From NCBI GenBank assembly GCA_943329845.2, contig CALQFM020000022.1, positions 1-54,327 on the forward strand: a DNA stretch of 54,327 nucleotides, read 5' to 3'. Shown here in pieces: positions 1 through 54,327 of this stretch. The position numbers and the translations under genes are program-made. Source of the stretch: Candidatus Kuenenia stuttgartensis. GTDB lineage: Bacteria > Pseudomonadota > Alphaproteobacteria > SMXS01. The notes beneath the pieces were generated by a model. The model was not told where the DNA came from, did no database searches, and was given only the letters and a program-made list of their open reading frames with translations. Every line of letters starts with the position of its first letter. Within the stretch, counting starts at the first letter, position 1.

Positions 1-146
1 CAAACAGCGCGAAAGGATCAAGCGACAGACCATCGAACATCGGCGCTTGCAGCACCGCAAGATCGCCGCTTAGCATCAACCCCAAGACGAGGCCGATCCT
101 CCCCCATACCAAGCCGAGATCTGCGCCAAATGTTCTGACGACGGAC
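1..146. other. Sequence foreign to the Rieske gene; possible IS end
   Basis: The reverse-strand reading of the Rieske gene stops looking like its family near position 148, and the remaining bases to the window edge match nothing expected there. On the plus strand, positions 2-73 read as 23 open codons rich in Arg, Lys and Gln and ending in TAG, which would suit the C-terminus of a transposase entering from the left. The junction carries TGTCCGTCGTCAGAACA (reverse strand, about 131-147), which resembles a TGT...TCAGAA insertion-sequence end. Both are weak clues; no element can be named from this short piece. A contig edge inside a repeated element would also explain why the window starts here. 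Confidence 0.3.
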
Positions 147-1161
147 AATGGTACTGGATCGAATCCATCAGCTCGGACGGGCTGGTCTCCGTCAGGTCGA
201 CGCCATAGGCCTCGCTGAGCGCCGACCGCAGGTGGTCGGCAACGACCGAGCGCGCCGTGCCGCCCTCGGGGATATCCATGGCGCCCTGACCGCCACGCAT
301 GCGCTTCAGGATGTCTTCCTCGGTGACCGGCTCGGTCAGGTGCGGGCTGGGGATGCCGACGGTGTGGATGAAGCGGGTGGTGCGCTCGCCAAACACGTCA
401 TACTGGGCGTTGGCGTCGCTGGCGGTGTAGAGCGCCTGCGAATGGGTCTCCAGCACGTGATAGGCCTCGGCGAAGGCTTCCTGGGTCGCCTTCCAGTTGG
501 CTGGCAGCACCTTCTGCACATGCACCGCCGTATAGCGGTTCTCCAGCGGCCAGTTGGCGAAATGCTTGGGCAGCACCTCGAGCCATTCCTCCAGCGGGCC
601 GGCGTTCTCGTCCATGTTGATCCACACGAACCCGCCCCAGCGCGCCACCTTCACCTCGGGCAGCCGGAAAGCTTCGTCGGTGACCTTGGGGAAGTCCCAG
701 CGGCAGGGAATTTCCTTCAGCGACCCGTCCAGGTTCCAGGTCCAGCCATGGAACGGGCAGCGGAAATGCTGGACGCTGCCGGTCGAGTCGGACGGCCGCA
801 GCTGGGTGCCGCGGTGCAGGCAGGAATTGACGAAGGCCTTGATCTCGTCGGACGCGACGCGGGTTACCAGGATGGAATAGGGGCCGATGTCGTAGACGTG
901 GTAGTCGCCAACTTCGGGAATCACCTCCTCGCGGCAGGCCCACTGCCAAGCCTTCGGCCACAGCTTGCGCATCTCCAGTTCGAAGAATTCCTTCGACGTG
1001 TAGCGCGCGTAGGGAATGTCCTCGTCGCCCAGGAACTCGTAGCTCTCGGTGACCAGTTCGGCCGGAACCTCCCAGCCGTCGCGCAGGATCAGGTCGCGGG
1101 TGCTCGGGCCCGGGCAGCGGGCCTCGCCGGGCTTCAGCTGTTCCGGATTCTGGACGTTCAT
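76..1161 (-). pseudogene. Rieske ring-hydroxylating oxygenase alpha subunit, C-terminally truncated
   Basis: Large subunit of an aromatic or alicyclic ring-hydroxylating oxygenase. The Rieske cluster motif is complete (C114-x-H116 and C135-x2-H138) and the catalytic-domain motif gives two mononuclear-iron ligands, H235 and H240, in AEAYHVLETH. The start at 1161 is chosen because GGGGAG lies just upstream; a longer start at 1194 has none. The product is 361 residues, while relatives are usually about 420-460. Family-like sequence ends at MDSIQYH and is followed by about 23 unrelated residues and a stop, so the region that carries the third iron ligand, an Asp, is missing. The protein is probably inactive. 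The LLM gene next door is divergent. Confidence 0.75.
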
Positions 1162-1215
1162 GGCGGCTCCCCATTCACATGTGCTGAATTTCAAGCATGG
1201 CAGGACTCGCGCCGC

Positions 1216-1243
1216 TTGGCCAGAAGCCGATTCTAGCTATGCT
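1216..1243 (+). promoter_or_regulatory. Possible promoter of the LLM oxidoreductase gene
   Basis: TTGGCC (1216-1221) and TATGCT (1238-1243) are separated by 16 bases and lie 27 bases before the start codon at 1270. The segment is also bracketed by the inverted repeat GGCCAG...CTGGCC. The match to a sigma-70 promoter is only moderate. Confidence 0.25.
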
Positions 1244-1269
1244 GGCCGATGATCCTGGGGAGGATTTCC

Positions 1270-2157
1270 ATGAAGCTCGGCGCCGTTTTCCCGTTCACCG
1301 ACGTCAACGACGACCCTTACGCGATTCGCGATTTCGTCCAGGCGGTCGACGATCTGGGCTACGACCATATCGTCGTCTACGACCATGTGCTGGGCTCCAA
1401 CCCGGCCAGCCGACCCGGCTTCGACATGCCGTTCACCCACCTGTCGCCGTTCTACGACCCGCTGACCCTGTTCGCGCACATGGCGGCGATCAGCCGGCGG
1501 CTGGAGTTCTTTTCGGCGGTGCTGATCCTGCCGCAGCGCCAGGCCGCGCTGGTCGCCAAGCAGGCCGCCATCTGCGATGTGCTGGCGGGCGGCCGCATCC
1601 GGCTGGGCGTCGGCAGCGGCTGGAACGAGGCCGAATACGAGGCGCTGGGTGCCGACTTCGCCAACCGCGGCGCGGTGATGGGCGAGCAGATCGACCTGAT
1701 GCGGGCGCTGTGGTCGGACAGCGCCATAAGCTTCAAGGGCCGCTTCCACACGGTGACCGACGCCGGCATCTGCCCGCTGCCGCCCAATGGAAACATCCCG
1801 ATCTGGATCGGTGGGACGAGTGCCCCCGCCATGCGCCGGGCCGCGCGCACCGGCGACGGATGGATACCTTACGCCCCTGCCCGCGAGGCGCCCGCCATGA
1901 TGGACGCGTTCCGGGCGGTGATGGAAAAGGAAGACCGCTCGCTGGACGGCTTCGGCATGGAGGCGGTGGTGTTCACCCATCCCGAGGACAGGCCCGATTT
2001 CGGCGGCCGGATCTCGAGCCTCGACGACGCCTTCCACGACATCGAGGTCTGGCGCGCCGAAGGCGTCACCCACGTATCATTGCATTCCATGGCGACGGGC
2101 GCGCGGACCGTACCGGCGCACATCGACTTTCTCGATCGGGTGATCACTGGTCTCTAG
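1270..2157 (+). CDS. LLM class flavin-dependent oxidoreductase (TIM barrel)
   Basis: A 295-residue luciferase-like monooxygenase family protein, the right length for the single-domain F420- or FMN-dependent members. Seen: N-terminal MKLGAVFPF strand, the HIVVYDHVLG segment after the first barrel turn, the RIRLGVGSGWNEAEYEALG block typical of the family, and IPIWIGGTSAPAMRRAAR near the C-terminal flavin/cofactor side. The start at 1270 is preceded by GGGGAGG at good spacing; the upstream ATG at 1249 is not. It is divergent from the Rieske gene and may belong to the same catabolic function. Cofactor (F420 versus FMN) and substrate cannot be decided. Confidence 0.88.
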   Translation: MKLGAVFPFTDVNDDPYAIRDFVQAVDDLGYDHIVVYDHVLGSNPASRPGFDMPFTHLSPFYDPLTLFAHMAAISRRLEFFSAVLILPQRQAALVAKQAAICDVLAGGRIRLGVGSGWNEAEYEALGADFANRGAVMGEQIDLMRALWSDSAISFKGRFHTVTDAGICPLPPNGNIPIWIGGTSAPAMRRAARTGDGWIPYAPAREAPAMMDAFRAVMEKEDRSLDGFGMEAVVFTHPEDRPDFGGRISSLDDAFHDIEVWRAEGVTHVSLHSMATGARTVPAHIDFLDRVITGL

Positions 2158-2670
2158 CGATTGGCCGGACGCATTGAGAGCGATGGGTCCGGCTGCGGCG
2201 TCATCGGGCAGCAGGTCCAGCGGCGGCGCCATCATCTCCCTGACCGTCAGCAGCGGCAGACCATTGGCGACAGCGAGCGGCCCGGATAGGTCCGCCGACA
2301 GGCGCGCCGGATCATCGGCATGTTCCAGTTCCACTTCGACGCTGACCATGGGCTCCTGGATAGTCCCTTCCGCGACCCCGAAAACATCATTGATCGATAG
2401 CGCGGCACCGATCGACGCATCATTGGCCTCGGCGTCACCGATGTGCGCCGGCGTTTCATTGAAATGCTCCACCGTGGGAGATACGGGCGCCACGGTGGAA
2501 TGCGACGCCTCCAGCAGGCTTATCGCGGGGACCAGCGGGCCGGCAGCGAACTCGCCTGCCCACGCGGGCATGGCCACGAGCGCAGCAAGCAGGCCCACGA
2601 CCGTTTGCCGTGGGATGCACCTGCACCCTGCCCTAGCGCGCACCTCGCTCCCAAACATTGTCCAGGCCAT
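2077..2670 (-). CDS. Hypothetical secreted protein
   Basis: About 197 residues with an N-terminal signal peptide: basic stretch, then VVGLLAALVAMPAWA ending in an AxA cleavage site before GEF. The mature part is acidic and of low complexity (Ala, Leu, Pro, Glu, Asp) and I recognise no domain. Its 3' end overlaps the convergent LLM gene by 81 bases, which is odd and lowers confidence in the C-terminus. There is no strong ribosome binding site; a GTG at 2679 is an alternative start. The opposite-strand reading of the region is Ser/Ala-rich shadow sequence and less gene-like. Confidence 0.45.
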   Translation of the reverse strand: MAWTMFGSEVRARAGCRCIPRQTVVGLLAALVAMPAWAGEFAAGPLVPAISLLEASHSTVAPVSPTVEHFNETPAHIGDAEANDASIGAALSINDVFGVAEGTIQEPMVSVEVELEHADDPARLSADLSGPLAVANGLPLLTVREMMAPPLDLLPDDAAAGPIALNASGQSLETSDHPIEKVDVRRYGPRARRHGMQ

Positions 2671-2753
2671 TGATCCCACGGCGAGAGGTTAGCCGCTTCG
2701 CGCCGGATGACAAGCGCTCCAGTGAACAGCGTTAATCAGGCGGCTGCCCGCCG

Positions 2754-3080
2754 CTATTCCGTGTGCTGTCTCACGGGCGTCCGCGCGACGAAGCCGTCCA
2801 TATCGGCGGTTACCGTGATCTGGCAGGCGAGCCGGCTGTTGGGTCGGCGGTCGACGGCGTATTCCAGCATCATGTCCTGGCCCTCGTCGACTTCCGGCAG
2901 CCGCTCCAGCCAGCTCTCGTCGGCGTAGATATGGCAGGTGCCGCAGGCGCAGGAGCCGCCGCAGTCGCCCAGGATGCCGGGAATGCCGTTCTTCGAGGCG
3001 CCTTCCATCAGCGACCAGCCGACCGGCACCTCCTGCTCGTGTTCGGTGCCGTCGTGTTCGATGTAGCGGATCAGCGGCAT
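2754..3080 (-). CDS. 2Fe-2S ferredoxin, adrenodoxin/putidaredoxin type
   Basis: A 108-residue soluble electron carrier. The cluster ligands are C40-x5-C46-x2-C49 and C86, the standard adrenodoxin-type spacing, within GDCGGSCACGTCH and RLACQI. Full length for the family. The start at 3080 follows GGGAGG at ideal spacing, so the in-frame codon at 3110 is discarded. Such ferredoxins feed class I P450s and some Rieske oxygenases. Possible partners here are the P450 at 16.5 kb and the Rieske protein at 1 kb; no ferredoxin reductase is present in the window. It is the last gene of a same-strand run (thiolases, FMN reductase, TfoX-like). Confidence 0.93.
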   Translation of the reverse strand: MPLIRYIEHDGTEHEQEVPVGWSLMEGASKNGIPGILGDCGGSCACGTCHIYADESWLERLPEVDEGQDMMLEYAVDRRPNSRLACQITVTADMDGFVARTPVRQHTE

Positions 3081-3152
3081 GGTTCCTCCCGGTAGATCGT
3101 TCGTGATCATCCGGTAGCCTCCCGCGGCGAAGGCCGCAACAGTTTAATCCCG

Positions 3153-3575
3153 TCAGGTCTTCGGCGGCAGCGCGGCGACGAAACCCATCGCGAGCGCGAT
3201 CCAGCCGCCCAGCGCATCGTCGTCGCAGGCGCCATCCTCGACGAAGACCATGCCACCCATGCGGCGGCCGCCCATCATCACGGCGGAAGCGCCGTCCCGC
3301 GAGAGCGCGGCGGCCTCGTTGTCCTTGCCGACCCTGAACATGTACCGGCCCCGGCCGCCGTCCCAGCGGTCGACACCGCCGATCATGTTGCCGTCGTGGA
3401 AGAAGCAGATGCCACCCATCATCGCCTTCTCGGAGATGCCCGGCCGACCGCCGAGACTCTCCCGGTAACGGATGACCAGCGGATCATCCGCCGTCACCTT
3501 GCCGGCAGACTTGCCGCCAATCACCTTCCGCTCGTGCTCGTCGCCATCACGGTCGATATGGGGGACGCGGGGCAT
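3153..3575 (-). CDS. TfoX N-terminal domain protein
   Basis: A 140-residue protein. From about residue 28 it matches the TfoX/Sxy N-terminal domain: ADDPLVIRYRE, then GISEKAMMGGICFFHDGNMIGGV, and a C-terminal RRMGGMVFV segment. The first 27 charged residues (DRDGDEHERK) lie outside the usual domain and may mean the true start is further in. These proteins are small, cytoplasmic and mostly of unknown function in alphaproteobacteria; a role in competence is known only for gamma-proteobacterial Sxy and should not be assumed. It lies 18 bases downstream of the FMN reductase and is probably co-transcribed. Confidence 0.75.
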   Translation of the reverse strand: MPRVPHIDRDGDEHERKVIGGKSAGKVTADDPLVIRYRESLGGRPGISEKAMMGGICFFHDGNMIGGVDRWDGGRGRYMFRVGKDNEAAALSRDGASAVMMGGRRMGGMVFVEDGACDDDALGGWIALAMGFVAALPPKT

Positions 3576-3593
3576 GTGTCGTTCTTGAAGCAG

Positions 3594-4127
3594 TTAATCG
3601 GATTTGGTGCGGATGGCGCTGACGAAATCCACCAGCGCCGACCGCAGGCGGGCCGAGAGGTCCGGATCGGAGGCTATGCCATCGGCATCCAACGAACGAC
3701 CATTCATCGGCAGCGTGATCGAGGCCTCTTCGACCAGCCGCGCCGACATCGTCGTCAGGGTCAGCCGCAGGCTCGCGTCGGCGTGGACCGACCGCTGGGA
3801 CGTGTTGATCACGGCGACGGGCTTTTCGGGAAACTCGAAGCCGCTGACCAGCCAGTCGAGCGCGTTCTTGAGAGAGCCCGCGACGCCGCGGGCGTATTCC
3901 GGCGAACAGATCATCAGCCCGTCGCTTGCCTCGATCGCCCGGCGCAAGGCCTGCACAGCGGCTGGCAGCGGCTCGACATCGAGGTCGGGATTGAAGTGCG
4001 GGAGGCCGTCCAGCCCTTCATAGAGCACGACGTCCACGCCCTCAGGCGCCAGCAACGCGGCCGCCTTGAGCGCCGACATGTTGGAGGACGCAGCCCGAAG
4101 GCTTCCGGAAATGGCAAGGATACGCAT
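3594..4127 (-). CDS. NADPH-dependent FMN reductase family protein
   Basis: A 177-residue flavodoxin-like fold enzyme that reduces FMN or quinones with NAD(P)H. Seen: the N-terminal phosphate-binding loop ISGSLRAASSN and the SPEYARGVAGSLKNALDW motif that contacts the flavin ring. Length is normal for the family. It could supply reduced flavin to the LLM-type oxidoreductase at 1.3 kb or act as a stand-alone azo- or quinone reductase. The gene follows the thiolases on the same strand after 92 bases. Confidence 0.88.
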   Translation of the reverse strand: MRILAISGSLRAASSNMSALKAAALLAPEGVDVVLYEGLDGLPHFNPDLDVEPLPAAVQALRRAIEASDGLMICSPEYARGVAGSLKNALDWLVSGFEFPEKPVAVINTSQRSVHADASLRLTLTTMSARLVEEASITLPMNGRSLDADGIASDPDLSARLRSALVDFVSAIRTKSD

Positions 4128-4219
4128 ATGCCTCGGGTGACGACGAATATCGCGACGACTATAGCACCGTCCGGTTCTGCGGCGCTATTTGGCCCTGATG
4201 ATGCTGGCGCCGCGCCGGC

Positions 4220-5365
4220 TCAGACCTGCAGCACCGTGCAGGCCGACAGGCCGGGCGCGCCGTGGACGTGGGTGAAGCCGGTCTTGGGATTGCCCGGCAC
4301 CTGGCCGTCGCCGGCATCCCCGCGAAGTTGAGAGATGACCTCACAAACCTGCCGGAGGCCCGACGCGCCGATGGGCTCGCCATTGGCGATGCAGCCGCCG
4401 TCGGTGTTGACCGGCATGCGGCCGCCGATCTCGGTGTCGCCGTCGCGCAGCAGCTTCTCCTGCTCGCCGTCCCTGCAGAAGCCGCACTCGGCCAGATACA
4501 TGATCTCGGCGCCGGATTCCGTGTCCTGCACCTGCACCACGTCAATGTCCTCGGGGCCCATGCCCGCCATCTCGAACGTGGCCCGGCTGGCGATGGTCGA
4601 CGGGCTCGCGGCCCGCTCCAGACCCAGATAGGGGCTGAATACCTCGAACGAGCCGTAATGCCTTGTGCGCAGCGCCGCCGCCCGAAGATAGACAGGCCGG
4701 TTCATATAGCGGCGCGCCACCTTCTCGCTGGCCAGGATCAGCGCCGCGCCACCCTCGGCCGGCGAGCAGAACATGTACTTGGTCAGCGGATAGGACAGCA
4801 TGTCCGAGTTCATGATCGTGTTCATGTCGACCGGTTCGCGGCGCCACGCATTCGGGTTGAGCGCCCCGTTGCGGAACGCCTTGTTGGCGACGAGGCCAAG
4901 CGCCTCCTGCGAGATGCCGTGCTCGGCCAGGTAGCGGTTGATCTTCATGCCGAAGAACTGGGTGGTGAGCATCAGCCCGGTTTCGCCGTACCAGGTCTCC
5001 AGGCCGGAATTGCGAGGGTCCGAGTTGAACGCGCCGCGCGGGTGCTTGTCGAAACCGACAGCGAGGCCGAGGTCATACTGTCCGGCCTTGATCGCCGCGT
5101 AGGCCGACAGCAACGCGCTGCCGCCGGTGGCGCAGCCGTTGGAGACGTTGACGAACTGGATGCCCGTGAGACCCAGTTCATTCACGAGGGAATCCGCGTT
5201 GCCCGCGGCGGCCGACCCACCGAAGGCGAACTGCATGTCCTCCCACTCGAGGCCGCAATCCTTCAGCGCCTGGCGCACCGCGTAAGCGCCTTGGGAACGG
5301 CCGCTGACCCCGTCCGTGCGCCCGAACGGGTGCAGGCCGATACCGATGATGCAAACCTCGGTCAT
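4220..5365 (-). CDS. Thiolase/SCP2-type acyltransferase-like enzyme, copy 1
   Basis: A 381-residue thiolase-fold protein of the acetyl-CoA acetyltransferase/lipid-transfer (SCP-x) group. The acylated cysteine is C78 in NVSNGCATGG, and HGAPGLSACTVL forms the C-terminal loop. The motif that is GHPxGxSG in ordinary thiolases reads GEPIGASG, so the usual histidine is a glutamate. That suggests a thiolytic or retro-aldol reaction different from a classical beta-ketothiolase. It is a tandem paralogue of the next gene, nearly identical in layout (same length, same motifs). Many SCP-x enzymes need a DUF35 partner, and none is seen here. Likely role: release of a side-chain acyl-CoA in catabolism of a sterol-, terpenoid- or cyclic-acid-like substrate; this is inference. 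Confidence 0.88.
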   Translation of the reverse strand: MTEVCIIGIGLHPFGRTDGVSGRSQGAYAVRQALKDCGLEWEDMQFAFGGSAAAGNADSLVNELGLTGIQFVNVSNGCATGGSALLSAYAAIKAGQYDLGLAVGFDKHPRGAFNSDPRNSGLETWYGETGLMLTTQFFGMKINRYLAEHGISQEALGLVANKAFRNGALNPNAWRREPVDMNTIMNSDMLSYPLTKYMFCSPAEGGAALILASEKVARRYMNRPVYLRAAALRTRHYGSFEVFSPYLGLERAASPSTIASRATFEMAGMGPEDIDVVQVQDTESGAEIMYLAECGFCRDGEQEKLLRDGDTEIGGRMPVNTDGGCIANGEPIGASGLRQVCEVISQLRGDAGDGQVPGNPKTGFTHVHGAPGLSACTVLQV

Positions 5366-5398
5366 GGAAGCTCTCCCCGTATCAAGAGGGAGCTATTC

Positions 5399-5412
5399 TA
5401 TACCAAGGTATA
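5399..5412. promoter_or_regulatory. Palindrome between the tandem thiolase genes
   Basis: TATACCAAGGTATA is an inverted repeat with 6-base arms in the 55-base gap between the two thiolase genes, 34 bases upstream of the downstream gene's start. Read on the minus strand it is next to TATAGAAT, which could serve as a -10 element. It may be a regulator binding site giving the second gene its own control. Too short and without a T run, it is a poor terminator candidate. Confidence 0.3.
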
Positions 5413-5420
5413 ATTGTGGA

Positions 5421-6566
5421 CTAGACCTGAAGCACGGTGCAGGCGGAAACGCCGGGGCCGCCATAGACGTGCGTGTAGCCGGTCTTGGGGCTGTTCGGCA
5501 CCTGGCGCGCACCGCCGTCGCCGCGGAGTTGCAGCACCACCTCGTAGACCTGCCGCAGGCCCGACGCGCCGATCGGCTCGCCATTGGCGATGCAGCCGCC
5601 ATCGGTGTTGATCGGCATCTTGCCGCCGATCTCGGTGTGGCCTTCCTGGATCAGCTTTTCCTGATCGCCGTCCTTGCAGAAGCCGTTCTCGGCCATGTGC
5701 ATGATCTCGGCGCCCGACTCGGTGTCCTGGATCTGGATCACGTCGATGTCCTCGGGACCGACTCTAGCCATCTCGAACGCCGCCTTCGAGGCGAACACGG
5801 TCGGGCTGGGCGCGCGGTCCAGCGCCAGATACGGGCTGAACACCTCGAACGCGCCGTAGTGGCGGGTGCGCAGGGTGCAGGCGCGCAGCTGGACCGGCCG
5901 GTTCGTATAGCGCCGCGCCGCCTCCTCGCTGGCCAGGATCAGCGCCACGCCGCCTTCGGCCGGCGAGCAGAACATGTACTTGGTCAGCGGATAGGACAGC
6001 ATTTCGGAGTTCAGCACCGTATCCAGGTCGACTTCCTCGCGGCGCCAGGCGTTCGGGTTCAGCTTGCCGTTGCGGAACGCCTTCTGCGCCACCCTGCCCA
6101 GCGTCTCGTGCGAGATGCCGTAGTCGGCCATGTAGCGGTTGATCTTCATGGCGAAGAACTGGGTGGTCAGGCTGAGGCCGGTGTCGCCGTACCAGTGTTC
6201 GAGGCCGCGGCTGGCCGGGTCCGAGTTGAACGCGCCGCGCGGATGCTTGTCGAAGCCCACGGCCACGCCGAGGTCGTACTGGCCCGACTTGATCGCCGTA
6301 TAGGCCGAGATCAGCGCGCTGCCGCCGGTTGCGCAGCCATTCGACACGTTGACGAACTGCACGCCGGTGAGGCCGAGCTCGTTGACCAGCGAATCGGCGT
6401 TGCCCGAGGCGGCCGAGCCGCCGAAGGCGAACTGCATGTCGGCCCAGTCGAGGCCGGCGTCCCGCAGAGCGTCGCGGACAGCGTGTGCCCCCTGCTGGCG
6501 GCCGGATTTGCCCTCGGTGCGGCCGAACTTGTGGATGCCGATCCCGATGATGCAGACCTCGGTCAT
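5421..6566 (-). CDS. Thiolase/SCP2-type acyltransferase-like enzyme, copy 2
   Basis: 381 residues, same fold and motifs as its downstream neighbour: NVSNGCATGG active-site Cys at residue 78, GEPIGASG in place of GHPxGxSG, and HVYGGPGVSACTVL at the C-terminus. The two differ at scattered positions, so the duplication is not recent, and each may have its own acyl-CoA substrate. Start MTEVCIIGIG matches copy 1 exactly. This is the first gene of the minus-strand thiolase-FMN reductase-TfoX-ferredoxin run. Confidence 0.88.
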   Translation of the reverse strand: MTEVCIIGIGIHKFGRTEGKSGRQQGAHAVRDALRDAGLDWADMQFAFGGSAASGNADSLVNELGLTGVQFVNVSNGCATGGSALISAYTAIKSGQYDLGVAVGFDKHPRGAFNSDPASRGLEHWYGDTGLSLTTQFFAMKINRYMADYGISHETLGRVAQKAFRNGKLNPNAWRREEVDLDTVLNSEMLSYPLTKYMFCSPAEGGVALILASEEAARRYTNRPVQLRACTLRTRHYGAFEVFSPYLALDRAPSPTVFASKAAFEMARVGPEDIDVIQIQDTESGAEIMHMAENGFCKDGDQEKLIQEGHTEIGGKMPINTDGGCIANGEPIGASGLRQVYEVVLQLRGDGGARQVPNSPKTGYTHVYGGPGVSACTVLQV

Positions 6567-6640
6567 GTCCCGTCTCCTGATAGATCGAATGCGTAAATTA
6601 AGCGCGCGTGCGGAAAACCTTTATGCACGATTTCGCCGGC

Positions 6641-7825
6641 TCAGTCGAGTTGCAGCACGATGGCCTTCAGGTAGGCGCTTTCGGGCAGCAGCGGGTGCAC
6701 CGGATGGTCCGGCCCGGCGCCCGCTGAGCGCAGGATCCGGCCGCTGCGGCGCGAATCGCCCAGCCCGCGCGCCACTTCCTCGGCGAAGGCTTCGGCGCTG
6801 ACATTGTGGCTGCACGACGCGGCGAGCAGGATGCCGCCAGCGCGCACCAGCGGCGCCGCCAGCTTCACCATCTTGCGGTAGCCCTTCAGGCCAGGCTTCA
6901 AATCCTTCTTCGATTTCACGAAGGCGGGCGGGTCGGCGATCACCACGTCGAACTTGCGGCCGCCCTGCCCCATGCTCTCCATGGCCTCGAACGCCTCGGC
7001 GCGGCGGATGTCCATGATGGCGGAGACGCCGTTCGCCTCGGCCGCCAGCTTCGCCAGCGCCAGCGCCGGCTCGGACCGGTCGATGGCGACCACTTCCTTC
7101 GCGCCCGCCGCCGCGCACTGCACGCCGAACGCGCCGACGAAGGTATAGAGGTCGAGCACCTTGCCGCCTTTGGCGAATTTCGACACAAAGGCTCGGTTGT
7201 CGCGGTGGTCATAGAACCAGCCGGTCTTCTGGCCGCCTGCGAGGTCGGCGAAGAACGCGACGCCGTTCTCCTCCAGCCGCACCGGCCCGTCGACCTTGCC
7301 ATGGACCACGCGCACCTCCTGGCCCAGCCCTTCCGTCTGGCGCGCCGGCGTGTCGAGCCGCAGCACGATGGCGTCCGGCTTGACGGTCTCCTTTAACGCG
7401 GCCACCACGGGCTCGATCAGCGCGTCCATGCCCGCCGTGTTCGCCTGCACCACCACAACGCCGCCGAAGCGGTCGACGATCAGGCCGGGAAGCCCGTCGG
7501 CCTCGGCGTGGATCAGCCGGTAGAACGGCTTGTCGAACAGCTTGTCGCGCAACGCCAGCGCCGCGGCGAACCGGGCGCGGAAGAACGCCGCGTCGACCTG
7601 CTGCTCCGGATCGCGGGTCAGGATGCGTCCGGCGATCAGCGTGTGCGGATTGAAATAGCCGGTGCCGAGCGCCCTGCCCTCGGCCGACTGGAACCGCACG
7701 ATCGACCCCGCCGGCAGCGACCGGATGGCCGCGTCCATGCCGATCTCGTTGGAGTAGATCCACGGATGCCCGGACAGCGCCCGCATATGCATGCGCGGAT
7801 TGAGGCGGATGGCGGGTGCGGTCAT
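6641..7825 (-). CDS. 23S rRNA (cytosine-5) methyltransferase, RlmI family
   Basis: A 394-residue class I SAM methyltransferase of the RlmI group, which methylates cytosine of 23S rRNA. Domains in order: N-terminal PUA (about 1-80, with HPWIYSNEI), a central EEHEE-type domain, and the Rossmann methyltransferase domain from about residue 190. Seen: DLYTFVGAFG SAM loop, DPPAF catalytic motif, and AASCSHN carrying the cysteine expected of a 5-methylcytosine enzyme. Length is normal. It is divergent from the GST pseudogene. Confidence 0.92.
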   Translation of the reverse strand: MTAPAIRLNPRMHMRALSGHPWIYSNEIGMDAAIRSLPAGSIVRFQSAEGRALGTGYFNPHTLIAGRILTRDPEQQVDAAFFRARFAAALALRDKLFDKPFYRLIHAEADGLPGLIVDRFGGVVVVQANTAGMDALIEPVVAALKETVKPDAIVLRLDTPARQTEGLGQEVRVVHGKVDGPVRLEENGVAFFADLAGGQKTGWFYDHRDNRAFVSKFAKGGKVLDLYTFVGAFGVQCAAAGAKEVVAIDRSEPALALAKLAAEANGVSAIMDIRRAEAFEAMESMGQGGRKFDVVIADPPAFVKSKKDLKPGLKGYRKMVKLAAPLVRAGGILLAASCSHNVSAEAFAEEVARGLGDSRRSGRILRSAGAGPDHPVHPLLPESAYLKAIVLQLD

Positions 7826-7973
7826 GGGGTGCCGTTCTATTGGTTGTTGTGTCGCTAGTGCCTAACGGGATTCACGCCACCCGCCAAGTTTTCCTCGCGA
7901 TGTCGGCGGTTTCTTGCGATTGAACGCCGATGCCGACTGTCGGATAGTCCCTCTCCGCACCCGGAGGAATCCC

Positions 7974-8649
7974 ATGGCGCTGGTCTTCCACTATCACCCG
8001 CTGTCGTCGTTCTGCCAGAAGGTGCTGATCGCACTGTACGAGAACGGCGCCATTCGTGCCCAGGTTGGTCAATCTCGGCGATCCGGCAGAACGGGCCGCG
8101 TACCTCGCGATTTCGCCGCTGGGCAAGATTCCGGCGCTGCAGGACGGCGACCGATCGATCATCGAAACATCGATTCAGATCGAATATCTCGACCAGCGTC
8201 ACCCCGGCCCGCATCCGCTGCTGCCGGCGACCGACTCCGACCGCCTCGAGGCGCGATTGTGGGACCGGATTTTCGACCTCTACCTCGAGTTGCCCATGCA
8301 GAAGATCGTCGCCGACACCATGCGCGCCGAGGGCGAGCACGATCCGCGCGGCGTCGCCGACGCCCATGAAGCGCTGAAAGCGGCATACGAAATGATCGAA
8401 CCGCGACTGGCCGGCAGGACCTGGGCCATCGGCGATGCGTTCACCATCGCCGATTGCGCCGCCGCACCAAGCCTGTTCTACGCGTCCACGCTCGAGCCGT
8501 TCGGCGCGTTCACGAACCTCAGCGCCTATTTCGAGCGGCTTCTGGCGCGGCCGTCTTTCGACCGCGTCCTCAGGGAAGCGCAGCCGTTCTTCCAGTACTT
8601 CCCGTACTACAAGGCCATGCCGGGCAGGTTCCGGAACTGGGGAGTTTGA
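7974..8649 (+). pseudogene. Glutathione S-transferase, frameshifted
   Basis: The N-terminal thioredoxin-fold start (MALVFHYHPLSSFCQK, ALYENG) is read from 7974, preceded by GGAGG. After codon GGC at 8046-8048 the frame must shift: PFVPRLVNLGDP continues from 8050 in another frame, through SPLGKIPAL, ETSIQIEYL and the helical C-terminal domain to 8649. Loss of two bases between GGC and CCA, where relatives have ENGVPF, would explain it. Joined, the protein would be about 225 residues, a normal GST. A GTG at 8056 could start the downstream part but would lack the glutathione-binding first strand. Either a true mutation or a sequencing error. Confidence 0.82.
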
Positions 8650-8655
8650 AGCGCC

Positions 8656-8886
8656 TTAGTTGACCGGCGACAGCCGGGTGCTCTTCACGCTGGCGAGGAT
8701 GCGGCTAAGCGTGGCGCGGACTTCCGGGCGCAGCTTCTCGTCGTCGGTGGAGAGGCGGATCTCGCCGCTCCACTGGTCCTGGTCCAGCACGCCCTGCTTG
8801 ACCAGGGTGCGCACCAGGATGGTGTGGGCAAGCAGCAGGGCTTCGAACTCGTCGTAGAAATCGTCCATTTCCTGCTCGGTCCACAT
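8656..8886 (-). CDS. Small conserved-looking hypothetical protein
   Basis: A 76-residue, acidic, helical protein (MWTEQEMDDFYDEFEALLLAH at the N-terminus). The start at 8886 is chosen because AGGAGAG lies just upstream; the ORF extends further to 8916 without a site. No domain recognised. Convergent with the GST pseudogene. Confidence 0.6.
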   Translation of the reverse strand: MWTEQEMDDFYDEFEALLLAHTILVRTLVKQGVLDQDQWSGEIRLSTDDEKLRPEVRATLSRILASVKSTRLSPVN

Positions 8887-8981
8887 CAGGTCTCTCCTCA
8901 TTTGCCGGAACCGCACAGCCTAACGGCCCAGCGTGACGTTTCAACGCGAGTGAATATGGGGCGGTCCCAGGGGATTACACA

Positions 8982-9392
8982 CTATTCCGGCCGGTGGCAG
9001 ACCGCCTCGATATGGTGGCCATCCGGATCGAGCAGGAACGCGGCATAATAATCCTGGTGGTATTGCGGCCGCAGTCCCGGCGGCCCGTTGTCCGCGCCGC
9101 CCGCCGCCAGCCCGGCCGCATGAAACGCGTCGACCATGGCCCGGCTGCGCGCCGCGAAGGCGATGTGCTGGCCGTCGGGCGCCACCGGTTTCGGAACGCC
9201 GTCGACGGTCGGCCCGCCGATCCAGAACGGCGGCTCGCCATCCGGATCGTCGCCGAAGCCGAAAGCCGAATAGCCGTCGAACACCTGCGCCTGCAGCGAC
9301 AGATAGCCCAGCGCGCCAAGCACCGCCTCGTAGAACGGCTTGGATTTTTTCAGGTCGCTGACGGGAAGGGAGAAGTGATCGATCAACGGCAT
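8982..9392 (-). CDS. VOC (glyoxalase/bleomycin resistance) family protein
   Basis: 136 residues with the two beta-alpha-beta-beta-beta modules of the vicinal oxygen chelate fold: MPLIDHFSLPVSDLKKSKPF at the start, HIAFAA in the middle and YAAFLLDPDGHHIEAVCH at the end. Candidate metal ligands are H6, the central H, and E/H in HIEAV. Known members include glyoxalase I, extradiol dioxygenases and fosfomycin-resistance proteins; the exact reaction is not inferable. The start at 9392 is the one that aligns with the family; longer readings add arginine-rich shadow sequence. Confidence 0.85.
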   Translation of the reverse strand: MPLIDHFSLPVSDLKKSKPFYEAVLGALGYLSLQAQVFDGYSAFGFGDDPDGEPPFWIGGPTVDGVPKPVAPDGQHIAFAARSRAMVDAFHAAGLAAGGADNGPPGLRPQYHQDYYAAFLLDPDGHHIEAVCHRPE

Positions 9393-9532
9393 GCCATCCC
9401 TGTTGCCCACCCGACGAAAAGTAGTGGCGCCACCAGCGGATGACCAGCGTTTGACCGGTCGCAAAAGCCGCGATTCCGGTCCACTATGCCGCCGACGGCG
9501 GCGGGGACCGCCACTGAAACGAGGGAATGCAG

Positions 9533-10537
9533 ATGGAATTCGTGCGGATGGGAACGACGGGCACACAGGTCTCGCGGCTGTGCCTGGGCGCGATGAGCTT
9601 CGGCAGCATGGCGGACTGGATGATCCCGGAGGAGGCCAGTTTCGCCATCGTCAAACGGGCGATCGAGGGCGGCATCAACTTCTTCGACACCGCCGACGTC
9701 TATTCGCGCGGCGAGAGCGAGACGATCCTGGGCAAGGCGCTCAAGGAATACGCCCGCAAGCGCGAGGAGATCGTGGTCGCCACCAAGGTCTACATTCCCA
9801 TGGGCAAGGGCCCGAACCGGGGCGGCCTGTCGCGCAAGCATATAAGGCACTCCATCGACGACAGCCTGAAGCGGCTGGGGATGGACTATGTGGACCTCTA
9901 CCAGATCCACCGGTTCGACTATCACACGCCCATCGAGGAGACCATCGAGGCGCTCGACGAGGTGGTGAAGGCCGGCAAGGCGCTCTATGTCGGCGCCAGC
10001 TCCATGCTGGGCTACCAGTTCGCCAAGTACCTGACCAAGGCCGACAGCCTGGGCAAGGCGCGCTTCGTCACCATGCAGAACCAGTACAGCCTGCTCTACC
10101 GCGAGGAAGAGCGCGAGATGAACCCGCTCTGCGCCGAGGAAGGCGTCGGCCTGATCCCGTGGAGCCCGCTGGCCGGCGGCATCCTGGCTGGCAGCCGCGA
10201 GGCCGGCACCACCCGCGCCAAGTCCAACATGGGCGGCGGCGGACGCTACACAAGGCCCGCCGACCATGCCGTGCTGGAGGCGGTCAAGCAGGTCGCGGCG
10301 GCGCGCGGCGAAACCCCGGCGCAGGTGGCGATCGCCTGGCTGCTGTCGAAGCCCGGCGTCACCGCGCCGATCATCGGCGCGACCAGGCTGGCCCAGCTCG
10401 AAGACCCGCTCAAGGCAGTGGGGACCAAGCTGTCCGCGGAGGAAATCGCGATCCTGGAAGCGCCCTATGTGACGCAGCCGGTGACACACATCCCCGGACC
10501 GAACGATCTGGCGCCCGGCGCGCCGCGCCCGGACTGA
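9533..10537 (+). CDS. Aldo/keto reductase
   Basis: A 334-residue NADPH-dependent (beta/alpha)8 oxidoreductase. The catalytic tetrad is visible: D52, Y57 (FFDTADVYSRG), K85 (VVATKV) and H126 (YQIHRFD). The coenzyme-binding segment PIIGATRLAQLED near the C-terminus is typical of the YajO/Tas-like branch. GAGGGA precedes the ATG at 9533 by six bases, so this start is preferred over 9527. The stop abuts that of the convergent methyltransferase gene with no gap. Confidence 0.92.
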   Translation: MEFVRMGTTGTQVSRLCLGAMSFGSMADWMIPEEASFAIVKRAIEGGINFFDTADVYSRGESETILGKALKEYARKREEIVVATKVYIPMGKGPNRGGLSRKHIRHSIDDSLKRLGMDYVDLYQIHRFDYHTPIEETIEALDEVVKAGKALYVGASSMLGYQFAKYLTKADSLGKARFVTMQNQYSLLYREEEREMNPLCAEEGVGLIPWSPLAGGILAGSREAGTTRAKSNMGGGGRYTRPADHAVLEAVKQVAAARGETPAQVAIAWLLSKPGVTAPIIGATRLAQLEDPLKAVGTKLSAEEIAILEAPYVTQPVTHIPGPNDLAPGAPRPD

Positions 10538-11185
10538 TCAGGCACGCGACGCGACCACGGCGTAAAGCGGATCGGACCGCCCCGGAATCGGCGAGATGTC
10601 GACGAACTCGGCCGGCCCGAACCCTTCGGACAGCCTGAAATAGAGGTTCACCAGCCCGCCATGCTGGTGGTCGTCCAGCGCCCGCCAGATCGCTACGGCC
10701 TTGGTCGGGAACATGCGGTTGGAGAACGACAGGATGAATGGCGCGCCCGGCTTCAGGATGCGCGCCACTTCGGCGAAGATTTCCACCGGCCGGGTCATGT
10801 ACTGCACCGACACGGCGACCGTACAGCCGTCGAACACGGCGTCGGCGAAGGGCAGCGCCGGGCTCTTGTTCAGATCCTGGACGAACGCGCCGGTGAGCTG
10901 CTTGTTGGCGCTCAGCTCTGTCACGTTCATGCCCTGGCCGATGACCCGGTCATAGGCCACATCCTTCGGCAGGTGCGACACGCAGGACGACATCAGGTCG
11001 AGGATGCGCCCGCCCGCCGGCAGCCGTTCCCTGTAGAACAGCGCCAGCGCGGCGCAGGCCGGCTCGTCGATGTGGGTGACGATGCGCGGCGGCTGGTAGA
11101 ACCAGCTGTCCGGCGTTTCGTCGACGCGGGCGAAGTGATGCGGCTGCAGCGGATTGTCCATGCGCAAAGAGATTAACCGCGCCAT
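10538..11185 (-). CDS. SAM-dependent methyltransferase, class I
   Basis: 215 residues. Seen: RILDLMSSCVSHLP (an atypical SAM loop, usually DxGxGxG), the acidic Asp in QDLNKSPALPFADAVFDG, and VARILKPGAPFILSFSNRMFP. The N-terminal segment SWFYQPPRIVTHID is shared by a group of uncharacterised bacterial methyltransferases. Substrate unknown. The start at 11185 follows GAAGG at short spacing; ATG at 11161 is an alternative. Confidence 0.82.
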   Translation of the reverse strand: MARLISLRMDNPLQPHHFARVDETPDSWFYQPPRIVTHIDEPACAALALFYRERLPAGGRILDLMSSCVSHLPKDVAYDRVIGQGMNVTELSANKQLTGAFVQDLNKSPALPFADAVFDGCTVAVSVQYMTRPVEIFAEVARILKPGAPFILSFSNRMFPTKAVAIWRALDDHQHGGLVNLYFRLSEGFGPAEFVDISPIPGRSDPLYAVVASRA

Positions 11186-11222
11186 GGACCTTCATCCAGT
11201 GCGCCGGCGTTAGTGCGGTAGC

Positions 11223-12380
11223 ATGATCCGTCATGCAGCAGGGCGTTGGGGACTCACGGGCTTGAAAAACTCATTCGGACGGTTGGCGATTCTGGCGATG
11301 GCGCTCGCGTTGACCGCGTGCGCGTCGCGCCCCAAGGACACGGGCGACGACCTGGCCCTCGCATTGGCGGCCAAGGTGGCGGTCAACCGCGGTGACGGCA
11401 CGCCGCTGCCCGTCGCCCGCGATCTGGCGCCCGAGGCGCTGCCCGGGCGAAACCAGCAGGTACTGCTGTTATCAGGCGGCGGCTCCCACGGCGCATTCGG
11501 CGCGGGCGTGCTGGTAGGATGGACGGAGTCGGGCCAGCGGCCGGCATTCGACATCGTCACCGGCGTATCGACCGGCGCGTTGATGGCCACGTTCGCCTTC
11601 CTCGGCCCCGAGTTCGACGGTGTGCTGCGCCACCTCTACACCAACGTGGAGAACGGCGAGATCTACAAGAAGCGTGGGCTGAGCGGCCTGCTGAAAGGAT
11701 CGGCGTTCGATCAGAAGCCGCTGGCGCGGCAGCTCGAGCAGGAAATCACCGACACGGTGCTCGCCCGGGTCGCCGCGGAATGCGCGAAAGGCCGCCGGCT
11801 GTTCATCGCCACCACCAACCTGGACAAGGGCCTGCAGGTGGTGTGGGACATGTGCGGCATCGCCGAAAGCCCGTCACCCGGCAGGGCGGTGCTCTACCGC
11901 AAGATCCTGCTGGCCTCGGCCGCCATCCCCGGCCTCTTCAAGCCGGTCTACATCCAGAGCAACAGCCAGATGCCCTCGCTGCATGTGGACGGCACCATCC
12001 ATTCGTCGATCCTGTTCCACTCGTTCATGCTGGCCAAGGGCGGCAGCCAGGACGTGTGGACCATCATCAATGGCAAGATCGACTATGCCCGCCGAGACGG
12101 CTTCGCCGACGCCAACGTCACCAGCACGGTGCCCCGCGCGATTCTGGAGATGATGAAGGCGAACACCAATGCCAGCGTCTACCGCACCTATGTGCGCGCG
12201 CGCCAGGCCAAGGCCCGATTCCACCTGGCGTTCGTTCCCGACGACATGGCCGATACCAGCCCGATCGAGTTCAATTCGGACGAAATGGGGCCGTTGTTCG
12301 AGGCTGGCCAGGAAATCGGCCGCACCGGCCATTGGGCCGATGAGCCGCCGCGGCTGGAGACGCTCGACCGGATGCCCTGA
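11223..12380 (+). CDS. Patatin-like phospholipase, lipoprotein
   Basis: 385 residues. A lipoprotein signal ends in the lipobox LTAC (C33), so the protein is probably anchored to a membrane facing the periplasm. The patatin domain follows: oxyanion loop GGGSHGAFGAG (85-95), nucleophile S116 in GVSTG, and the catalytic Asp in HVDGTIHSS, which reads DGT rather than the common DGG/A. It should hydrolyse acyl esters of phospholipids or related lipids. Monocistronic, convergent with the HAD gene. Confidence 0.9.
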   Translation: MIRHAAGRWGLTGLKNSFGRLAILAMALALTACASRPKDTGDDLALALAAKVAVNRGDGTPLPVARDLAPEALPGRNQQVLLLSGGGSHGAFGAGVLVGWTESGQRPAFDIVTGVSTGALMATFAFLGPEFDGVLRHLYTNVENGEIYKKRGLSGLLKGSAFDQKPLARQLEQEITDTVLARVAAECAKGRRLFIATTNLDKGLQVVWDMCGIAESPSPGRAVLYRKILLASAAIPGLFKPVYIQSNSQMPSLHVDGTIHSSILFHSFMLAKGGSQDVWTIINGKIDYARRDGFADANVTSTVPRAILEMMKANTNASVYRTYVRARQAKARFHLAFVPDDMADTSPIEFNSDEMGPLFEAGQEIGRTGHWADEPPRLETLDRMP

Positions 12381-12383
12381 TTG

Positions 12384-13025
12384 TCAGGATAGCGGGAAAC
12401 CGACGATATCCTGCAGTTCCTGGAGCGCCACGTCCGGGTCGATGACCTTGATGGTTTGCATGCCGAGCGCCCTGGCGGGCTTCAGGTTGATGCCGAGATC
12501 GTCCAGGTAGACGGCCTCGTTCGGCTCGATCTCCAGTGCGCCGCAGGCCATCCGGTAGATTTCCGGGCTGGGCTTGCGCACGCCGACTTTCGAGCTTTCG
12601 ATCACCACCTTGAACAGGCCCATCACCTGCTGGATGGCGGCGGCCTTGTCCTCGGTGCGTGCCATGCCGGCGCCGGCGCCGTGGCGGACGTTGTTGGTGA
12701 TGCAGCCGGTGACCAGCCGTTCGCTGATCCGGCGCAGCGCCTCGACCATCTTCGGCCGCAGATCGCCGGACAGCAGCGCGACCACGTCCTTGCCCGGCAG
12801 GTGATGGCCGCGCTGGTGCGCCTCCAGGTCGAACAGCCGGTCGAACTCGTCGATGCTCACTTCGTTGCGCTCGAAGAGCGCCCAGGCGTTGGTGTCCGGA
12901 TTGGTGGCGTTGATCGTGCGGATCAGGTCCAGCGGCAGGCCGCGCTCCGCTTCGTATCGGTTGAACGCCTCGAACGGGCTCGTCGTCAGCACGCCGCCGA
13001 AATCCCAGATCACCGCCTTGACCAT
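12384..13025 (-). CDS. HAD-superfamily hydrolase, class IA
   Basis: 213 residues. The nucleophile motif is DFGGVL (D8), in which the second Asp of DxD is a Gly, as in the epoxide-hydrolase-N/ACAD10-like branch. Motif II appears as CITNN, Lys in KVGVRKPSPEIY, and acidic motif IV as YLDDLGINL. Likely a phosphatase or dehalogenase-type enzyme of unknown substrate. GGAGG precedes the start at 13025. Divergent from the alcohol dehydrogenase pseudogene. Confidence 0.88.
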   Translation of the reverse strand: MVKAVIWDFGGVLTTSPFEAFNRYEAERGLPLDLIRTINATNPDTNAWALFERNEVSIDEFDRLFDLEAHQRGHHLPGKDVVALLSGDLRPKMVEALRRISERLVTGCITNNVRHGAGAGMARTEDKAAAIQQVMGLFKVVIESSKVGVRKPSPEIYRMACGALEIEPNEAVYLDDLGINLKPARALGMQTIKVIDPDVALQELQDIVGFPLS

Positions 13026-13092
13026 CAACCGCCTCCGTTTTGACGCTGCCGGGCGTATAATGGGGAAGCGCCAGGAGGTCCACCGGAAAGCT

Positions 13093-14121
13093 ATGCCCAT
13101 GCGTGCAACAATGAGGGCCATGGTGCTTGGGCACCCGGGCGACGGATGCGTCAGCCTCGCGCACCGCGACCGCCCGGCGCCAGGGCCCGGCCAGGTGCTG
13201 GTCCGCGTCCACAAATGCGCCGTCTGCCGTACCGACCTGCATGTGGTCGACGGCGATTTGCCCGAATCCAAGACGCATGTGGTTCCCGGCCACGAGGTGA
13301 TCGGCGTCGTCGAGGCGTTGGGCGCGGGCGTCGACCGCTTTGCCGCCGGCGCGCGGGTCGGCGTACCTTGGCTGGGGATGACCTGCGGCGCCTGTGGCTA
13401 CTGCCTGTCCGGCCGCGAGAACCTGTGTCCCGAGGCCCGGTTCACCGGATACACGCTCGACGGCGGCTTCGCCGACTACATGGTGGCCGACGCGCGGTTC
13501 TGCTTTGCCATCCCGGACTTCTATTCGGACGCCGAGGCGGCGCCGCTGATGTGCGCCGGCCTGATCGGCCACCGCGCCCTGACCATGGCGGGCGACGCGC
13601 GCCGGCTGGGGCTATACGGCTTCGGCGCGGCGGCGCACATCATCGCGCAGGTGGCGGTGTGGCAGGGCCGCGAGCTCTACGGCTTCACCCGGCCCGGTGA
13701 CACGGCAAGCCAGGATTTCGCCCGCGCCCTGGGTTGCGTCTGGGCGGGCGGATCGGACACGCGCCCGCCCGTGCCGCTCGATGCCGCCATCCTGTTCGCG
13801 CCGGTGGGCATGCTGGTGCCCGCCGCGCTGAAGGCAGTTGCGCCCGGCGGCACGGTGGTTTGAGCCGGCATCCACATGAGCGACATTCCGTCGTTCCCCT
13901 ATCGCCTGCTCTGGGGCGAGCGGCGGGTGGTGTCCGTTGCCAACCTGACGCGGCACGCCGCCGAGGCATTCCTCGCGCTGGCGCCCAGGGTTCCGTTACG
14001 AACCACGACGCATCTCTATCCGCTCGAGCAGGCCAACGACGCGCTCGACGACCTGCGCGCGGGGCGGTTCGATGGCGCCGCCGTACTTGACCTGGACGGT
14101 TCCGGCACGCGTGCCGAATAG
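13093..14121 (+). pseudogene. Zinc alcohol dehydrogenase, interrupted by an in-frame TGA
   Basis: Medium-chain dehydrogenase of the AdhP-like zinc-binding group. Seen: CAVCRTDLH with catalytic-zinc Cys, GHEVIG, the structural-zinc cysteines in CGACGYCLSGRENLC, and the Rossmann segment GLYGFGAAAHI. Translation stops at TGA 13861-13863 after GGTVV, but the same frame continues with AGIHMSDIPSFPY through HLYPLEQANDALDDLRAG to 14121, as the intact family does. Relatives commonly have a Cys here (VVCAGIHMS), one base away from TGA. Total length with readthrough is about 341 residues, normal for the family. Truncation removes the last substrate-binding segment, so the product is probably inactive. 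Confidence 0.85.
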
Positions 14122-14188
14122 TGTTGACCGCGCGCAACGGCCCGCTAGGCTTGCGGCCAATCAAGAACGAAACGGGGAGCCAGGGGCG

Positions 14189-15538
14189 GTGAGCACTCAA
14201 TCGCAGACGCAGTTCCAGGGCGCCGCCGGGCAGCAATTCAGTAACCGCTATATGTGGTACGTGGTCATCGTGCTGATGATCGCCTCGACCCTGTCGTTCA
14301 TAGACCGGCAGATCATGAACCTGATGATCGGCCCCGTGAAACGCGACCTGGGCGGCCTGTCCGACTTCCAGGTGTCCCTGATCATGGGCCTGGCGTTCGC
14401 CGGCTTCTACAACGTCATCTCCTATCCGGCCGGCAGATGGGCCGACAGCGGCAATCGCCGCGGCATCATGGCAGCGGGTGTCGCGGCCTGGAGCGTGATG
14501 ACCGCTCTGTGCGGACTGGCGCACACCTATGTCATGTTGTTCCTGGCGCGCATGGGTGTGGGCGTGGGCGAGGCGACGCTGGCCCCCGCCGCCAATTCCC
14601 TGCTCGCGGACTATTTTCCGCGCGACCGCCTGCCGCTGGCCATCTGCTTCGTCTCCGCCGCGCCGTTCCTGGGGCAGGGCCTCGCGAATATCATCGGCGG
14701 TCCGCTCATCCAGCACCTGGAGGCGGCGCCAAGCACCATCCTGCCGGTGATCGGCGAGGTCTATTCCTGGCAGTTCGTTTTCCTTGCCGTGGGCCTACCC
14801 GGTCTGCTGGTCGCTTTGCTGATGCTGACCGTGCGTGAGCCGGCACGGCATGGGCGCATGTCGGACGAGGGCAAGGCCAGCTTCGGCGAGGTCTGGGCGT
14901 TCGTGAAAAGCCGCTGGCAGTTCTTCACCCTGATCTTCCTGGGCTATCTGGGCCTGTCGACCCAGGGTTTCGCGCTGTTTTCCTGGATCGCCGAGTACTT
15001 CGTGCGCAACCATCACTGGAACAAGAGCCAGTTCGGTCTGGTTTACGGTTCCATCTCCATGACTGTCGGCTTCGCGGGCAGCCTGTTCGGCGGCTGGCTA
15101 TCGACCCGGCTGATCGCCCGCAAGCGCTTCGACGGCACGTTGCGGATCGTATTCTTCGCCGCCTTGTGCCAGCTGCCGCTGGCAGTCACCATGACATTGC
15201 TGCCCAACGCATGGGCTTCCATGGCGCTGATGGTGCCCCTCACCTTCCTGATGGCCATGCCGCCCGGGCTGATCATCACCGCGCTGCAGAGCGTGGCGCC
15301 CAATGAACTGCGCGGCCAGTCGGTGGCGTTCTACATGATAGTGGTAAACTTCCTGTCCTACACCTTCGCGCCGACTCTGCCGGCCATGCTCAACGACTTC
15401 TGGTTCCATGACGAGCTGGCCCTGGGCAAGTCGATCTCGGTGCTGGCGGCGTTCAACTACGCGCTGGGCGCGATTTGCATTGGCTTCGGCCTGCGCTATT
15501 TCCGGCGCGCCCTGAAGACCGCCGAGGCCTGGCATTGA
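14189..15538 (+). CDS. MFS transporter, spinster-like
   Basis: 449 residues, 12 predicted membrane helices. Seen: FIDRQIMNLMIGPVKRDLG after helix 1, GRWADSGNRRGIMAAG as the loop 2-3 MFS signature, and LARMGVGVGEATLAPAA in helix 4, the pattern of the spinster-related bacterial branch that often sits with catabolic genes. Inner-membrane uptake or efflux of an organic acid or lipid-like molecule; substrate unknown. The start is GTG at 14189 with a GGGG-rich upstream site; upstream ATG would add unrelated residues. Ends 67 bases after the dehydrogenase pseudogene, same strand. Confidence 0.88.
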   Translation: MSTQSQTQFQGAAGQQFSNRYMWYVVIVLMIASTLSFIDRQIMNLMIGPVKRDLGGLSDFQVSLIMGLAFAGFYNVISYPAGRWADSGNRRGIMAAGVAAWSVMTALCGLAHTYVMLFLARMGVGVGEATLAPAANSLLADYFPRDRLPLAICFVSAAPFLGQGLANIIGGPLIQHLEAAPSTILPVIGEVYSWQFVFLAVGLPGLLVALLMLTVREPARHGRMSDEGKASFGEVWAFVKSRWQFFTLIFLGYLGLSTQGFALFSWIAEYFVRNHHWNKSQFGLVYGSISMTVGFAGSLFGGWLSTRLIARKRFDGTLRIVFFAALCQLPLAVTMTLLPNAWASMALMVPLTFLMAMPPGLIITALQSVAPNELRGQSVAFYMIVVNFLSYTFAPTLPAMLNDFWFHDELALGKSISVLAAFNYALGAICIGFGLRYFRRALKTAEAWH

Positions 15539-15578
15539 CATGAATGGGCCGCGCCGTCGCCGGCGCGGCCCATTCATG
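15539..15578. terminator. Strong bidirectional hairpin terminator
   Basis: A perfect 18-base-pair stem, CATGAATGGGCCGCGCCG, with a TCGC loop and its complement. It starts right after the MFS stop codon and lies 12 bases past the end of the convergent TetR gene. There is no long T run, but the position and stability make a two-way terminator the best reading. Confidence 0.8.
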
Positions 15579-15589
15579 CACCATTGCGT

Positions 15590-16234
15590 CTAGCGGATGC
15601 GGACCTTGTCGCCCTGCTTTTCCCAGACCTCGTGCAGCTCCTTCTTCAACCAGTCGAGCTGGATCCGGATACGCCGGTCGCGATCGTGGATAATGGTCGC
15701 TCCCTTCATGCCTTCGGCCATGAACTCCAGCTTGTCGCGCCAGCGCTCGAACACATCGCGCAGGGCGAGCGCATAATCCGGATAGGCGCGGCGGCCGGCC
15801 TCGAGGCGGGCCCGTTCGTACTCGGCAGCGGCAGGCTCGACGATGGCACGCAGTTCGGAGTCGGTGCGCGCGGCCCCGAGCAGTTCCCGCCACGCTGCCG
15901 AGAGGCGGCTGTTGACCATCTCCCACATGTTGTCCACGGCCTGGTCGATGTAGTCCTTGCCGACCGGCGTCCGGTGCGCGCCTTCGAAATAGCGCTCCAG
16001 CCACTTCTCGCGCAGATAGTCGATCGATGACTCGAGCACATGCTGGGTGGTGGGAAAATAGTGCTGCACGGCGCCCCGCGTCACGCCCGCCTTCCGCGCG
16101 ATCTCGGTCGTGGTCGTGCGGAAATAACCGATCTCTGCGAAGCACGAGATCGTCGCCTCGATGATTTCCTGTCTGGTGGCCAGGCTGCGCACCCGTCTGC
16201 GGCGCGCGCTGGCCAGAGCAACTGAAGTCGCCAT
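15590..16234 (-). CDS. TetR/AcrR family transcriptional regulator
   Basis: 214 residues from the ATG at 16234, which has AAGG just upstream; an ATG at 16324 would add 30 residues reaching across the putative operator. The N-terminal helix-turn-helix is clear: RQEIIEATISCFAEIGYFRTTTTEIARKAGVTRGAVQHYFPT. The C-terminal ligand domain is family-diverse. It is divergent from the P450-led gene run, so it most likely represses that run and itself through the inverted repeat at 16271-16290. Confidence 0.9.
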   Translation of the reverse strand: MATSVALASARRRRVRSLATRQEIIEATISCFAEIGYFRTTTTEIARKAGVTRGAVQHYFPTTQHVLESSIDYLREKWLERYFEGAHRTPVGKDYIDQAVDNMWEMVNSRLSAAWRELLGAARTDSELRAIVEPAAAEYERARLEAGRRAYPDYALALRDVFERWRDKLEFMAEGMKGATIIHDRDRRIRIQLDWLKKELHEVWEKQGDKVRIR

Positions 16235-16270
16235 ATGCCTTGAATCCACTCCCTGCCGGCTGTCGGCCTT

Positions 16271-16290
16271 TAAAGTCAAAGTCGACTTTA
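16271..16290. promoter_or_regulatory. Putative TetR operator in the regulator-P450 intergenic region
   Basis: TAAAGTCAAAGTCGACTTTA holds a perfect 12-base palindrome, AAAGTCGACTTT (16278-16289), and a second overlapping inverted repeat TAAAGTC...GACTTTA. It lies 37-56 bases upstream of the TetR start in an AT-rich stretch, and about 210 bases upstream of the P450. Size and position suit a TetR site. Confidence 0.6.
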
Positions 16291-16497
16291 TATTAACTGG
16301 ATTGAGGTCTAATTTATCGTGCATCGAGCGCGCCCGGCAACCGCGAATCTGTCACATTTGCAACCACCGGTGCAACGCGAAGACTGGCTTGCCTTAGGGC
16401 GGCCGATCCCGCGGGGAAGACAAGGGTGCCACGTCGCAAACGGCACGCTTGATGAGGGCGGCGCGCGCGGCGGCCGCCGGAAGGGGAGAGCGAACCG

Positions 16498-17745
16498 ATG
16501 AGCGAAGCACTTGAAAAACTGAGCCTGTTCGATCCCGCGGTACAGGAGGACTGGTATTCTGCCTATGAAATCCTGCACGAGGAGGCGCCGGTCTATTGGT
16601 GCGAGGAAGGCGGTTTCTTCGTCGTCACCAAATATGCCGACATCCAGGCGATTTCGCGCGAACCCAACCTGTTCTCCACCTATGCGACGCGGTTGAGTTC
16701 GGATCCGCTGATCAAGTTCCCCGAGGCGGTGGAGATTTACGAGAAGCAGGGCTGGCCGCGGTTCCAGCCCATGGTCACCGACCCGCCGGTCCACAAGCAG
16801 TACCGCCGCAACTTCGACCACTATTTCAGCCCCAGCGGCGTGAAGGTGATGGAGCCGTTCATCCGCCAGTTCATCAATGCGCAGATCGACGGCTGGATCG
16901 ACAAGGGCGAATGCGAGTTCGTCCGCGACTTCGCCATGCCGCTGCCGATGACGGTGATCGCGAAGATGCTGGGCTTTCCCATGGAGGACCTGCCGAGGCT
17001 GAAGCACTGGTCCGAGGTCTGGGTGCGGCCTTTCGCGCGCGGCCTCAGCGTCGAGCAGGAGAAGTACGTCGCCGAAATGGGCGTGGAGTTCCAGCACTAC
17101 ATCCACGAGCAGGCGCAGGAGCGCCTCCGCAGCCCGCGTGACGACGTGATCACCGCGCTGGTCAACGGTACCGTCGGCGAGGGCGCGGAAAAGCGGCCGC
17201 TGACCGACAACGAGATCATCGGCATCACCGACAACCTGCTGATCGGGGGCAACGAGACCACGACCTTCGCGCTCACCTCCGGCGTCTGGCTGCTGTTCCG
17301 TTTCCCCGACATCTACCAGGAGCTGAAGGCCGACCGGTCCAAGGTGCGCAACTTCGTCGAGGAAGTGCTGCGCATGGAGAGCCCGACCATGGGGCTGATG
17401 CGCTGTGCCACCGAGGATACCGAGATCAGGGGCGTGAAGATTCCCAAGGGCTCGGTGCTGAACCTGCGCTTTGCCGCCGGCAACCGCGACGAGGAGCAAT
17501 TCCCCGACGCCGCCTGCCCGCACCTCAACCGCAAGAACGCCGCCGCGCACCTGGCGTTCGGCCAGGCCGAGCATCACTGCCCCGGCGCGGCGCTGTCACG
17601 GCTGGAGCAGCTCTGCACCTTCGAAATCCTGCTCGACCGGCTGGATAACATCCGCCCGGCGCCCGGCAGGAACGACTACAGCCATCTGCCCGGCTTTACC
17701 CTGCGCGGCCTGAAGGAACTGCATATCCAGTTCGACAAGGTGTGA
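16498..17745 (+). CDS. Cytochrome P450
   Basis: 415 residues, soluble bacterial class I type. Seen: oxygen-activation motif GNETTT (251-256) in helix I, ExxR at E289/R292, and the heme loop FGQAEHHCPG with ligand C361. Length is normal. It needs a ferredoxin and reductase; a suitable 2Fe-2S ferredoxin is at 2.75 kb, but no reductase is in the window. The 46-base gap to the ATP-grasp gene suggests co-transcription with the glycosyltransferase, phosphatase-superfamily and TonB genes, so it may be a tailoring enzyme rather than catabolic. A 170-base leader lies between it and the putative operator. Confidence 0.95.
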   Translation: MSEALEKLSLFDPAVQEDWYSAYEILHEEAPVYWCEEGGFFVVTKYADIQAISREPNLFSTYATRLSSDPLIKFPEAVEIYEKQGWPRFQPMVTDPPVHKQYRRNFDHYFSPSGVKVMEPFIRQFINAQIDGWIDKGECEFVRDFAMPLPMTVIAKMLGFPMEDLPRLKHWSEVWVRPFARGLSVEQEKYVAEMGVEFQHYIHEQAQERLRSPRDDVITALVNGTVGEGAEKRPLTDNEIIGITDNLLIGGNETTTFALTSGVWLLFRFPDIYQELKADRSKVRNFVEEVLRMESPTMGLMRCATEDTEIRGVKIPKGSVLNLRFAAGNRDEEQFPDAACPHLNRKNAAAHLAFGQAEHHCPGAALSRLEQLCTFEILLDRLDNIRPAPGRNDYSHLPGFTLRGLKELHIQFDKV

Positions 17746-17791
17746 TAATACAGCCCACTAAGTCTGACGCTCGACGCGAACCCACCCGACG

Positions 17792-19597
17792 ATGCCGCAT
17801 GAGTCCGATCAACCCGGAATAGGAATCCCATCGCCCTGGAAGGTCAGGCCGGGGTTCCTGTATGGCGTCAGGCAAGCCACCATGACCGGCAGGCTTCGCA
17901 TCAGGATCGGGCCGGATTATTCCTTCGAAGCCCTGGATTCGCTGGTGGCCTCGACCCTGGACGAAACGCCCTATGATCCGCCGGCGGCGACCTCCGCTGT
18001 CGCCGGACTGGCGGACCGGACGCTCCGGTGGATGACAGCCCTGCAGGTGCACCACAACCTTCCGGTCTCGGACGTGTACAGGATCGGCACGCCGATACCC
18101 GCCGAAGACGGCTCGAGCGAGATTTCCATAGCGGCGCCATGTTTCGTGAGAGCGGCGACCCAGGCCTGCCTTCCCCGAGTAATGGCGGCGATCAACGTCG
18201 TCCTGTCGGCCCCGGAGAATGCCGCACATGCACGCGATGCGTTGGACATGCCGGGCCTCGAGGCCGTTTTCAGGCGTCATGCGGCAGGCGGAACCAACAT
18301 GTTCCATTTCCTGCAGGCGGCCCTCGACATGGACGTTCCCTTCAGCAGGCTGGTCTCGAACATTTACACCTTCGGCACGGGCGCCCGCACCCGCTGGCTC
18401 TACAGCACGATCACCGACCAGACACGACAACTCGGCGTCAGGATCGCGCACGACAAGCTGTTGACCGCGGACCTCTTGCGTCGCGCCGGCCTGCCGGCGC
18501 CGGTTCACATGCTGGCCGCCGATGAGGCCGCGGCTGTCCGGGCAGCCGAGACGCTGGGCTATCCGGTCGTCGTGAAGCCGACCGATCAGGAACAGGGGCG
18601 CGGCGTGGCCGCCAATCTGGGCAACGCCGACGCGGTACGCGCGGCCTTCGCCGAAGCCGGAAAAGTGTCCAGCAGCCTGCTGGTCGAGAAGCATTTTCAC
18701 GGCAAGGACTACCGCCTCACCGTGGCGCGGGGAGAGGTCATCAAGATCGAGAACCGGGTTGCCGGCGGAGTCGAAGGGGATGGCGTTTCTACCGTCGAGG
18801 ATCTGGTGCGGCAAGAGCAGGACACGCCGCGCTTCCGCAAGATCCTCCGCGACAGCGGCAAGATGCCGCTGAGCCTCGATTCCGAAGCCCTCGGCCTGCT
18901 GGGCGAATCCGGCATGACGGCCCGGACGGTTCCCGGCGCGGGCGAGTACGTGGTGCTTCGGCGCAAGAACAACGTCTCGACGGGCGGACTGCAGATCAGG
19001 ATCGCCCTCGACGGCGCCCATCCGGACAACCTCGCGCTCGCCGTCAGGGCGGCCGCGCTCCTCCACCTGGATTTCGCCGGGATCGACCTCCTCACCCCCG
19101 ATATCGGGCGCTCGTGGCTGGAAACGGGTGCGTTGATCTGCGAAGTGAACGCCCAGCCCCAGATCGGCATCCGCACCACACCTGACATCTACCGCGAGGT
19201 GCTTTCCGGGCTGATGGCTGACGGCAGCCGAATCCCCGCTCACCTGATCGTTACGACGTCCGGGACCGCGATCGATCACGCCGATGCGGTCCGCGACGCC
19301 GGCGAACTGAAGTGCAACGGGCTCTCCACCAGTTCCGGCGTGTGGATCGACGGCAAGCGCATCGCCGCCCAACCCGTCGGCGCGTACCATGCCGCGACCA
19401 TCCTGCTCAGCGAACCGACAGCCCGGTCGGCGCTCTGCATCATCTCGGCGGAGGATGTGACCGAGAACGGCTTGCCCGCGGACCATTTCCGGTCCATACG
19501 CGTGTTTGGCCGGGATCCCGCCACGGAGACCCACAAGCGCGAACTCGCGGCGCTCGTCTCCATGATAAGGCCCCACGCGGAACAGTTCCTGACCTGA
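17792..19597 (+). CDS. Cyanophycin synthetase-like ATP-grasp ligase with degenerate Mur-like tail
   Basis: 601 residues. Regions in order: an N-terminal domain as in cyanophycin synthetase (about 20-195), the bridge FGTGARTRWLYSTITDQ, and an ATP-grasp domain (about 220-475) with ATP-binding K262 (VVVKPTD), VEKHFHGKDYRL, and metal-binding residues in FAGIDLL and CEVNAQPQIG. After residue 480, where CphA has a Mur ligase with GTNGKTTT, only a short remnant remains (GLSTSSGVWIDGKRI, then a Leu/Ala-rich end) with no P-loop. Cyanophycin synthetase is about 870 residues and needs both halves, so this enzyme likely makes one acyl-phosphate-dependent amide bond on an unknown substrate. No clear ribosome binding site. 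Paralogue at 44476-46614. Confidence 0.82.
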   Translation: MPHESDQPGIGIPSPWKVRPGFLYGVRQATMTGRLRIRIGPDYSFEALDSLVASTLDETPYDPPAATSAVAGLADRTLRWMTALQVHHNLPVSDVYRIGTPIPAEDGSSEISIAAPCFVRAATQACLPRVMAAINVVLSAPENAAHARDALDMPGLEAVFRRHAAGGTNMFHFLQAALDMDVPFSRLVSNIYTFGTGARTRWLYSTITDQTRQLGVRIAHDKLLTADLLRRAGLPAPVHMLAADEAAAVRAAETLGYPVVVKPTDQEQGRGVAANLGNADAVRAAFAEAGKVSSSLLVEKHFHGKDYRLTVARGEVIKIENRVAGGVEGDGVSTVEDLVRQEQDTPRFRKILRDSGKMPLSLDSEALGLLGESGMTARTVPGAGEYVVLRRKNNVSTGGLQIRIALDGAHPDNLALAVRAAALLHLDFAGIDLLTPDIGRSWLETGALICEVNAQPQIGIRTTPDIYREVLSGLMADGSRIPAHLIVTTSGTAIDHADAVRDAGELKCNGLSTSSGVWIDGKRIAAQPVGAYHAATILLSEPTARSALCIISAEDVTENGLPADHFRSIRVFGRDPATETHKRELAALVSMIRPHAEQFLT

Positions 19598-19660
19598 TGC
19601 ACCCAACCATCTCCCATTCGATGATTCCACGATGCCAATGGCGCGCCCTCAAGGCCGTCC

Positions 19661-20587
19661 ATGCTTGATATCGGGCTGTGCATGACCGTCAAGGACGAGG
19701 CGGACAACATCGCCGACTGCCTGGCGGGCATTGTCGATCTGTTCGCGCAGGTGGTGATCATCGACACCGGCTCCACCGACGGGACGAGGGAGTTGCTGCG
19801 CGAGCGCCTCGGCATCGAGCCGCTGTTCATGCCGCTCGACCCCGATGAGTGCTGCGCACTGTCGAGCCCGCGCAATCTGGGGTTCGAGCAGCTCGGAACG
19901 CCCTGGCTGATGACGCTCGATGCCGATGAGCGGCTCGACCGCGCAGAGCTGGAAGCACTGGTCGCGATCGACGACCGGGATCTGCCGGCGGGGGTCATCT
20001 TCGGCTGGGATACGTCGTACGGGCCGAACGAGATCGTTGAGGATTACAAGCTCATCCTGTTTCGCCGGCACCACCGCCACCGCGGCCTCGTCCACGACAC
20101 CGCGCAACCGAGTCTTCGCGAAACCGGCGAGTCGGCCTGCTGGTCGTCGCTACTGCGAATCCAGCACTATCCGAGCCGGCAGGGCATACCGCAGAAGGAC
20201 GACTGGTACGCCTGGCGGCTCGACTGCGCGCGCCGCCGGGAGCCAGACTGGCTTCGCTACCACTGGTTCAGCGGCTACATGGCGTACCGGCTGGGTCACG
20301 CAGCCGAGGCCGAAACGCTGATGCGGGCTGTGCATCAGGCGAGGCCGCCGCTTTTCCCGGTCGAATCGCTCAACGCATCGATGGTCCTGGCGTCGATTCA
20401 CGCCGCGCGCGGCCAGCGTGCCGCAACGGAATTGGTCGTCGAGGAAGCGCTGCGATATCACCGCCAGGTCGCTGAAGACTTCGAGATCAAGGTCAATTTT
20501 CGGCTGGGGCCCTGGCTGGAAAGCGCCGCGGAGCACGCCGCCCGTGGTAATCTCGACGCGATAACGCCCTACCCATTTCCCTACTGA
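19661..20587 (+). CDS. Family 2 glycosyltransferase
   Basis: 308 residues, GT-A fold. Seen: LCMTVKDEADNIADCL at the nucleotide-binding N-terminus, VIIDTGSTDGT, and TLDADERL holding the DxD-type metal site. The C-terminal third is helical (YMAYRLGHAAEAETLMRAV), like TPR sequence attached to many SunS/WaaE-like members. It would transfer a sugar from a nucleotide sugar to a lipid, peptide or small molecule. AAGG upstream of the ATG; 16 bases before the next gene, so probably translated from the same message. Confidence 0.88.
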   Translation: MLDIGLCMTVKDEADNIADCLAGIVDLFAQVVIIDTGSTDGTRELLRERLGIEPLFMPLDPDECCALSSPRNLGFEQLGTPWLMTLDADERLDRAELEALVAIDDRDLPAGVIFGWDTSYGPNEIVEDYKLILFRRHHRHRGLVHDTAQPSLRETGESACWSSLLRIQHYPSRQGIPQKDDWYAWRLDCARRREPDWLRYHWFSGYMAYRLGHAAEAETLMRAVHQARPPLFPVESLNASMVLASIHAARGQRAATELVVEEALRYHRQVAEDFEIKVNFRLGPWLESAAEHAARGNLDAITPYPFPY

Positions 20588-20603
20588 AGCCGGAGACCCG
20601 TGC

Positions 20604-22193
20604 ATGCCAGCTCCCGTGATCGCGATCGGCCTCGACGCCCTGGCGCCCGGGCTGCTGGAAGCCTGGACCGCCGAGGGCAAGCTGCCGACCCTGGCGAAGC
20701 TGATGGAGCAGAGCCTCTATGCAAGGCAGCGGAACTTCAGCCTCTACCGCACCGAGAACAGCTGGCTCACCCTGCTGCATGGCTGCTCGGCCGAGACGAG
20801 CCATGAATGGGGACACCAGGATTACGACGAGGGCAGCTACGAGTTCAGGGAACGGGCGGCATACGAATTCAAGCATTACCAGCCCTTCTACGCGCTGGGC
20901 GACCGGAAGCGCGTCGCGGTGTTCGACGTACCGCTGACCGGTCTGGTCGAGGGCGTTAACGGAGTCCAGTTGCTGGGATGGGGCACCGAAGTCAACCAGA
21001 TCCTGCGCGAGTCGTCGCCACCGGACCTGATGACGCGGATGATCGAGCGCCACGGGCGGCATCCGCTCTACGACACGATCACCAACGCCGACGATGGCTC
21101 CGAGACCCTGTCCTACCGCATCCCCTGCCTCTACGACATGGATATCCAGCGGTCGATCCGCGACAAGCTGATCGTGGCGGTCCATCAGCGCACCGCGATG
21201 ATCCGCGACCTGATGCGGCAGGAGCGCTGGGATTTCCTGATGGCGATCTACGCGGAAATTCATACCGCCGGCCACATGTTCTGGCACCTCAGCCAGCCCC
21301 ACCCGCTGCACGACACGATGCAGCCGCTGGCCGGCAGCGACTTCCTGCTCGACATCCTCCAGACCATCGACGCCGACCTGGCCCTGCTGATCGACGAGAT
21401 GCCGGAGGATACGCAGCTGTTACTGTTCTCGCCCCATGGCATGCAGGCGAACTCCATCGACCTCTATTCCATGTTCTTCCTTCCCGAGCTGCTCTACCGC
21501 TGGAGCACCGGAGAGGCTGCGTTCAGCGGCCAGGCATCGGGCACAGAAGTACCGGCGCACCGGTTCGATTTCAGGCGTCACTGGAGCCAGGAGGTCTGGG
21601 ACCTGCGGTCGGCGCATGGCGATGCGATCCTGGAAACTCCCGCCGAGCAGGAAGCCCGGCACGATCCGCTCGACTGGGATCCGGGCAACTGGTACCGCCG
21701 CGCCTGGCCGATGATGCGCGCCTTCACCATGCCCGGCTATTCCGAAGGCCTGATCCGCGTCAACGTCGCGGGTCGCGACGGCCCCGACGGCGTCGATCCC
21801 GCCGATTTCGACAAGGTCTGCCGCGAGATCGAACACCTCGTCTCCGAAGTCGTCGACCCCCGAACCGGGCGCACCGTCGCCCAGCAGGTCGTGAGGGTGC
21901 GGTCGACACCGTGGGAGGATACCGTGGACAGGTCGCCGGCCGACCTGATGGTGCTGTGGCACGACGACCTCACGGCGGATTCCGTCGAGCATCCGCGCCT
22001 TGGCCAGATCGGCCCCATCCCCTATTTCCGCAGCGGCGGCCACGCGACCGAAGGCTTCGTCATCGCCCGCGGCCCCGGTTTCACGCCCGGCCTCCGGGTG
22101 GACGGCATCAGCACGCCCGATGTCACGGCGACGATCCTCGACCGGCTCGGCGTTGCCATTCCCGACCATGTCGACGGCCGGCCGATCGCGTAG
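20604..22193 (+). CDS. Alkaline phosphatase-superfamily protein (type I phosphodiesterase-like)
   Basis: 529 residues. The superfamily core is visible: GLDAL with metal ligand D11, a TENSWLTLLHG segment where the nucleophile Thr/Ser lies, a histidine in IHTAGHMFW (H224), and a C-terminal SGGHATEGFVIARGPG. The usual SDHG metal motif reads SPHG (276-279), so one Asp ligand is replaced by Pro. It may bind a single metal, use another residue, or be inactive as a phosphodiesterase. No signal peptide, so it is probably cytoplasmic. Cluster context suggests action on the same product as the ATP-grasp and glycosyltransferase. GGAG precedes the start. Confidence 0.78.
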   Translation: MPAPVIAIGLDALAPGLLEAWTAEGKLPTLAKLMEQSLYARQRNFSLYRTENSWLTLLHGCSAETSHEWGHQDYDEGSYEFRERAAYEFKHYQPFYALGDRKRVAVFDVPLTGLVEGVNGVQLLGWGTEVNQILRESSPPDLMTRMIERHGRHPLYDTITNADDGSETLSYRIPCLYDMDIQRSIRDKLIVAVHQRTAMIRDLMRQERWDFLMAIYAEIHTAGHMFWHLSQPHPLHDTMQPLAGSDFLLDILQTIDADLALLIDEMPEDTQLLLFSPHGMQANSIDLYSMFFLPELLYRWSTGEAAFSGQASGTEVPAHRFDFRRHWSQEVWDLRSAHGDAILETPAEQEARHDPLDWDPGNWYRRAWPMMRAFTMPGYSEGLIRVNVAGRDGPDGVDPADFDKVCREIEHLVSEVVDPRTGRTVAQQVVRVRSTPWEDTVDRSPADLMVLWHDDLTADSVEHPRLGQIGPIPYFRSGGHATEGFVIARGPGFTPGLRVDGISTPDVTATILDRLGVAIPDHVDGRPIA

Positions 22194-22302
22194 CCTACGT
22201 CCGGAACATCCCTGCCAAACAACCTGGTTTCGCGGCACGGGTCCTACCATGCGACGCGCCTTGACACCCTTCCGTACCTCCCCTTAAATCAGCGTCCGAC
22301 GG

Positions 22303-24402
22303 ATGGGGAGCGGGACGATTAGGCAACTCCTGGGATCGACCGTGGCGGCTGCCGCGCTTGCGGCGGCGCTGTCTCAAGGCGCCCCGGCAACCGCGGAAGA
22401 AGCCAGTCCGCCAACCGTCAAACCGCCCGCCGAGCATGTCGTCGTCACTGCGACCCGTGAGGCGACCAGGCGGACCGACGTGCCGGAAAACACCGGCGTG
22501 ATTGACGACAAGGCGCTGGCGGAAGCCCATGTGGTGCATCCGTCCGAGATCATGGGCCGCATCCCCGGCGTCTACCAGGCCTGGCTGAGCGGCAACCATC
22601 ACGTGACCGCGATCCGCCAGCCGATCAATTTCAACCCGCTTTATCTCTACCTGGAGAACGGCATCCCGAAGCAGGCGCCGGGTTTCTTCGAGACCAACGC
22701 GATGTTCGACATGAACGTGTCCCAGATCTCGCGCATGGAGATCACCAAGGGACCCGGCACGGCGCTTTACGGATCCGATGCCGTCGCCGGCGTCATCAGC
22801 GTCTTCACCCTGCCGCCGCCCGAGGATTTCTCCGGCAGCGTCCAGCTCGAGGGCAGCACGCGCGGCTACAAGCAGGCGCTGATCTCGCTGGGCGGCACCG
22901 TCGGCGCCCACGGCCTGCGCGCTGATTTCAACCTGGCGCATGACAGCGGCTGGCGCGACGACACCGAGGCTGACCACCAGATGGGCACCCTCACCTGGAA
23001 CGTCGACAATGGCGGCAAGCTGACGGTGCGCAACACCCTGATCCTGACCCGGGTCAACCAGGATTCGCCCGGCTCGAACCTGAACCGCACCGAGTACAAG
23101 AACACCCCGAAGATCAACCTGTCGCCCATCGACTTCCGGCTGGTCGAGGGCGTGCGGTTCTACAGCCAGATCGATTACGACCTGGGCGACAGCCTGCTGA
23201 GCCTCAATCCCTATGTGCGCTGGGGCCGGACCAAGCTGATGCCGTTCTTCCAGCTCGCCTTCGACCCGGCCTATTTCGACGAAAACGCCACCTCGGTCGG
23301 CGCCCAGCTCAAATTCCGCCACGACTTCTCGGACAGCCTGCGGCTGATCGCCGGCAGCGACGTGGACTTCACCAGCGGCAGCCGGATCGACACCCAGATC
23401 CGGCCGGTGCGCAACGGCCGGTTCTACGTCAGCTATACCGAACTGGGCACGATCTACGATTTCAAGGTCAAGGCGCTGACCCTGTCGCCCTACGTCCACG
23501 GCGAGTGGCAGATCACCGACCGGCTGCGCGCCACCGCCGGCGTGCGCTACGATTACACGCACTACGACTACACCACCAACCTGCCGCCCATCGTCGATCC
23601 GCGGGATGCGCACAACCGGCCGCCGAGCCAGAGCTTCCACTACAATAATTTCACGCCCAAGGCGGGCCTGACCTACGATATCACCGACCAGCTGAACGCC
23701 TTCTTCTCGTACCGGCAGGCGTTCCGTGTGCCGACCACGACCCAGCTGTTCAGGCCAGGCACCTCGTCGCGCTCGACGGACCTGAAACCGGTGAAGGCGG
23801 AAAGTTTCGAGCTGGGCCTGCGCGGCGGCTGGGAGAGGGTCAGCTTCGACCTGTCGGTCTACACGATGCAGATCAAGGACGACATCCTGGTGTTCACCAA
23901 CAACGCCACCGGCGTCCGCGACATCCAGAACGCGGGCGACACCAGGCACAAGGGCTGCGAGCTGGGCGTCACCGTCGCCCTCACCGACAATCTGGAAACG
24001 TCGGTGTCCTATGCCCGCACCGACAACCATTTCATCGAATGGTTCCCGGTGGCGACCGCCGACCTGTCGGGCAACAAGATCAACCGGTCGCCCAGGGACG
24101 TGGGCAATGCCCGCGTGACATGGCGCCCGTCCTTCCTCAACGGCGGCCGGTTCGAGGTGCAGTGGGAGCATGCGGGCAAGTACTTCATGGACGACGACAA
24201 CACCCAGGTCTACGAGGGCCACGACCTGATGCACCTCGCCGCCAACATGTTCGTGGTGAAGAACGTCGAGCTGTTCGTGCGCCTGCACAACGTGACCAAT
24301 GCGCGCTACGCCACCAACAGCCGTTACACCGCCTTCGGCGGCCAGGAATTGAAGCCCGGTTTGCCGCGCACGCTGTTCGGCGGCGTGGGGGTCAGCTTCT
24401 AG
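22303..24402 (+). CDS. TonB-dependent outer-membrane receptor
   Basis: 699 residues. A signal peptide (Ala-rich, ending near ATAEE) is followed by a TonB box-like EHVVVTATR, the plug domain (RIPGVYQAW, EITKGPGTALYGSDAVAGVI) and a 22-strand barrel ending GVGVSF with the terminal Phe expected for barrel insertion. It imports a scarce ligand such as a siderophore or other small molecule across the outer membrane. Its place at the end of the P450/ATP-grasp/glycosyltransferase run suggests that it takes up the product of that run or its metal complex; this is inference. Gap of 109 bases from the preceding gene. Confidence 0.93.
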   Translation: MGSGTIRQLLGSTVAAAALAAALSQGAPATAEEASPPTVKPPAEHVVVTATREATRRTDVPENTGVIDDKALAEAHVVHPSEIMGRIPGVYQAWLSGNHHVTAIRQPINFNPLYLYLENGIPKQAPGFFETNAMFDMNVSQISRMEITKGPGTALYGSDAVAGVISVFTLPPPEDFSGSVQLEGSTRGYKQALISLGGTVGAHGLRADFNLAHDSGWRDDTEADHQMGTLTWNVDNGGKLTVRNTLILTRVNQDSPGSNLNRTEYKNTPKINLSPIDFRLVEGVRFYSQIDYDLGDSLLSLNPYVRWGRTKLMPFFQLAFDPAYFDENATSVGAQLKFRHDFSDSLRLIAGSDVDFTSGSRIDTQIRPVRNGRFYVSYTELGTIYDFKVKALTLSPYVHGEWQITDRLRATAGVRYDYTHYDYTTNLPPIVDPRDAHNRPPSQSFHYNNFTPKAGLTYDITDQLNAFFSYRQAFRVPTTTQLFRPGTSSRSTDLKPVKAESFELGLRGGWERVSFDLSVYTMQIKDDILVFTNNATGVRDIQNAGDTRHKGCELGVTVALTDNLETSVSYARTDNHFIEWFPVATADLSGNKINRSPRDVGNARVTWRPSFLNGGRFEVQWEHAGKYFMDDDNTQVYEGHDLMHLAANMFVVKNVELFVRLHNVTNARYATNSRYTAFGGQELKPGLPRTLFGGVGVSF

Positions 24403-24428
24403 GCTTCCCCTCGGCTGCTTCGCAGGCT

Positions 24429-24450
24429 AATTTGAACCCTGTTCCAAATT
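24429..24450. promoter_or_regulatory. Inverted repeat before the SDR gene
   Basis: AATTTG (24429-24434) and CAAATT (24445-24450) are exact inverted arms, extended to AATTTGAAC/GTTCCAAATT with one mismatch. It sits between the TonB stop (24402) and the SDR start (24464). It could be a weak terminator or an operator; the sequence does not decide. Confidence 0.3.
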
Positions 24451-24463
24451 TGGGGAGGACATG

Positions 24464-25225
24464 ATGGGACGTTGCGACGGTAAGGTCATCTACATCACCG
24501 GCGGCTCTTCGGGCATCGGCAAGGAATCCGCCTCGTGGCTGGTGCGCGAAGGCGCGCGGGTCGCGCTGGCCGACATCAACGAGGCCGCGGGCAAGGAAGC
24601 CGCCGCGCCGTTCGGCGACAAGGCCATCTTCCTCAAGCACGACGTGACGAAAGAGGCCGACTGGGCCGCCAATCTGGAAGCAGCCCGCAGCCATTTCGGC
24701 CGCCTCGACATCGTGGTGAACTGCGCCGGCGTGGTCGTCACCGGCAACCCGGTCGATATGCCGCTGGAGGACTGGAATCGGGTATTCCGTATCAACGTCG
24801 ACGGCAGCTTCCTCGCCGGCAAATATTCCATTCCATTGCTGGCCAAGCACGGCGGCGGCCAGCTTATCCAGTTCTGCTCCATCGCCTCCTATTCGGCCTC
24901 GCCCGGCCTGGTCGGCTATTGCGGCTCGAAAGCGGCGGTGCGCTCGCTGATGCGCTCGCAGGCCAAGTACTGCAAGGAGGCGGGCAACGGCGTCCGCGTC
25001 AACGGCATCTTCCCGGGCCCGATCCTGACGCCGATGACCAACAACGTGCTCGATGGCGCCATGGGCCAGGGCGCGCACACCCAGTTCAAGCCGGGCCAGG
25101 TCAGCCCGTTCGGCGTGCTGGGCGCCGCCGAGGACATCGCCGCCGGCGTGCTGTTCCTCGCCTCGGACGACTCCCGCTACGCCAACGGCACCGAGCTGGT
25201 GCTGGACGGCGGCACGACGCTGTAG
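24464..25225 (+). CDS. Short-chain dehydrogenase/reductase
   Basis: 253 residues, classical SDR. NAD(P)-binding TGGSSGIGKE, then NCAGV, and catalytic S/Y/K in CSIASYSASPGLVGYCGSK (Y-x3-K), and PGPILTPM after it. Acidic D in LADIN suggests NAD(H) over NADP(H). GGGGAGG supports the ATG at 24464 over the one at 24461. Substrate not inferable; the neighbours (DUF3237, membrane protein) run in the same direction. Confidence 0.92.
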   Translation: MGRCDGKVIYITGGSSGIGKESASWLVREGARVALADINEAAGKEAAAPFGDKAIFLKHDVTKEADWAANLEAARSHFGRLDIVVNCAGVVVTGNPVDMPLEDWNRVFRINVDGSFLAGKYSIPLLAKHGGGQLIQFCSIASYSASPGLVGYCGSKAAVRSLMRSQAKYCKEAGNGVRVNGIFPGPILTPMTNNVLDGAMGQGAHTQFKPGQVSPFGVLGAAEDIAAGVLFLASDDSRYANGTELVLDGGTTL

Positions 25226-25262
25226 CTCGACCAAATCCTTTCGGTCGCCATCTCTTCTGGAT

Positions 25263-25370
25263 TGTCAGCCCGGCGAAAGCCGGGACCCAGATGGTTGGGT
25301 AGCTTCAACCCCACCACTTATAGGCTATCCTCTCTATCAACACCGGGTCCCTGCCGTCGCCCGGATGACA
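25263..25370. repeat. REP-like inverted pair with GAAA-loop hairpin
   Basis: Left unit 25263-25290 contains CCCGGC-GAAA-GCCGGG (25269-25284), a perfect hairpin, inside TGTCAG...GACCC. The right unit 25345-25370 (GGGTCCC...GGATGACA) is an imperfect inverted copy of it. Similar dispersed intergenic palindromes are widespread in alphaproteobacterial genomes. The pair fills most of the 167-base gap between the SDR and DUF3237 genes and may mark a small mobile or RNA-stabilising element. Confidence 0.6.
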
Positions 25371-25392
25371 GGATTTGAAGGAGGGGAAGTTG

Positions 25393-25890
25393 ATGGAAAC
25401 CACGCTGTTCGACGGCCTGTCGGCCGGGCTGGAGCATCTGTGCGACGTCGGCATCGACCTGGCGCCGAACACGGTGGGGCTGACGACGAAGGGGCCGTTC
25501 GCCACGCGCTCGGTGTTCCATATCGGCGGCGGCCGGTTCGAGGGCCCGCGGCTGAGCGGCACGGTGCATTCGGGAAGCGATTACCCGATGACCGCGCGCA
25601 ACGATACGACGACGGTGGCGCTCGACGTGCGGTCGGTCTGGCAGGCCGACAATGGCGATCTTATCTACGTTTACTACTTCGGTCGGCTGGTGACGCCGCC
25701 GCACCTCAGGAAGGTGCTGTTCGATCCGACACTGAACCACCAGGTGAACCCGAACGAATACTACTGGCGGGTCGCGCCGGTGTTCGAGACAGCGTCGGCG
25801 GAATTTGGCTGGCTCAACAATCTGGTCGCGGTCGGCGCCGGGCGCTATACGGAGACCGGTCTTGCCTACAGACTCTACGCCGTAACCTGA
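25393..25890 (+). CDS. DUF3237 domain protein
   Basis: 165 residues covering one DUF3237 (UPF0311) domain: a beta-barrel-like protein with TTKGPFATRSVFHIGGGRFEGPRLSG, then LDVRSVWQADNGDLIYVYYFG and a C-terminal GWLNNLVAVGAG. Function of the family is unknown, though members often occur near catabolic and SDR genes. The start at 25393 follows GGAGGGG at good spacing. Confidence 0.85.
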   Translation: METTLFDGLSAGLEHLCDVGIDLAPNTVGLTTKGPFATRSVFHIGGGRFEGPRLSGTVHSGSDYPMTARNDTTTVALDVRSVWQADNGDLIYVYYFGRLVTPPHLRKVLFDPTLNHQVNPNEYYWRVAPVFETASAEFGWLNNLVAVGAGRYTETGLAYRLYAVT

Positions 25891-25901
25891 AAACGAGGAC
25901 G

Positions 25902-26633
25902 ATGACGCAGCCGCCCAACAGACTTCTTCCCGTCTTCGCGATCCTTTCCGAGGTCCTCCGGCTCCATTGGCGGCACGTGCTGATGCTGTTCGCGATCACC
26001 GCGGTCTATGCGCCGCCGCTGATCTTCGGCCTCACGCCGGCCATGCTGGAACTCTCCAAGATACCGCCCGATCGCGTCCAGGAGATCGATGCGGCGCTGC
26101 GCGGCACGTTCCTGGCCAGCGTGGTGGCGGTGATCATCCTCAGCGCCGCGATCTTCGTCTTCTGGGTGCGGGTGACGCTGATCGGGCCGCGCGCCGCGCT
26201 GGCGGGCGACCCGCTGCGCTGGCCCGTTCGCATACTCTGGACCATGCTGCTGTTTTCCGTCGCGGGCCTGGGCGGTGTGTTCGCACTGCTGCCACTCGGC
26301 GTGTTCACGCAGATCGTGGCGACGCTGGCGATCTCGTTCCTTTTCGCACTGCTGTCGCGCCGGCTGGTGGAGGCGTCCATGGACATACAAAAGGGACAGC
26401 GCCGGAACCCGGTCACCATGGAAGATCATTTCCGGTTTGCCGCGCTGCTGGCGGCCGCGAGCTTCATGCTGCTGATGCTCCAGACGTTGCTGTCGGGCGG
26501 CCTGGCGGCACTGGGCGCGACGCTGACGTCGAAGCTGGCGGCGGGACTGTTCTCGGTGCTGGCCATCACGGCGATGGCGTCGCTCCACGCCATCGTCTAC
26601 CGGATGAGAACGGTACCGCCGAATCCCCTTTAG
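25902..26633 (+). CDS. Hypothetical polytopic membrane protein
   Basis: 243 residues with about five hydrophobic segments: around residues 26-46 (VLMLFAITAVYAPPLIFGL), 70-90, 105-140 (two), 180-200 and 210-230. No motif or family recognised; no signal of a transporter. It begins 11 bases after the DUF3237 gene with an AGGA site, so the two are probably translated together. Confidence 0.7.
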   Translation: MTQPPNRLLPVFAILSEVLRLHWRHVLMLFAITAVYAPPLIFGLTPAMLELSKIPPDRVQEIDAALRGTFLASVVAVIILSAAIFVFWVRVTLIGPRAALAGDPLRWPVRILWTMLLFSVAGLGGVFALLPLGVFTQIVATLAISFLFALLSRRLVEASMDIQKGQRRNPVTMEDHFRFAALLAAASFMLLMLQTLLSGGLAALGATLTSKLAAGLFSVLAITAMASLHAIVYRMRTVPPNPL

Positions 26634-26677
26634 GGCAGTAGCCGCCCAGGTCGATCCTGAAGGTTTTGATTTCCGTC

Positions 26678-26703
26678 ATTCTGCTTCGCGACGCTCGCAG
26701 AAT
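26678..26703. terminator. Hairpin between convergent genes
   Basis: ATTCTGC (26678-26684) and GCAGAAT (26697-26703) are exact inverted arms around a 12-base loop. It lies between the plus-strand membrane protein and the minus-strand SLATT gene, where a terminator for both is expected. No clear T run. Confidence 0.4.
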
Positions 26704-26755
26704 CACCGCGGGAAGAATTTCCGTCGGAACCGAGCCAGGCTTATCGGTTCCTGCT

Positions 26756-27223
26756 CTAGGGCGCGTGCGCCGCCGGCACGGCGGTTTCGTTGTCGTCCCC
26801 CTGCTCGCGCGGCCTCTGTTCGGATTCGCGCCGGCCCTGCATCCATGCGGCATTATCGTCGGACACCAGCGCTTCGACATTCTCCACCAGCAGCCTGAAC
26901 GCCTTGGCCTCGGACAGATTATAACTGCCGGTGCGGGCCATATAGAGGAACTTCTCGTGCCTCAGGCGCTCGCAGGTCTGCCGGTACTGCACCCAGTAGC
27001 GGTTATGCTGGTAAAGCCGCTGGACACCCTCGGCGATCACAACGATGGCGCCGATCGATCCAGGGATAAAGGCGTTCCCGAATATCGAAGTCAGCGGCAC
27101 GAGCGCGGCGGCGACAAGGGTGATCATGCTCAGCATCTTGAACTGCCGCTGGTGCCACAGGCTCTTGCGGTCGTACCAGGCGATCTGGTCCTCGAGCCGT
27201 TCATATCCACTATCCATGTTCAT
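26756..27223 (-). CDS. SLATT-domain (DUF4231) membrane protein
   Basis: 155 residues. Seen: IAWYDRKSLWHQRQFK, two membrane helices (about residues 30-50 and 55-75, MLSMITLVAAALVPLTSIFG and GSIGAIVVIAEG), then WVQYRQTCERLRHEKFLYMA and a conserved VENVEALVSDD, all typical of the SLATT family, with a short charged tail. Published comparative genomics proposes that SLATT proteins form membrane pores in nucleotide-signal-dependent conflict systems. The start overlaps the stop of the TIR gene by four bases (ATGA), so the two are translationally coupled. Confidence 0.82.
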   Translation of the reverse strand: MNMDSGYERLEDQIAWYDRKSLWHQRQFKMLSMITLVAAALVPLTSIFGNAFIPGSIGAIVVIAEGVQRLYQHNRYWVQYRQTCERLRHEKFLYMARTGSYNLSEAKAFRLLVENVEALVSDDNAAWMQGRRESEQRPREQGDDNETAVPAAHAP

Positions 27224-27876
27224 TTCGCCCTCAGGCCCATGACAAACAGGCACACCGAGACGCCCAGCAGGAACATCGACCCTACCAGCGTGTTCGAATC
27301 GCCGGTGGACATCACGTCGACGCAGCCGCCGAACGAGAACAGCAGACTCGCGACCGCGCCGATGAGCAGCCAGGTCTTCTTGTTGCTCTTCTGCACCGGC
27401 GGTCGCGGGGGCGGTTTTGGCGTCGGCGTCGGAACAGGCGTGGGGGTCGGCGTGGGCGGCGGCTCAGGCGGACGGGGCTGCTTGAGGATGGAAGCGACGG
27501 CATCGACCAGCTGATTGAACGATTCGTTCTGCACCGACGGTTCCCAGCCGATCAGGTCGGCCGCCTGGATGCGACGGAACTCGAACGGAATGTCGGTTTG
27601 CGCGATCAGGGCCGGTACCAGGACGCCCCGGTCGGCGGCGGCGCCCGCCTCGTTCACCACCCAGCGGGACGCCGCCGAGTCCTTCGACCACAGCACGATG
27701 ACGCAACGCGCGCTGACCAGGGCGTTCTCGATTACCTTGGCGTAGTCCTGTCCGGGAGGAATGCGCCGGTCCCACCAGGTCGTCCAGCCGAAGGCTTCCA
27801 GACGGTGCGCGAGCTTTTCGGCCTCGCCGCGGTCCTCGCTGGCATAGCTGATGAATATGTCTGCCGCACCCGTCAT
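27220..27876 (-). CDS. TIR-domain membrane protein
   Basis: 218 residues. The TIR domain (about 5-135) shows FISYASEDR, LEAFGWTTWWD, VIVLWSKDSAAS and the RWVVNEA box with the candidate NADase glutamate E76. A Pro/Thr-rich linker (PTPTPTPVPTPTP) leads to two membrane helices: WLLIGAVASLLFSFGG and GSMFLLGVSVCLFVMG. So the TIR domain is tethered to the membrane. TIR enzymes in bacteria often cleave NAD or make signalling nucleotides in abortive infection. It is the first gene of a two-gene unit with the SLATT protein. The start at 27876 aligns with TIR relatives. Confidence 0.88.
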   Translation of the reverse strand: MTGAADIFISYASEDRGEAEKLAHRLEAFGWTTWWDRRIPPGQDYAKVIENALVSARCVIVLWSKDSAASRWVVNEAGAAADRGVLVPALIAQTDIPFEFRRIQAADLIGWEPSVQNESFNQLVDAVASILKQPRPPEPPPTPTPTPVPTPTPKPPPRPPVQKSNKKTWLLIGAVASLLFSFGGCVDVMSTGDSNTLVGSMFLLGVSVCLFVMGLRAK

Positions 27877-28085
27877 AAACCGCGCCCCCCGCGCTGAGTG
27901 CCCCAAGCGAACGGAATAGTAACGCAAGGCCAACGGAACTCGCAAAGCATTCGGCAGGCTCGCAGATTCCCGTGCGAAAACGCGCACGCGCCGTTCAAAG
28001 GAAAGCTTGGCAACCAGCCCTCCCCCGGGGCAGACTACGGCGCAATGGCTCAGGCCAACGGATACCTCCAGGGGAGCACTTCGAC

Positions 28086-30449
28086 ATGCAGAAATTCGGC
28101 ATCGGCCAGCCCGTCCGCCGCACCGAGGACGTTCGCTTCGTCACCGGCAACGGCGCCTACACCGACGACATCAACATTCCGGGGCAGTCCCATGGCTACG
28201 TGCTGCGCTCGCCCTATTCCCATGCGCTGATCAAGTCGATCAACACCGCGGACGCAAAGCGCGCGCCCGGCGTCATCGGCGTGTTCACCGCGGCCGACCT
28301 GGCGGCGGCTGGTGTCAACGACATCCCCTGCTTCGCCGGCGGCTTCATCAAGAACAAGGACGGCAGCAACATCTTCGCGCCCGGACGCCCCGCGCTCGCC
28401 AAGGACCGCCTGCTCTATGTCGGCGACGGCATCGCGTTCATCGTCGCCGAGACTGTCAACCAGGCGAAGGATGCCGCCGAGCTGATCCAGGTGGATGTGG
28501 TCGACCTGCCGTCGGCCGCCAATTTGAAGGACGCCATCGCGCCGGGCGCGCACACGATCTGGGAAGGCGCGCCGGGTAACCTGGCGTTCGACTGGGAGAT
28601 GGGCGACGACGCGGCATCGCAGGCGGCGTTCGCGGGCGCAAAACATGTGACCAAGATCGACCTGACCCACAACCGCATCGCCACCAACGCCATGGAGCCG
28701 CGCGCGGCCATCGGCGAGTTCAATACCGGCGAGGACCGCTACGTGCTGCGCACCTGCACCCAGGGCGCCAACGGCATGCAGGCGGGCATCGCCGGCGCGG
28801 TGTTCGGCATCGATCCGTCCAAGCTGCGCATCTTCACGCCCGACGTGGGCGGCGGCTTCGGCATGAAGACCTTCATCTATCCCGAGCACGTGCTGGTGCT
28901 GTTCGCCGCCAAGGCGCTGGGACGTCCCGTCAAGTGGAACGGCGAGCGCATCGAGGCCTTCACCAGCGATACCGGCGGCCGCGACATGTTCACCCATGCC
29001 CAGCTCGCCATCGACGAGAACAACCGGGTCACGGCGTTCCGCGTCGTCAACGAAGCCAACATGGGCGGCTACATGTCCATGAACGGCCCGTTCATCCCGA
29101 CCGTGGCCCACGCCCGCATCCTGGGCGGCGTCTACAACATCCCGAACGTCTACGTGAACGTGAAGGGCTACATGTCCAATTCGGTGCCGGTCGACGCCTA
29201 TCGCGGCGCCGGACGCCCGGAGGCCGCCTACATCATCGAGCGCGCCATGGACCAGGCCGCCCGCGAGCTGGGCCTCGCCCCGGACGAGTTCCGCCGAATC
29301 AATTTCATCAAGCCGGAGCAGATGCCCTACTCGCATCCGTTCGGCTTCACCTTCGACAGCGGCGAATTCGAGCGCAACATGGAAGACGCCAAGCGCAACG
29401 CCAAGTGGTCGACGCTGGCCGAGCGCAAGGCCGCGTCGCGCGCCAAGGGCAAGGCCCGCGGCATCGGTATGGCCTACTACATCGAGACCACCCTGGGCAT
29501 GCCCACCGAGGCGGCCGAGATCCTGTTCCTCGAGGATGGCACGGTCGAGATCGTCACCGGCACCATGTCGAATGGCCAGGGCCATGAAACCGCCTGGGCG
29601 CAGGTGGTGTCCGAGCAGCTCGGCGTGCCGTTCGAGAGCATCCGGCTGGTCCAGGGCGACACCGACCGCGTGAAGTCCGGTCAGGGCACCGGCGGCTCGC
29701 ACTCACTCTACATGGCGGCGGGCGCGTTCCAGGAAACGTCCAACGTCGTGATCAAGAAGGGCAAGATCATCGCCGCGCTGATGCTCGACGAGCAGGCGCC
29801 GAACATCGAGTTCAACGAGGGCCTGTTCCGCGCCCCCGGCACCAACAAGTCGGTGGGCATCATGGAGGTAGCCGCGAAGGCCCGCCGCGCCAACGAGCTG
29901 GACCTGGACGCCGAGACCAAGGAGATGTTCGTCGACGGCCTGAACAGCGCCGCCAAGTACAAGTACAACAACTCCACCTTCCCGAACGGCTGCCACATCT
30001 GTGAGGTCGAAGTCGACCCGGATACCGGCAAGGTCGACATCGTCGGCTACACGGTGGTCGATGATTTCGGCAAGCTGGTGAACCCGCTGCTGGTCGCCGG
30101 CCAGGTGCATGGCGGCGTGGTGCAGGGCATCGGCCAGGCGCTGACCGAGGACTGGCTCTATGACAGCGAGAGCGGCCAGTTGATCACCGGCTCGTTCATG
30201 GACTACGGCATGCCGCGCGCCGACGACATGTGCCACATCGACTTCTCGTACAACGAGATTCTGTGCAAGACCAACCCGTACGGCATCAAGGGCTGCGGCG
30301 AGGCCGGCACCATCGGTGCCTGCCCGTCGCTGATGAACGCCATCGTCGACGCGCTGCTGCCCTATGGCGTCACCGCCATGGACATGCCCGCCACCCCGCT
30401 GCGGGTGTGGAAGGCCGTGCAGGCGAACGCGCGGCAGGCGGCGGAGTAG
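28086..30449 (+). CDS. Molybdenum hydroxylase large subunit (xanthine dehydrogenase/form II CODH-like)
   Basis: 787 residues, full length. Seen: GQPVRRTEDVRFVTG at the start, [20 protein letters not shown] in the active-site loop, GQGHETAW and GCGEAG at the C-terminus, all molybdopterin-cytosine-dinucleotide hydroxylase landmarks. The AYRGAGR loop is that of form II enzymes, not the AYxCSFR of true aerobic CO dehydrogenase, so CO oxidation should not be assumed. GGGGAG lies nine bases before the start. It leads a plus-strand operon with XdhC and an MPT-binding/MocA fusion but has no iron-sulfur or FAD subunit beside it; it may use those encoded at 35-39 kb. Confidence 0.93.
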   Translation: MQKFGIGQPVRRTEDVRFVTGNGAYTDDINIPGQSHGYVLRSPYSHALIKSINTADAKRAPGVIGVFTAADLAAAGVNDIPCFAGGFIKNKDGSNIFAPGRPALAKDRLLYVGDGIAFIVAETVNQAKDAAELIQVDVVDLPSAANLKDAIAPGAHTIWEGAPGNLAFDWEMGDDAASQAAFAGAKHVTKIDLTHNRIATNAMEPRAAIGEFNTGEDRYVLRTCTQGANGMQAGIAGAVFGIDPSKLRIFTPDVGGGFGMKTFIYPEHVLVLFAAKALGRPVKWNGERIEAFTSDTGGRDMFTHAQLAIDENNRVTAFRVVNEANMGGYMSMNGPFIPTVAHARILGGVYNIPNVYVNVKGYMSNSVPVDAYRGAGRPEAAYIIERAMDQAARELGLAPDEFRRINFIKPEQMPYSHPFGFTFDSGEFERNMEDAKRNAKWSTLAERKAASRAKGKARGIGMAYYIETTLGMPTEAAEILFLEDGTVEIVTGTMSNGQGHETAWAQVVSEQLGVPFESIRLVQGDTDRVKSGQGTGGSHSLYMAAGAFQETSNVVIKKGKIIAALMLDEQAPNIEFNEGLFRAPGTNKSVGIMEVAAKARRANELDLDAETKEMFVDGLNSAAKYKYNNSTFPNGCHICEVEVDPDTGKVDIVGYTVVDDFGKLVNPLLVAGQVHGGVVQGIGQALTEDWLYDSESGQLITGSFMDYGMPRADDMCHIDFSYNEILCKTNPYGIKGCGEAGTIGACPSLMNAIVDALLPYGVTAMDMPATPLRVWKAVQANARQAAE

Positions 30450-30459
30450 GCTCGCCGCC

Positions 30460-31422
30460 ATGTCCATCGAGGTCCTGAAGGCCGCGCGGGACTGGCGCAA
30501 GCAGGGGCGCGGCGTCGCCATCGCTACCGTGTCGAGCACCTGGGGCTCGGCGCCCTTCCCCGTCGGCAGCCAGCTGGCTGCCGACGACCAGGGCAACTTC
30601 GTCGGCTCGGTCTCGGGCGGCTGCATCGAAGGCGCGGTGATCGGCGAGGCGCGCAAGTCCATCAAGGACGGCCGGATCCGCAACCTGGAATTCTCGGTTT
30701 CCGACGACCAGGCGTGGGAAGTGGGCCTGGCCTGCGGCGGCACCATCCGGGTGTTCGTCGAGCCGGCCCCCGCCGAGATCGACACCGTTCTGGATGCCGC
30801 GGAGCGCAAGGCGTCCGTGGCGCTGACCACCGACCTGGAATCCGGCGCTCACCAGCTTTTCGACACGGCCAGCGCGCCCGAACCGGTGCGCAACGCCATG
30901 CGCGATGACCGGAGCCAGAAGCTGGACGAGCACGGCTTCGTCCGCGTGTTCAACACGCCGCGCCGCATCGCCATCGTCGGCGCGGTGCACATCGCCCAGG
31001 AACTGGTGCCCATGGCGACACGCGCCGGCTTCGACGTCACCGTGATCGACCCGCGCCAGGCCTTCGCCAGCCCGGAGCGCTTCCCGGGCGTGAAGCTGTC
31101 GACCGAATGGCCCGACAAGGCCATGCGCGATCTGGAGATCGACCCGCGCACCGCCATCGTGACCCTGACACATGACCCGAAGCTCGACGATCCGGCACTC
31201 GACGTGGCGCTGGCGTCGGATGCGTTCTATGTGGGCGCGCTGGGCTCGACGCGGACCCAGGCCAAGCGGGTGGCGCGGCTGAAGGAGGCCGGTTTTTCCG
31301 ACGAGCAGATCGGCCGTATCCACGGCCCCGTCGGGCTCGACATCCGCGCCCAATCGCCTGCCGAGATCGCCGTCTCCATCCTCGCCCAGATCATCGCCGT
31401 CCAGCGCGGCGCGATGAAATGA
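30460..31422 (+). CDS. xdhC: XdhC/CoxI family molybdenum-enzyme maturation protein
   Basis: 320 residues, with the N-terminal XdhC/CoxI domain (TVSSTWGSAP, SVSGGCIEGAVI) and the C-terminal Rossmann-type XdhC domain (RIAIVGAVHIAQEL, VGALGSTRTQAKR). XdhC proteins bind molybdenum cofactor, help to add the terminal sulfur and insert it in the apo-enzyme. It follows the large subunit by 10 bases, so it probably matures that subunit, and perhaps the others in the window. Confidence 0.92.
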   Translation: MSIEVLKAARDWRKQGRGVAIATVSSTWGSAPFPVGSQLAADDQGNFVGSVSGGCIEGAVIGEARKSIKDGRIRNLEFSVSDDQAWEVGLACGGTIRVFVEPAPAEIDTVLDAAERKASVALTTDLESGAHQLFDTASAPEPVRNAMRDDRSQKLDEHGFVRVFNTPRRIAIVGAVHIAQELVPMATRAGFDVTVIDPRQAFASPERFPGVKLSTEWPDKAMRDLEIDPRTAIVTLTHDPKLDDPALDVALASDAFYVGALGSTRTQAKRVARLKEAGFSDEQIGRIHGPVGLDIRAQSPAEIAVSILAQIIAVQRGAMK

Positions 31423-31477
31423 GTCCGTTCCGGACAGGTTTGTCCCGGCCGAGGCCGCAGGGGCCACGAGAAATCCG

Positions 31478-33094
31478 ATGATCTATGCCGACATGCCTGT
31501 CGACGAGGCCGAGGGCGCCATTCTCGCGCACGGCCAGTTCGCCGGCGCACGCAAGCTGCAGAAGGGCCATAAGGTCTCTGTCGCCGATATCGCCGCACTG
31601 AAAACTGCCGGCGTCTTGTCCGTCGCCGGGTTCCGGCTCGAGCCGGGCGATGTGGGCGAGGATGAAGCCGCAGGACAGGTGGCCACTATCAGCGCCGGCG
31701 CTTTGATCCGGCAGAGCGCCGCCTTCACCGGCCGCTGCAACCTGTTCGCCGAGGCCGACGGCGTGCTGGTCTATGACCGCGAGAGGCTGGACCAGCTCAA
31801 CCTGCTCCACGAGGCGGTGACCATCGCCGCGCTGCCACCCTACGACGCCGTGCGCGCCGGACAAATGCTGGCGACGGTGAAGATCATCCCGTTCGCCGTG
31901 CCGCAGGACGTGCTCGACCGCAGCATGGACCTGCTGGCAGATGGCGGACTCATGTCTGTCGCGCCTTACAAGGGCCTGAAGGCGGGGTTGATCGAGACGA
32001 TCATTCCCGGCGGCAGGAACAAGCCGTCGGACAAGCTGGTGAAGGTGACGCGCGAACGGCTCGAAGGGGTCGGCGCCATCCTGCTCGGGTCGGCGCAATG
32101 CTCGCATGATGCCGGCGACGTCGCGAACAATGTCAGGCTGCAGCTGGAGTCGGGCTGCGACCTCGTCCTGATCGCCGGCGCCAGCGCCAACACCGACCGC
32201 CGCGACGTAGTGCCCGCCGGCATCGTCGATGCGGGCGGAGCGATCGATCATTTCGGCATGCCCGTCGACCCCGGCAATCTGCTGCTGCTCGCCCATGTCG
32301 GACGCATACCCGTGATCGGCCTGCCAGGATGCGCGCGGTCGCCCAAGGTCAACGGCTTCGACTTCGTGCTGCAGCGGCTGGCCGCCGGCCTGACGGTGAC
32401 GCCGCGCGACATCATGCGCATGGGCGCGGGCGGCCTGCTGAAGGAAATCGGCGTGCGCCCCCTGCCCCGCGCCCAGGCCACCGGCGACGCTCCCGCCACC
32501 GGCCGCGCGCCGCGCATCGCCGCCGTCGTGCTGGCGGCGGGCATGTCGAGCCGCATGGGCGGCCGGAACAAGCTGCTGCGCGAGATCGGCGGCATGCCGA
32601 TGATCCGCCGCAGCGTGGAAGCGGTGCTGGCCAGCAGCGCCAGCCCGGCGACCGTGGTGACCGGCCGCGACGAAGCCGAGATCAGGGCGGCGCTCGCGGG
32701 CCTCGATGTGGCCTTCGTGCACAATCCGGACTTCTCGGCGGGCATGGCCGGCAGCCTGAAAGCCGGCATCGCCGCGGTGCCCAACGACGCCGACGGCGTC
32801 GTGGTGGCGCTGGGGGACATGCCGTTCGTCACCGCCCATCACATCGACCGGTTGATCGCCGCCTATGACGAGGACGAGGGCCGCACCATCTGCGTCCCCA
32901 CCCATGACGGCAAATGGGGCAACCCGGTGCTGTGGTCGCGGCGCTATTTCCCGGAGATGCTGGCGATCACCGGCGACAAGGGCGCCCGCGAGCTGCTGCA
33001 CGCCTACGCCGACAAGCTGTGCGAGGTGCCCATGGAGGATGAAGGGATCCTGCGGGACTTCGACACGCCCGAGGCGTTCGCCGCCACGGATTGA
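31478..33094 (+). CDS. Molybdopterin-binding domain fused to MocA-like nucleotidyltransferase
   Basis: 538 residues in two parts. Residues 1-330 are a molybdopterin-binding domain (MoeA/MogA-like) with PFAVP, GGLMSVAPYKGL, VIGLPGCARSPKVNGFD. From about 345 a MobA-like nucleotidyltransferase starts with VVLAAGMSSRMGGRNKLL and includes ALGDMPFVTAHHIDRL. Together they should carry out molybdate/cofactor handling and CTP transfer that makes the cytosine-dinucleotide form used by these hydroxylases. Such fusions are known next to XdhC. Its stop meets the convergent large-subunit gene three bases away. Confidence 0.9.
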   Translation: MIYADMPVDEAEGAILAHGQFAGARKLQKGHKVSVADIAALKTAGVLSVAGFRLEPGDVGEDEAAGQVATISAGALIRQSAAFTGRCNLFAEADGVLVYDRERLDQLNLLHEAVTIAALPPYDAVRAGQMLATVKIIPFAVPQDVLDRSMDLLADGGLMSVAPYKGLKAGLIETIIPGGRNKPSDKLVKVTRERLEGVGAILLGSAQCSHDAGDVANNVRLQLESGCDLVLIAGASANTDRRDVVPAGIVDAGGAIDHFGMPVDPGNLLLLAHVGRIPVIGLPGCARSPKVNGFDFVLQRLAAGLTVTPRDIMRMGAGGLLKEIGVRPLPRAQATGDAPATGRAPRIAAVVLAAGMSSRMGGRNKLLREIGGMPMIRRSVEAVLASSASPATVVTGRDEAEIRAALAGLDVAFVHNPDFSAGMAGSLKAGIAAVPNDADGVVVALGDMPFVTAHHIDRLIAAYDEDEGRTICVPTHDGKWGNPVLWSRRYFPEMLAITGDKGARELLHAYADKLCEVPMEDEGILRDFDTPEAFAATD

Positions 33095-33096
33095 CG

Positions 33097-35400
33097 CTAT
33101 GCGGCGCCGCGCAGCGCCTGCCAGACCCTGAACGGTGTCGCGGGCATGTCGAGGTGGGTCACACCTCGCGCGGACAGCGCGTCCACGACGGCGTTCATGA
33201 TCGCCGGGCAGGCGCCGGTGGTACCGGCCTCGCCGCAGCCTTTCACGCCATAGGGGCTGGTCGTGCAGGGAATCTCGTTATAGGTGGTTTCCATGGCGCA
33301 GAGGTCGTCCGCGCGGGGCATGGCGTAGTCCATGAACGAGCCGGTCAGCAGCTGCCCGCTGACCGGGTCGTGAACGCTGTGCTCGAGCAGCGCCTGCCCG
33401 AGTCCCTGGGCGATGCCGCCGTGAACCTGTCCGTCGACCACCATGGGATTGACGATCCGGCCGAAATCGTCGACCACCACGTACCGGACCACATCGACTT
33501 TCCCGGTGTCGGGATCGATCTCGACCTCGCAGACATGGCAGCCATTGGGGAAGGTCGAGATGTCGTGATTGAAGGTCGCCCCCGAATCCAGGCCATCGCC
33601 GCCCGCCCTGCGCGCCGCCGCCGCGGCCTCCATGATCGACATGGACCGGTTGGAGCCGGGCGACCGGAAGAAGCCGTCGGAAAATTCGATGGCGCCCCGC
33701 GGCTCGCCGAGCAGTTCGGCGACCAGGGCCTTGCCCTTGTCGATGATCTGGTCCGCCGACAGGCGAAATGCGCCGGCCACCATGTAGGTGGAGCGCGATC
33801 CCGCGGTACCGCCGCCGACCTTCACCCTGTCGGTATCGCCCTGGACCAGCCGGATCGCATCGAACGGCACGCCGAGCTGCTCGGTCACGATCTGCGCCCA
33901 GACGGTCTCGTGGCCCTGCCCGGCCGACATGGTGCCGGCGACGATCTCCACCGTTCCGTCCTCGGGGAAGCGGATCTCGGCCGCCTCGTAGCCGAACCCC
34001 ACCGAACTCTCGATATAGGTGGACAGGCCGATGCCCCGCAGCCTGCCCCGTTCGCGTGCCTCGGCGCGGCGCGCGGGGAAGGACGACCAGCCAGCGAGCC
34101 GCATCGCGTCGTCCATGTTCGCCTCGAATGCGCCGCTGTCGAAGACGAAGCCAAGGGGATGGCTGTAGGGAAGTTCCGCCTGCCCAATGAAATTGCGGCG
34201 GCGGATCTCGTCGGGCGTCAATCCGAGCTCGCGCGCCGCCTTGTCCATCAGCCGCTCGATCACATAGGCCGCTTCCGGCCGGCCCGCGCCGCGGTAGGCA
34301 TCCACCGGCACAGCATTGGAATAATAGCCCGTGACGCGGACGTTGATCGCCGGAATGGCGTAGACCCCGCCTGTAAGCCGGGCGCCGCCCAGCGTCTGGA
34401 TGCCCGGACCGAACAGCGACACATAGGCGCCCATGTTGGCCCGGTTGTGGACGCGAAGGGCCAGCGCGCGGCCACCCGCATCGAACGCGATCTCGGCATG
34501 ACTCAGTACGTCGCGGCCGTGGAGATCGCTCAGGAACGCGTCGGAGCGGTCGCCCGTCCACTTGACCGGACGGCCCAGCTTGCCAGAGGCGAACAGCACC
34601 AGGACATGCTCGGGATAGATGAACTCCTTGGTGCCGAAGCTGCCGCCGACATCGGCCGTGACGATCCGAAGCGAACCGGCGTCGATGCCAAGGACCGGCG
34701 CGAGCACGCGCTGGAACAGGTTGGCGCCCTGGGTGGACGTGCGCAGCACATAGCGCCCGTCCTCCTGGTTGCCCAGCGCGGCGCGCGGCTCGATGGGACT
34801 GGAGGCCAGCCGATTGTGGACCAGGTCCGCGGCCGTTACATGCGCCGCGCGGGAGAACGCCTCGTCGACCGCCGCGGCCGAGCCGCCTTCCCAGTCGAAG
34901 CAGACATTGCCGGCCGCGCCGTCGCGCAGCATCGGCGCATGCTCGCCCATCGCGTCGGCAAGGTTGCCCGCGGCGGGCAGTTCCTCGGCCTCGACGACGA
35001 TCAGTTCGGCGGCATCCTTCGCCTGCGCGATAGTCCCGGCGACGATGAAAACCAGGCCGTCGCCCACATGCATGGCGTGGTCCCGGGCAAGAACCGCGCG
35101 TCCAACCACGTCGAGCGCGGTCCCGTCCCGGTTCCGGAGCACGCCGCTGATCGCGCAGGGCAGGTCGCCGATGCCGGCGGCGGCAAGGTCCGCACCGGTC
35201 CACACGCCCAGCACGCCTTCGGCAGCACGCGCTGCGGCGACGTCGATCGAGATGATTCGCGCGTGAGCCCAGGGAGATCGGAAAACGTGGCCATAGGCCT
35301 GCCCGGGGAGATTGAGATCATCGGTATAGGCACCCGCGCCGGTGAGAAACCGCACGTCTTCCACCCGGCGCACCGGTTGGCCGATGCCGAATGTACCCAT
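33097..35400 (-). CDS. Molybdenum hydroxylase large subunit, second copy
   Basis: 767 residues. Same landmarks as at 28 kb: [43 protein letters not shown], and GCGEAGTTG. N-terminal sequence is closer to the 28-kb copy than to the large subunit at 36 kb, so two of the three look like an old inverted duplication. It ends the minus-strand cox-like operon, 66 bases after coxM. Substrate unknown. Confidence 0.92.
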   Translation of the reverse strand: MGTFGIGQPVRRVEDVRFLTGAGAYTDDLNLPGQAYGHVFRSPWAHARIISIDVAAARAAEGVLGVWTGADLAAAGIGDLPCAISGVLRNRDGTALDVVGRAVLARDHAMHVGDGLVFIVAGTIAQAKDAAELIVVEAEELPAAGNLADAMGEHAPMLRDGAAGNVCFDWEGGSAAAVDEAFSRAAHVTAADLVHNRLASSPIEPRAALGNQEDGRYVLRTSTQGANLFQRVLAPVLGIDAGSLRIVTADVGGSFGTKEFIYPEHVLVLFASGKLGRPVKWTGDRSDAFLSDLHGRDVLSHAEIAFDAGGRALALRVHNRANMGAYVSLFGPGIQTLGGARLTGGVYAIPAINVRVTGYYSNAVPVDAYRGAGRPEAAYVIERLMDKAARELGLTPDEIRRRNFIGQAELPYSHPLGFVFDSGAFEANMDDAMRLAGWSSFPARRAEARERGRLRGIGLSTYIESSVGFGYEAAEIRFPEDGTVEIVAGTMSAGQGHETVWAQIVTEQLGVPFDAIRLVQGDTDRVKVGGGTAGSRSTYMVAGAFRLSADQIIDKGKALVAELLGEPRGAIEFSDGFFRSPGSNRSMSIMEAAAAARRAGGDGLDSGATFNHDISTFPNGCHVCEVEIDPDTGKVDVVRYVVVDDFGRIVNPMVVDGQVHGGIAQGLGQALLEHSVHDPVSGQLLTGSFMDYAMPRADDLCAMETTYNEIPCTTSPYGVKGCGEAGTTGACPAIMNAVVDALSARGVTHLDMPATPFRVWQALRGAA

Positions 35401-35466
35401 GATTCCTCTCCTGCACGCCGGTTGCGCGGCTGGCGAACCGAAGTTTTCCCCGGAGGGACGAGCCCC

Positions 35467-36261
35467 CTACGCGATCTCCGCCACCGCCCGCTTCGCACCG
35501 ACGACGACCAGGCTGGCGCGGTATTCGGCCGAGGCGTGGATGTCCTCGTTCAGGCCATCGGCATCCTGGCTGATGCCGGACAGCGCGTCGGCGCTGAAGT
35601 TGCCGGACAGCGCGCTTTCCATGTCGGACTGGCGGAACACGCAGGGACCGGCGCCGGTCACCGCGACGCGGACGCCGCTTGCGGTCTTCGCCACCATGAC
35701 GCCGACCACCGCATAGCGCGATGCCGGGTTGGGGAATTTGAAATACGCGGCCTTCTGCGGCACCGGGAAACGCACGGCGGTCACGATCTCGCCCTCGTCC
35801 AACGCGGTCTCGAACATGCCGGTGAAGAAGTCGTCGCCGGCGATCTCACGCTTGTTGGTCACCACCGTTGCGCCGAGGCCCACGACCGCCGCCGGATAGT
35901 CGGCCGACGGATCGTTGTTGGCGATGGAGCCGCCGATGGTGCCGCGGTTGCGCACCGCCGGATCGCCGATCAGGCCGGCCAGCCTGGCCAGCGCCGGGAT
36001 CGCCTGCTTCACCTCGGCCGACGCGGCCACATCCGCATGCCGTGTCATGGCGCCGATAGTGACCGTGCCGCCCGATACGGTGATGCCCTTCAGCCCGTCG
36101 ATCTCGTTGAGGTCGATCAGCTCGCTGGGCTGGGCCAGCCGCTGCTTCATGGTGGGCAGCAGCGTCATGCCGCCGGCCAGCAGCTTGGCGTCGCCGCTCT
36201 CGGCCAGCCTGGAGGCCGCGGCGTCGACGCTTCCGGCACGGTGATAGGTGAAGTTATACAT
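35467..36261 (-). CDS. FAD-binding medium subunit of molybdenum hydroxylase (CoxM-like)
   Basis: 264 residues. Flavin motifs are clear: AGGMTLLPTMKQ near residue 30 and TIGGSIANNDPSAD near 108. The protein passes electrons from the iron-sulfur subunit to FAD and an acceptor. It lies directly after the large subunit (two-base gap) and before the second large subunit, and AGGGAG supports the start at 36261. It could serve both large subunits here. Confidence 0.93.
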   Translation of the reverse strand: MYNFTYHRAGSVDAAASRLAESGDAKLLAGGMTLLPTMKQRLAQPSELIDLNEIDGLKGITVSGGTVTIGAMTRHADVAASAEVKQAIPALARLAGLIGDPAVRNRGTIGGSIANNDPSADYPAAVVGLGATVVTNKREIAGDDFFTGMFETALDEGEIVTAVRFPVPQKAAYFKFPNPASRYAVVGVMVAKTASGVRVAVTGAGPCVFRQSDMESALSGNFSADALSGISQDADGLNEDIHASAEYRASLVVVGAKRAVAEIA

Positions 36262-36263
36262 CC

Positions 36264-38636
36264 TCAGCTCCCTTTGGCGGCCGCGCTCCCGGCCTGCAAT
36301 GCGGTCCATACTTTAAGCGGTGTGGCGGGCATGTCGAGTGTCCGCACGCCGATGGCGTCGGTAATGGCGTTGATGACGGCGGGCGGCGAGCCGATGGCGC
36401 CCGCTTCGCCGCAGCCCTTCACGCCCAGCGGATTGTGGGTGCAGTCGGTGCGCACCACATCCAGGTCGAAATTCACCAGGTCGTCGGCCCGCGGCATGGC
36501 GTAGTCCATCATGGAGCCGGTCAGCAACTGACCCGTCTCCCGGTCGTAGCGGCAGGCTTCCAGCATGGCCTGGCCGATGCCCTGGGCGATGCCGCCATGG
36601 ACCTGGCCCTCGACGATCATCGGGTTGATGACCTGGCCGAAATCGTCGACCGCGGTGAACTTGACGATCCGGGTGATACCGGTGTCCGGGTCCACCTCGA
36701 CCTCGCAGACATAGGCCCCGGCCGGATAGGTGAAGTTCTGCGGATCGTAGAACGCGGTCTCCTGCAGGCCCGGCTCCAGCTCCTCCAGCGGATAGTGGTG
36801 CGGCACATAGGCGGCGAAGGCGATCTCGCCGAAGGTCTTGGCCTTGTTGGTGCCCCGCACCCGGAACACGCCGTCCTCGAAGTCGATGTCCTCGGGTTTC
36901 GACTCCAGCAGGTAGGCGGCGATCTTGCGGCACTTCGTGACGATCTTGTCGCTGGCCTTCATCAGCGCCGAGCCGCCCACCGCCAGCGAGCGCGAGCCGT
37001 AGGTGCCCAGGCCGAACTGGCCCTGCGACGTGTCGCCGTGCACCACCTCGATCTGGTCGAGTCCGATGCCCAGGCGGCTCGACACCACCTGGGCGAAGGT
37101 TGTCTCGTGGCCCTGGCCGTGGCTGTGGGTGCCGGTGAAGACGGTGACGTTGCCGGTGGGATTGACCCGGATCTCGGCGGATTCGTAGAGGCCCACGCCC
37201 GCGCCGAGCTGGCCCGCGAGGCGCGACGGCGCCAGGCCGCAGGCTTCGATGTAGCAGGACAGGCCGATGCCGCGCAGCTTGCCGCGCGCCTTCGCCGCCG
37301 CCTTGCGCGCCGGAAAGCCGGCGTAGTCCGACAGCGCCAGCGCCTTGTCGAGGCAGGCCTGATAATCGCCCGTGTCGTAGACCAGCGCGACCGGCGTCGC
37401 ATAGGGGAAGGCGTCCTTGGGGATCAGGTTCCTGCGGCGCAGCTCGGCCGGGTCCATGCCCAGCTCGCGCGCAGCGGTCTCGACGATGCGCTCCAGCAGG
37501 AAGGTCGCTTCCGGACGCCCCGCGCCGCGATAGGCATCGACCGGCGTGGTGTTGGTGAACACCGAGCGGACCTCGACAAAGATCGCCGGCGTGGTGTATT
37601 GGCCAGCCAGCAGGGTGCCGTAGAGATAGGTCGGGATCGACGACGAGAACGTCGACATGTAGGCGCCCAGGTTGGCGATCGTCGACACCTTCAGGCCGAG
37701 GAACCTGCCCTGCGCATCGAGCGCAAGCCGCGCCTTCGTCACATGATCGCGTCCGTGCGCATCGTTGAGGAAGGCCTCCGACCGGTCCGCCGTCCACTTC
37801 ACCGGCCGGCGCAGCCTCTTCGACGCCCAGCCGCAGACCGTTTCCTCGGAGTAGATGAAGATTTTCGAGCCGAAACCGCCGCCCACGTCCGGCGAAACAA
37901 CCCGCAGCTTGTGCTCGGGCGCCAGGCCGACGAAGGCCGACAGCACGAGGCGCGCCAGGTGCGGGTTCTGGCTGGTGGTGTAGAGGGTCAGCATGTCGGT
38001 GCCGGCGTCGTAGTCGCCCAGCGCGGCGCGAGGCTCGATGGCGTTGGGAATCAGCCGGTTGTTGATGATGTCGAGTTCGACCACATGCGCGGCCGAAGCG
38101 AGCGCCGCGTCGGTCGCCGCCTCGTCGCCGAGGGTCCAGTCGTAGCAGAGATTGTTGGCGATGCCGTCATGGATCGGCGCGGTGGACTGCGCCGAGGCGG
38201 TGTCCACATTAGCCGGCAGCTCCTGGAAATCCGGGTCGAGCAGGTCGGCGCCCGCTTGCGCGGCCTCGCGGGTCTCGCCGATCACCACGGCATAGGGTTC
38301 GCCCACATACCGGACGGTGCCTTGCGACAGCGCCGGATGGGGCGGCTGCTTCATCGGCGAGCCGTCGCGGGAGTGGATCATCCAGCCACAGGGCAGCGGC
38401 CCGATTCCGTCGGCGGCCAGGTCGGCGCCGGTCAGCACGGCGACGACGCCGGGCAACGCCTCGGCGCCGGATATGTCCAGCGATCCGATCCGGGCGTGGG
38501 CGTAGGGCGAGCGGGCGAACACCGCGTGGAGCTGGCCCGGACGGTTGATGTCGTCCGTGTAGCGCCCGCGCCCGGTGATGAACCGTACGTCTTCCTTGCG
38601 CCTGACCCGCGCGCCGATTCCGGTCTCCGCCGTCAT
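36264..38636 (-). CDS. Molybdenum hydroxylase large subunit (CoxL-like, form II)
   Basis: 790 residues. [44 protein letters not shown] and GCGEAGAIG are all present. The AYRGAGR loop again indicates form II, so CO is not the expected substrate; purines, N-heterocycles or aldehydes are likelier. Clearly more distant from the other two large subunits. It is in operon with coxG, coxS and coxM-like genes, so this set alone forms a complete three-subunit enzyme. Confidence 0.93.
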
Positions 38637-38687
38637 CGCCGACTCCCCGTTTCAGTCTCCGGCGAAAATCCGGCCGCCGTCCGGTGC

Positions 38688-39158
<471 letters not shown>

Positions 39159-39196
39159 ATTGTCCCCGAATTCCCCGAGAAAGTCCCCGAATCCCG

Positions 39197-39793
39197 TCAC
39201 GTTACCACGAAGTATATCACCAGAATCGCCGCAATCACGAGGATGCCGATGGTGAGCGGCGAAGCCCAACTCTTCTTTGCCGCCGCTGCCGCCGGCACGG
39301 CCGCGGGGGCCGCGCCAACCGGCGCCGATTGCGCCTGGGACTGGGCCTGCGCCTCGCCGCCCACGATCGCCGTGAACGTGCCGAAGAACTCATCCGCCAT
39401 TTTCTTGACGGTGCCGGCCACCAGCCGCGCGCCGACCTGTGCCAGCTTGCCGCCGACCTGAGCGTCGACCGCATAGGTCAGCAACGTGCCGTCGCCGTCG
39501 TCCGCCAGCACGACCTTGGCCGTGCCCTTGGCGAATCCGGCCACACCGCCCTTGCCTTCGCCGAGGATCGTGTAGCCATTCGGCGGATCGATGTCCTCGA
39601 GCGTCACATCGCCCGTGAATTTGGCGCTGACGGGACCGACCTTTGCCTGAACCACGGCGGACATGACCGTATCCGACGTCTTCTGGATCGATTCGCAGCC
39701 CGGAATGCAACGGCCGAGTGTCTCGGTGTCGTTCAGCGCTTCCCATACACGCTGACGCGGAGCCGGGATGCGGTATTCGCCGTGAAAATCCAT
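39197..39793 (-). CDS. CoxG-like SRPBCC protein with C-terminal membrane anchor
   Basis: 198 residues. An SRPBCC-fold lipid-binding-type domain ([52 protein letters not shown]) is followed by an Ala/Pro-rich linker and one C-terminal helix, [18 protein letters not shown]. CoxG anchors the hydroxylase to the membrane in CO oxidisers, so it would tether this enzyme near the respiratory chain. First gene of the operon. Confidence 0.9.
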
Positions 39794-40004
39794 GCCGGGA
39801 TACTCTCCAATGCCGCGCGCAGGGCCGCTTTGCGTCGCCGCAATCGGAAACTAGAGCCTGCGACATTGATGTCCAAGAGTTTTGTTTTATGTCCTGCGGG
39901 CTATATCGCTCAAAATTTGTGCAGTCATACATGAAGGCAAAAGTTCAACACAGTCATGCGCAGTCCCAAACACCTTTTGCTGGTCGCGTGGTAGGGAAGA
40001 AGCT

Positions 40005-40022
40005 ACATTCTCGGCAGAATGT
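40005..40022. promoter_or_regulatory. Putative TetR operator upstream of the cox regulator
   Basis: ACATTCT-CGGC-AGAATGT is a perfect inverted repeat with 7-base arms, 47 bases upstream of the TetR start in the intergenic region shared with the divergent coxG operon. Two CAGTCAT direct repeats (39922 and 39951) lie between it and coxG. Together these make a shared control region likely. Confidence 0.5.
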
Positions 40023-40068
40023 CTTTTTCAGACAGTCCTGACGGATTTGTTTGGACGGAGGACCCCAA

Positions 40069-40743
40069 GTGGCTTTGATGCGACGCGCCCGCCGGCGCGA
40101 CCTAAATCTGGAGAACGGCCAGTCCGCTTCAATGGGCTGGCAGGCCCAGAAGAGCGCCGCGACGCAGCGGCGCGTTCTCGAAGCCGCGATCGCCTGCTTC
40201 GTCGAGGTTGGCTATGCCCGCACGACGACGACGCTGATCGCCGAGCGCGCCGGCCTGTCGCGCGGCGCCATGCTTCACCATTTCCCGTCCAAGGCCGAAG
40301 TGGTCAAGGCGGCGATAGACTATCTGCATACCAAGCGGCTGCGCGCATTCCGCAAGGCCATAGCGGCCATCCAGCCGGGCAATGATCAGGTGCGTTCGGC
40401 ACTGCGGGCCTACTGGGCGCAGGTCACCCACCCGCTGTTCTTCGCCTTCGTCGAGCTAAAGGTAAATGGCCGAACCGATCCGGAGCTGGCCGAGATTCTC
40501 GACCCCGCGCAGGCGGCGTTCGACGAGGAATGGACCGATACGGCGCGCGAGTTGTTTCCCGAATGGCGCGACGATCCGAATGGCCTCGAGACCGCGCTCG
40601 ACCTGCTGCAATACGTGCTGGACGGCATGGCCCTCAACCTCGCCGACGGACGCCCGAACGTGCACAGCGATCGAATGCTCGACTATCTGGAATCGCGGCT
40701 GCGCGAGCTGCGTCCCCTGGTCTCGACACGCGCCGCCGAATAA
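40069..40743 (+). CDS. TetR/AcrR family transcriptional regulator
   Basis: 224 residues from a GTG at 40069 with GGAGG seven bases upstream; the ATGs at 40078 and 40132 are alternatives, and the first 20 residues are basic and poorly conserved. Helix-turn-helix: QRRVLEAAIACFVEVGYARTTTTLIAERAGLSRGAMLHHFPSK. It faces away from the coxG-S-L-M-L operon and is its likely regulator. It is clearly related to the TetR at 16 kb (both share the TTTT, AGLSRGA/AGVTRGA helix). Confidence 0.88.
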   Translation: MALMRRARRRDLNLENGQSASMGWQAQKSAATQRRVLEAAIACFVEVGYARTTTTLIAERAGLSRGAMLHHFPSKAEVVKAAIDYLHTKRLRAFRKAIAAIQPGNDQVRSALRAYWAQVTHPLFFAFVELKVNGRTDPELAEILDPAQAAFDEEWTDTARELFPEWRDDPNGLETALDLLQYVLDGMALNLADGRPNVHSDRMLDYLESRLRELRPLVSTRAAE

Positions 40744-40805
40744 CCTCCGGCCAGCGGTTCTAACACCCGCCGCATCGATGGCCTGGGCGCGCTGCCACGC
40801 GGGCC

Positions 40806-42026
40806 TCACGGATCGACCAGGATTACCCGCAAGTCATTCACGTTTGTCCGTGTAGGCCCGCTGATCACCTGCCGATCCAGCGCAGCGAAGAATGCACCCG
40901 AATCGTTGCGACGCTGTGCCTGGGCGGGATCAACGCCCGCCTGCGAGGCAAGCGCCATGGCGCCGGCGTCGAACCAAGCACCCGCCGCCTCGGTTGCGCC
41001 GTCGATGCCATCGGTGTCACAAGCCATGCCGGACAGGCGCGGATCGCCGCCGCAGCCTAGCATCAGCGCCAGGACGTACTCATGGCTTGGGCCGCCGGTG
41101 CCGTCGCCGGTAACGGTGACGGTAAGCTCGCCGCCCGAAACCAGCGCCGCCCTTTCGCCGCGCCCGAGGAAATCCCTCGCTAGGGCCGCGTGCTGCGCCG
41201 CCACATGCCGCGCCTCGCCCTCGATCGCATCGCCCAGCTCCACCACCTTGTAGCCCGCAGACTCGGCAACGGCGGCGGCGGCGGCCAGCGCATCGGCGGG
41301 CCGGGCGACCAGCACGTAGTCGCCCCACGGCTCGGCGGGCACGTCGGCGCCTGTATCGAGATGACGACGAACGGCTCTGGGCACCTCCAGCCGGTAGCGG
41401 TCGAGCACCGCGCGCGCGTCGGCGAAGCTGGTGGGATCGGGAACGGTCGGGCCCGAGGCGATCACCAGCATGTCGTCTCCGGGCACGTCCGAGATGGCGA
41501 GTGTCAGCAGACGCGCGGGCCTCGCCGCCTGGGCCAGCCTGCCACCCTTGATCGCCGACAGATGGCGGCGGACGCAGTTGATCTCGGAGATGGTCGCGCC
41601 CGCCTTCAGCAGCACCGACGTCACGGCCTGCTTGTCGGCAAGCGTCAGGCCGGGAGCGGGGAGCGGCAGCAGCGCCGATCCGCCCCCCGACAGCAGGCAG
41701 ATGACCAGATCATCGGGCGTCAGCCCGGTCACCATGCCAAGGATGCGCCGGGCAGCGCGCTCGCCATTGGCGTCGGGCACCGGATGGCCGGCCTCGGCGA
41801 TCTCGATGGATGTCGTCGGCGCGGCGTGGCCGTAACGGGTGACGACGAGGCCTTCGACCGGCGCCGGATAATGCGCTTCCAGGACCCGCGCCATCTCGGC
41901 GCTGGCCTTCCCGGCGCCAACTACAACGGTGCGCCCCCGCGGCGGATTCGGCAGATGCGGCGGCAGGCAGTGCTCCGGCTGGGCGGCCCTCACCGCCGCG
42001 TCGAACATGCGCCGCAGCAGGTCCAT
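40806..42026 (-). CDS. Glycerate 2-kinase (MOFRL family)
   Basis: 406 residues. VVGAGKASAEMARVLE at the start, LLSGGGSALLPLPAPG and NCVRRHLSAIKGGRLA in the middle, then the MOFRL domain with SGGELTVTVTGDGTGGPSHE and ACDTDGIDG. It phosphorylates glycerate to 2-phosphoglycerate. The start overlaps the stop of the next gene by one base (TGATG), so it is coupled to tartronate semialdehyde reductase. Together they carry glyoxylate-derived carbon into central metabolism. Confidence 0.93.
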   Translation of the reverse strand: MDLLRRMFDAAVRAAQPEHCLPPHLPNPPRGRTVVVGAGKASAEMARVLEAHYPAPVEGLVVTRYGHAAPTTSIEIAEAGHPVPDANGERAARRILGMVTGLTPDDLVICLLSGGGSALLPLPAPGLTLADKQAVTSVLLKAGATISEINCVRRHLSAIKGGRLAQAARPARLLTLAISDVPGDDMLVIASGPTVPDPTSFADARAVLDRYRLEVPRAVRRHLDTGADVPAEPWGDYVLVARPADALAAAAAVAESAGYKVVELGDAIEGEARHVAAQHAALARDFLGRGERAALVSGGELTVTVTGDGTGGPSHEYVLALMLGCGGDPRLSGMACDTDGIDGATEAAGAWFDAGAMALASQAGVDPAQAQRRNDSGAFFAALDRQVISGPTRTNVNDLRVILVDP

Positions 42027-42907
42027 CAGTCGCGCCGGGTCAGCGCTTCCAGCCGGGCGAGCAGGCTGGACGTGTCCCACCGGCCGCCGCCCAGGCCCTG
42101 CACCTCGCCATAGAACTGGTCGACCAGCGCGGTCAGCGGCAGGTGCGCGCCGTTGCGCCGCGCCTCGTCGAGCGTCATGCCCAGATCCTTGCGCATCCAA
42201 TCGACGGCGAAGCCGTGATTGAACTTGCCGTCGGTCATGGTCTCGTAGCGGTTCTCCATCTGCCAGCTCTGCGCCGCGCCGTGACGGATGACATCGACTA
42301 CGGCGCGGGGATCCAGTCCCGCCTGTTTGGCGAAGTGAAGGCCCTCCGACAGTCCCTGCACCACGCCCGCGATGCAGATCTGGTTGACCATCTTGGTGAG
42401 CTGGCCGTGGCCTGCCGGCCCCATCAGCCGCACCGCCTTGGCGAACACGGTCATGGCGGCCTCGGCCCGGGCGAACACCGCCGGATCGCCGCCCACCATC
42501 ACCGTCAGCTTGCCGTTCTCGGCGCCGGCCTGGCCGCCGGAAACCGGCGCGTCCAGCACGCCGATGCCGCGCGCCTTGCCCGCCTCGTCCAGCTCCCGCG
42601 CCAGCATGGCCGACGCCGTGGTGTGGTCGATCAGGATGCTGCCCGGCTTCATGGCGGCGAATGCGCCGTCCTTCCCCAGGATCACCTGGCGCACGTCATC
42701 GTCATTGCCGACGCAGGAGAACACCATGCCGCAGCCTTCGGCTGCCTCGGCGGGCGTCGCCGCGGTGCCGCCGCCATGCTGCGCCACCCAGGCATCGGCG
42801 CGCGCCTTTGTCCGGTTATAGACCGTGACCTCGTAGCCCGCCGCCTTCAGGTGCCCGGCCATGGGATAGCCCATCACGCCCAGGCCCAGAAACGCCACCT
42901 TCTCCAT
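42026..42907 (-). CDS. Tartronate semialdehyde reductase / 3-hydroxyisobutyrate dehydrogenase family
   Basis: 293 residues. NAD(P)-binding FLGLGVMGYPMAGHL, substrate motif DAPVSGGQAGAENG, and catalytic Lys in GHGQLTKMVNQ. The family holds several reductases; the translational coupling with glycerate 2-kinase makes tartronate semialdehyde reductase the best choice. Upstream of it is a 215-base gap shared with the divergent chromate transporter. Confidence 0.9.
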   Translation of the reverse strand: MEKVAFLGLGVMGYPMAGHLKAAGYEVTVYNRTKARADAWVAQHGGGTAATPAEAAEGCGMVFSCVGNDDDVRQVILGKDGAFAAMKPGSILIDHTTASAMLARELDEAGKARGIGVLDAPVSGGQAGAENGKLTVMVGGDPAVFARAEAAMTVFAKAVRLMGPAGHGQLTKMVNQICIAGVVQGLSEGLHFAKQAGLDPRAVVDVIRHGAAQSWQMENRYETMTDGKFNHGFAVDWMRKDLGMTLDEARRNGAHLPLTALVDQFYGEVQGLGGGRWDTSSLLARLEALTRRD

Positions 42908-43122
42908 CGCACTTCCCTTCCAGCCGGTTTGGCGGCCAGCATAGAAACCTTCCCCTGACGAGGAAAGGCCGTCACCGGCACGTCATGCAAGCCAGGCATC
43001 TTGCGCCCCTGCTGACGGACGCATAGCCTGTGCGCCGGGGATCGCCGTCTCCCCGAAGATGGACCATCCATCCAAGCGCGGCGCTTCCGGCGCCCATGTG
43101 CGCCCGTCATGGAGCATGAGAG

Positions 43123-44472
43123 ATGGATGGCCAATCGCCCCCGGCACCGCAGGTTTCCTTCGGCGAGTTGTTCCGCACCTTCTGCAAGATCGGCCTGCTG
43201 GGCTTCGGGGGCCCGGCCGGTCAGATCGCGCTGATGCACCGCGTACTGGTGGAGGAGAAGCGGTGGATCGGCGAGGGCCGGTTCCTGCACGCCCTCAACT
43301 ACTGCATGCTGCTGCCCGGCCCGGAGGCGCAACAGCTCGCCACCTATATCGGCTGGATGCTGCACCGGACACGGGGCGCCATCGCCGCCGGGCTGCTGTT
43401 CATCCTGCCCGGCTTTTTCATCATCGTCGCACTGAGCACGGCGTACATGCTGTTCCACCAGACGGCCTGGCTGGGCACCGTGTTCTTCGGGCTGAAAGCC
43501 GCCGTACTCGCCATCGTCGTCGAGGCCCTGCTCCGCGTGGCGAAACGGGCGCTCAGGACCAGGCTGATGGTCGCGGTCGCCGCGCTCGCCTTCCTCGCCC
43601 TGTTCCTGTTCCGGGTGCCCTTCCCGCTGGTGATCGCGTCGGCGGGCATCGTCGGCTACCTGGTGGCGAGGATCAGGCCCGACCTGCTCGCGCCACCCGC
43701 CGGCCACGGCGCACCGGCCGGTCCGGAGGCCATCGACGCGCTGCCGCCGGTGCGGCCGACCTGGCGCCGGGCGCTGGGCATCACTGCCGTTTGGGCCGGC
43801 ATCTGGGCCAGTCTGCCGTTGGTGCTGATGGCCCTGTTCGGCTGGGACAGCGTCTATGCGCCCATCGCGCTGTTCTTCTCCAAGATGGCCGTCGTGACGT
43901 TCGGCGGCGCCTACGCGGTGCTGAGCTACGTGGCGCAGGAAGCCGTCGGCACCTATGGCTGGCTGCAGCCCGGCGAGATGCTGGACGGGCTGGCGCTGGC
44001 CGAGACGACACCCGGGCCGCTGATCCTGGTGCTTACTTTCGTCGGGTTCATTGCCGGCTTCCGCGACGCGGCCGGGCTCGACCCGTTGACCGGCGGCCTG
44101 CTTGGTGCGCTGCTGGCCACCTGGGTAACCTTCGTGCCGTGCTTCCTGTGGATCCTGCTGGGCGCGCCCTATGTAGAGCACTTATTGGGAAACCGCGCGC
44201 TGACGCTCGCCCTGGGCGCCGTCACCGCCGCGGTGGTCGGCGTGATCCTGAACCTGGCGCTTTGGTTCGGCTTGCATGTCCTGTTCGCCGCGCACCGCCC
44301 CATGAGCCTGGGTCCGCTGGTTCTCGATCTTCCGGTGCCATCCTCGCTCGATCCAGTGGCGCTGCTTTTGGCCGCCGCCGCCATGATCGCGCTGCTGCGC
44401 CTCAAATGGGGCGTCCTCCCCGTCCTGGGGGGATGCGCCGTCGCCGGCGCCGCGATGCGGCTGATCGCCTAG
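43123..44472 (+). CDS. chrA: Chromate transporter ChrA family
   Basis: 449 residues, the long bidomain form with two homologous halves. First half: FGELFRTFCKIGLLGFGGPAGQIALMH and LLPGPEAQQLATYIGW. Second: ALFFSKMAVVTFGGAYAVLSYVAQEA and LAETTPGPLILVLTFVGF. Around 10 membrane helices. It exports chromate from the cytoplasm in known members. A 13-base palindrome AAGCGCGGCGCTT (43074-43086) lies 36 bases upstream. Stop is three bases from the end of the convergent ATP-grasp gene. Confidence 0.95.
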   Translation: MDGQSPPAPQVSFGELFRTFCKIGLLGFGGPAGQIALMHRVLVEEKRWIGEGRFLHALNYCMLLPGPEAQQLATYIGWMLHRTRGAIAAGLLFILPGFFIIVALSTAYMLFHQTAWLGTVFFGLKAAVLAIVVEALLRVAKRALRTRLMVAVAALAFLALFLFRVPFPLVIASAGIVGYLVARIRPDLLAPPAGHGAPAGPEAIDALPPVRPTWRRALGITAVWAGIWASLPLVLMALFGWDSVYAPIALFFSKMAVVTFGGAYAVLSYVAQEAVGTYGWLQPGEMLDGLALAETTPGPLILVLTFVGFIAGFRDAAGLDPLTGGLLGALLATWVTFVPCFLWILLGAPYVEHLLGNRALTLALGAVTAAVVGVILNLALWFGLHVLFAAHRPMSLGPLVLDLPVPSSLDPVALLLAAAAMIALLRLKWGVLPVLGGCAVAGAAMRLIA

Positions 44473-44475
44473 CCC

Positions 44476-46614
44476 TCAGGCGGCGGCGCCCGCGACCACG
44501 AGCCGTATGCCGGCCAGGCCGCGCCGGATGATATCGGGGCCATGGCCCATGCTCCACGCGGCTGCCGCCGCGAGCGCGGCGTCCTCGGCCGTGCACGCGA
44601 TCTGCGAACTGCCGCCACCAAGGCTCGCCAGATCGATGACATCGCCGCCGACACGCAGGAGCCAGCCACCGCCGCTCCGGTCGACGATCACGGCGTCATG
44701 CCCTGCCTTGACGTGCTCACGGACCGCCGCCATTTCGCCCCCTGCCGACGACAGCACGACGCGGGCGTTGCGCAGCGAACCAATGAGCCGCCGCCACGCC
44801 GCCGCCCGGGAATCGACGACCACGCCGCCAAGGCTGATCGGCAACAGCACCAGCGCGAGGTGGTCCAGCGCGGCCGGGTCCAGGTCTACCCCGTCAAACC
44901 GTGTTCCGGCCAGGACGACCGTGCTGCACCGGTCGAACGGCATGTATGTCCGCAATACTGAACTGTCCGATACGGCGACGACCATCGCGTCGATGTCCCT
45001 GTCGATCAACGGCGTGAGCGCCGAGGCGAAAAGGTTTGGCGGCGCATCATGAAGGATCCTGCCGCCGCTGCTGGCCTGCCGCGAAGAGGCGACGGCGGTG
45101 CGCAATCCCGCCGCTTCCAAAATCCGCGCCACCAGCGCAGGCAGGGGCGAGTCCGTGGCGGCACCGACGACCATCGCGATGGGAATGCGTCCCTCGCCTG
45201 CCACCAGGGTCCGGAGAATCTGGCCATAGAGATGCTTGGAGGTGGTGTTGCCGATCGTCGGCTGGGCGTTCACCTCGCAGATCGCCGCGCCCGTCTCTTT
45301 CCAGGACCGGGAGATGTCGGGGATCAGCAGGTCGATGCCGGCCAGGTCCAGCCGCAGCGCGGCGGCGGCCCGTTCGGCCAGCAGCCGGTTGTCCGGATGT
45401 ACCTGGCCGAACACTTCCTGAGGCGTGCCACCCGACGCGACATTGGCCGCGCGGCGCAGACGAATCCGCTCGCCGGCGGCCGGCACCGTATCAAGCGTCA
45501 TGCCGTACTCGGCGAGCAACTCGGCCGCCTCCCGGTCAAACAGCAGCGGCTTGAGTGGCGCGTCGGCACGCCGGGCACGGGCAGGCTCCTGGTTCAGGCG
45601 TTCAACCAGTTGCGCCACCGTGCTGATGCCGTCGCCGGTGACCCCGCCCGGCACCCGCTCGAGCGCCCAGATCATCCGGCCGTCGTGGACCACCAGGCGA
45701 AAGTCGCGGCCGTGCACGTGTTTTTCGACCATGACGTTGGCGGAAGCCGCCCGCGCCGCCTCGTATGCCTGGATCACGCCTCTGTCGTCGGTGAGCCCGG
45801 CGGCGACCGCAACGCCGCCATCCCTGTCCGACGGCTTGACGACGACCGGATATCCGATCTTGATCGCGGCGTCGACCGCCTCGTCGGCCGACGCGACCGC
45901 CAGGTGCCTGGGCACCGGCAGGCCCGCCTGACGGAGCACAGTCGCCGCCGCCATCTTGCTGCGGGCCAGACGCATGGAGATGGCAGGCGTGACGTCGGTC
46001 AGCGTGCTTTCGAGCCAGCGGGCCCGTGAGCCCATGCCGATCTGGAACACTTCCGCGGCGATCCTGAACCACGGCATCCTGCTGTCATAGGCCGCCTGCA
46101 GGAAGTGGCGCGTATTGGATCCGCCAAAACGCACGCCCACATACCGGTCCACGAAGGCGGCCACCCGAGCTTTGGCGTTCTCCACGGCCTGCGGCTCCTG
46201 AATACCACCGCCGAGCAGGTCGCAGAGCAGATCGACGACGATCCCCAGCGCCATGCCCGCAGCATCCACGTTGACGGTCGGCAGGGCGAGCAACAGCACG
46301 CCGTCCCGCGCGCCCAGAAGGCGGCCCTGGTCGAAGACAGGCTGGCCGCCGGCACGCTGCAGTTCCGCGGTCCAGCGGATGATCAGGTCGGCGATGGACG
46401 ACACGGGTGCGTCCTCGCCGTCGCTTCGCGGAATCAGCGTCGACAACATCGCATCGATGGCCGCCCAATCGGTGGTGGACAGGGCCTTCGCCGTCACGGT
46501 GGCCTTGAGGAATTGCTGCCTCAGACCATAACCAAAACCACCCGTGGAGAACTCTCGCCGAAGCACGGTGACCGCGCGGGCAGAAGGGATTCCCGCCGTG
46601 CTTTCCTCGGCCAT
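44476..46614 (-). CDS. Cyanophycin synthetase-like ATP-grasp ligase with dead Mur domain
   Basis: 712 residues. N-terminal domain (about 20-195), bridge GMGSRARWLESTLTD, ATP-grasp (about 218-470) with K260 in VVVKPSD, VEKHVHGRDFRLV, LAGIDLL and E447/N449 in CEVNAQPTIGN. Residues 478-712 follow the course of the CphA Mur-ligase domain (for example DAMVVAVSDSSVLRTYMPFDRC) but the P-loop reads VVGAATDSP where GTNGKTTT is expected, so this part should not bind ATP. Predicted to join a carboxylate to an amine in one ATP-dependent step. Eight bases after a methyltransferase gene, same strand; paralogue at 17792. Confidence 0.82.
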   Translation of the reverse strand: MAEESTAGIPSARAVTVLRREFSTGGFGYGLRQQFLKATVTAKALSTTDWAAIDAMLSTLIPRSDGEDAPVSSIADLIIRWTAELQRAGGQPVFDQGRLLGARDGVLLLALPTVNVDAAGMALGIVVDLLCDLLGGGIQEPQAVENAKARVAAFVDRYVGVRFGGSNTRHFLQAAYDSRMPWFRIAAEVFQIGMGSRARWLESTLTDVTPAISMRLARSKMAAATVLRQAGLPVPRHLAVASADEAVDAAIKIGYPVVVKPSDRDGGVAVAAGLTDDRGVIQAYEAARAASANVMVEKHVHGRDFRLVVHDGRMIWALERVPGGVTGDGISTVAQLVERLNQEPARARRADAPLKPLLFDREAAELLAEYGMTLDTVPAAGERIRLRRAANVASGGTPQEVFGQVHPDNRLLAERAAAALRLDLAGIDLLIPDISRSWKETGAAICEVNAQPTIGNTTSKHLYGQILRTLVAGEGRIPIAMVVGAATDSPLPALVARILEAAGLRTAVASSRQASSGGRILHDAPPNLFASALTPLIDRDIDAMVVAVSDSSVLRTYMPFDRCSTVVLAGTRFDGVDLDPAALDHLALVLLPISLGGVVVDSRAAAWRRLIGSLRNARVVLSSAGGEMAAVREHVKAGHDAVIVDRSGGGWLLRVGGDVIDLASLGGGSSQIACTAEDAALAAAAAWSMGHGPDIIRRGLAGIRLVVAGAAA

Positions 46615-46622
46615 CCCGCGCG

Positions 46623-47408
46623 CTAACGCCGCGGTTCCATGGGCGTCGCCGCCACCATGAAAAGCTCCCAGCGCATGCCGACCCCGTCGGGCTGCGGATC
46701 CACACCAAGCTCGGCGGCGACGGTGCGGGCGGTTTCCTCGGGCGTCGATGTCCGCAGGTCGAACAGGCGGTGGGCGAATTCGCCCAGGTCGTCCAGGTTG
46801 GCGAAGCGCCAGTGGAACGGCACCCGTTCGGCGGACAGGATCTCCCAACCCCCTCGCCGCAACTCGTCCAGCGTATGGTCGCCCAGATAGCTGCCCACAT
46901 GGCCGGTGCTGTTGTGCCGGTCGACCCAGCCGTCGAGGAAGCGGGAGACCGCCGACGCCTCGTGGACGTCGGCCAGCACCAGCCGGCCGCCCGGCCTGAC
47001 TACCCGGGCCAGCTCGGTAAACAAGGGCATCTTGTCGTCGAGGTGGTGCACGCCGGCAATGGAGAGCGCCGCATCGACACCGGCATCGGCCCAGGGCAGC
47101 GGCAGCAGGTCCACATCCTGTCCGGTGGCGCCATGACCGAAGGAGGCGCAGGGTTCGTGGCCAAGCCAGGTGCAGCCCTGCGGCAGGTATTTTGCCAGGT
47201 AGCCGCCTCCCGCGGGGACGTCGGCGACCAGCGCGCCCGGCACCAGGCCGGCGCGGGCGATGGTGTTGAGGAATTCCTCGCGGCGGGCTTCGGGAAAACG
47301 GGTCATCGCGCCGTCATAGGGGGCGCCACGGAGCTGGAACAGCTCCTCGTAGTTCGCAGGAGCCGCGCCCGCGTCCATCGCCAACTGGGTATTCTTGGGC
47401 TTGGCCAT
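46623..47408 (-). CDS. SAM-dependent methyltransferase, class I
   Basis: 261 residues. VADVPAGGGYLAKYL is the SAM-binding loop, then DLLPLPWADAGVDAALSIAGVHH and LARVVRPGGRLVLADVHEAS. Small-molecule methyltransferase of the UbiE-like fold, substrate unknown. It directly precedes the ATP-grasp gene and lies in the chorismate cluster, so methylation of the cluster's intermediate is the natural inference. 183 bases separate it from the divergent SDR. Confidence 0.85.
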   Translation of the reverse strand: MAKPKNTQLAMDAGAAPANYEELFQLRGAPYDGAMTRFPEARREEFLNTIARAGLVPGALVADVPAGGGYLAKYLPQGCTWLGHEPCASFGHGATGQDVDLLPLPWADAGVDAALSIAGVHHLDDKMPLFTELARVVRPGGRLVLADVHEASAVSRFLDGWVDRHNSTGHVGSYLGDHTLDELRRGGWEILSAERVPFHWRFANLDDLGEFAHRLFDLRTSTPEETARTVAAELGVDPQPDGVGMRWELFMVAATPMEPRR

Positions 47409-47591
47409 TGCTTTTCGTCGTCCTCAAGGCACTTGATCGGCATATGGCTCGGCGTGCGCCCCCACATATCCGCGCCGGATATTAGAGCAAGAGCGGAGCC
47501 GAAGCCACGCTCCGAAAGGGGTACGGCCCTGTCGACATCGGGGGCGTCCGGTCGTACGCTGCCGCGCATCCGCTGGAACGGGAGAGAAGCG

Positions 47592-48362
47592 ATGGGACGT
47601 CTCGAAGGCAAGGTCGCCGTCATCATGGGCGCGTCGGGCAAGGGCAGCATGGGTCAGGCCACCGCCCGCCGGTTTGTCGAGGAAGGCGCCACGGTGGTCG
47701 TCGCCGCACGGCGTCCGGAACCGCTCGAGGCGCTCGCCGCCGAGATCGGCGCCACCGCCATCCCCTGCGACATCGCCAGCGACGAGCAGATCGCGGCGCT
47801 TGCCAAAGCGACAGTCGACAAGTTCGGCCGGGTCGACGTAGCGGTGAACTTCGCCGGCATCAACGTGCAGTCGCCCATCGCCCAGATCGACGCCGCCAAG
47901 CTGAAGGACGCCATCGACATCCAGTTCACCGGCGCCATCCTGTTCATCAAGCACATGGCCGCTGCCATGCCGGAATCGGGCGGCTCGATCATCATGACCT
48001 CGTCGCTCACCGCCACGCTGCACCCACAGGGCATGACCGCCTATGCGGCGACCAAGGCGGGTGTCGACCATGCGGTGATCATCGCGGCCAACGAATACGG
48101 CAAGCAGAACATCCGGGTGAACGCCATCACGCCGGGCTTCATCCCGACCGAGATGACCAACGGCATCATCGCGGCGGCGCCGGTGGTACCGAAAGCGTTC
48201 CTGAGGGAGACCAGGCTGGCGCGGCTTGGGACCGTCGACGACATCGCCAACGCGGCGCTTTGGCTGGCCAGCGACGAGGCGTTCGTCACCGGCATCAACC
48301 TTCAAATCAGCGGCGGCGCCCAGCTGGGCAAATTCCCGTCGGCCGAGGATTTCGGTCGTTAA
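47592..48362 (+). CDS. Short-chain dehydrogenase/reductase
   Basis: 256 residues. Cofactor loop is GASGKGSMGQA (a longer variant of GxxxGIG), NFAGI, catalytic S/Y/K in TSSLTATLHPQGMTAYAATK, and a GFIPTEM segment. GGGAGAGAAG precedes the start. It is the only plus-strand gene in the chorismate cluster, dividing it in two. It may be a cluster enzyme with its own promoter or an unrelated insertion. Confidence 0.9.
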   Translation: MGRLEGKVAVIMGASGKGSMGQATARRFVEEGATVVVAARRPEPLEALAAEIGATAIPCDIASDEQIAALAKATVDKFGRVDVAVNFAGINVQSPIAQIDAAKLKDAIDIQFTGAILFIKHMAAAMPESGGSIIMTSSLTATLHPQGMTAYAATKAGVDHAVIIAANEYGKQNIRVNAITPGFIPTEMTNGIIAAAPVVPKAFLRETRLARLGTVDDIANAALWLASDEAFVTGINLQISGGAQLGKFPSAEDFGR

Positions 48363-48368
48363 CCTCGA

Positions 48369-49598
48369 TCAGCCCGCCAGGACCACGCCGACCTCTCCGA
48401 GTTTGATCAGCGTCTCCGCCCACTCCCCCTCGGGCGTGGACTGGCTGGTCACAGCCGCGCCCACCCAGGAATAGAACTCGTCGCCCGCCCGATAGACGGT
48501 GCGCAGCACCTGGGTCATGGACGCGCTGCCGTCCGGCTCGATAACGCCGACCAGGCCATAGAATGGTCCACGCGCGCCGGATTCAATGGCCATCAACGCC
48601 TCGTAGCCGCCGGTTGCCGGCGCGACGCCAAGTGGCAGCACGGCGCGGATGCCGTCGGCGATGCCTCGCCCCGGTCCGTACCTGACCTGAAACCGGGTCA
48701 TCAGGTGGCGAAGCTGCCGCAAGTCGAGGATCTCCGGGCCGGCAGAGGTGACCGTACCCAGCCCCGAGAGCGCACTCCCGAACGAGGCGGCGGAGTTGGC
48801 GTGTTCCGCCACGTTCTTGGGATCGGCCTGGAACCGGCGGCGCAGTTCGGCGTCGGCATCGGGATCGGTGCTGCGCGGAAAGGTGCCGGACAGCTTGTAG
48901 GAAAGGAAGCCATCGCGATCGCCGACCATCAGCACCTCGGGACACTGGCCGGCCAGTTCCACGTCGCCCAGGTCCAGGTAGAAGCTGCGGCTCTGGCTGC
49001 TTGCCGAGGATACGCAGGAGAAGGACCGCAGCATGTCGAGCGCCGGCAACGCCAGGCGGCGGGCCACTGTCATGCGTTTGCGGGCATCGCCGGCGATCCA
49101 GGCCTGGGCCCGTTCGACGGTCCGGCGATAAGCGTCCGGCTCCGACCGGTCCAGCGTCGAGGCGAAGTGCACCGGACGGTCGCCGCAGGTGCAGGCCGGC
49201 ACCTCGAGGGCGGGTGGCGCGCCGGCCATCAGCGTCCAGCTTTCCGAACCGACCTTGAGCGCCAGGTCGGCCGCGCCGAGCCAGCAATCAGGGAATGGCG
49301 ACGGACGCGCTTCACCGGCTCCGGCGTTCAGCGCATAGGCGAAGAAGCCGAACACGTAGCGATCGCTTTGGCGAGCGAGGAAGTCGCCCGTCAGCGCCCA
49401 CACCTCGGCGCGGTCCTGCGGCGTGATCGACAGAAACTCGCGCGCCCCGGCGCAAGCGACCACCGCCCCCTCGTTGCCATAAAGGAAATACGGCCCGGGA
49501 GCGCCCGCCGCGCGCAGCGCCTTCAGCAGCCTTGCGCCGTTGCACCTGGCGTCGCCACGCGCGCAGTGCAGAGGGCTGGTCTCACCATTCGTCGCCAC
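48369..49598 (-). CDS. Chorismate-utilising enzyme (anthranilate/isochorismate/salicylate synthase-like), divergent
   Basis: 409 residues. The C-terminal half follows the chorismate-binding fold: CPEVLM, LSGTFPR, DPKNVAEH with its Glu, LRHLMT, PLGVAPATGGYEALMAIESGARGPFYGLVG, and a PEGEWAETLIK end with the expected acidic residues. Divergences: the DLxRNDL motif is replaced by SAASFGSAL, and near ARKRMTVARR the Lys/Gln used in isochorismate or anthranilate synthases seems to be Arg. So the reaction on chorismate is open: ammonia- or water-addition, or something else. No amidotransferase partner is in the window. GTG start two bases after the di-iron gene's stop. Confidence 0.75.
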   Translation of the reverse strand: MATNGETSPLHCARGDARCNGARLLKALRAAGAPGPYFLYGNEGAVVACAGAREFLSITPQDRAEVWALTGDFLARQSDRYVFGFFAYALNAGAGEARPSPFPDCWLGAADLALKVGSESWTLMAGAPPALEVPACTCGDRPVHFASTLDRSEPDAYRRTVERAQAWIAGDARKRMTVARRLALPALDMLRSFSCVSSASSQSRSFYLDLGDVELAGQCPEVLMVGDRDGFLSYKLSGTFPRSTDPDADAELRRRFQADPKNVAEHANSAASFGSALSGLGTVTSAGPEILDLRQLRHLMTRFQVRYGPGRGIADGIRAVLPLGVAPATGGYEALMAIESGARGPFYGLVGVIEPDGSASMTQVLRTVYRAGDEFYSWVGAAVTSQSTPEGEWAETLIKLGEVGVVLAG

Positions 49599-49600
49599 GG

Positions 49601-50380
49601 TCAGGTCCGCGGCTGCCCGAAGGCGCGTTGGTAGTCGAAGCGCAGCGGGTCGCAGGCGCCGTTCTGGATGGCGGCCAGCCGGGCGGGCGCGACCGGTGCC
49701 GAGAACTGGGCATTGCGCATGACGATCCGGTGCGTGAGCTGCTCCTCGACCAGTTCGCCCAGCAACGACCAGTCGGCTTCGGACAGGTCGCCCACCGAGC
49801 CGTGAAGGTCGCCGATACCGCGCAGCATGTGGCCGAATTCGTCGTTAAACACGACTTCGCAGGCCGCGGCGATCATGCGGTCGATGCCGCCACGCCCGGC
49901 GAGCTTCATGCCCTCCGAGTAGAGCGTGCAGTAGCCGCCTTCGGTGAACCGCTGGGCGCGCAGTCCCAGATCGCCATGATCGCGCCGGTGCCGGGCCCGC
50001 AGCGCCTGCAGCCGTTCATTCTCGGGCCATGCGCCAAGGCGTCGCAGGGCGTCGGCATCGGGCACCTTGCCCGATAACGCCTCATAGATTCCAGCGAACC
50101 CCATATAGTGGATGAACTCCTCGCGAAGCACGTCTAATTCCTCGAGAAACTCGGCGCGGGTGTCCGCGCCGCCGACGCCGTCGAAATTGTCGCGCGCCCA
50201 GAGCAGGCTGGGGAGCGCGCCGTCGAGCAGCTCCTTGTACATCTGCCGCACCAGCCAGAGCCGGTCGGTGTCCTGGGTGCGAACCGGGGAATCCCAGTAG
50301 GTGCGGACGATCTCCGCTTCGGCCGCCCAAAGCCGCTCGCAACGCTCGATCAGGCCGACGATGTGGGGATTGATGGTCAT
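49601..50380 (-). CDS. Ferritin-like di-iron protein, AurF-like motif spacing
   Basis: 259 residues, mainly helical. Candidate di-iron ligands: E50, E88-x2-H91 (REEFIH), E156 (YSEGMK), and E181-x2-H184 (NDEFGH). This E...ExxH...E...ExxH order is the ferritin-like di-iron signature. E50 to E88 spacing fits the E-x(28-37)-DExxH repeat described for the p-aminobenzoate N-oxygenase AurF; the second repeat is shorter (24). Plausible activities are N-oxygenation or hydroxylation of the aromatic product made upstream. No family assigned with confidence. Overlaps the preceding methyltransferase by four bases (ATGA). Confidence 0.6.
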   Translation of the reverse strand: MTINPHIVGLIERCERLWAAEAEIVRTYWDSPVRTQDTDRLWLVRQMYKELLDGALPSLLWARDNFDGVGGADTRAEFLEELDVLREEFIHYMGFAGIYEALSGKVPDADALRRLGAWPENERLQALRARHRRDHGDLGLRAQRFTEGGYCTLYSEGMKLAGRGGIDRMIAAACEVVFNDEFGHMLRGIGDLHGSVGDLSEADWSLLGELVEEQLTHRIVMRNAQFSAPVAPARLAAIQNGACDPLRFDYQRAFGQPRT

Positions 50381-51276
50381 TCGGCAATTCGTTCCGCGGT
50401 GATCAGGTAATGGCCGTCCGTATTGGGTACCGAGGGGCCGGTGACGCCGGCCGGCCCGTGGGGCGCGCTGCGTTCGAACCTGTCCAGCCGGAAGCCGGCG
50501 TCCTCGAAGAGGGCACGCAGGCCTTCGGCCGATCGAACGGGCAACGCCCAGAAATTGCGCGCGTGTCTTTGGGCCATCGCGACCACGTCGAGTACCGCGG
50601 CCTCGCGCGGCAGCATGACCGGCACCAGTTCGGCCACGCGCTGGAGAAAGGCCGCCGTCTCGTCATCGGAAAAGCGCACCACGTCGCCGGGGAAATCGGG
50701 CCGCACGCGCTGCACCGTGACCACGCGGCCGCCCGGCCGCAACACCCGCGCCCACTGCGCCACCAGCCGCGCCCGATCCGCATCGTCGAAATTGCCCATG
50801 AATGCATGGGTGTAGACAGCGTCGAACGCAGCTTCCGGCAGCGGGGCGAGCACGTCCTGGCACAGCGTCTCGATCGCCAGGCCGTGGCGCTCCGCGTACC
50901 ACTCGCAGATGCGCAGCGGCGTGGCGCACCGGTCCAGCACCACATAGGTCAGGGGCGGATCGGACGGTACGCGGGCGTCGGCGATCAGCTTCAGCATGGA
51001 ATAGTCGGCCGAACCGGTAATCAGCACCCGGCGAAATGACGGATCCCCGCTCATCCGTGCCAGTTCAGCGGAATAATGGGCTGCGTTGACGCCCGAGGTC
51101 GACATGATGCCCAGCATCCTGAGCAGTTGCCAGGCGCCGTGGTACCAGTCGCAACCGCCCGATTCGCCGTGCTGGCACAGGCCGGGTGCCCAGCGATGCG
51201 CCAGCAGCGCCGATGCCAGCAGTTCCTCGTCGGCCGGCGTCATTTCCGCCCGGCTCGAGGGCGAAGCACTGATCAT
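50377..51276 (-). CDS. SAM-dependent methyltransferase-like protein
   Basis: 299 residues. A helical N-terminal part (about 1-85) precedes a Rossmann domain: FRRVLITGSADYSMLKLI, LTYVVLDRCATPL, FDAVYTHAFMGNF and WARVLRPGGRVVTVQRV. The SAM loop is TGSADYS, a variant of the usual DxGxG. Overlaps both neighbours by four bases, ATGA at each side. Methylation of the cluster product, or, given its altered loop, a different role. The frame also stays open upstream as far as 52587, but that is a shadow of the PaaK gene. Confidence 0.75.
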   Translation of the reverse strand: MISASPSSRAEMTPADEELLASALLAHRWAPGLCQHGESGGCDWYHGAWQLLRMLGIMSTSGVNAAHYSAELARMSGDPSFRRVLITGSADYSMLKLIADARVPSDPPLTYVVLDRCATPLRICEWYAERHGLAIETLCQDVLAPLPEAAFDAVYTHAFMGNFDDADRARLVAQWARVLRPGGRVVTVQRVRPDFPGDVVRFSDDETAAFLQRVAELVPVMLPREAAVLDVVAMAQRHARNFWALPVRSAEGLRALFEDAGFRLDRFERSAPHGPAGVTGPSVPNTDGHYLITAERIAE

Positions 51277-52616
51277 GATCCCACCATGCACATGAACTCG
51301 TGGAACTTTCCATTGGGCCCCTTGGGCAGCTCGCCCTCGACCTGTTCGATAACAACCTCGAAGGGGTGTTTGACCTTTGTGCGCACGAGCGCCGTTATCC
51401 AGGACTGTTCGTGCTCGGTCAGCGGGTGGTCGGCGACGACTTTCATCTCCAGCCGTTCCAGGCTGGTCTGTATGATCTGGTACTGCTTGACCATGCGCGT
51501 GGCCTCCGGGTCTCGCATACCGAACTGCGGCCAGAACTTGCTGCCGTCGGGCAGCTTCATCAGGTTGCGTTCGCGGCCGACGATGCGCCGGAGCACCGGC
51601 AGGCCCCGTTTGCAGCCGCAGGGTTCGCCCACTTCGGCATAGTCCCGGATCTCGTAGCGCAGCATGGCGGTAGCGAAATTGGCCATGTCGGTGATGACCA
51701 CGCGGCCGATCTCGCCGGGCTGGCAGGGCCGGCCATCGGCGTCCAGCACCTCGAGGACGTGGCTCTCGGCCGTGCAGTGGTAGTTGCCGTGGGGACACTG
51801 GGCGGCAATCGAGCCCATCTCCTCGGAACTGTACTCGTCGAACAGCGGGATGCCCCAGCGGCTCTGAAAATCCGCCCGGAGGTCTTCCGACAGGGTCTCG
51901 CCGATGGTCATCACGCATTCCAGCCCGGCGGGCCGTTCGGGAGACTGATCGACCAACGCGCGCAGGTTGGAGGGGTAAGTCATCAGATAGGCGGGCTTGT
52001 ACCGGTCGAGGAACGCCAGCTGCTCGTGGACCGGGACGTTGATCGGCAAGCCGAGCGCGGGACCGGTGTGGAACAGCGCGGTCATCTGCGCGCCCCAGCC
52101 CCGGTACCGCGCCGGGTTGTCGACGCTGCCGGTCTTGATGTTGGCGCGGATCGCCGCGAAGGTCTTCATGGTGTTGAGGCCGCGCCAGCCCAGGTGGCGG
52201 ATGGTGGCCGCGGCGCGCAGCATGAAGCAGGCCGCCGTGCAGCGGACCGCCACGGGCTGGCCGGTGGAGCCGGAGGTGCGAAGGGTTCTCACCGCGCCGT
52301 GTTCCTTCGGCGGCTCCGTGTAGATGCCCTCGGCGGCATCTTGCATGTCGGCGCGGGTCAACAGCGGCAGCGACGCGAGCACCTCGAACGCCGTGTTGGG
52401 ATCGATCACACGGCCTTGCAGCTTCGGCCCGAAGAACGTGCTCGTCTCGGCGGCATGGCGCAGCCGCGCGGCCAGCTGCCCGGCCTGGAATCGGCGCAGC
52501 CGCTCGGGCTTTATCCACTGGCTTCGCTCCAGCTGGCTCAGATAGGCGAAGACCTGGCCTTGTCTCGGATCGATGACCGCCGGCCACACCAGCGTTTGCG
52601 AATGGGATCTCAGCAC
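51273..52616 (-). CDS. PaaK-like AMP-forming aromatic acid ligase
   Basis: 447 residues, similar in length to phenylacetate-CoA ligase. Adenylation motifs: TLRTSGSTGQPVAV (phosphate loop), DEYSSEEMG, MLRYEIRDYAEVG, and GRERNLMKLPDG; a C-terminal Lys lies in PKGPNGKFHEF. It activates a carboxylic acid, probably aromatic, as an acyl-AMP and likely a CoA thioester. First gene of the tightly overlapping four-gene run. GTG start with GAGGGGG upstream. No carrier protein in the window, so CoA or direct amidation are the options. Confidence 0.85.
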   Translation of the reverse strand: MLRSHSQTLVWPAVIDPRQGQVFAYLSQLERSQWIKPERLRRFQAGQLAARLRHAAETSTFFGPKLQGRVIDPNTAFEVLASLPLLTRADMQDAAEGIYTEPPKEHGAVRTLRTSGSTGQPVAVRCTAACFMLRAAATIRHLGWRGLNTMKTFAAIRANIKTGSVDNPARYRGWGAQMTALFHTGPALGLPINVPVHEQLAFLDRYKPAYLMTYPSNLRALVDQSPERPAGLECVMTIGETLSEDLRADFQSRWGIPLFDEYSSEEMGSIAAQCPHGNYHCTAESHVLEVLDADGRPCQPGEIGRVVITDMANFATAMLRYEIRDYAEVGEPCGCKRGLPVLRRIVGRERNLMKLPDGSKFWPQFGMRDPEATRMVKQYQIIQTSLERLEMKVVADHPLTEHEQSWITALVRTKVKHPFEVVIEQVEGELPKGPNGKFHEFMCMVGS

Positions 52617-52691
52617 CCCTTACCCCCTCTGTTCCTCGCCGACACTACATGTTTTACCGGATTTGCAACATCCCGGGCCGTGGGGTTCCGG

Positions 52692-54077
52692 TCATGCGGG
52701 CAGAGCGAACGGATGCGCCGCCTCGAACGCCCGGGCGGCGCGCAGTATCAGGGCTTCGGACCGCCACGGTCCCACGATCTGCAGGGCGATGGGCAGGCCG
52801 GATTTGGTAAGGCCACAGGGGACGCTGGCTGCCGGCTGGCCGGTGATGTTGAACGGGAAGGTGAACGGGGTCCAGGTACGCTTGTAGGCCTCGCCCTCCG
52901 GCCCGTAGATGCCGCGCCCGGCCTTGAACGGCGGCACCGGCGTGACCGGGCAAAGCAGCAGGTCGAAGTCCTGGTGGAACCGGGCCATCAGCTGGGCGAG
53001 CGCGCCCCTGTCGGCCATGGCCTGGTAATGCCGGAGGATCGGCTGCAGCGCGCCTTTCTGCGCCGAGCGCACCAGGAACGGGTCGCTGGCGGCCAGCGCC
53101 TCGTCGCTGGCGTTCTCCAGGTAGCGCGCGGTCATCGGCTGCCAGAACGCCAGGAAGGTGGCGAGCTGGCTGTCGAAACCGGGATCGGCCTCGACCACCT
53201 CGGCGCCCAGCGCGCGGAAGGCTTCCGCCGCACCCTGCAGCGCCTGCGACACCTCGGGGTCGAACGGGATCAGCCGCACGCCGTCCCAGAACGCCATGCG
53301 CAGGCCCCTGACTCCGTCGTCGAGCCCGGCAGCGAAGTCGGCATCGGGCGGCAGGGCGAGCGGGTCGCGAATGTCCGGCTGGGTGATGACGTTCATCATC
53401 AGCGCCGCGTCGGCGACCGTGCGGGTGATCGGCCCGGCCTGCGAGATCAGCGCCGAGACCCCGCCCGGATTGTGCGGCACCCGGTTCTGGGTCGGCTTCA
53501 GGCCGAACACGCCGCAGAACGCCGCCGGGATGCGGACCGAGCCACCCGCGTCCGTGCCCACATGCAGCGCGCCCATGCCCAGCGCGCAGGCCGCCGCGGC
53601 GCCGCCGGACGAGCCGCCAGGCGTCTTGTCCAGGTCCCAGGGATTGCGGCTGACGCCGTAAAGCGCGCTGTCGGTGACGCCCTTCCAGCAGAATTCCGGC
53701 GTCGCCGTCTTGCCCAGGATGATGCCGCCTGCGCCGCGCAACCGCGCAGTGACCGGCGCGTCCTGCTCGGCCCGGTGCGTCTCCGGAATGACCGGCGACG
53801 CATTGCGGCTGGGCCAGCCCTTGACGTCGATGTGCTCCTTGATCGACAGCGGCACGCCGTCGAGCGGCCCCTTCGGCTTGCACTTGCTCCAGCGCGCCTC
53901 GGACTTTTCCGCCTGCTTCAGCGCGCCCTCGCGGTCGAGCAGGATGAAGGCGTTGACGCCTTCGTTGCGCGCGTCGATGCGGTCGAACACGGCCTTCGTC
54001 ACCTCGACCGGCGACAGCGCGCCGTCCCTGTAGCCGGCGGTGAGATCGATCGCCGACAGGTGGACGAGGTCCGTCAT
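52692..54077 (-). CDS. Amidase, amidase-signature family
   Basis: 461 residues. Catalytic triad: K80 (LSIKEH), a cis-Ser in GGSSGGAAA (156/157), and nucleophile S180 in GTDAGGSVRIPA. Length is normal. Hydrolyses an amide such as a nitrile-derived, peptide or drug amide. GAGGAGGG precedes the start. It follows the partial SDR by 10 bases, so they are likely one transcript; its link to the chorismate cluster, 75 bases away on the same strand, is possible but unproved. Confidence 0.93.
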   Translation of the reverse strand: MTDLVHLSAIDLTAGYRDGALSPVEVTKAVFDRIDARNEGVNAFILLDREGALKQAEKSEARWSKCKPKGPLDGVPLSIKEHIDVKGWPSRNASPVIPETHRAEQDAPVTARLRGAGGIILGKTATPEFCWKGVTDSALYGVSRNPWDLDKTPGGSSGGAAAACALGMGALHVGTDAGGSVRIPAAFCGVFGLKPTQNRVPHNPGGVSALISQAGPITRTVADAALMMNVITQPDIRDPLALPPDADFAAGLDDGVRGLRMAFWDGVRLIPFDPEVSQALQGAAEAFRALGAEVVEADPGFDSQLATFLAFWQPMTARYLENASDEALAASDPFLVRSAQKGALQPILRHYQAMADRGALAQLMARFHQDFDLLLCPVTPVPPFKAGRGIYGPEGEAYKRTWTPFTFPFNITGQPAASVPCGLTKSGLPIALQIVGPWRSEALILRAARAFEAAHPFALPA

Positions 54078-54087
54078 CGCACCCTCC

Positions 54088-54327
54088 TCAGAAGCCCAGC
54101 GCCTGGCCGTCGTCGATGCGCACGCCGGCGCCGGTCATGAAGTCGCCGGCCTCGGACGCCAGCAGCAGCAACAGGCCGTTGAGGTCCGTGTCCTTGCCGA
54201 TCCGGCGCATGGGCCAGCCCTTGATGTCCTTCTGGCCAGCCTCGGAATCGTAGTATTCGCTGTTGATGTCGGTGCGGATATAGCCCGGGTTCATCGCGTT
54301 GACCTTGATGCCGTAGCGCGCCCATTC
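54088..54327 (-). CDS. Short-chain dehydrogenase/reductase, C-terminal fragment at window edge
   Basis: The open frame runs in from the right edge (WARYGIKVNAMNPGYIRTDIN) and ends at 54088 with MTGAGVRIDDGQALGF. This is the substrate-binding and C-terminal part of a classical SDR; the cofactor loop and catalytic residues lie beyond the window. Only the part from 54327 is seen, so length and start are unknown. Confidence 0.88.
   Translation of the reverse strand, partial: EWARYGIKVNAMNPGYIRTDINSEYYDSEAGQKDIKGWPMRRIGKDTDLNGLLLLLASEAGDFMTGAGVRIDDGQALGF

Follow-up and report, generated by a model that had tools for sequence, protein, structure and literature searches.

The described systems closest to the locus reported here are the benzoxazole clusters with NatL2-type ligases, those of nataxazole (PMC7204872) and closoxazole (PMC12118335). 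NatL2 is a carrier-free, ester-forming ligase with a zinc site (PMC7204872). In MbtI, a salicylate synthase, Lys205 is the general base (PMC8008425). The window (the whole 54,327-nucleotide stretch of DNA analysed) combines relatives of these enzymes with a di-iron-type protein, two methyltransferases and an ATP-grasp ligase. No description of this gene set was found in the open-licence PMC literature, in agreement with the sequence-only reading, which knew of no pathway with it.

Layout and gene content of the locus

Gene content and order were observed directly (Table 1). The positions, minus strand, overlaps and gaps previously given for six of the genes are borne out by the sequence: PaaK/MT1 and MT1/di-iron overlap by ATGA (coordinates read from the sequence), the di-iron-type and chorismate-type genes are separated by 2 bases, and MT2 and the ATP-grasp gene by 8 bases. 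The view of these six as one packed same-strand series holds for spacing and strand, but the run is broken by the plus-strand dehydrogenase, which divides it into a four-gene cassette and a pair, MT2 plus ATP-grasp. A single six-gene operon is ruled out by this opposite-strand gene between the chorismate-type gene and MT2. The dehydrogenase is found in the genus with or without the cassette, and any role of it in the pathway is hypothetical. A neighbouring gene encodes an amidase-signature protein (PF01425).

Table 1. Genes of the cassette and of the pair, with the dehydrogenase between them
Product	Position	Strand	Place in the locus	Basis
PaaK-like adenylate-forming ligase	51273..52616	-	cassette gene 1	Pfam AMP-binding 3.2e-9
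Methyltransferase MT1	50377..51276	-	cassette gene 2	Methyltransf_11 1.8e-9
Di-iron-type helical protein, unnamed family	49601..50380	-	cassette gene 3	invariant Glu/His set, predicted fold
Chorismate-type (MST family) enzyme, changed active site	48369..49598	-	cassette gene 4	Chorismate_bind 2e-36
Short-chain dehydrogenase	47595..48362	+	between both modules	PF13561 9.5e-57
Methyltransferase MT2	46623..47408	-	pair gene 1	Methyltransf_11 7e-9
CphA-like ATP-grasp ligase, shorter than CphA	44476..46614	-	pair gene 2	PRK14016 351 bits

We favour, with moderate confidence, the interpretation of the two modules as one modular specialised-metabolite locus lacking PKS, NRPS and carrier genes. In its favour, the genes scanned for domains between 43123 and 54077 show no PKS, NRPS or carrier domain, as the sequence-only reading had stated. 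Against it, neither the cassette nor the pair was seen to contain a gene for export or regulation, and the modules are separated by the opposite-strand gene. The scanned genes also show no amidohydrolase domain, the ring-closing enzyme of nat-type clusters.

The PaaK-like ligase

The solved chains nearest to the ligase are 6siw, which is NatL2 by its residue numbering, and AjiA1. All four NatL2 zinc ligands (Cys248, His254, Cys308, Cys310) are observed in the window protein as C274, H280, C333 and C335, and they are invariant in 18 relatives. The C-terminal Lys437 is also invariant in the 18 aligned relatives, the NatL2 alignment itself stopping at residue 348 of 447. The nearness to NatL2 and AjiA1 and the retained zinc ligands argue for the specialised-metabolite interpretation, in which the enzyme may be a NatL2-like, CoA-independent ester or amide former. 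The position of NatL2 Thr239, variable among relatives, is occupied by Glu, and the DVU_1553 and FlxY models score higher than BagE/FevW, all of them below cut-off; both observations count against that interpretation.

An alternative is a catabolic or detoxifying module, in which the ligase would attach aromatic or other acids to CoA, alongside a methyltransferase and an oxygenase. In its favour, relatives of the ligase occur in several copies, some of them in tandem, in certain genomes (9 matches in G306), and at L057, one of the loci outside the genus discussed below, the neighbouring genes encode a CoA-transferase III, an acyl-CoA dehydrogenase and a nitroreductase. Against it, and tentatively, the zinc site matches that of a CoA-independent ligase in a comparison covering NatL2 and 18 relatives; in addition, we know of no evident role in catabolism for either a chorismate-type enzyme or a ligase of the ATP-grasp type. 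We consider this explanation the least probable of those weighed here.

The chorismate-type enzyme

Among solved structures, MbtI-type salicylate synthases score best against the chorismate-type enzyme (4.9e-19), and the best NCBIfam model, TIGR03494, gives 98.5 bits against a cut-off of 325. The window enzyme shares with the MbtI-type synthases the Mg2+-site residues Glu297/Glu434 and the acid Glu252, which are retained in four orthologues, and it also keeps the counterparts of His334, Arg405 and Lys438. It differs from them in having Arg in place of the general-base Lys205 and Asn, Phe and Ala in place of Glu294 (the outer Glu), Tyr385 and Gly421; all four changes are fixed in the 4/4 complete orthologues compared. 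The residue comparison covers 28 sequences from 31 loci, with L210 in the wrong frame, L198 gapped at the key position and the Glu431 row left out; by our reading, its members are mostly top-scoring TrpE-like proteins and not isochorismate or salicylate synthases. Among viral contigs there were five pattern matches to the protein, none of them a relative.

The protein's identity as a conventional salicylate, isochorismate, anthranilate or aminodeoxychorismate synthase was rejected, as scores fall under every cut-off and residues are changed. The changed active site leaves production of an aromatic acid by this enzyme hypothetical and weighs against the specialised-metabolite interpretation. 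The four altered positions, constant in every complete orthologue, could mean that the protein has lost catalysis or uses another substrate, so that the pathway would not start from chorismate, an explanation compatible with the other readings. We think this unlikely: the six retained residues and a dN/dS of 0.18-0.26 speak against it. With its altered active site, the enzyme is worth testing on its own.

The di-iron-type protein

Residues E50, E88xxH91, E147 and E181xxH184 of the di-iron-type protein are invariant in 46 aligned sequences. The ligands of AurF comprise two ExxH motifs and additional Glu residues. This ligand pattern is present in the window protein, and in a profile comparison (E 0.078) both ExxH motifs are in register with the AurF-family rows. 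The label 'AurF-like' that the protein had been given is nevertheless unsupported by sequence: at E<=10 Pfam gives no match for it and AurF (PF11583) no match for any of 46 homologues, and the AurF model finds nothing in the window genome, whereas 31/142 sampled genomes do match. AurF membership by sequence was consequently rejected.

The predicted model of the protein (pLDDT 94) points to haem-oxygenase-like proteins as its nearest fold. These rank at the top (TenA, Z 15.1, rmsd 3.4, 205 aligned; Foldseek E 0.029 at best), followed by CADD (Z 12.9), UndA (12.8) and HrmI (12.5), at a level where values under about 13 are common among helical bundles. Further matches are ferritin-like MiaE (Z 11.7) and aldehyde deformylating oxygenase (11.2); AurF is absent from the 50 fold matches listed, although the protein may still have an AurF fold. 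The protein may resemble haem-oxygenase-like di-iron oxidases and TenA-type proteins (UndA, CADD, HrmI, PolF) in predicted fold, and it has a conserved Glu/His set in common with them, but it differs from the former in lacking a PF14518 match: no member of the di-iron alignment A2 matches this family, and a profile comparison gives E 0.13 over 25 columns. The single PF14518 match of the window genome lies on contig C2, away from the locus. The di-iron profile found nothing credible among PDB sequences. A di-iron-type family for which neither a Pfam family nor a PDB sequence relative was found is also worth testing alone.

The MT2 and ATP-grasp pair

The ATP-grasp domain is observed directly, residues 83-702 aligning with positions 84-713 of the 871-position PRK14016 model, and a PDB cyanophycin synthase matches at E 1e-75. 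In contrast to CphA, which is longer, the window protein has no CphA C-terminal part, no Mur-type P-loop is recognisable in it by eye, and it scores far below cut-off (351 bits vs 877 for PRK14016; 293 vs 850 for TIGR02068). A full CphA polymerase was therefore rejected, and these features together make polymerisation by the protein unlikely.

Conservation and proposed cassette exchange within the genus

The whole layout is present in 4/7 genus genomes, and in a fifth the cassette is present as far as its contig end. The dN/dS of the six genes against genus orthologues is 0.11-0.28; together with the layout in 4/7 genomes, this indicates that the locus is more than chance, in line with the specialised-metabolite interpretation. 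The L014 di-iron gene was detected by tblastn, and L016 and L031, L014 and L032, L017 and L030, and L025 and L040 are identical places.

In the two other genomes (L027, L028) the di-iron and chorismate-type genes are missing next to MT2 and ATP-grasp, which are still in place; where the cassette would lie, L027 carries a PaaK/MT1 cassette of a different kind. In genome G002 (L028) the search for the ligase and chorismate-type genes covered the 19 kb of L028, that for the di-iron gene the whole genome. The sequence-only reading had counted it against itself if the ATP-grasp and chorismate enzymes belonged to unrelated conserved neighbourhoods. This is partly so, as the pair stays in place without di-iron or chorismate-type gene in these 2/7 genomes and the window's ATP-grasp family has other types of neighbour at further loci.

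The persistence of the pair without the cassette tells against a single pathway and would fit two unrelated neighbouring modules, with the cassette making one product and MT2 and ATP-grasp, perhaps with the dehydrogenase, another. At L129 and L130, where no cassette gene was found, a gene with a methyltransferase domain likewise comes before a member of the window's ATP-grasp family; those methyltransferases are not recognisably of the MT2 family (no MT2 match at 1e-4). However, the genus cassettes found, L027's different one included, are at this site, and an ATP-grasp-type gene again accompanies MT1 and the di-iron-type gene at two loci outside the genus (below). We judge two independent modules to be clearly less probable than one locus. 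Within this one genus, cassette exchange at a single site would allow a natural comparison of how building blocks are supplied before a standing ATP-grasp step.

Distribution outside the genus

MT1 adjoins the di-iron-type gene in 5/45 loci outside the genus (L033, L045, L047, L057, L077), found with the window protein alone as query. The MT1 model was partly built from L033, L045 and L057, so that its hits there are by construction; L101 duplicates L047, and L109 duplicates L057. In the di-iron tree the eight MT1-adjacent rows (window, L030-L033, L045, L047, L057) group together, with 2 changes vs 7.6 in shuffles; the tree and alignment A2 exclude L067, whose reading frame is interrupted, and L076 and L077, which are partial. 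Adjacency and clustering both support the specialised-metabolite interpretation. Against it, 40/45 di-iron loci show no partner genes at strong E-values.

The ligase accompanies the two genes in L047 and L057, and an ATP-grasp-type gene different from the window's does so in L033 and L045, from which the second ATP-grasp model was built, its hits there again being by construction. Co-occurrence of di-iron and ATP-grasp genes near a chorismate enzyme, which the sequence-only reading had proposed to look for in other genomes, was found at a single locus beyond the genus, L033, where the ATP-grasp-type gene is of another subfamily and the chorismate-type gene is a fragment (34% identity, at a contig end). 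This sole chorismate-type neighbour is a further point against the favoured interpretation. None of 61 relatives of the L033 genome matches at E 1e-40, but the result carries little weight, as the fragment of that genome itself also fails to reach this threshold; in a phylum sample 2/398 match at E 1e-25, one being the window genome and the other 29% identical. Neither Pfam nor NCBIfam models give a match to the 343-aa protein of L033 at E<=1, and its single-sequence structure model is unusable (pLDDT 34). Alone, it gives no signal against the window ATP-grasp alignment; its profile reaches only E 0.0064. Nearly all of the relatives found are metagenome assemblies.

Proposed pathway and comparison with known systems

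In the specialised-metabolite interpretation, the cassette would supply a chorismate-derived carboxylic acid, which the di-iron-type protein would oxidise and MT1 methylate. The ligase would convert an acid to an acyl-adenylate and, as NatL2 does, link this straight to a phenol or amine and not to CoA or a carrier protein. In the standing pair, ATP-grasp would couple a carboxylate with an amino acid or amine and MT2 would methylate. We infer that both modules act in one pathway, as well as the step order, substrates and product. If true, this would be a carrier-free biosynthetic locus, which finders based on PKS or NRPS signatures may overlook.

The chorismate-type and di-iron-type enzymes both look, from their sequences, unlike characterised relatives. 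A bolder and doubtful speculation is that the former catalyses, from chorismate or isochorismate, a reaction so far undescribed in its family (Arg standing for the usual Lys or Gln), that the di-iron-type protein represents a new enzyme family and oxidises the product, and that the carrier-free ligase and the ATP-grasp pair build a new class of small aromatic conjugates, with building-block cassettes exchanged at one fixed place in the chromosome.

The window shares with the benzoxazole clusters (PMC7204872, PMC12118335) the zinc ligands of the PaaK-family ligase, and the proposed route resembles theirs in joining aromatic acids without a carrier protein. It differs from them in its di-iron-type protein, its two methyltransferases and a CphA-like ATP-grasp ligase instead of the amidohydrolase.

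Organization and conservation of the locus

The six-gene set is real, conserved and modular. It most likely makes a small, carrier-free aromatic conjugate; this statement in full, with its predicted chemistry and product, we consider slightly more probable than not. The window is one complete contig of a genome that comprises 107 contigs and 3.68 Mb, and the positions, overlaps and gaps given for the six genes by the sequence-only reading were borne out. It had overlooked a short-chain dehydrogenase gene on the plus strand, which therefore divides the set into a four-gene cassette (PaaK-like ligase, methyltransferase MT1, di-iron-type protein and chorismate-type enzyme) and a two-gene pair (methyltransferase MT2 and CphA-like ATP-grasp). 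No description of this gene set was found in the literature (open-licence PMC papers).

Features of the window, and loci outside the genus with an MT1 gene beside the di-iron-type gene
Feature	Position	Strand	MT1 identity
Four-gene cassette	52616-48369	-	
Short-chain dehydrogenase	47595-48362	+	
Two-gene pair	47408-44476	-	
L033			49%
L045			31%
L047			39%
L057			38%
L077			38%

Ten genomes of the order were sampled, seven from the genus of the window and three from other genera. The di-iron-type gene is present in five of the seven (the window genome, G003, G005, G006 and G007) and absent from all three of the others. The complete layout lies inside the same flanking genes in the window, L014 (G003), L015 (G005) and L016 (G007), the last with an extra cupin-like gene after the chorismate-type gene; the L017 contig (G006) stops within the chorismate-type gene. 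Locus L028 of G002 (84% complete) carries the amidase, dehydrogenase, MT2 and ATP-grasp genes; the 19 kb read there contained none of the cassette genes. At L027 (G004), the interval from amidase to pair codes for homologues of PaaK (54%) and MT1 (32%), an enolase resembling muconate cycloisomerase and an alpha/beta hydrolase; after these come a 364-aa protein with no assigned family, then MT2 (71%) and ATP-grasp (50%). Thus a variable cassette occupies a fixed place beside a standing pair. The dN/dS values of the six genes are 0.11-0.28. The ATP-grasp gene is the least conserved (65-75% identity with L014-L016), and identity is highest for the dehydrogenase (94%) and amidase (88-92%). The Rhizobium titles of records L030 and L031 look doubtful; both, like L032 (titled Sphingomonadales), belong to the genus of the window.

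The di-iron-type protein and its neighbours

Although this protein had been termed AurF-like, none of 46 homologues matches AurF; AurF-family sequences align with it weakly (E 0.078), with both ExxH motifs in register. Searches of Pfam, NCBIfam and PDB sequences yielded no relatives. E50, E88xxH91, E147 and E181xxH184 are invariant across the 46 sequences, which is compatible with a putative di-iron site. The predicted structure is confident (pLDDT 94), its top match being TenA (Z 15.1, rmsd 3.4, 205 aligned), followed by CADD (12.9), UndA (12.8) and HrmI (12.5) and, lower, by ferritin-like MiaE (11.7) and aldehyde deformylating oxygenase (11.2). Foldseek with this model gave no match with E < 0.029, and PF14518 proteins aligned over 25 columns (E 0.13). 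We regard it as an unnamed family whose bundle is haem-oxygenase-like or ferritin-like and carries a predicted di-iron-type site.

With di-iron alignment A1 as query, 48 loci were found in the genome collection, 45 of them outside the genus, all with record titles marked MAG. A search with the window MT1 found an MT1 neighbour in five of the 45 (table). The ligase is also present in L047 and L057, and L033 has a chorismate-type gene as a contig-end fragment (34%, E 6e-18). In L033 and L045, MT1 is adjoined by a 343/344-aa gene. The L045 product weakly matches LysX (8.5e-4) and RimK (1.8e-3) models, and the window ATP-grasp alignment with probability 72% (E 3.3e-5). Searched singly, the L033 protein had no match; its profile with seven relatives matched the L045 protein over 232 columns (97%, E 9.5e-11) and gave a weak match to the window ATP-grasp alignment (E 0.0064). 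Both proteins most likely belong to the ATP-grasp superfamily, in another subfamily than that of the window, the L033 protein being assigned because of its link to L045.

On the di-iron tree, the eight MT1-adjacent rows included need two changes versus a mean of 7.6 in 500 shuffles, none of which gave so few. Near-identical genus rows help this figure, and the deeper branches of the tree are long and weakly supported. The remaining 40 loci outside the genus have no strong partner matches; weak ones are to the ligase model (L065, L066, L068) and MT2 (L075). Of the 35 genomes that carry a di-iron locus, five have a strong ligase relative somewhere in the genome (G306, G313, G314, G320, G327); those of L033, L045 and L077 have none.

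Other surroundings recur. In L025 (the same place as L040), L037, L039, L042, L052 and L067, the di-iron-type gene adjoins an amidohydrolase gene and a 278-aa gene, in most cases with an EamA transporter nearby; the 278-aa protein has no Pfam match and presumably resembles the CmcJ/NvfI group. In L067 (1449-2321) the di-iron-type gene is apparently interrupted, matching in three stretches with stops between. In Defluviicoccus MAGs (L053, L054, L055, L062, L063) it is followed by Amidohydro_3 and cupin genes. The L035 protein, from a record doubtfully titled Klebsiella pneumoniae, groups closely with its counterpart from a Betaproteobacteria MAG, L036.

The ATP-grasp ligase

The CphA-like protein of the pair stops short of the C-terminal region in the CphA model, and by eye a Mur-type P-loop is not recognizable; these two features make one ligation likelier than polymerization. 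ATP-grasps of this kind are preceded in L129 and L130 by a methyltransferase-domain gene outside the MT2 family, and have other neighbours in L131, L132 and L133. The window genome codes for two further CphA-like ATP-grasps. One (window 17792-19597, plus strand) follows a P450 gene (16498-17745). Genes for a family-2 glycosyltransferase, a phosphodiesterase-type protein and a TonB receptor come after it, and TetR and MFS genes lie upstream; this region (14072-24402) is possibly another small biosynthetic locus. The other further ATP-grasp (contig C33, L127 8046-11658) is followed by a sulfotransferase-like gene.

Comparison with known enzymes

The best PDB matches of the PaaK-like ligase are 6siw (3.3e-20) and AjiA1 (5.9e-20), then PaaK 2y27 (4.1e-15). 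NCBIfam scores for DVU_1553 (102 bits), FlxY (94) and BagE/FevW (67) exceed that for PaaK (36), all being below cut-off. Residue numbering of 6siw chain A agrees with that of NatL2 in the excerpted text of PMC7204872, where NatL2 makes an ester from two 3-hydroxyanthranilates and its zinc is called a unique feature. All four zinc ligands are retained in the window ligase; Thr239 is not. Ligase relatives are multi-copy in some genomes (nine matches in G306), and in L101 (the L047 locus), L104 and L106 they form a convergent pair with MT1. Tandem PaaK-like genes number three in L102 (4339-8546) and four in L108 (1-4705).

The window genome has three proteins of the chorismate-binding family, the cassette one scoring lowest (127.5 bits), and G004 has two. 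The nearest solved relatives of the cassette enzyme are MbtI-type salicylate synthases. In MbtI, according to the excerpted part of PMC8008425, Lys205 is taken to be the residue that activates water, the leaving hydroxyl receives its proton from Glu252, and Mg2+ is bound by Glu297/Glu434 and, via water, by Glu294/Glu431. Lys205 is replaced by Arg, Glu294 by Asn, Tyr385 by Phe and Gly421 by Ala in all four complete orthologues compared; 26 of 28 other chorismate-binding proteins have Gln at the Lys205 position, the rest being one gap and one misread row. Retained from MbtI are Glu252, Glu297, Glu434, His334, Arg405 and Lys438.
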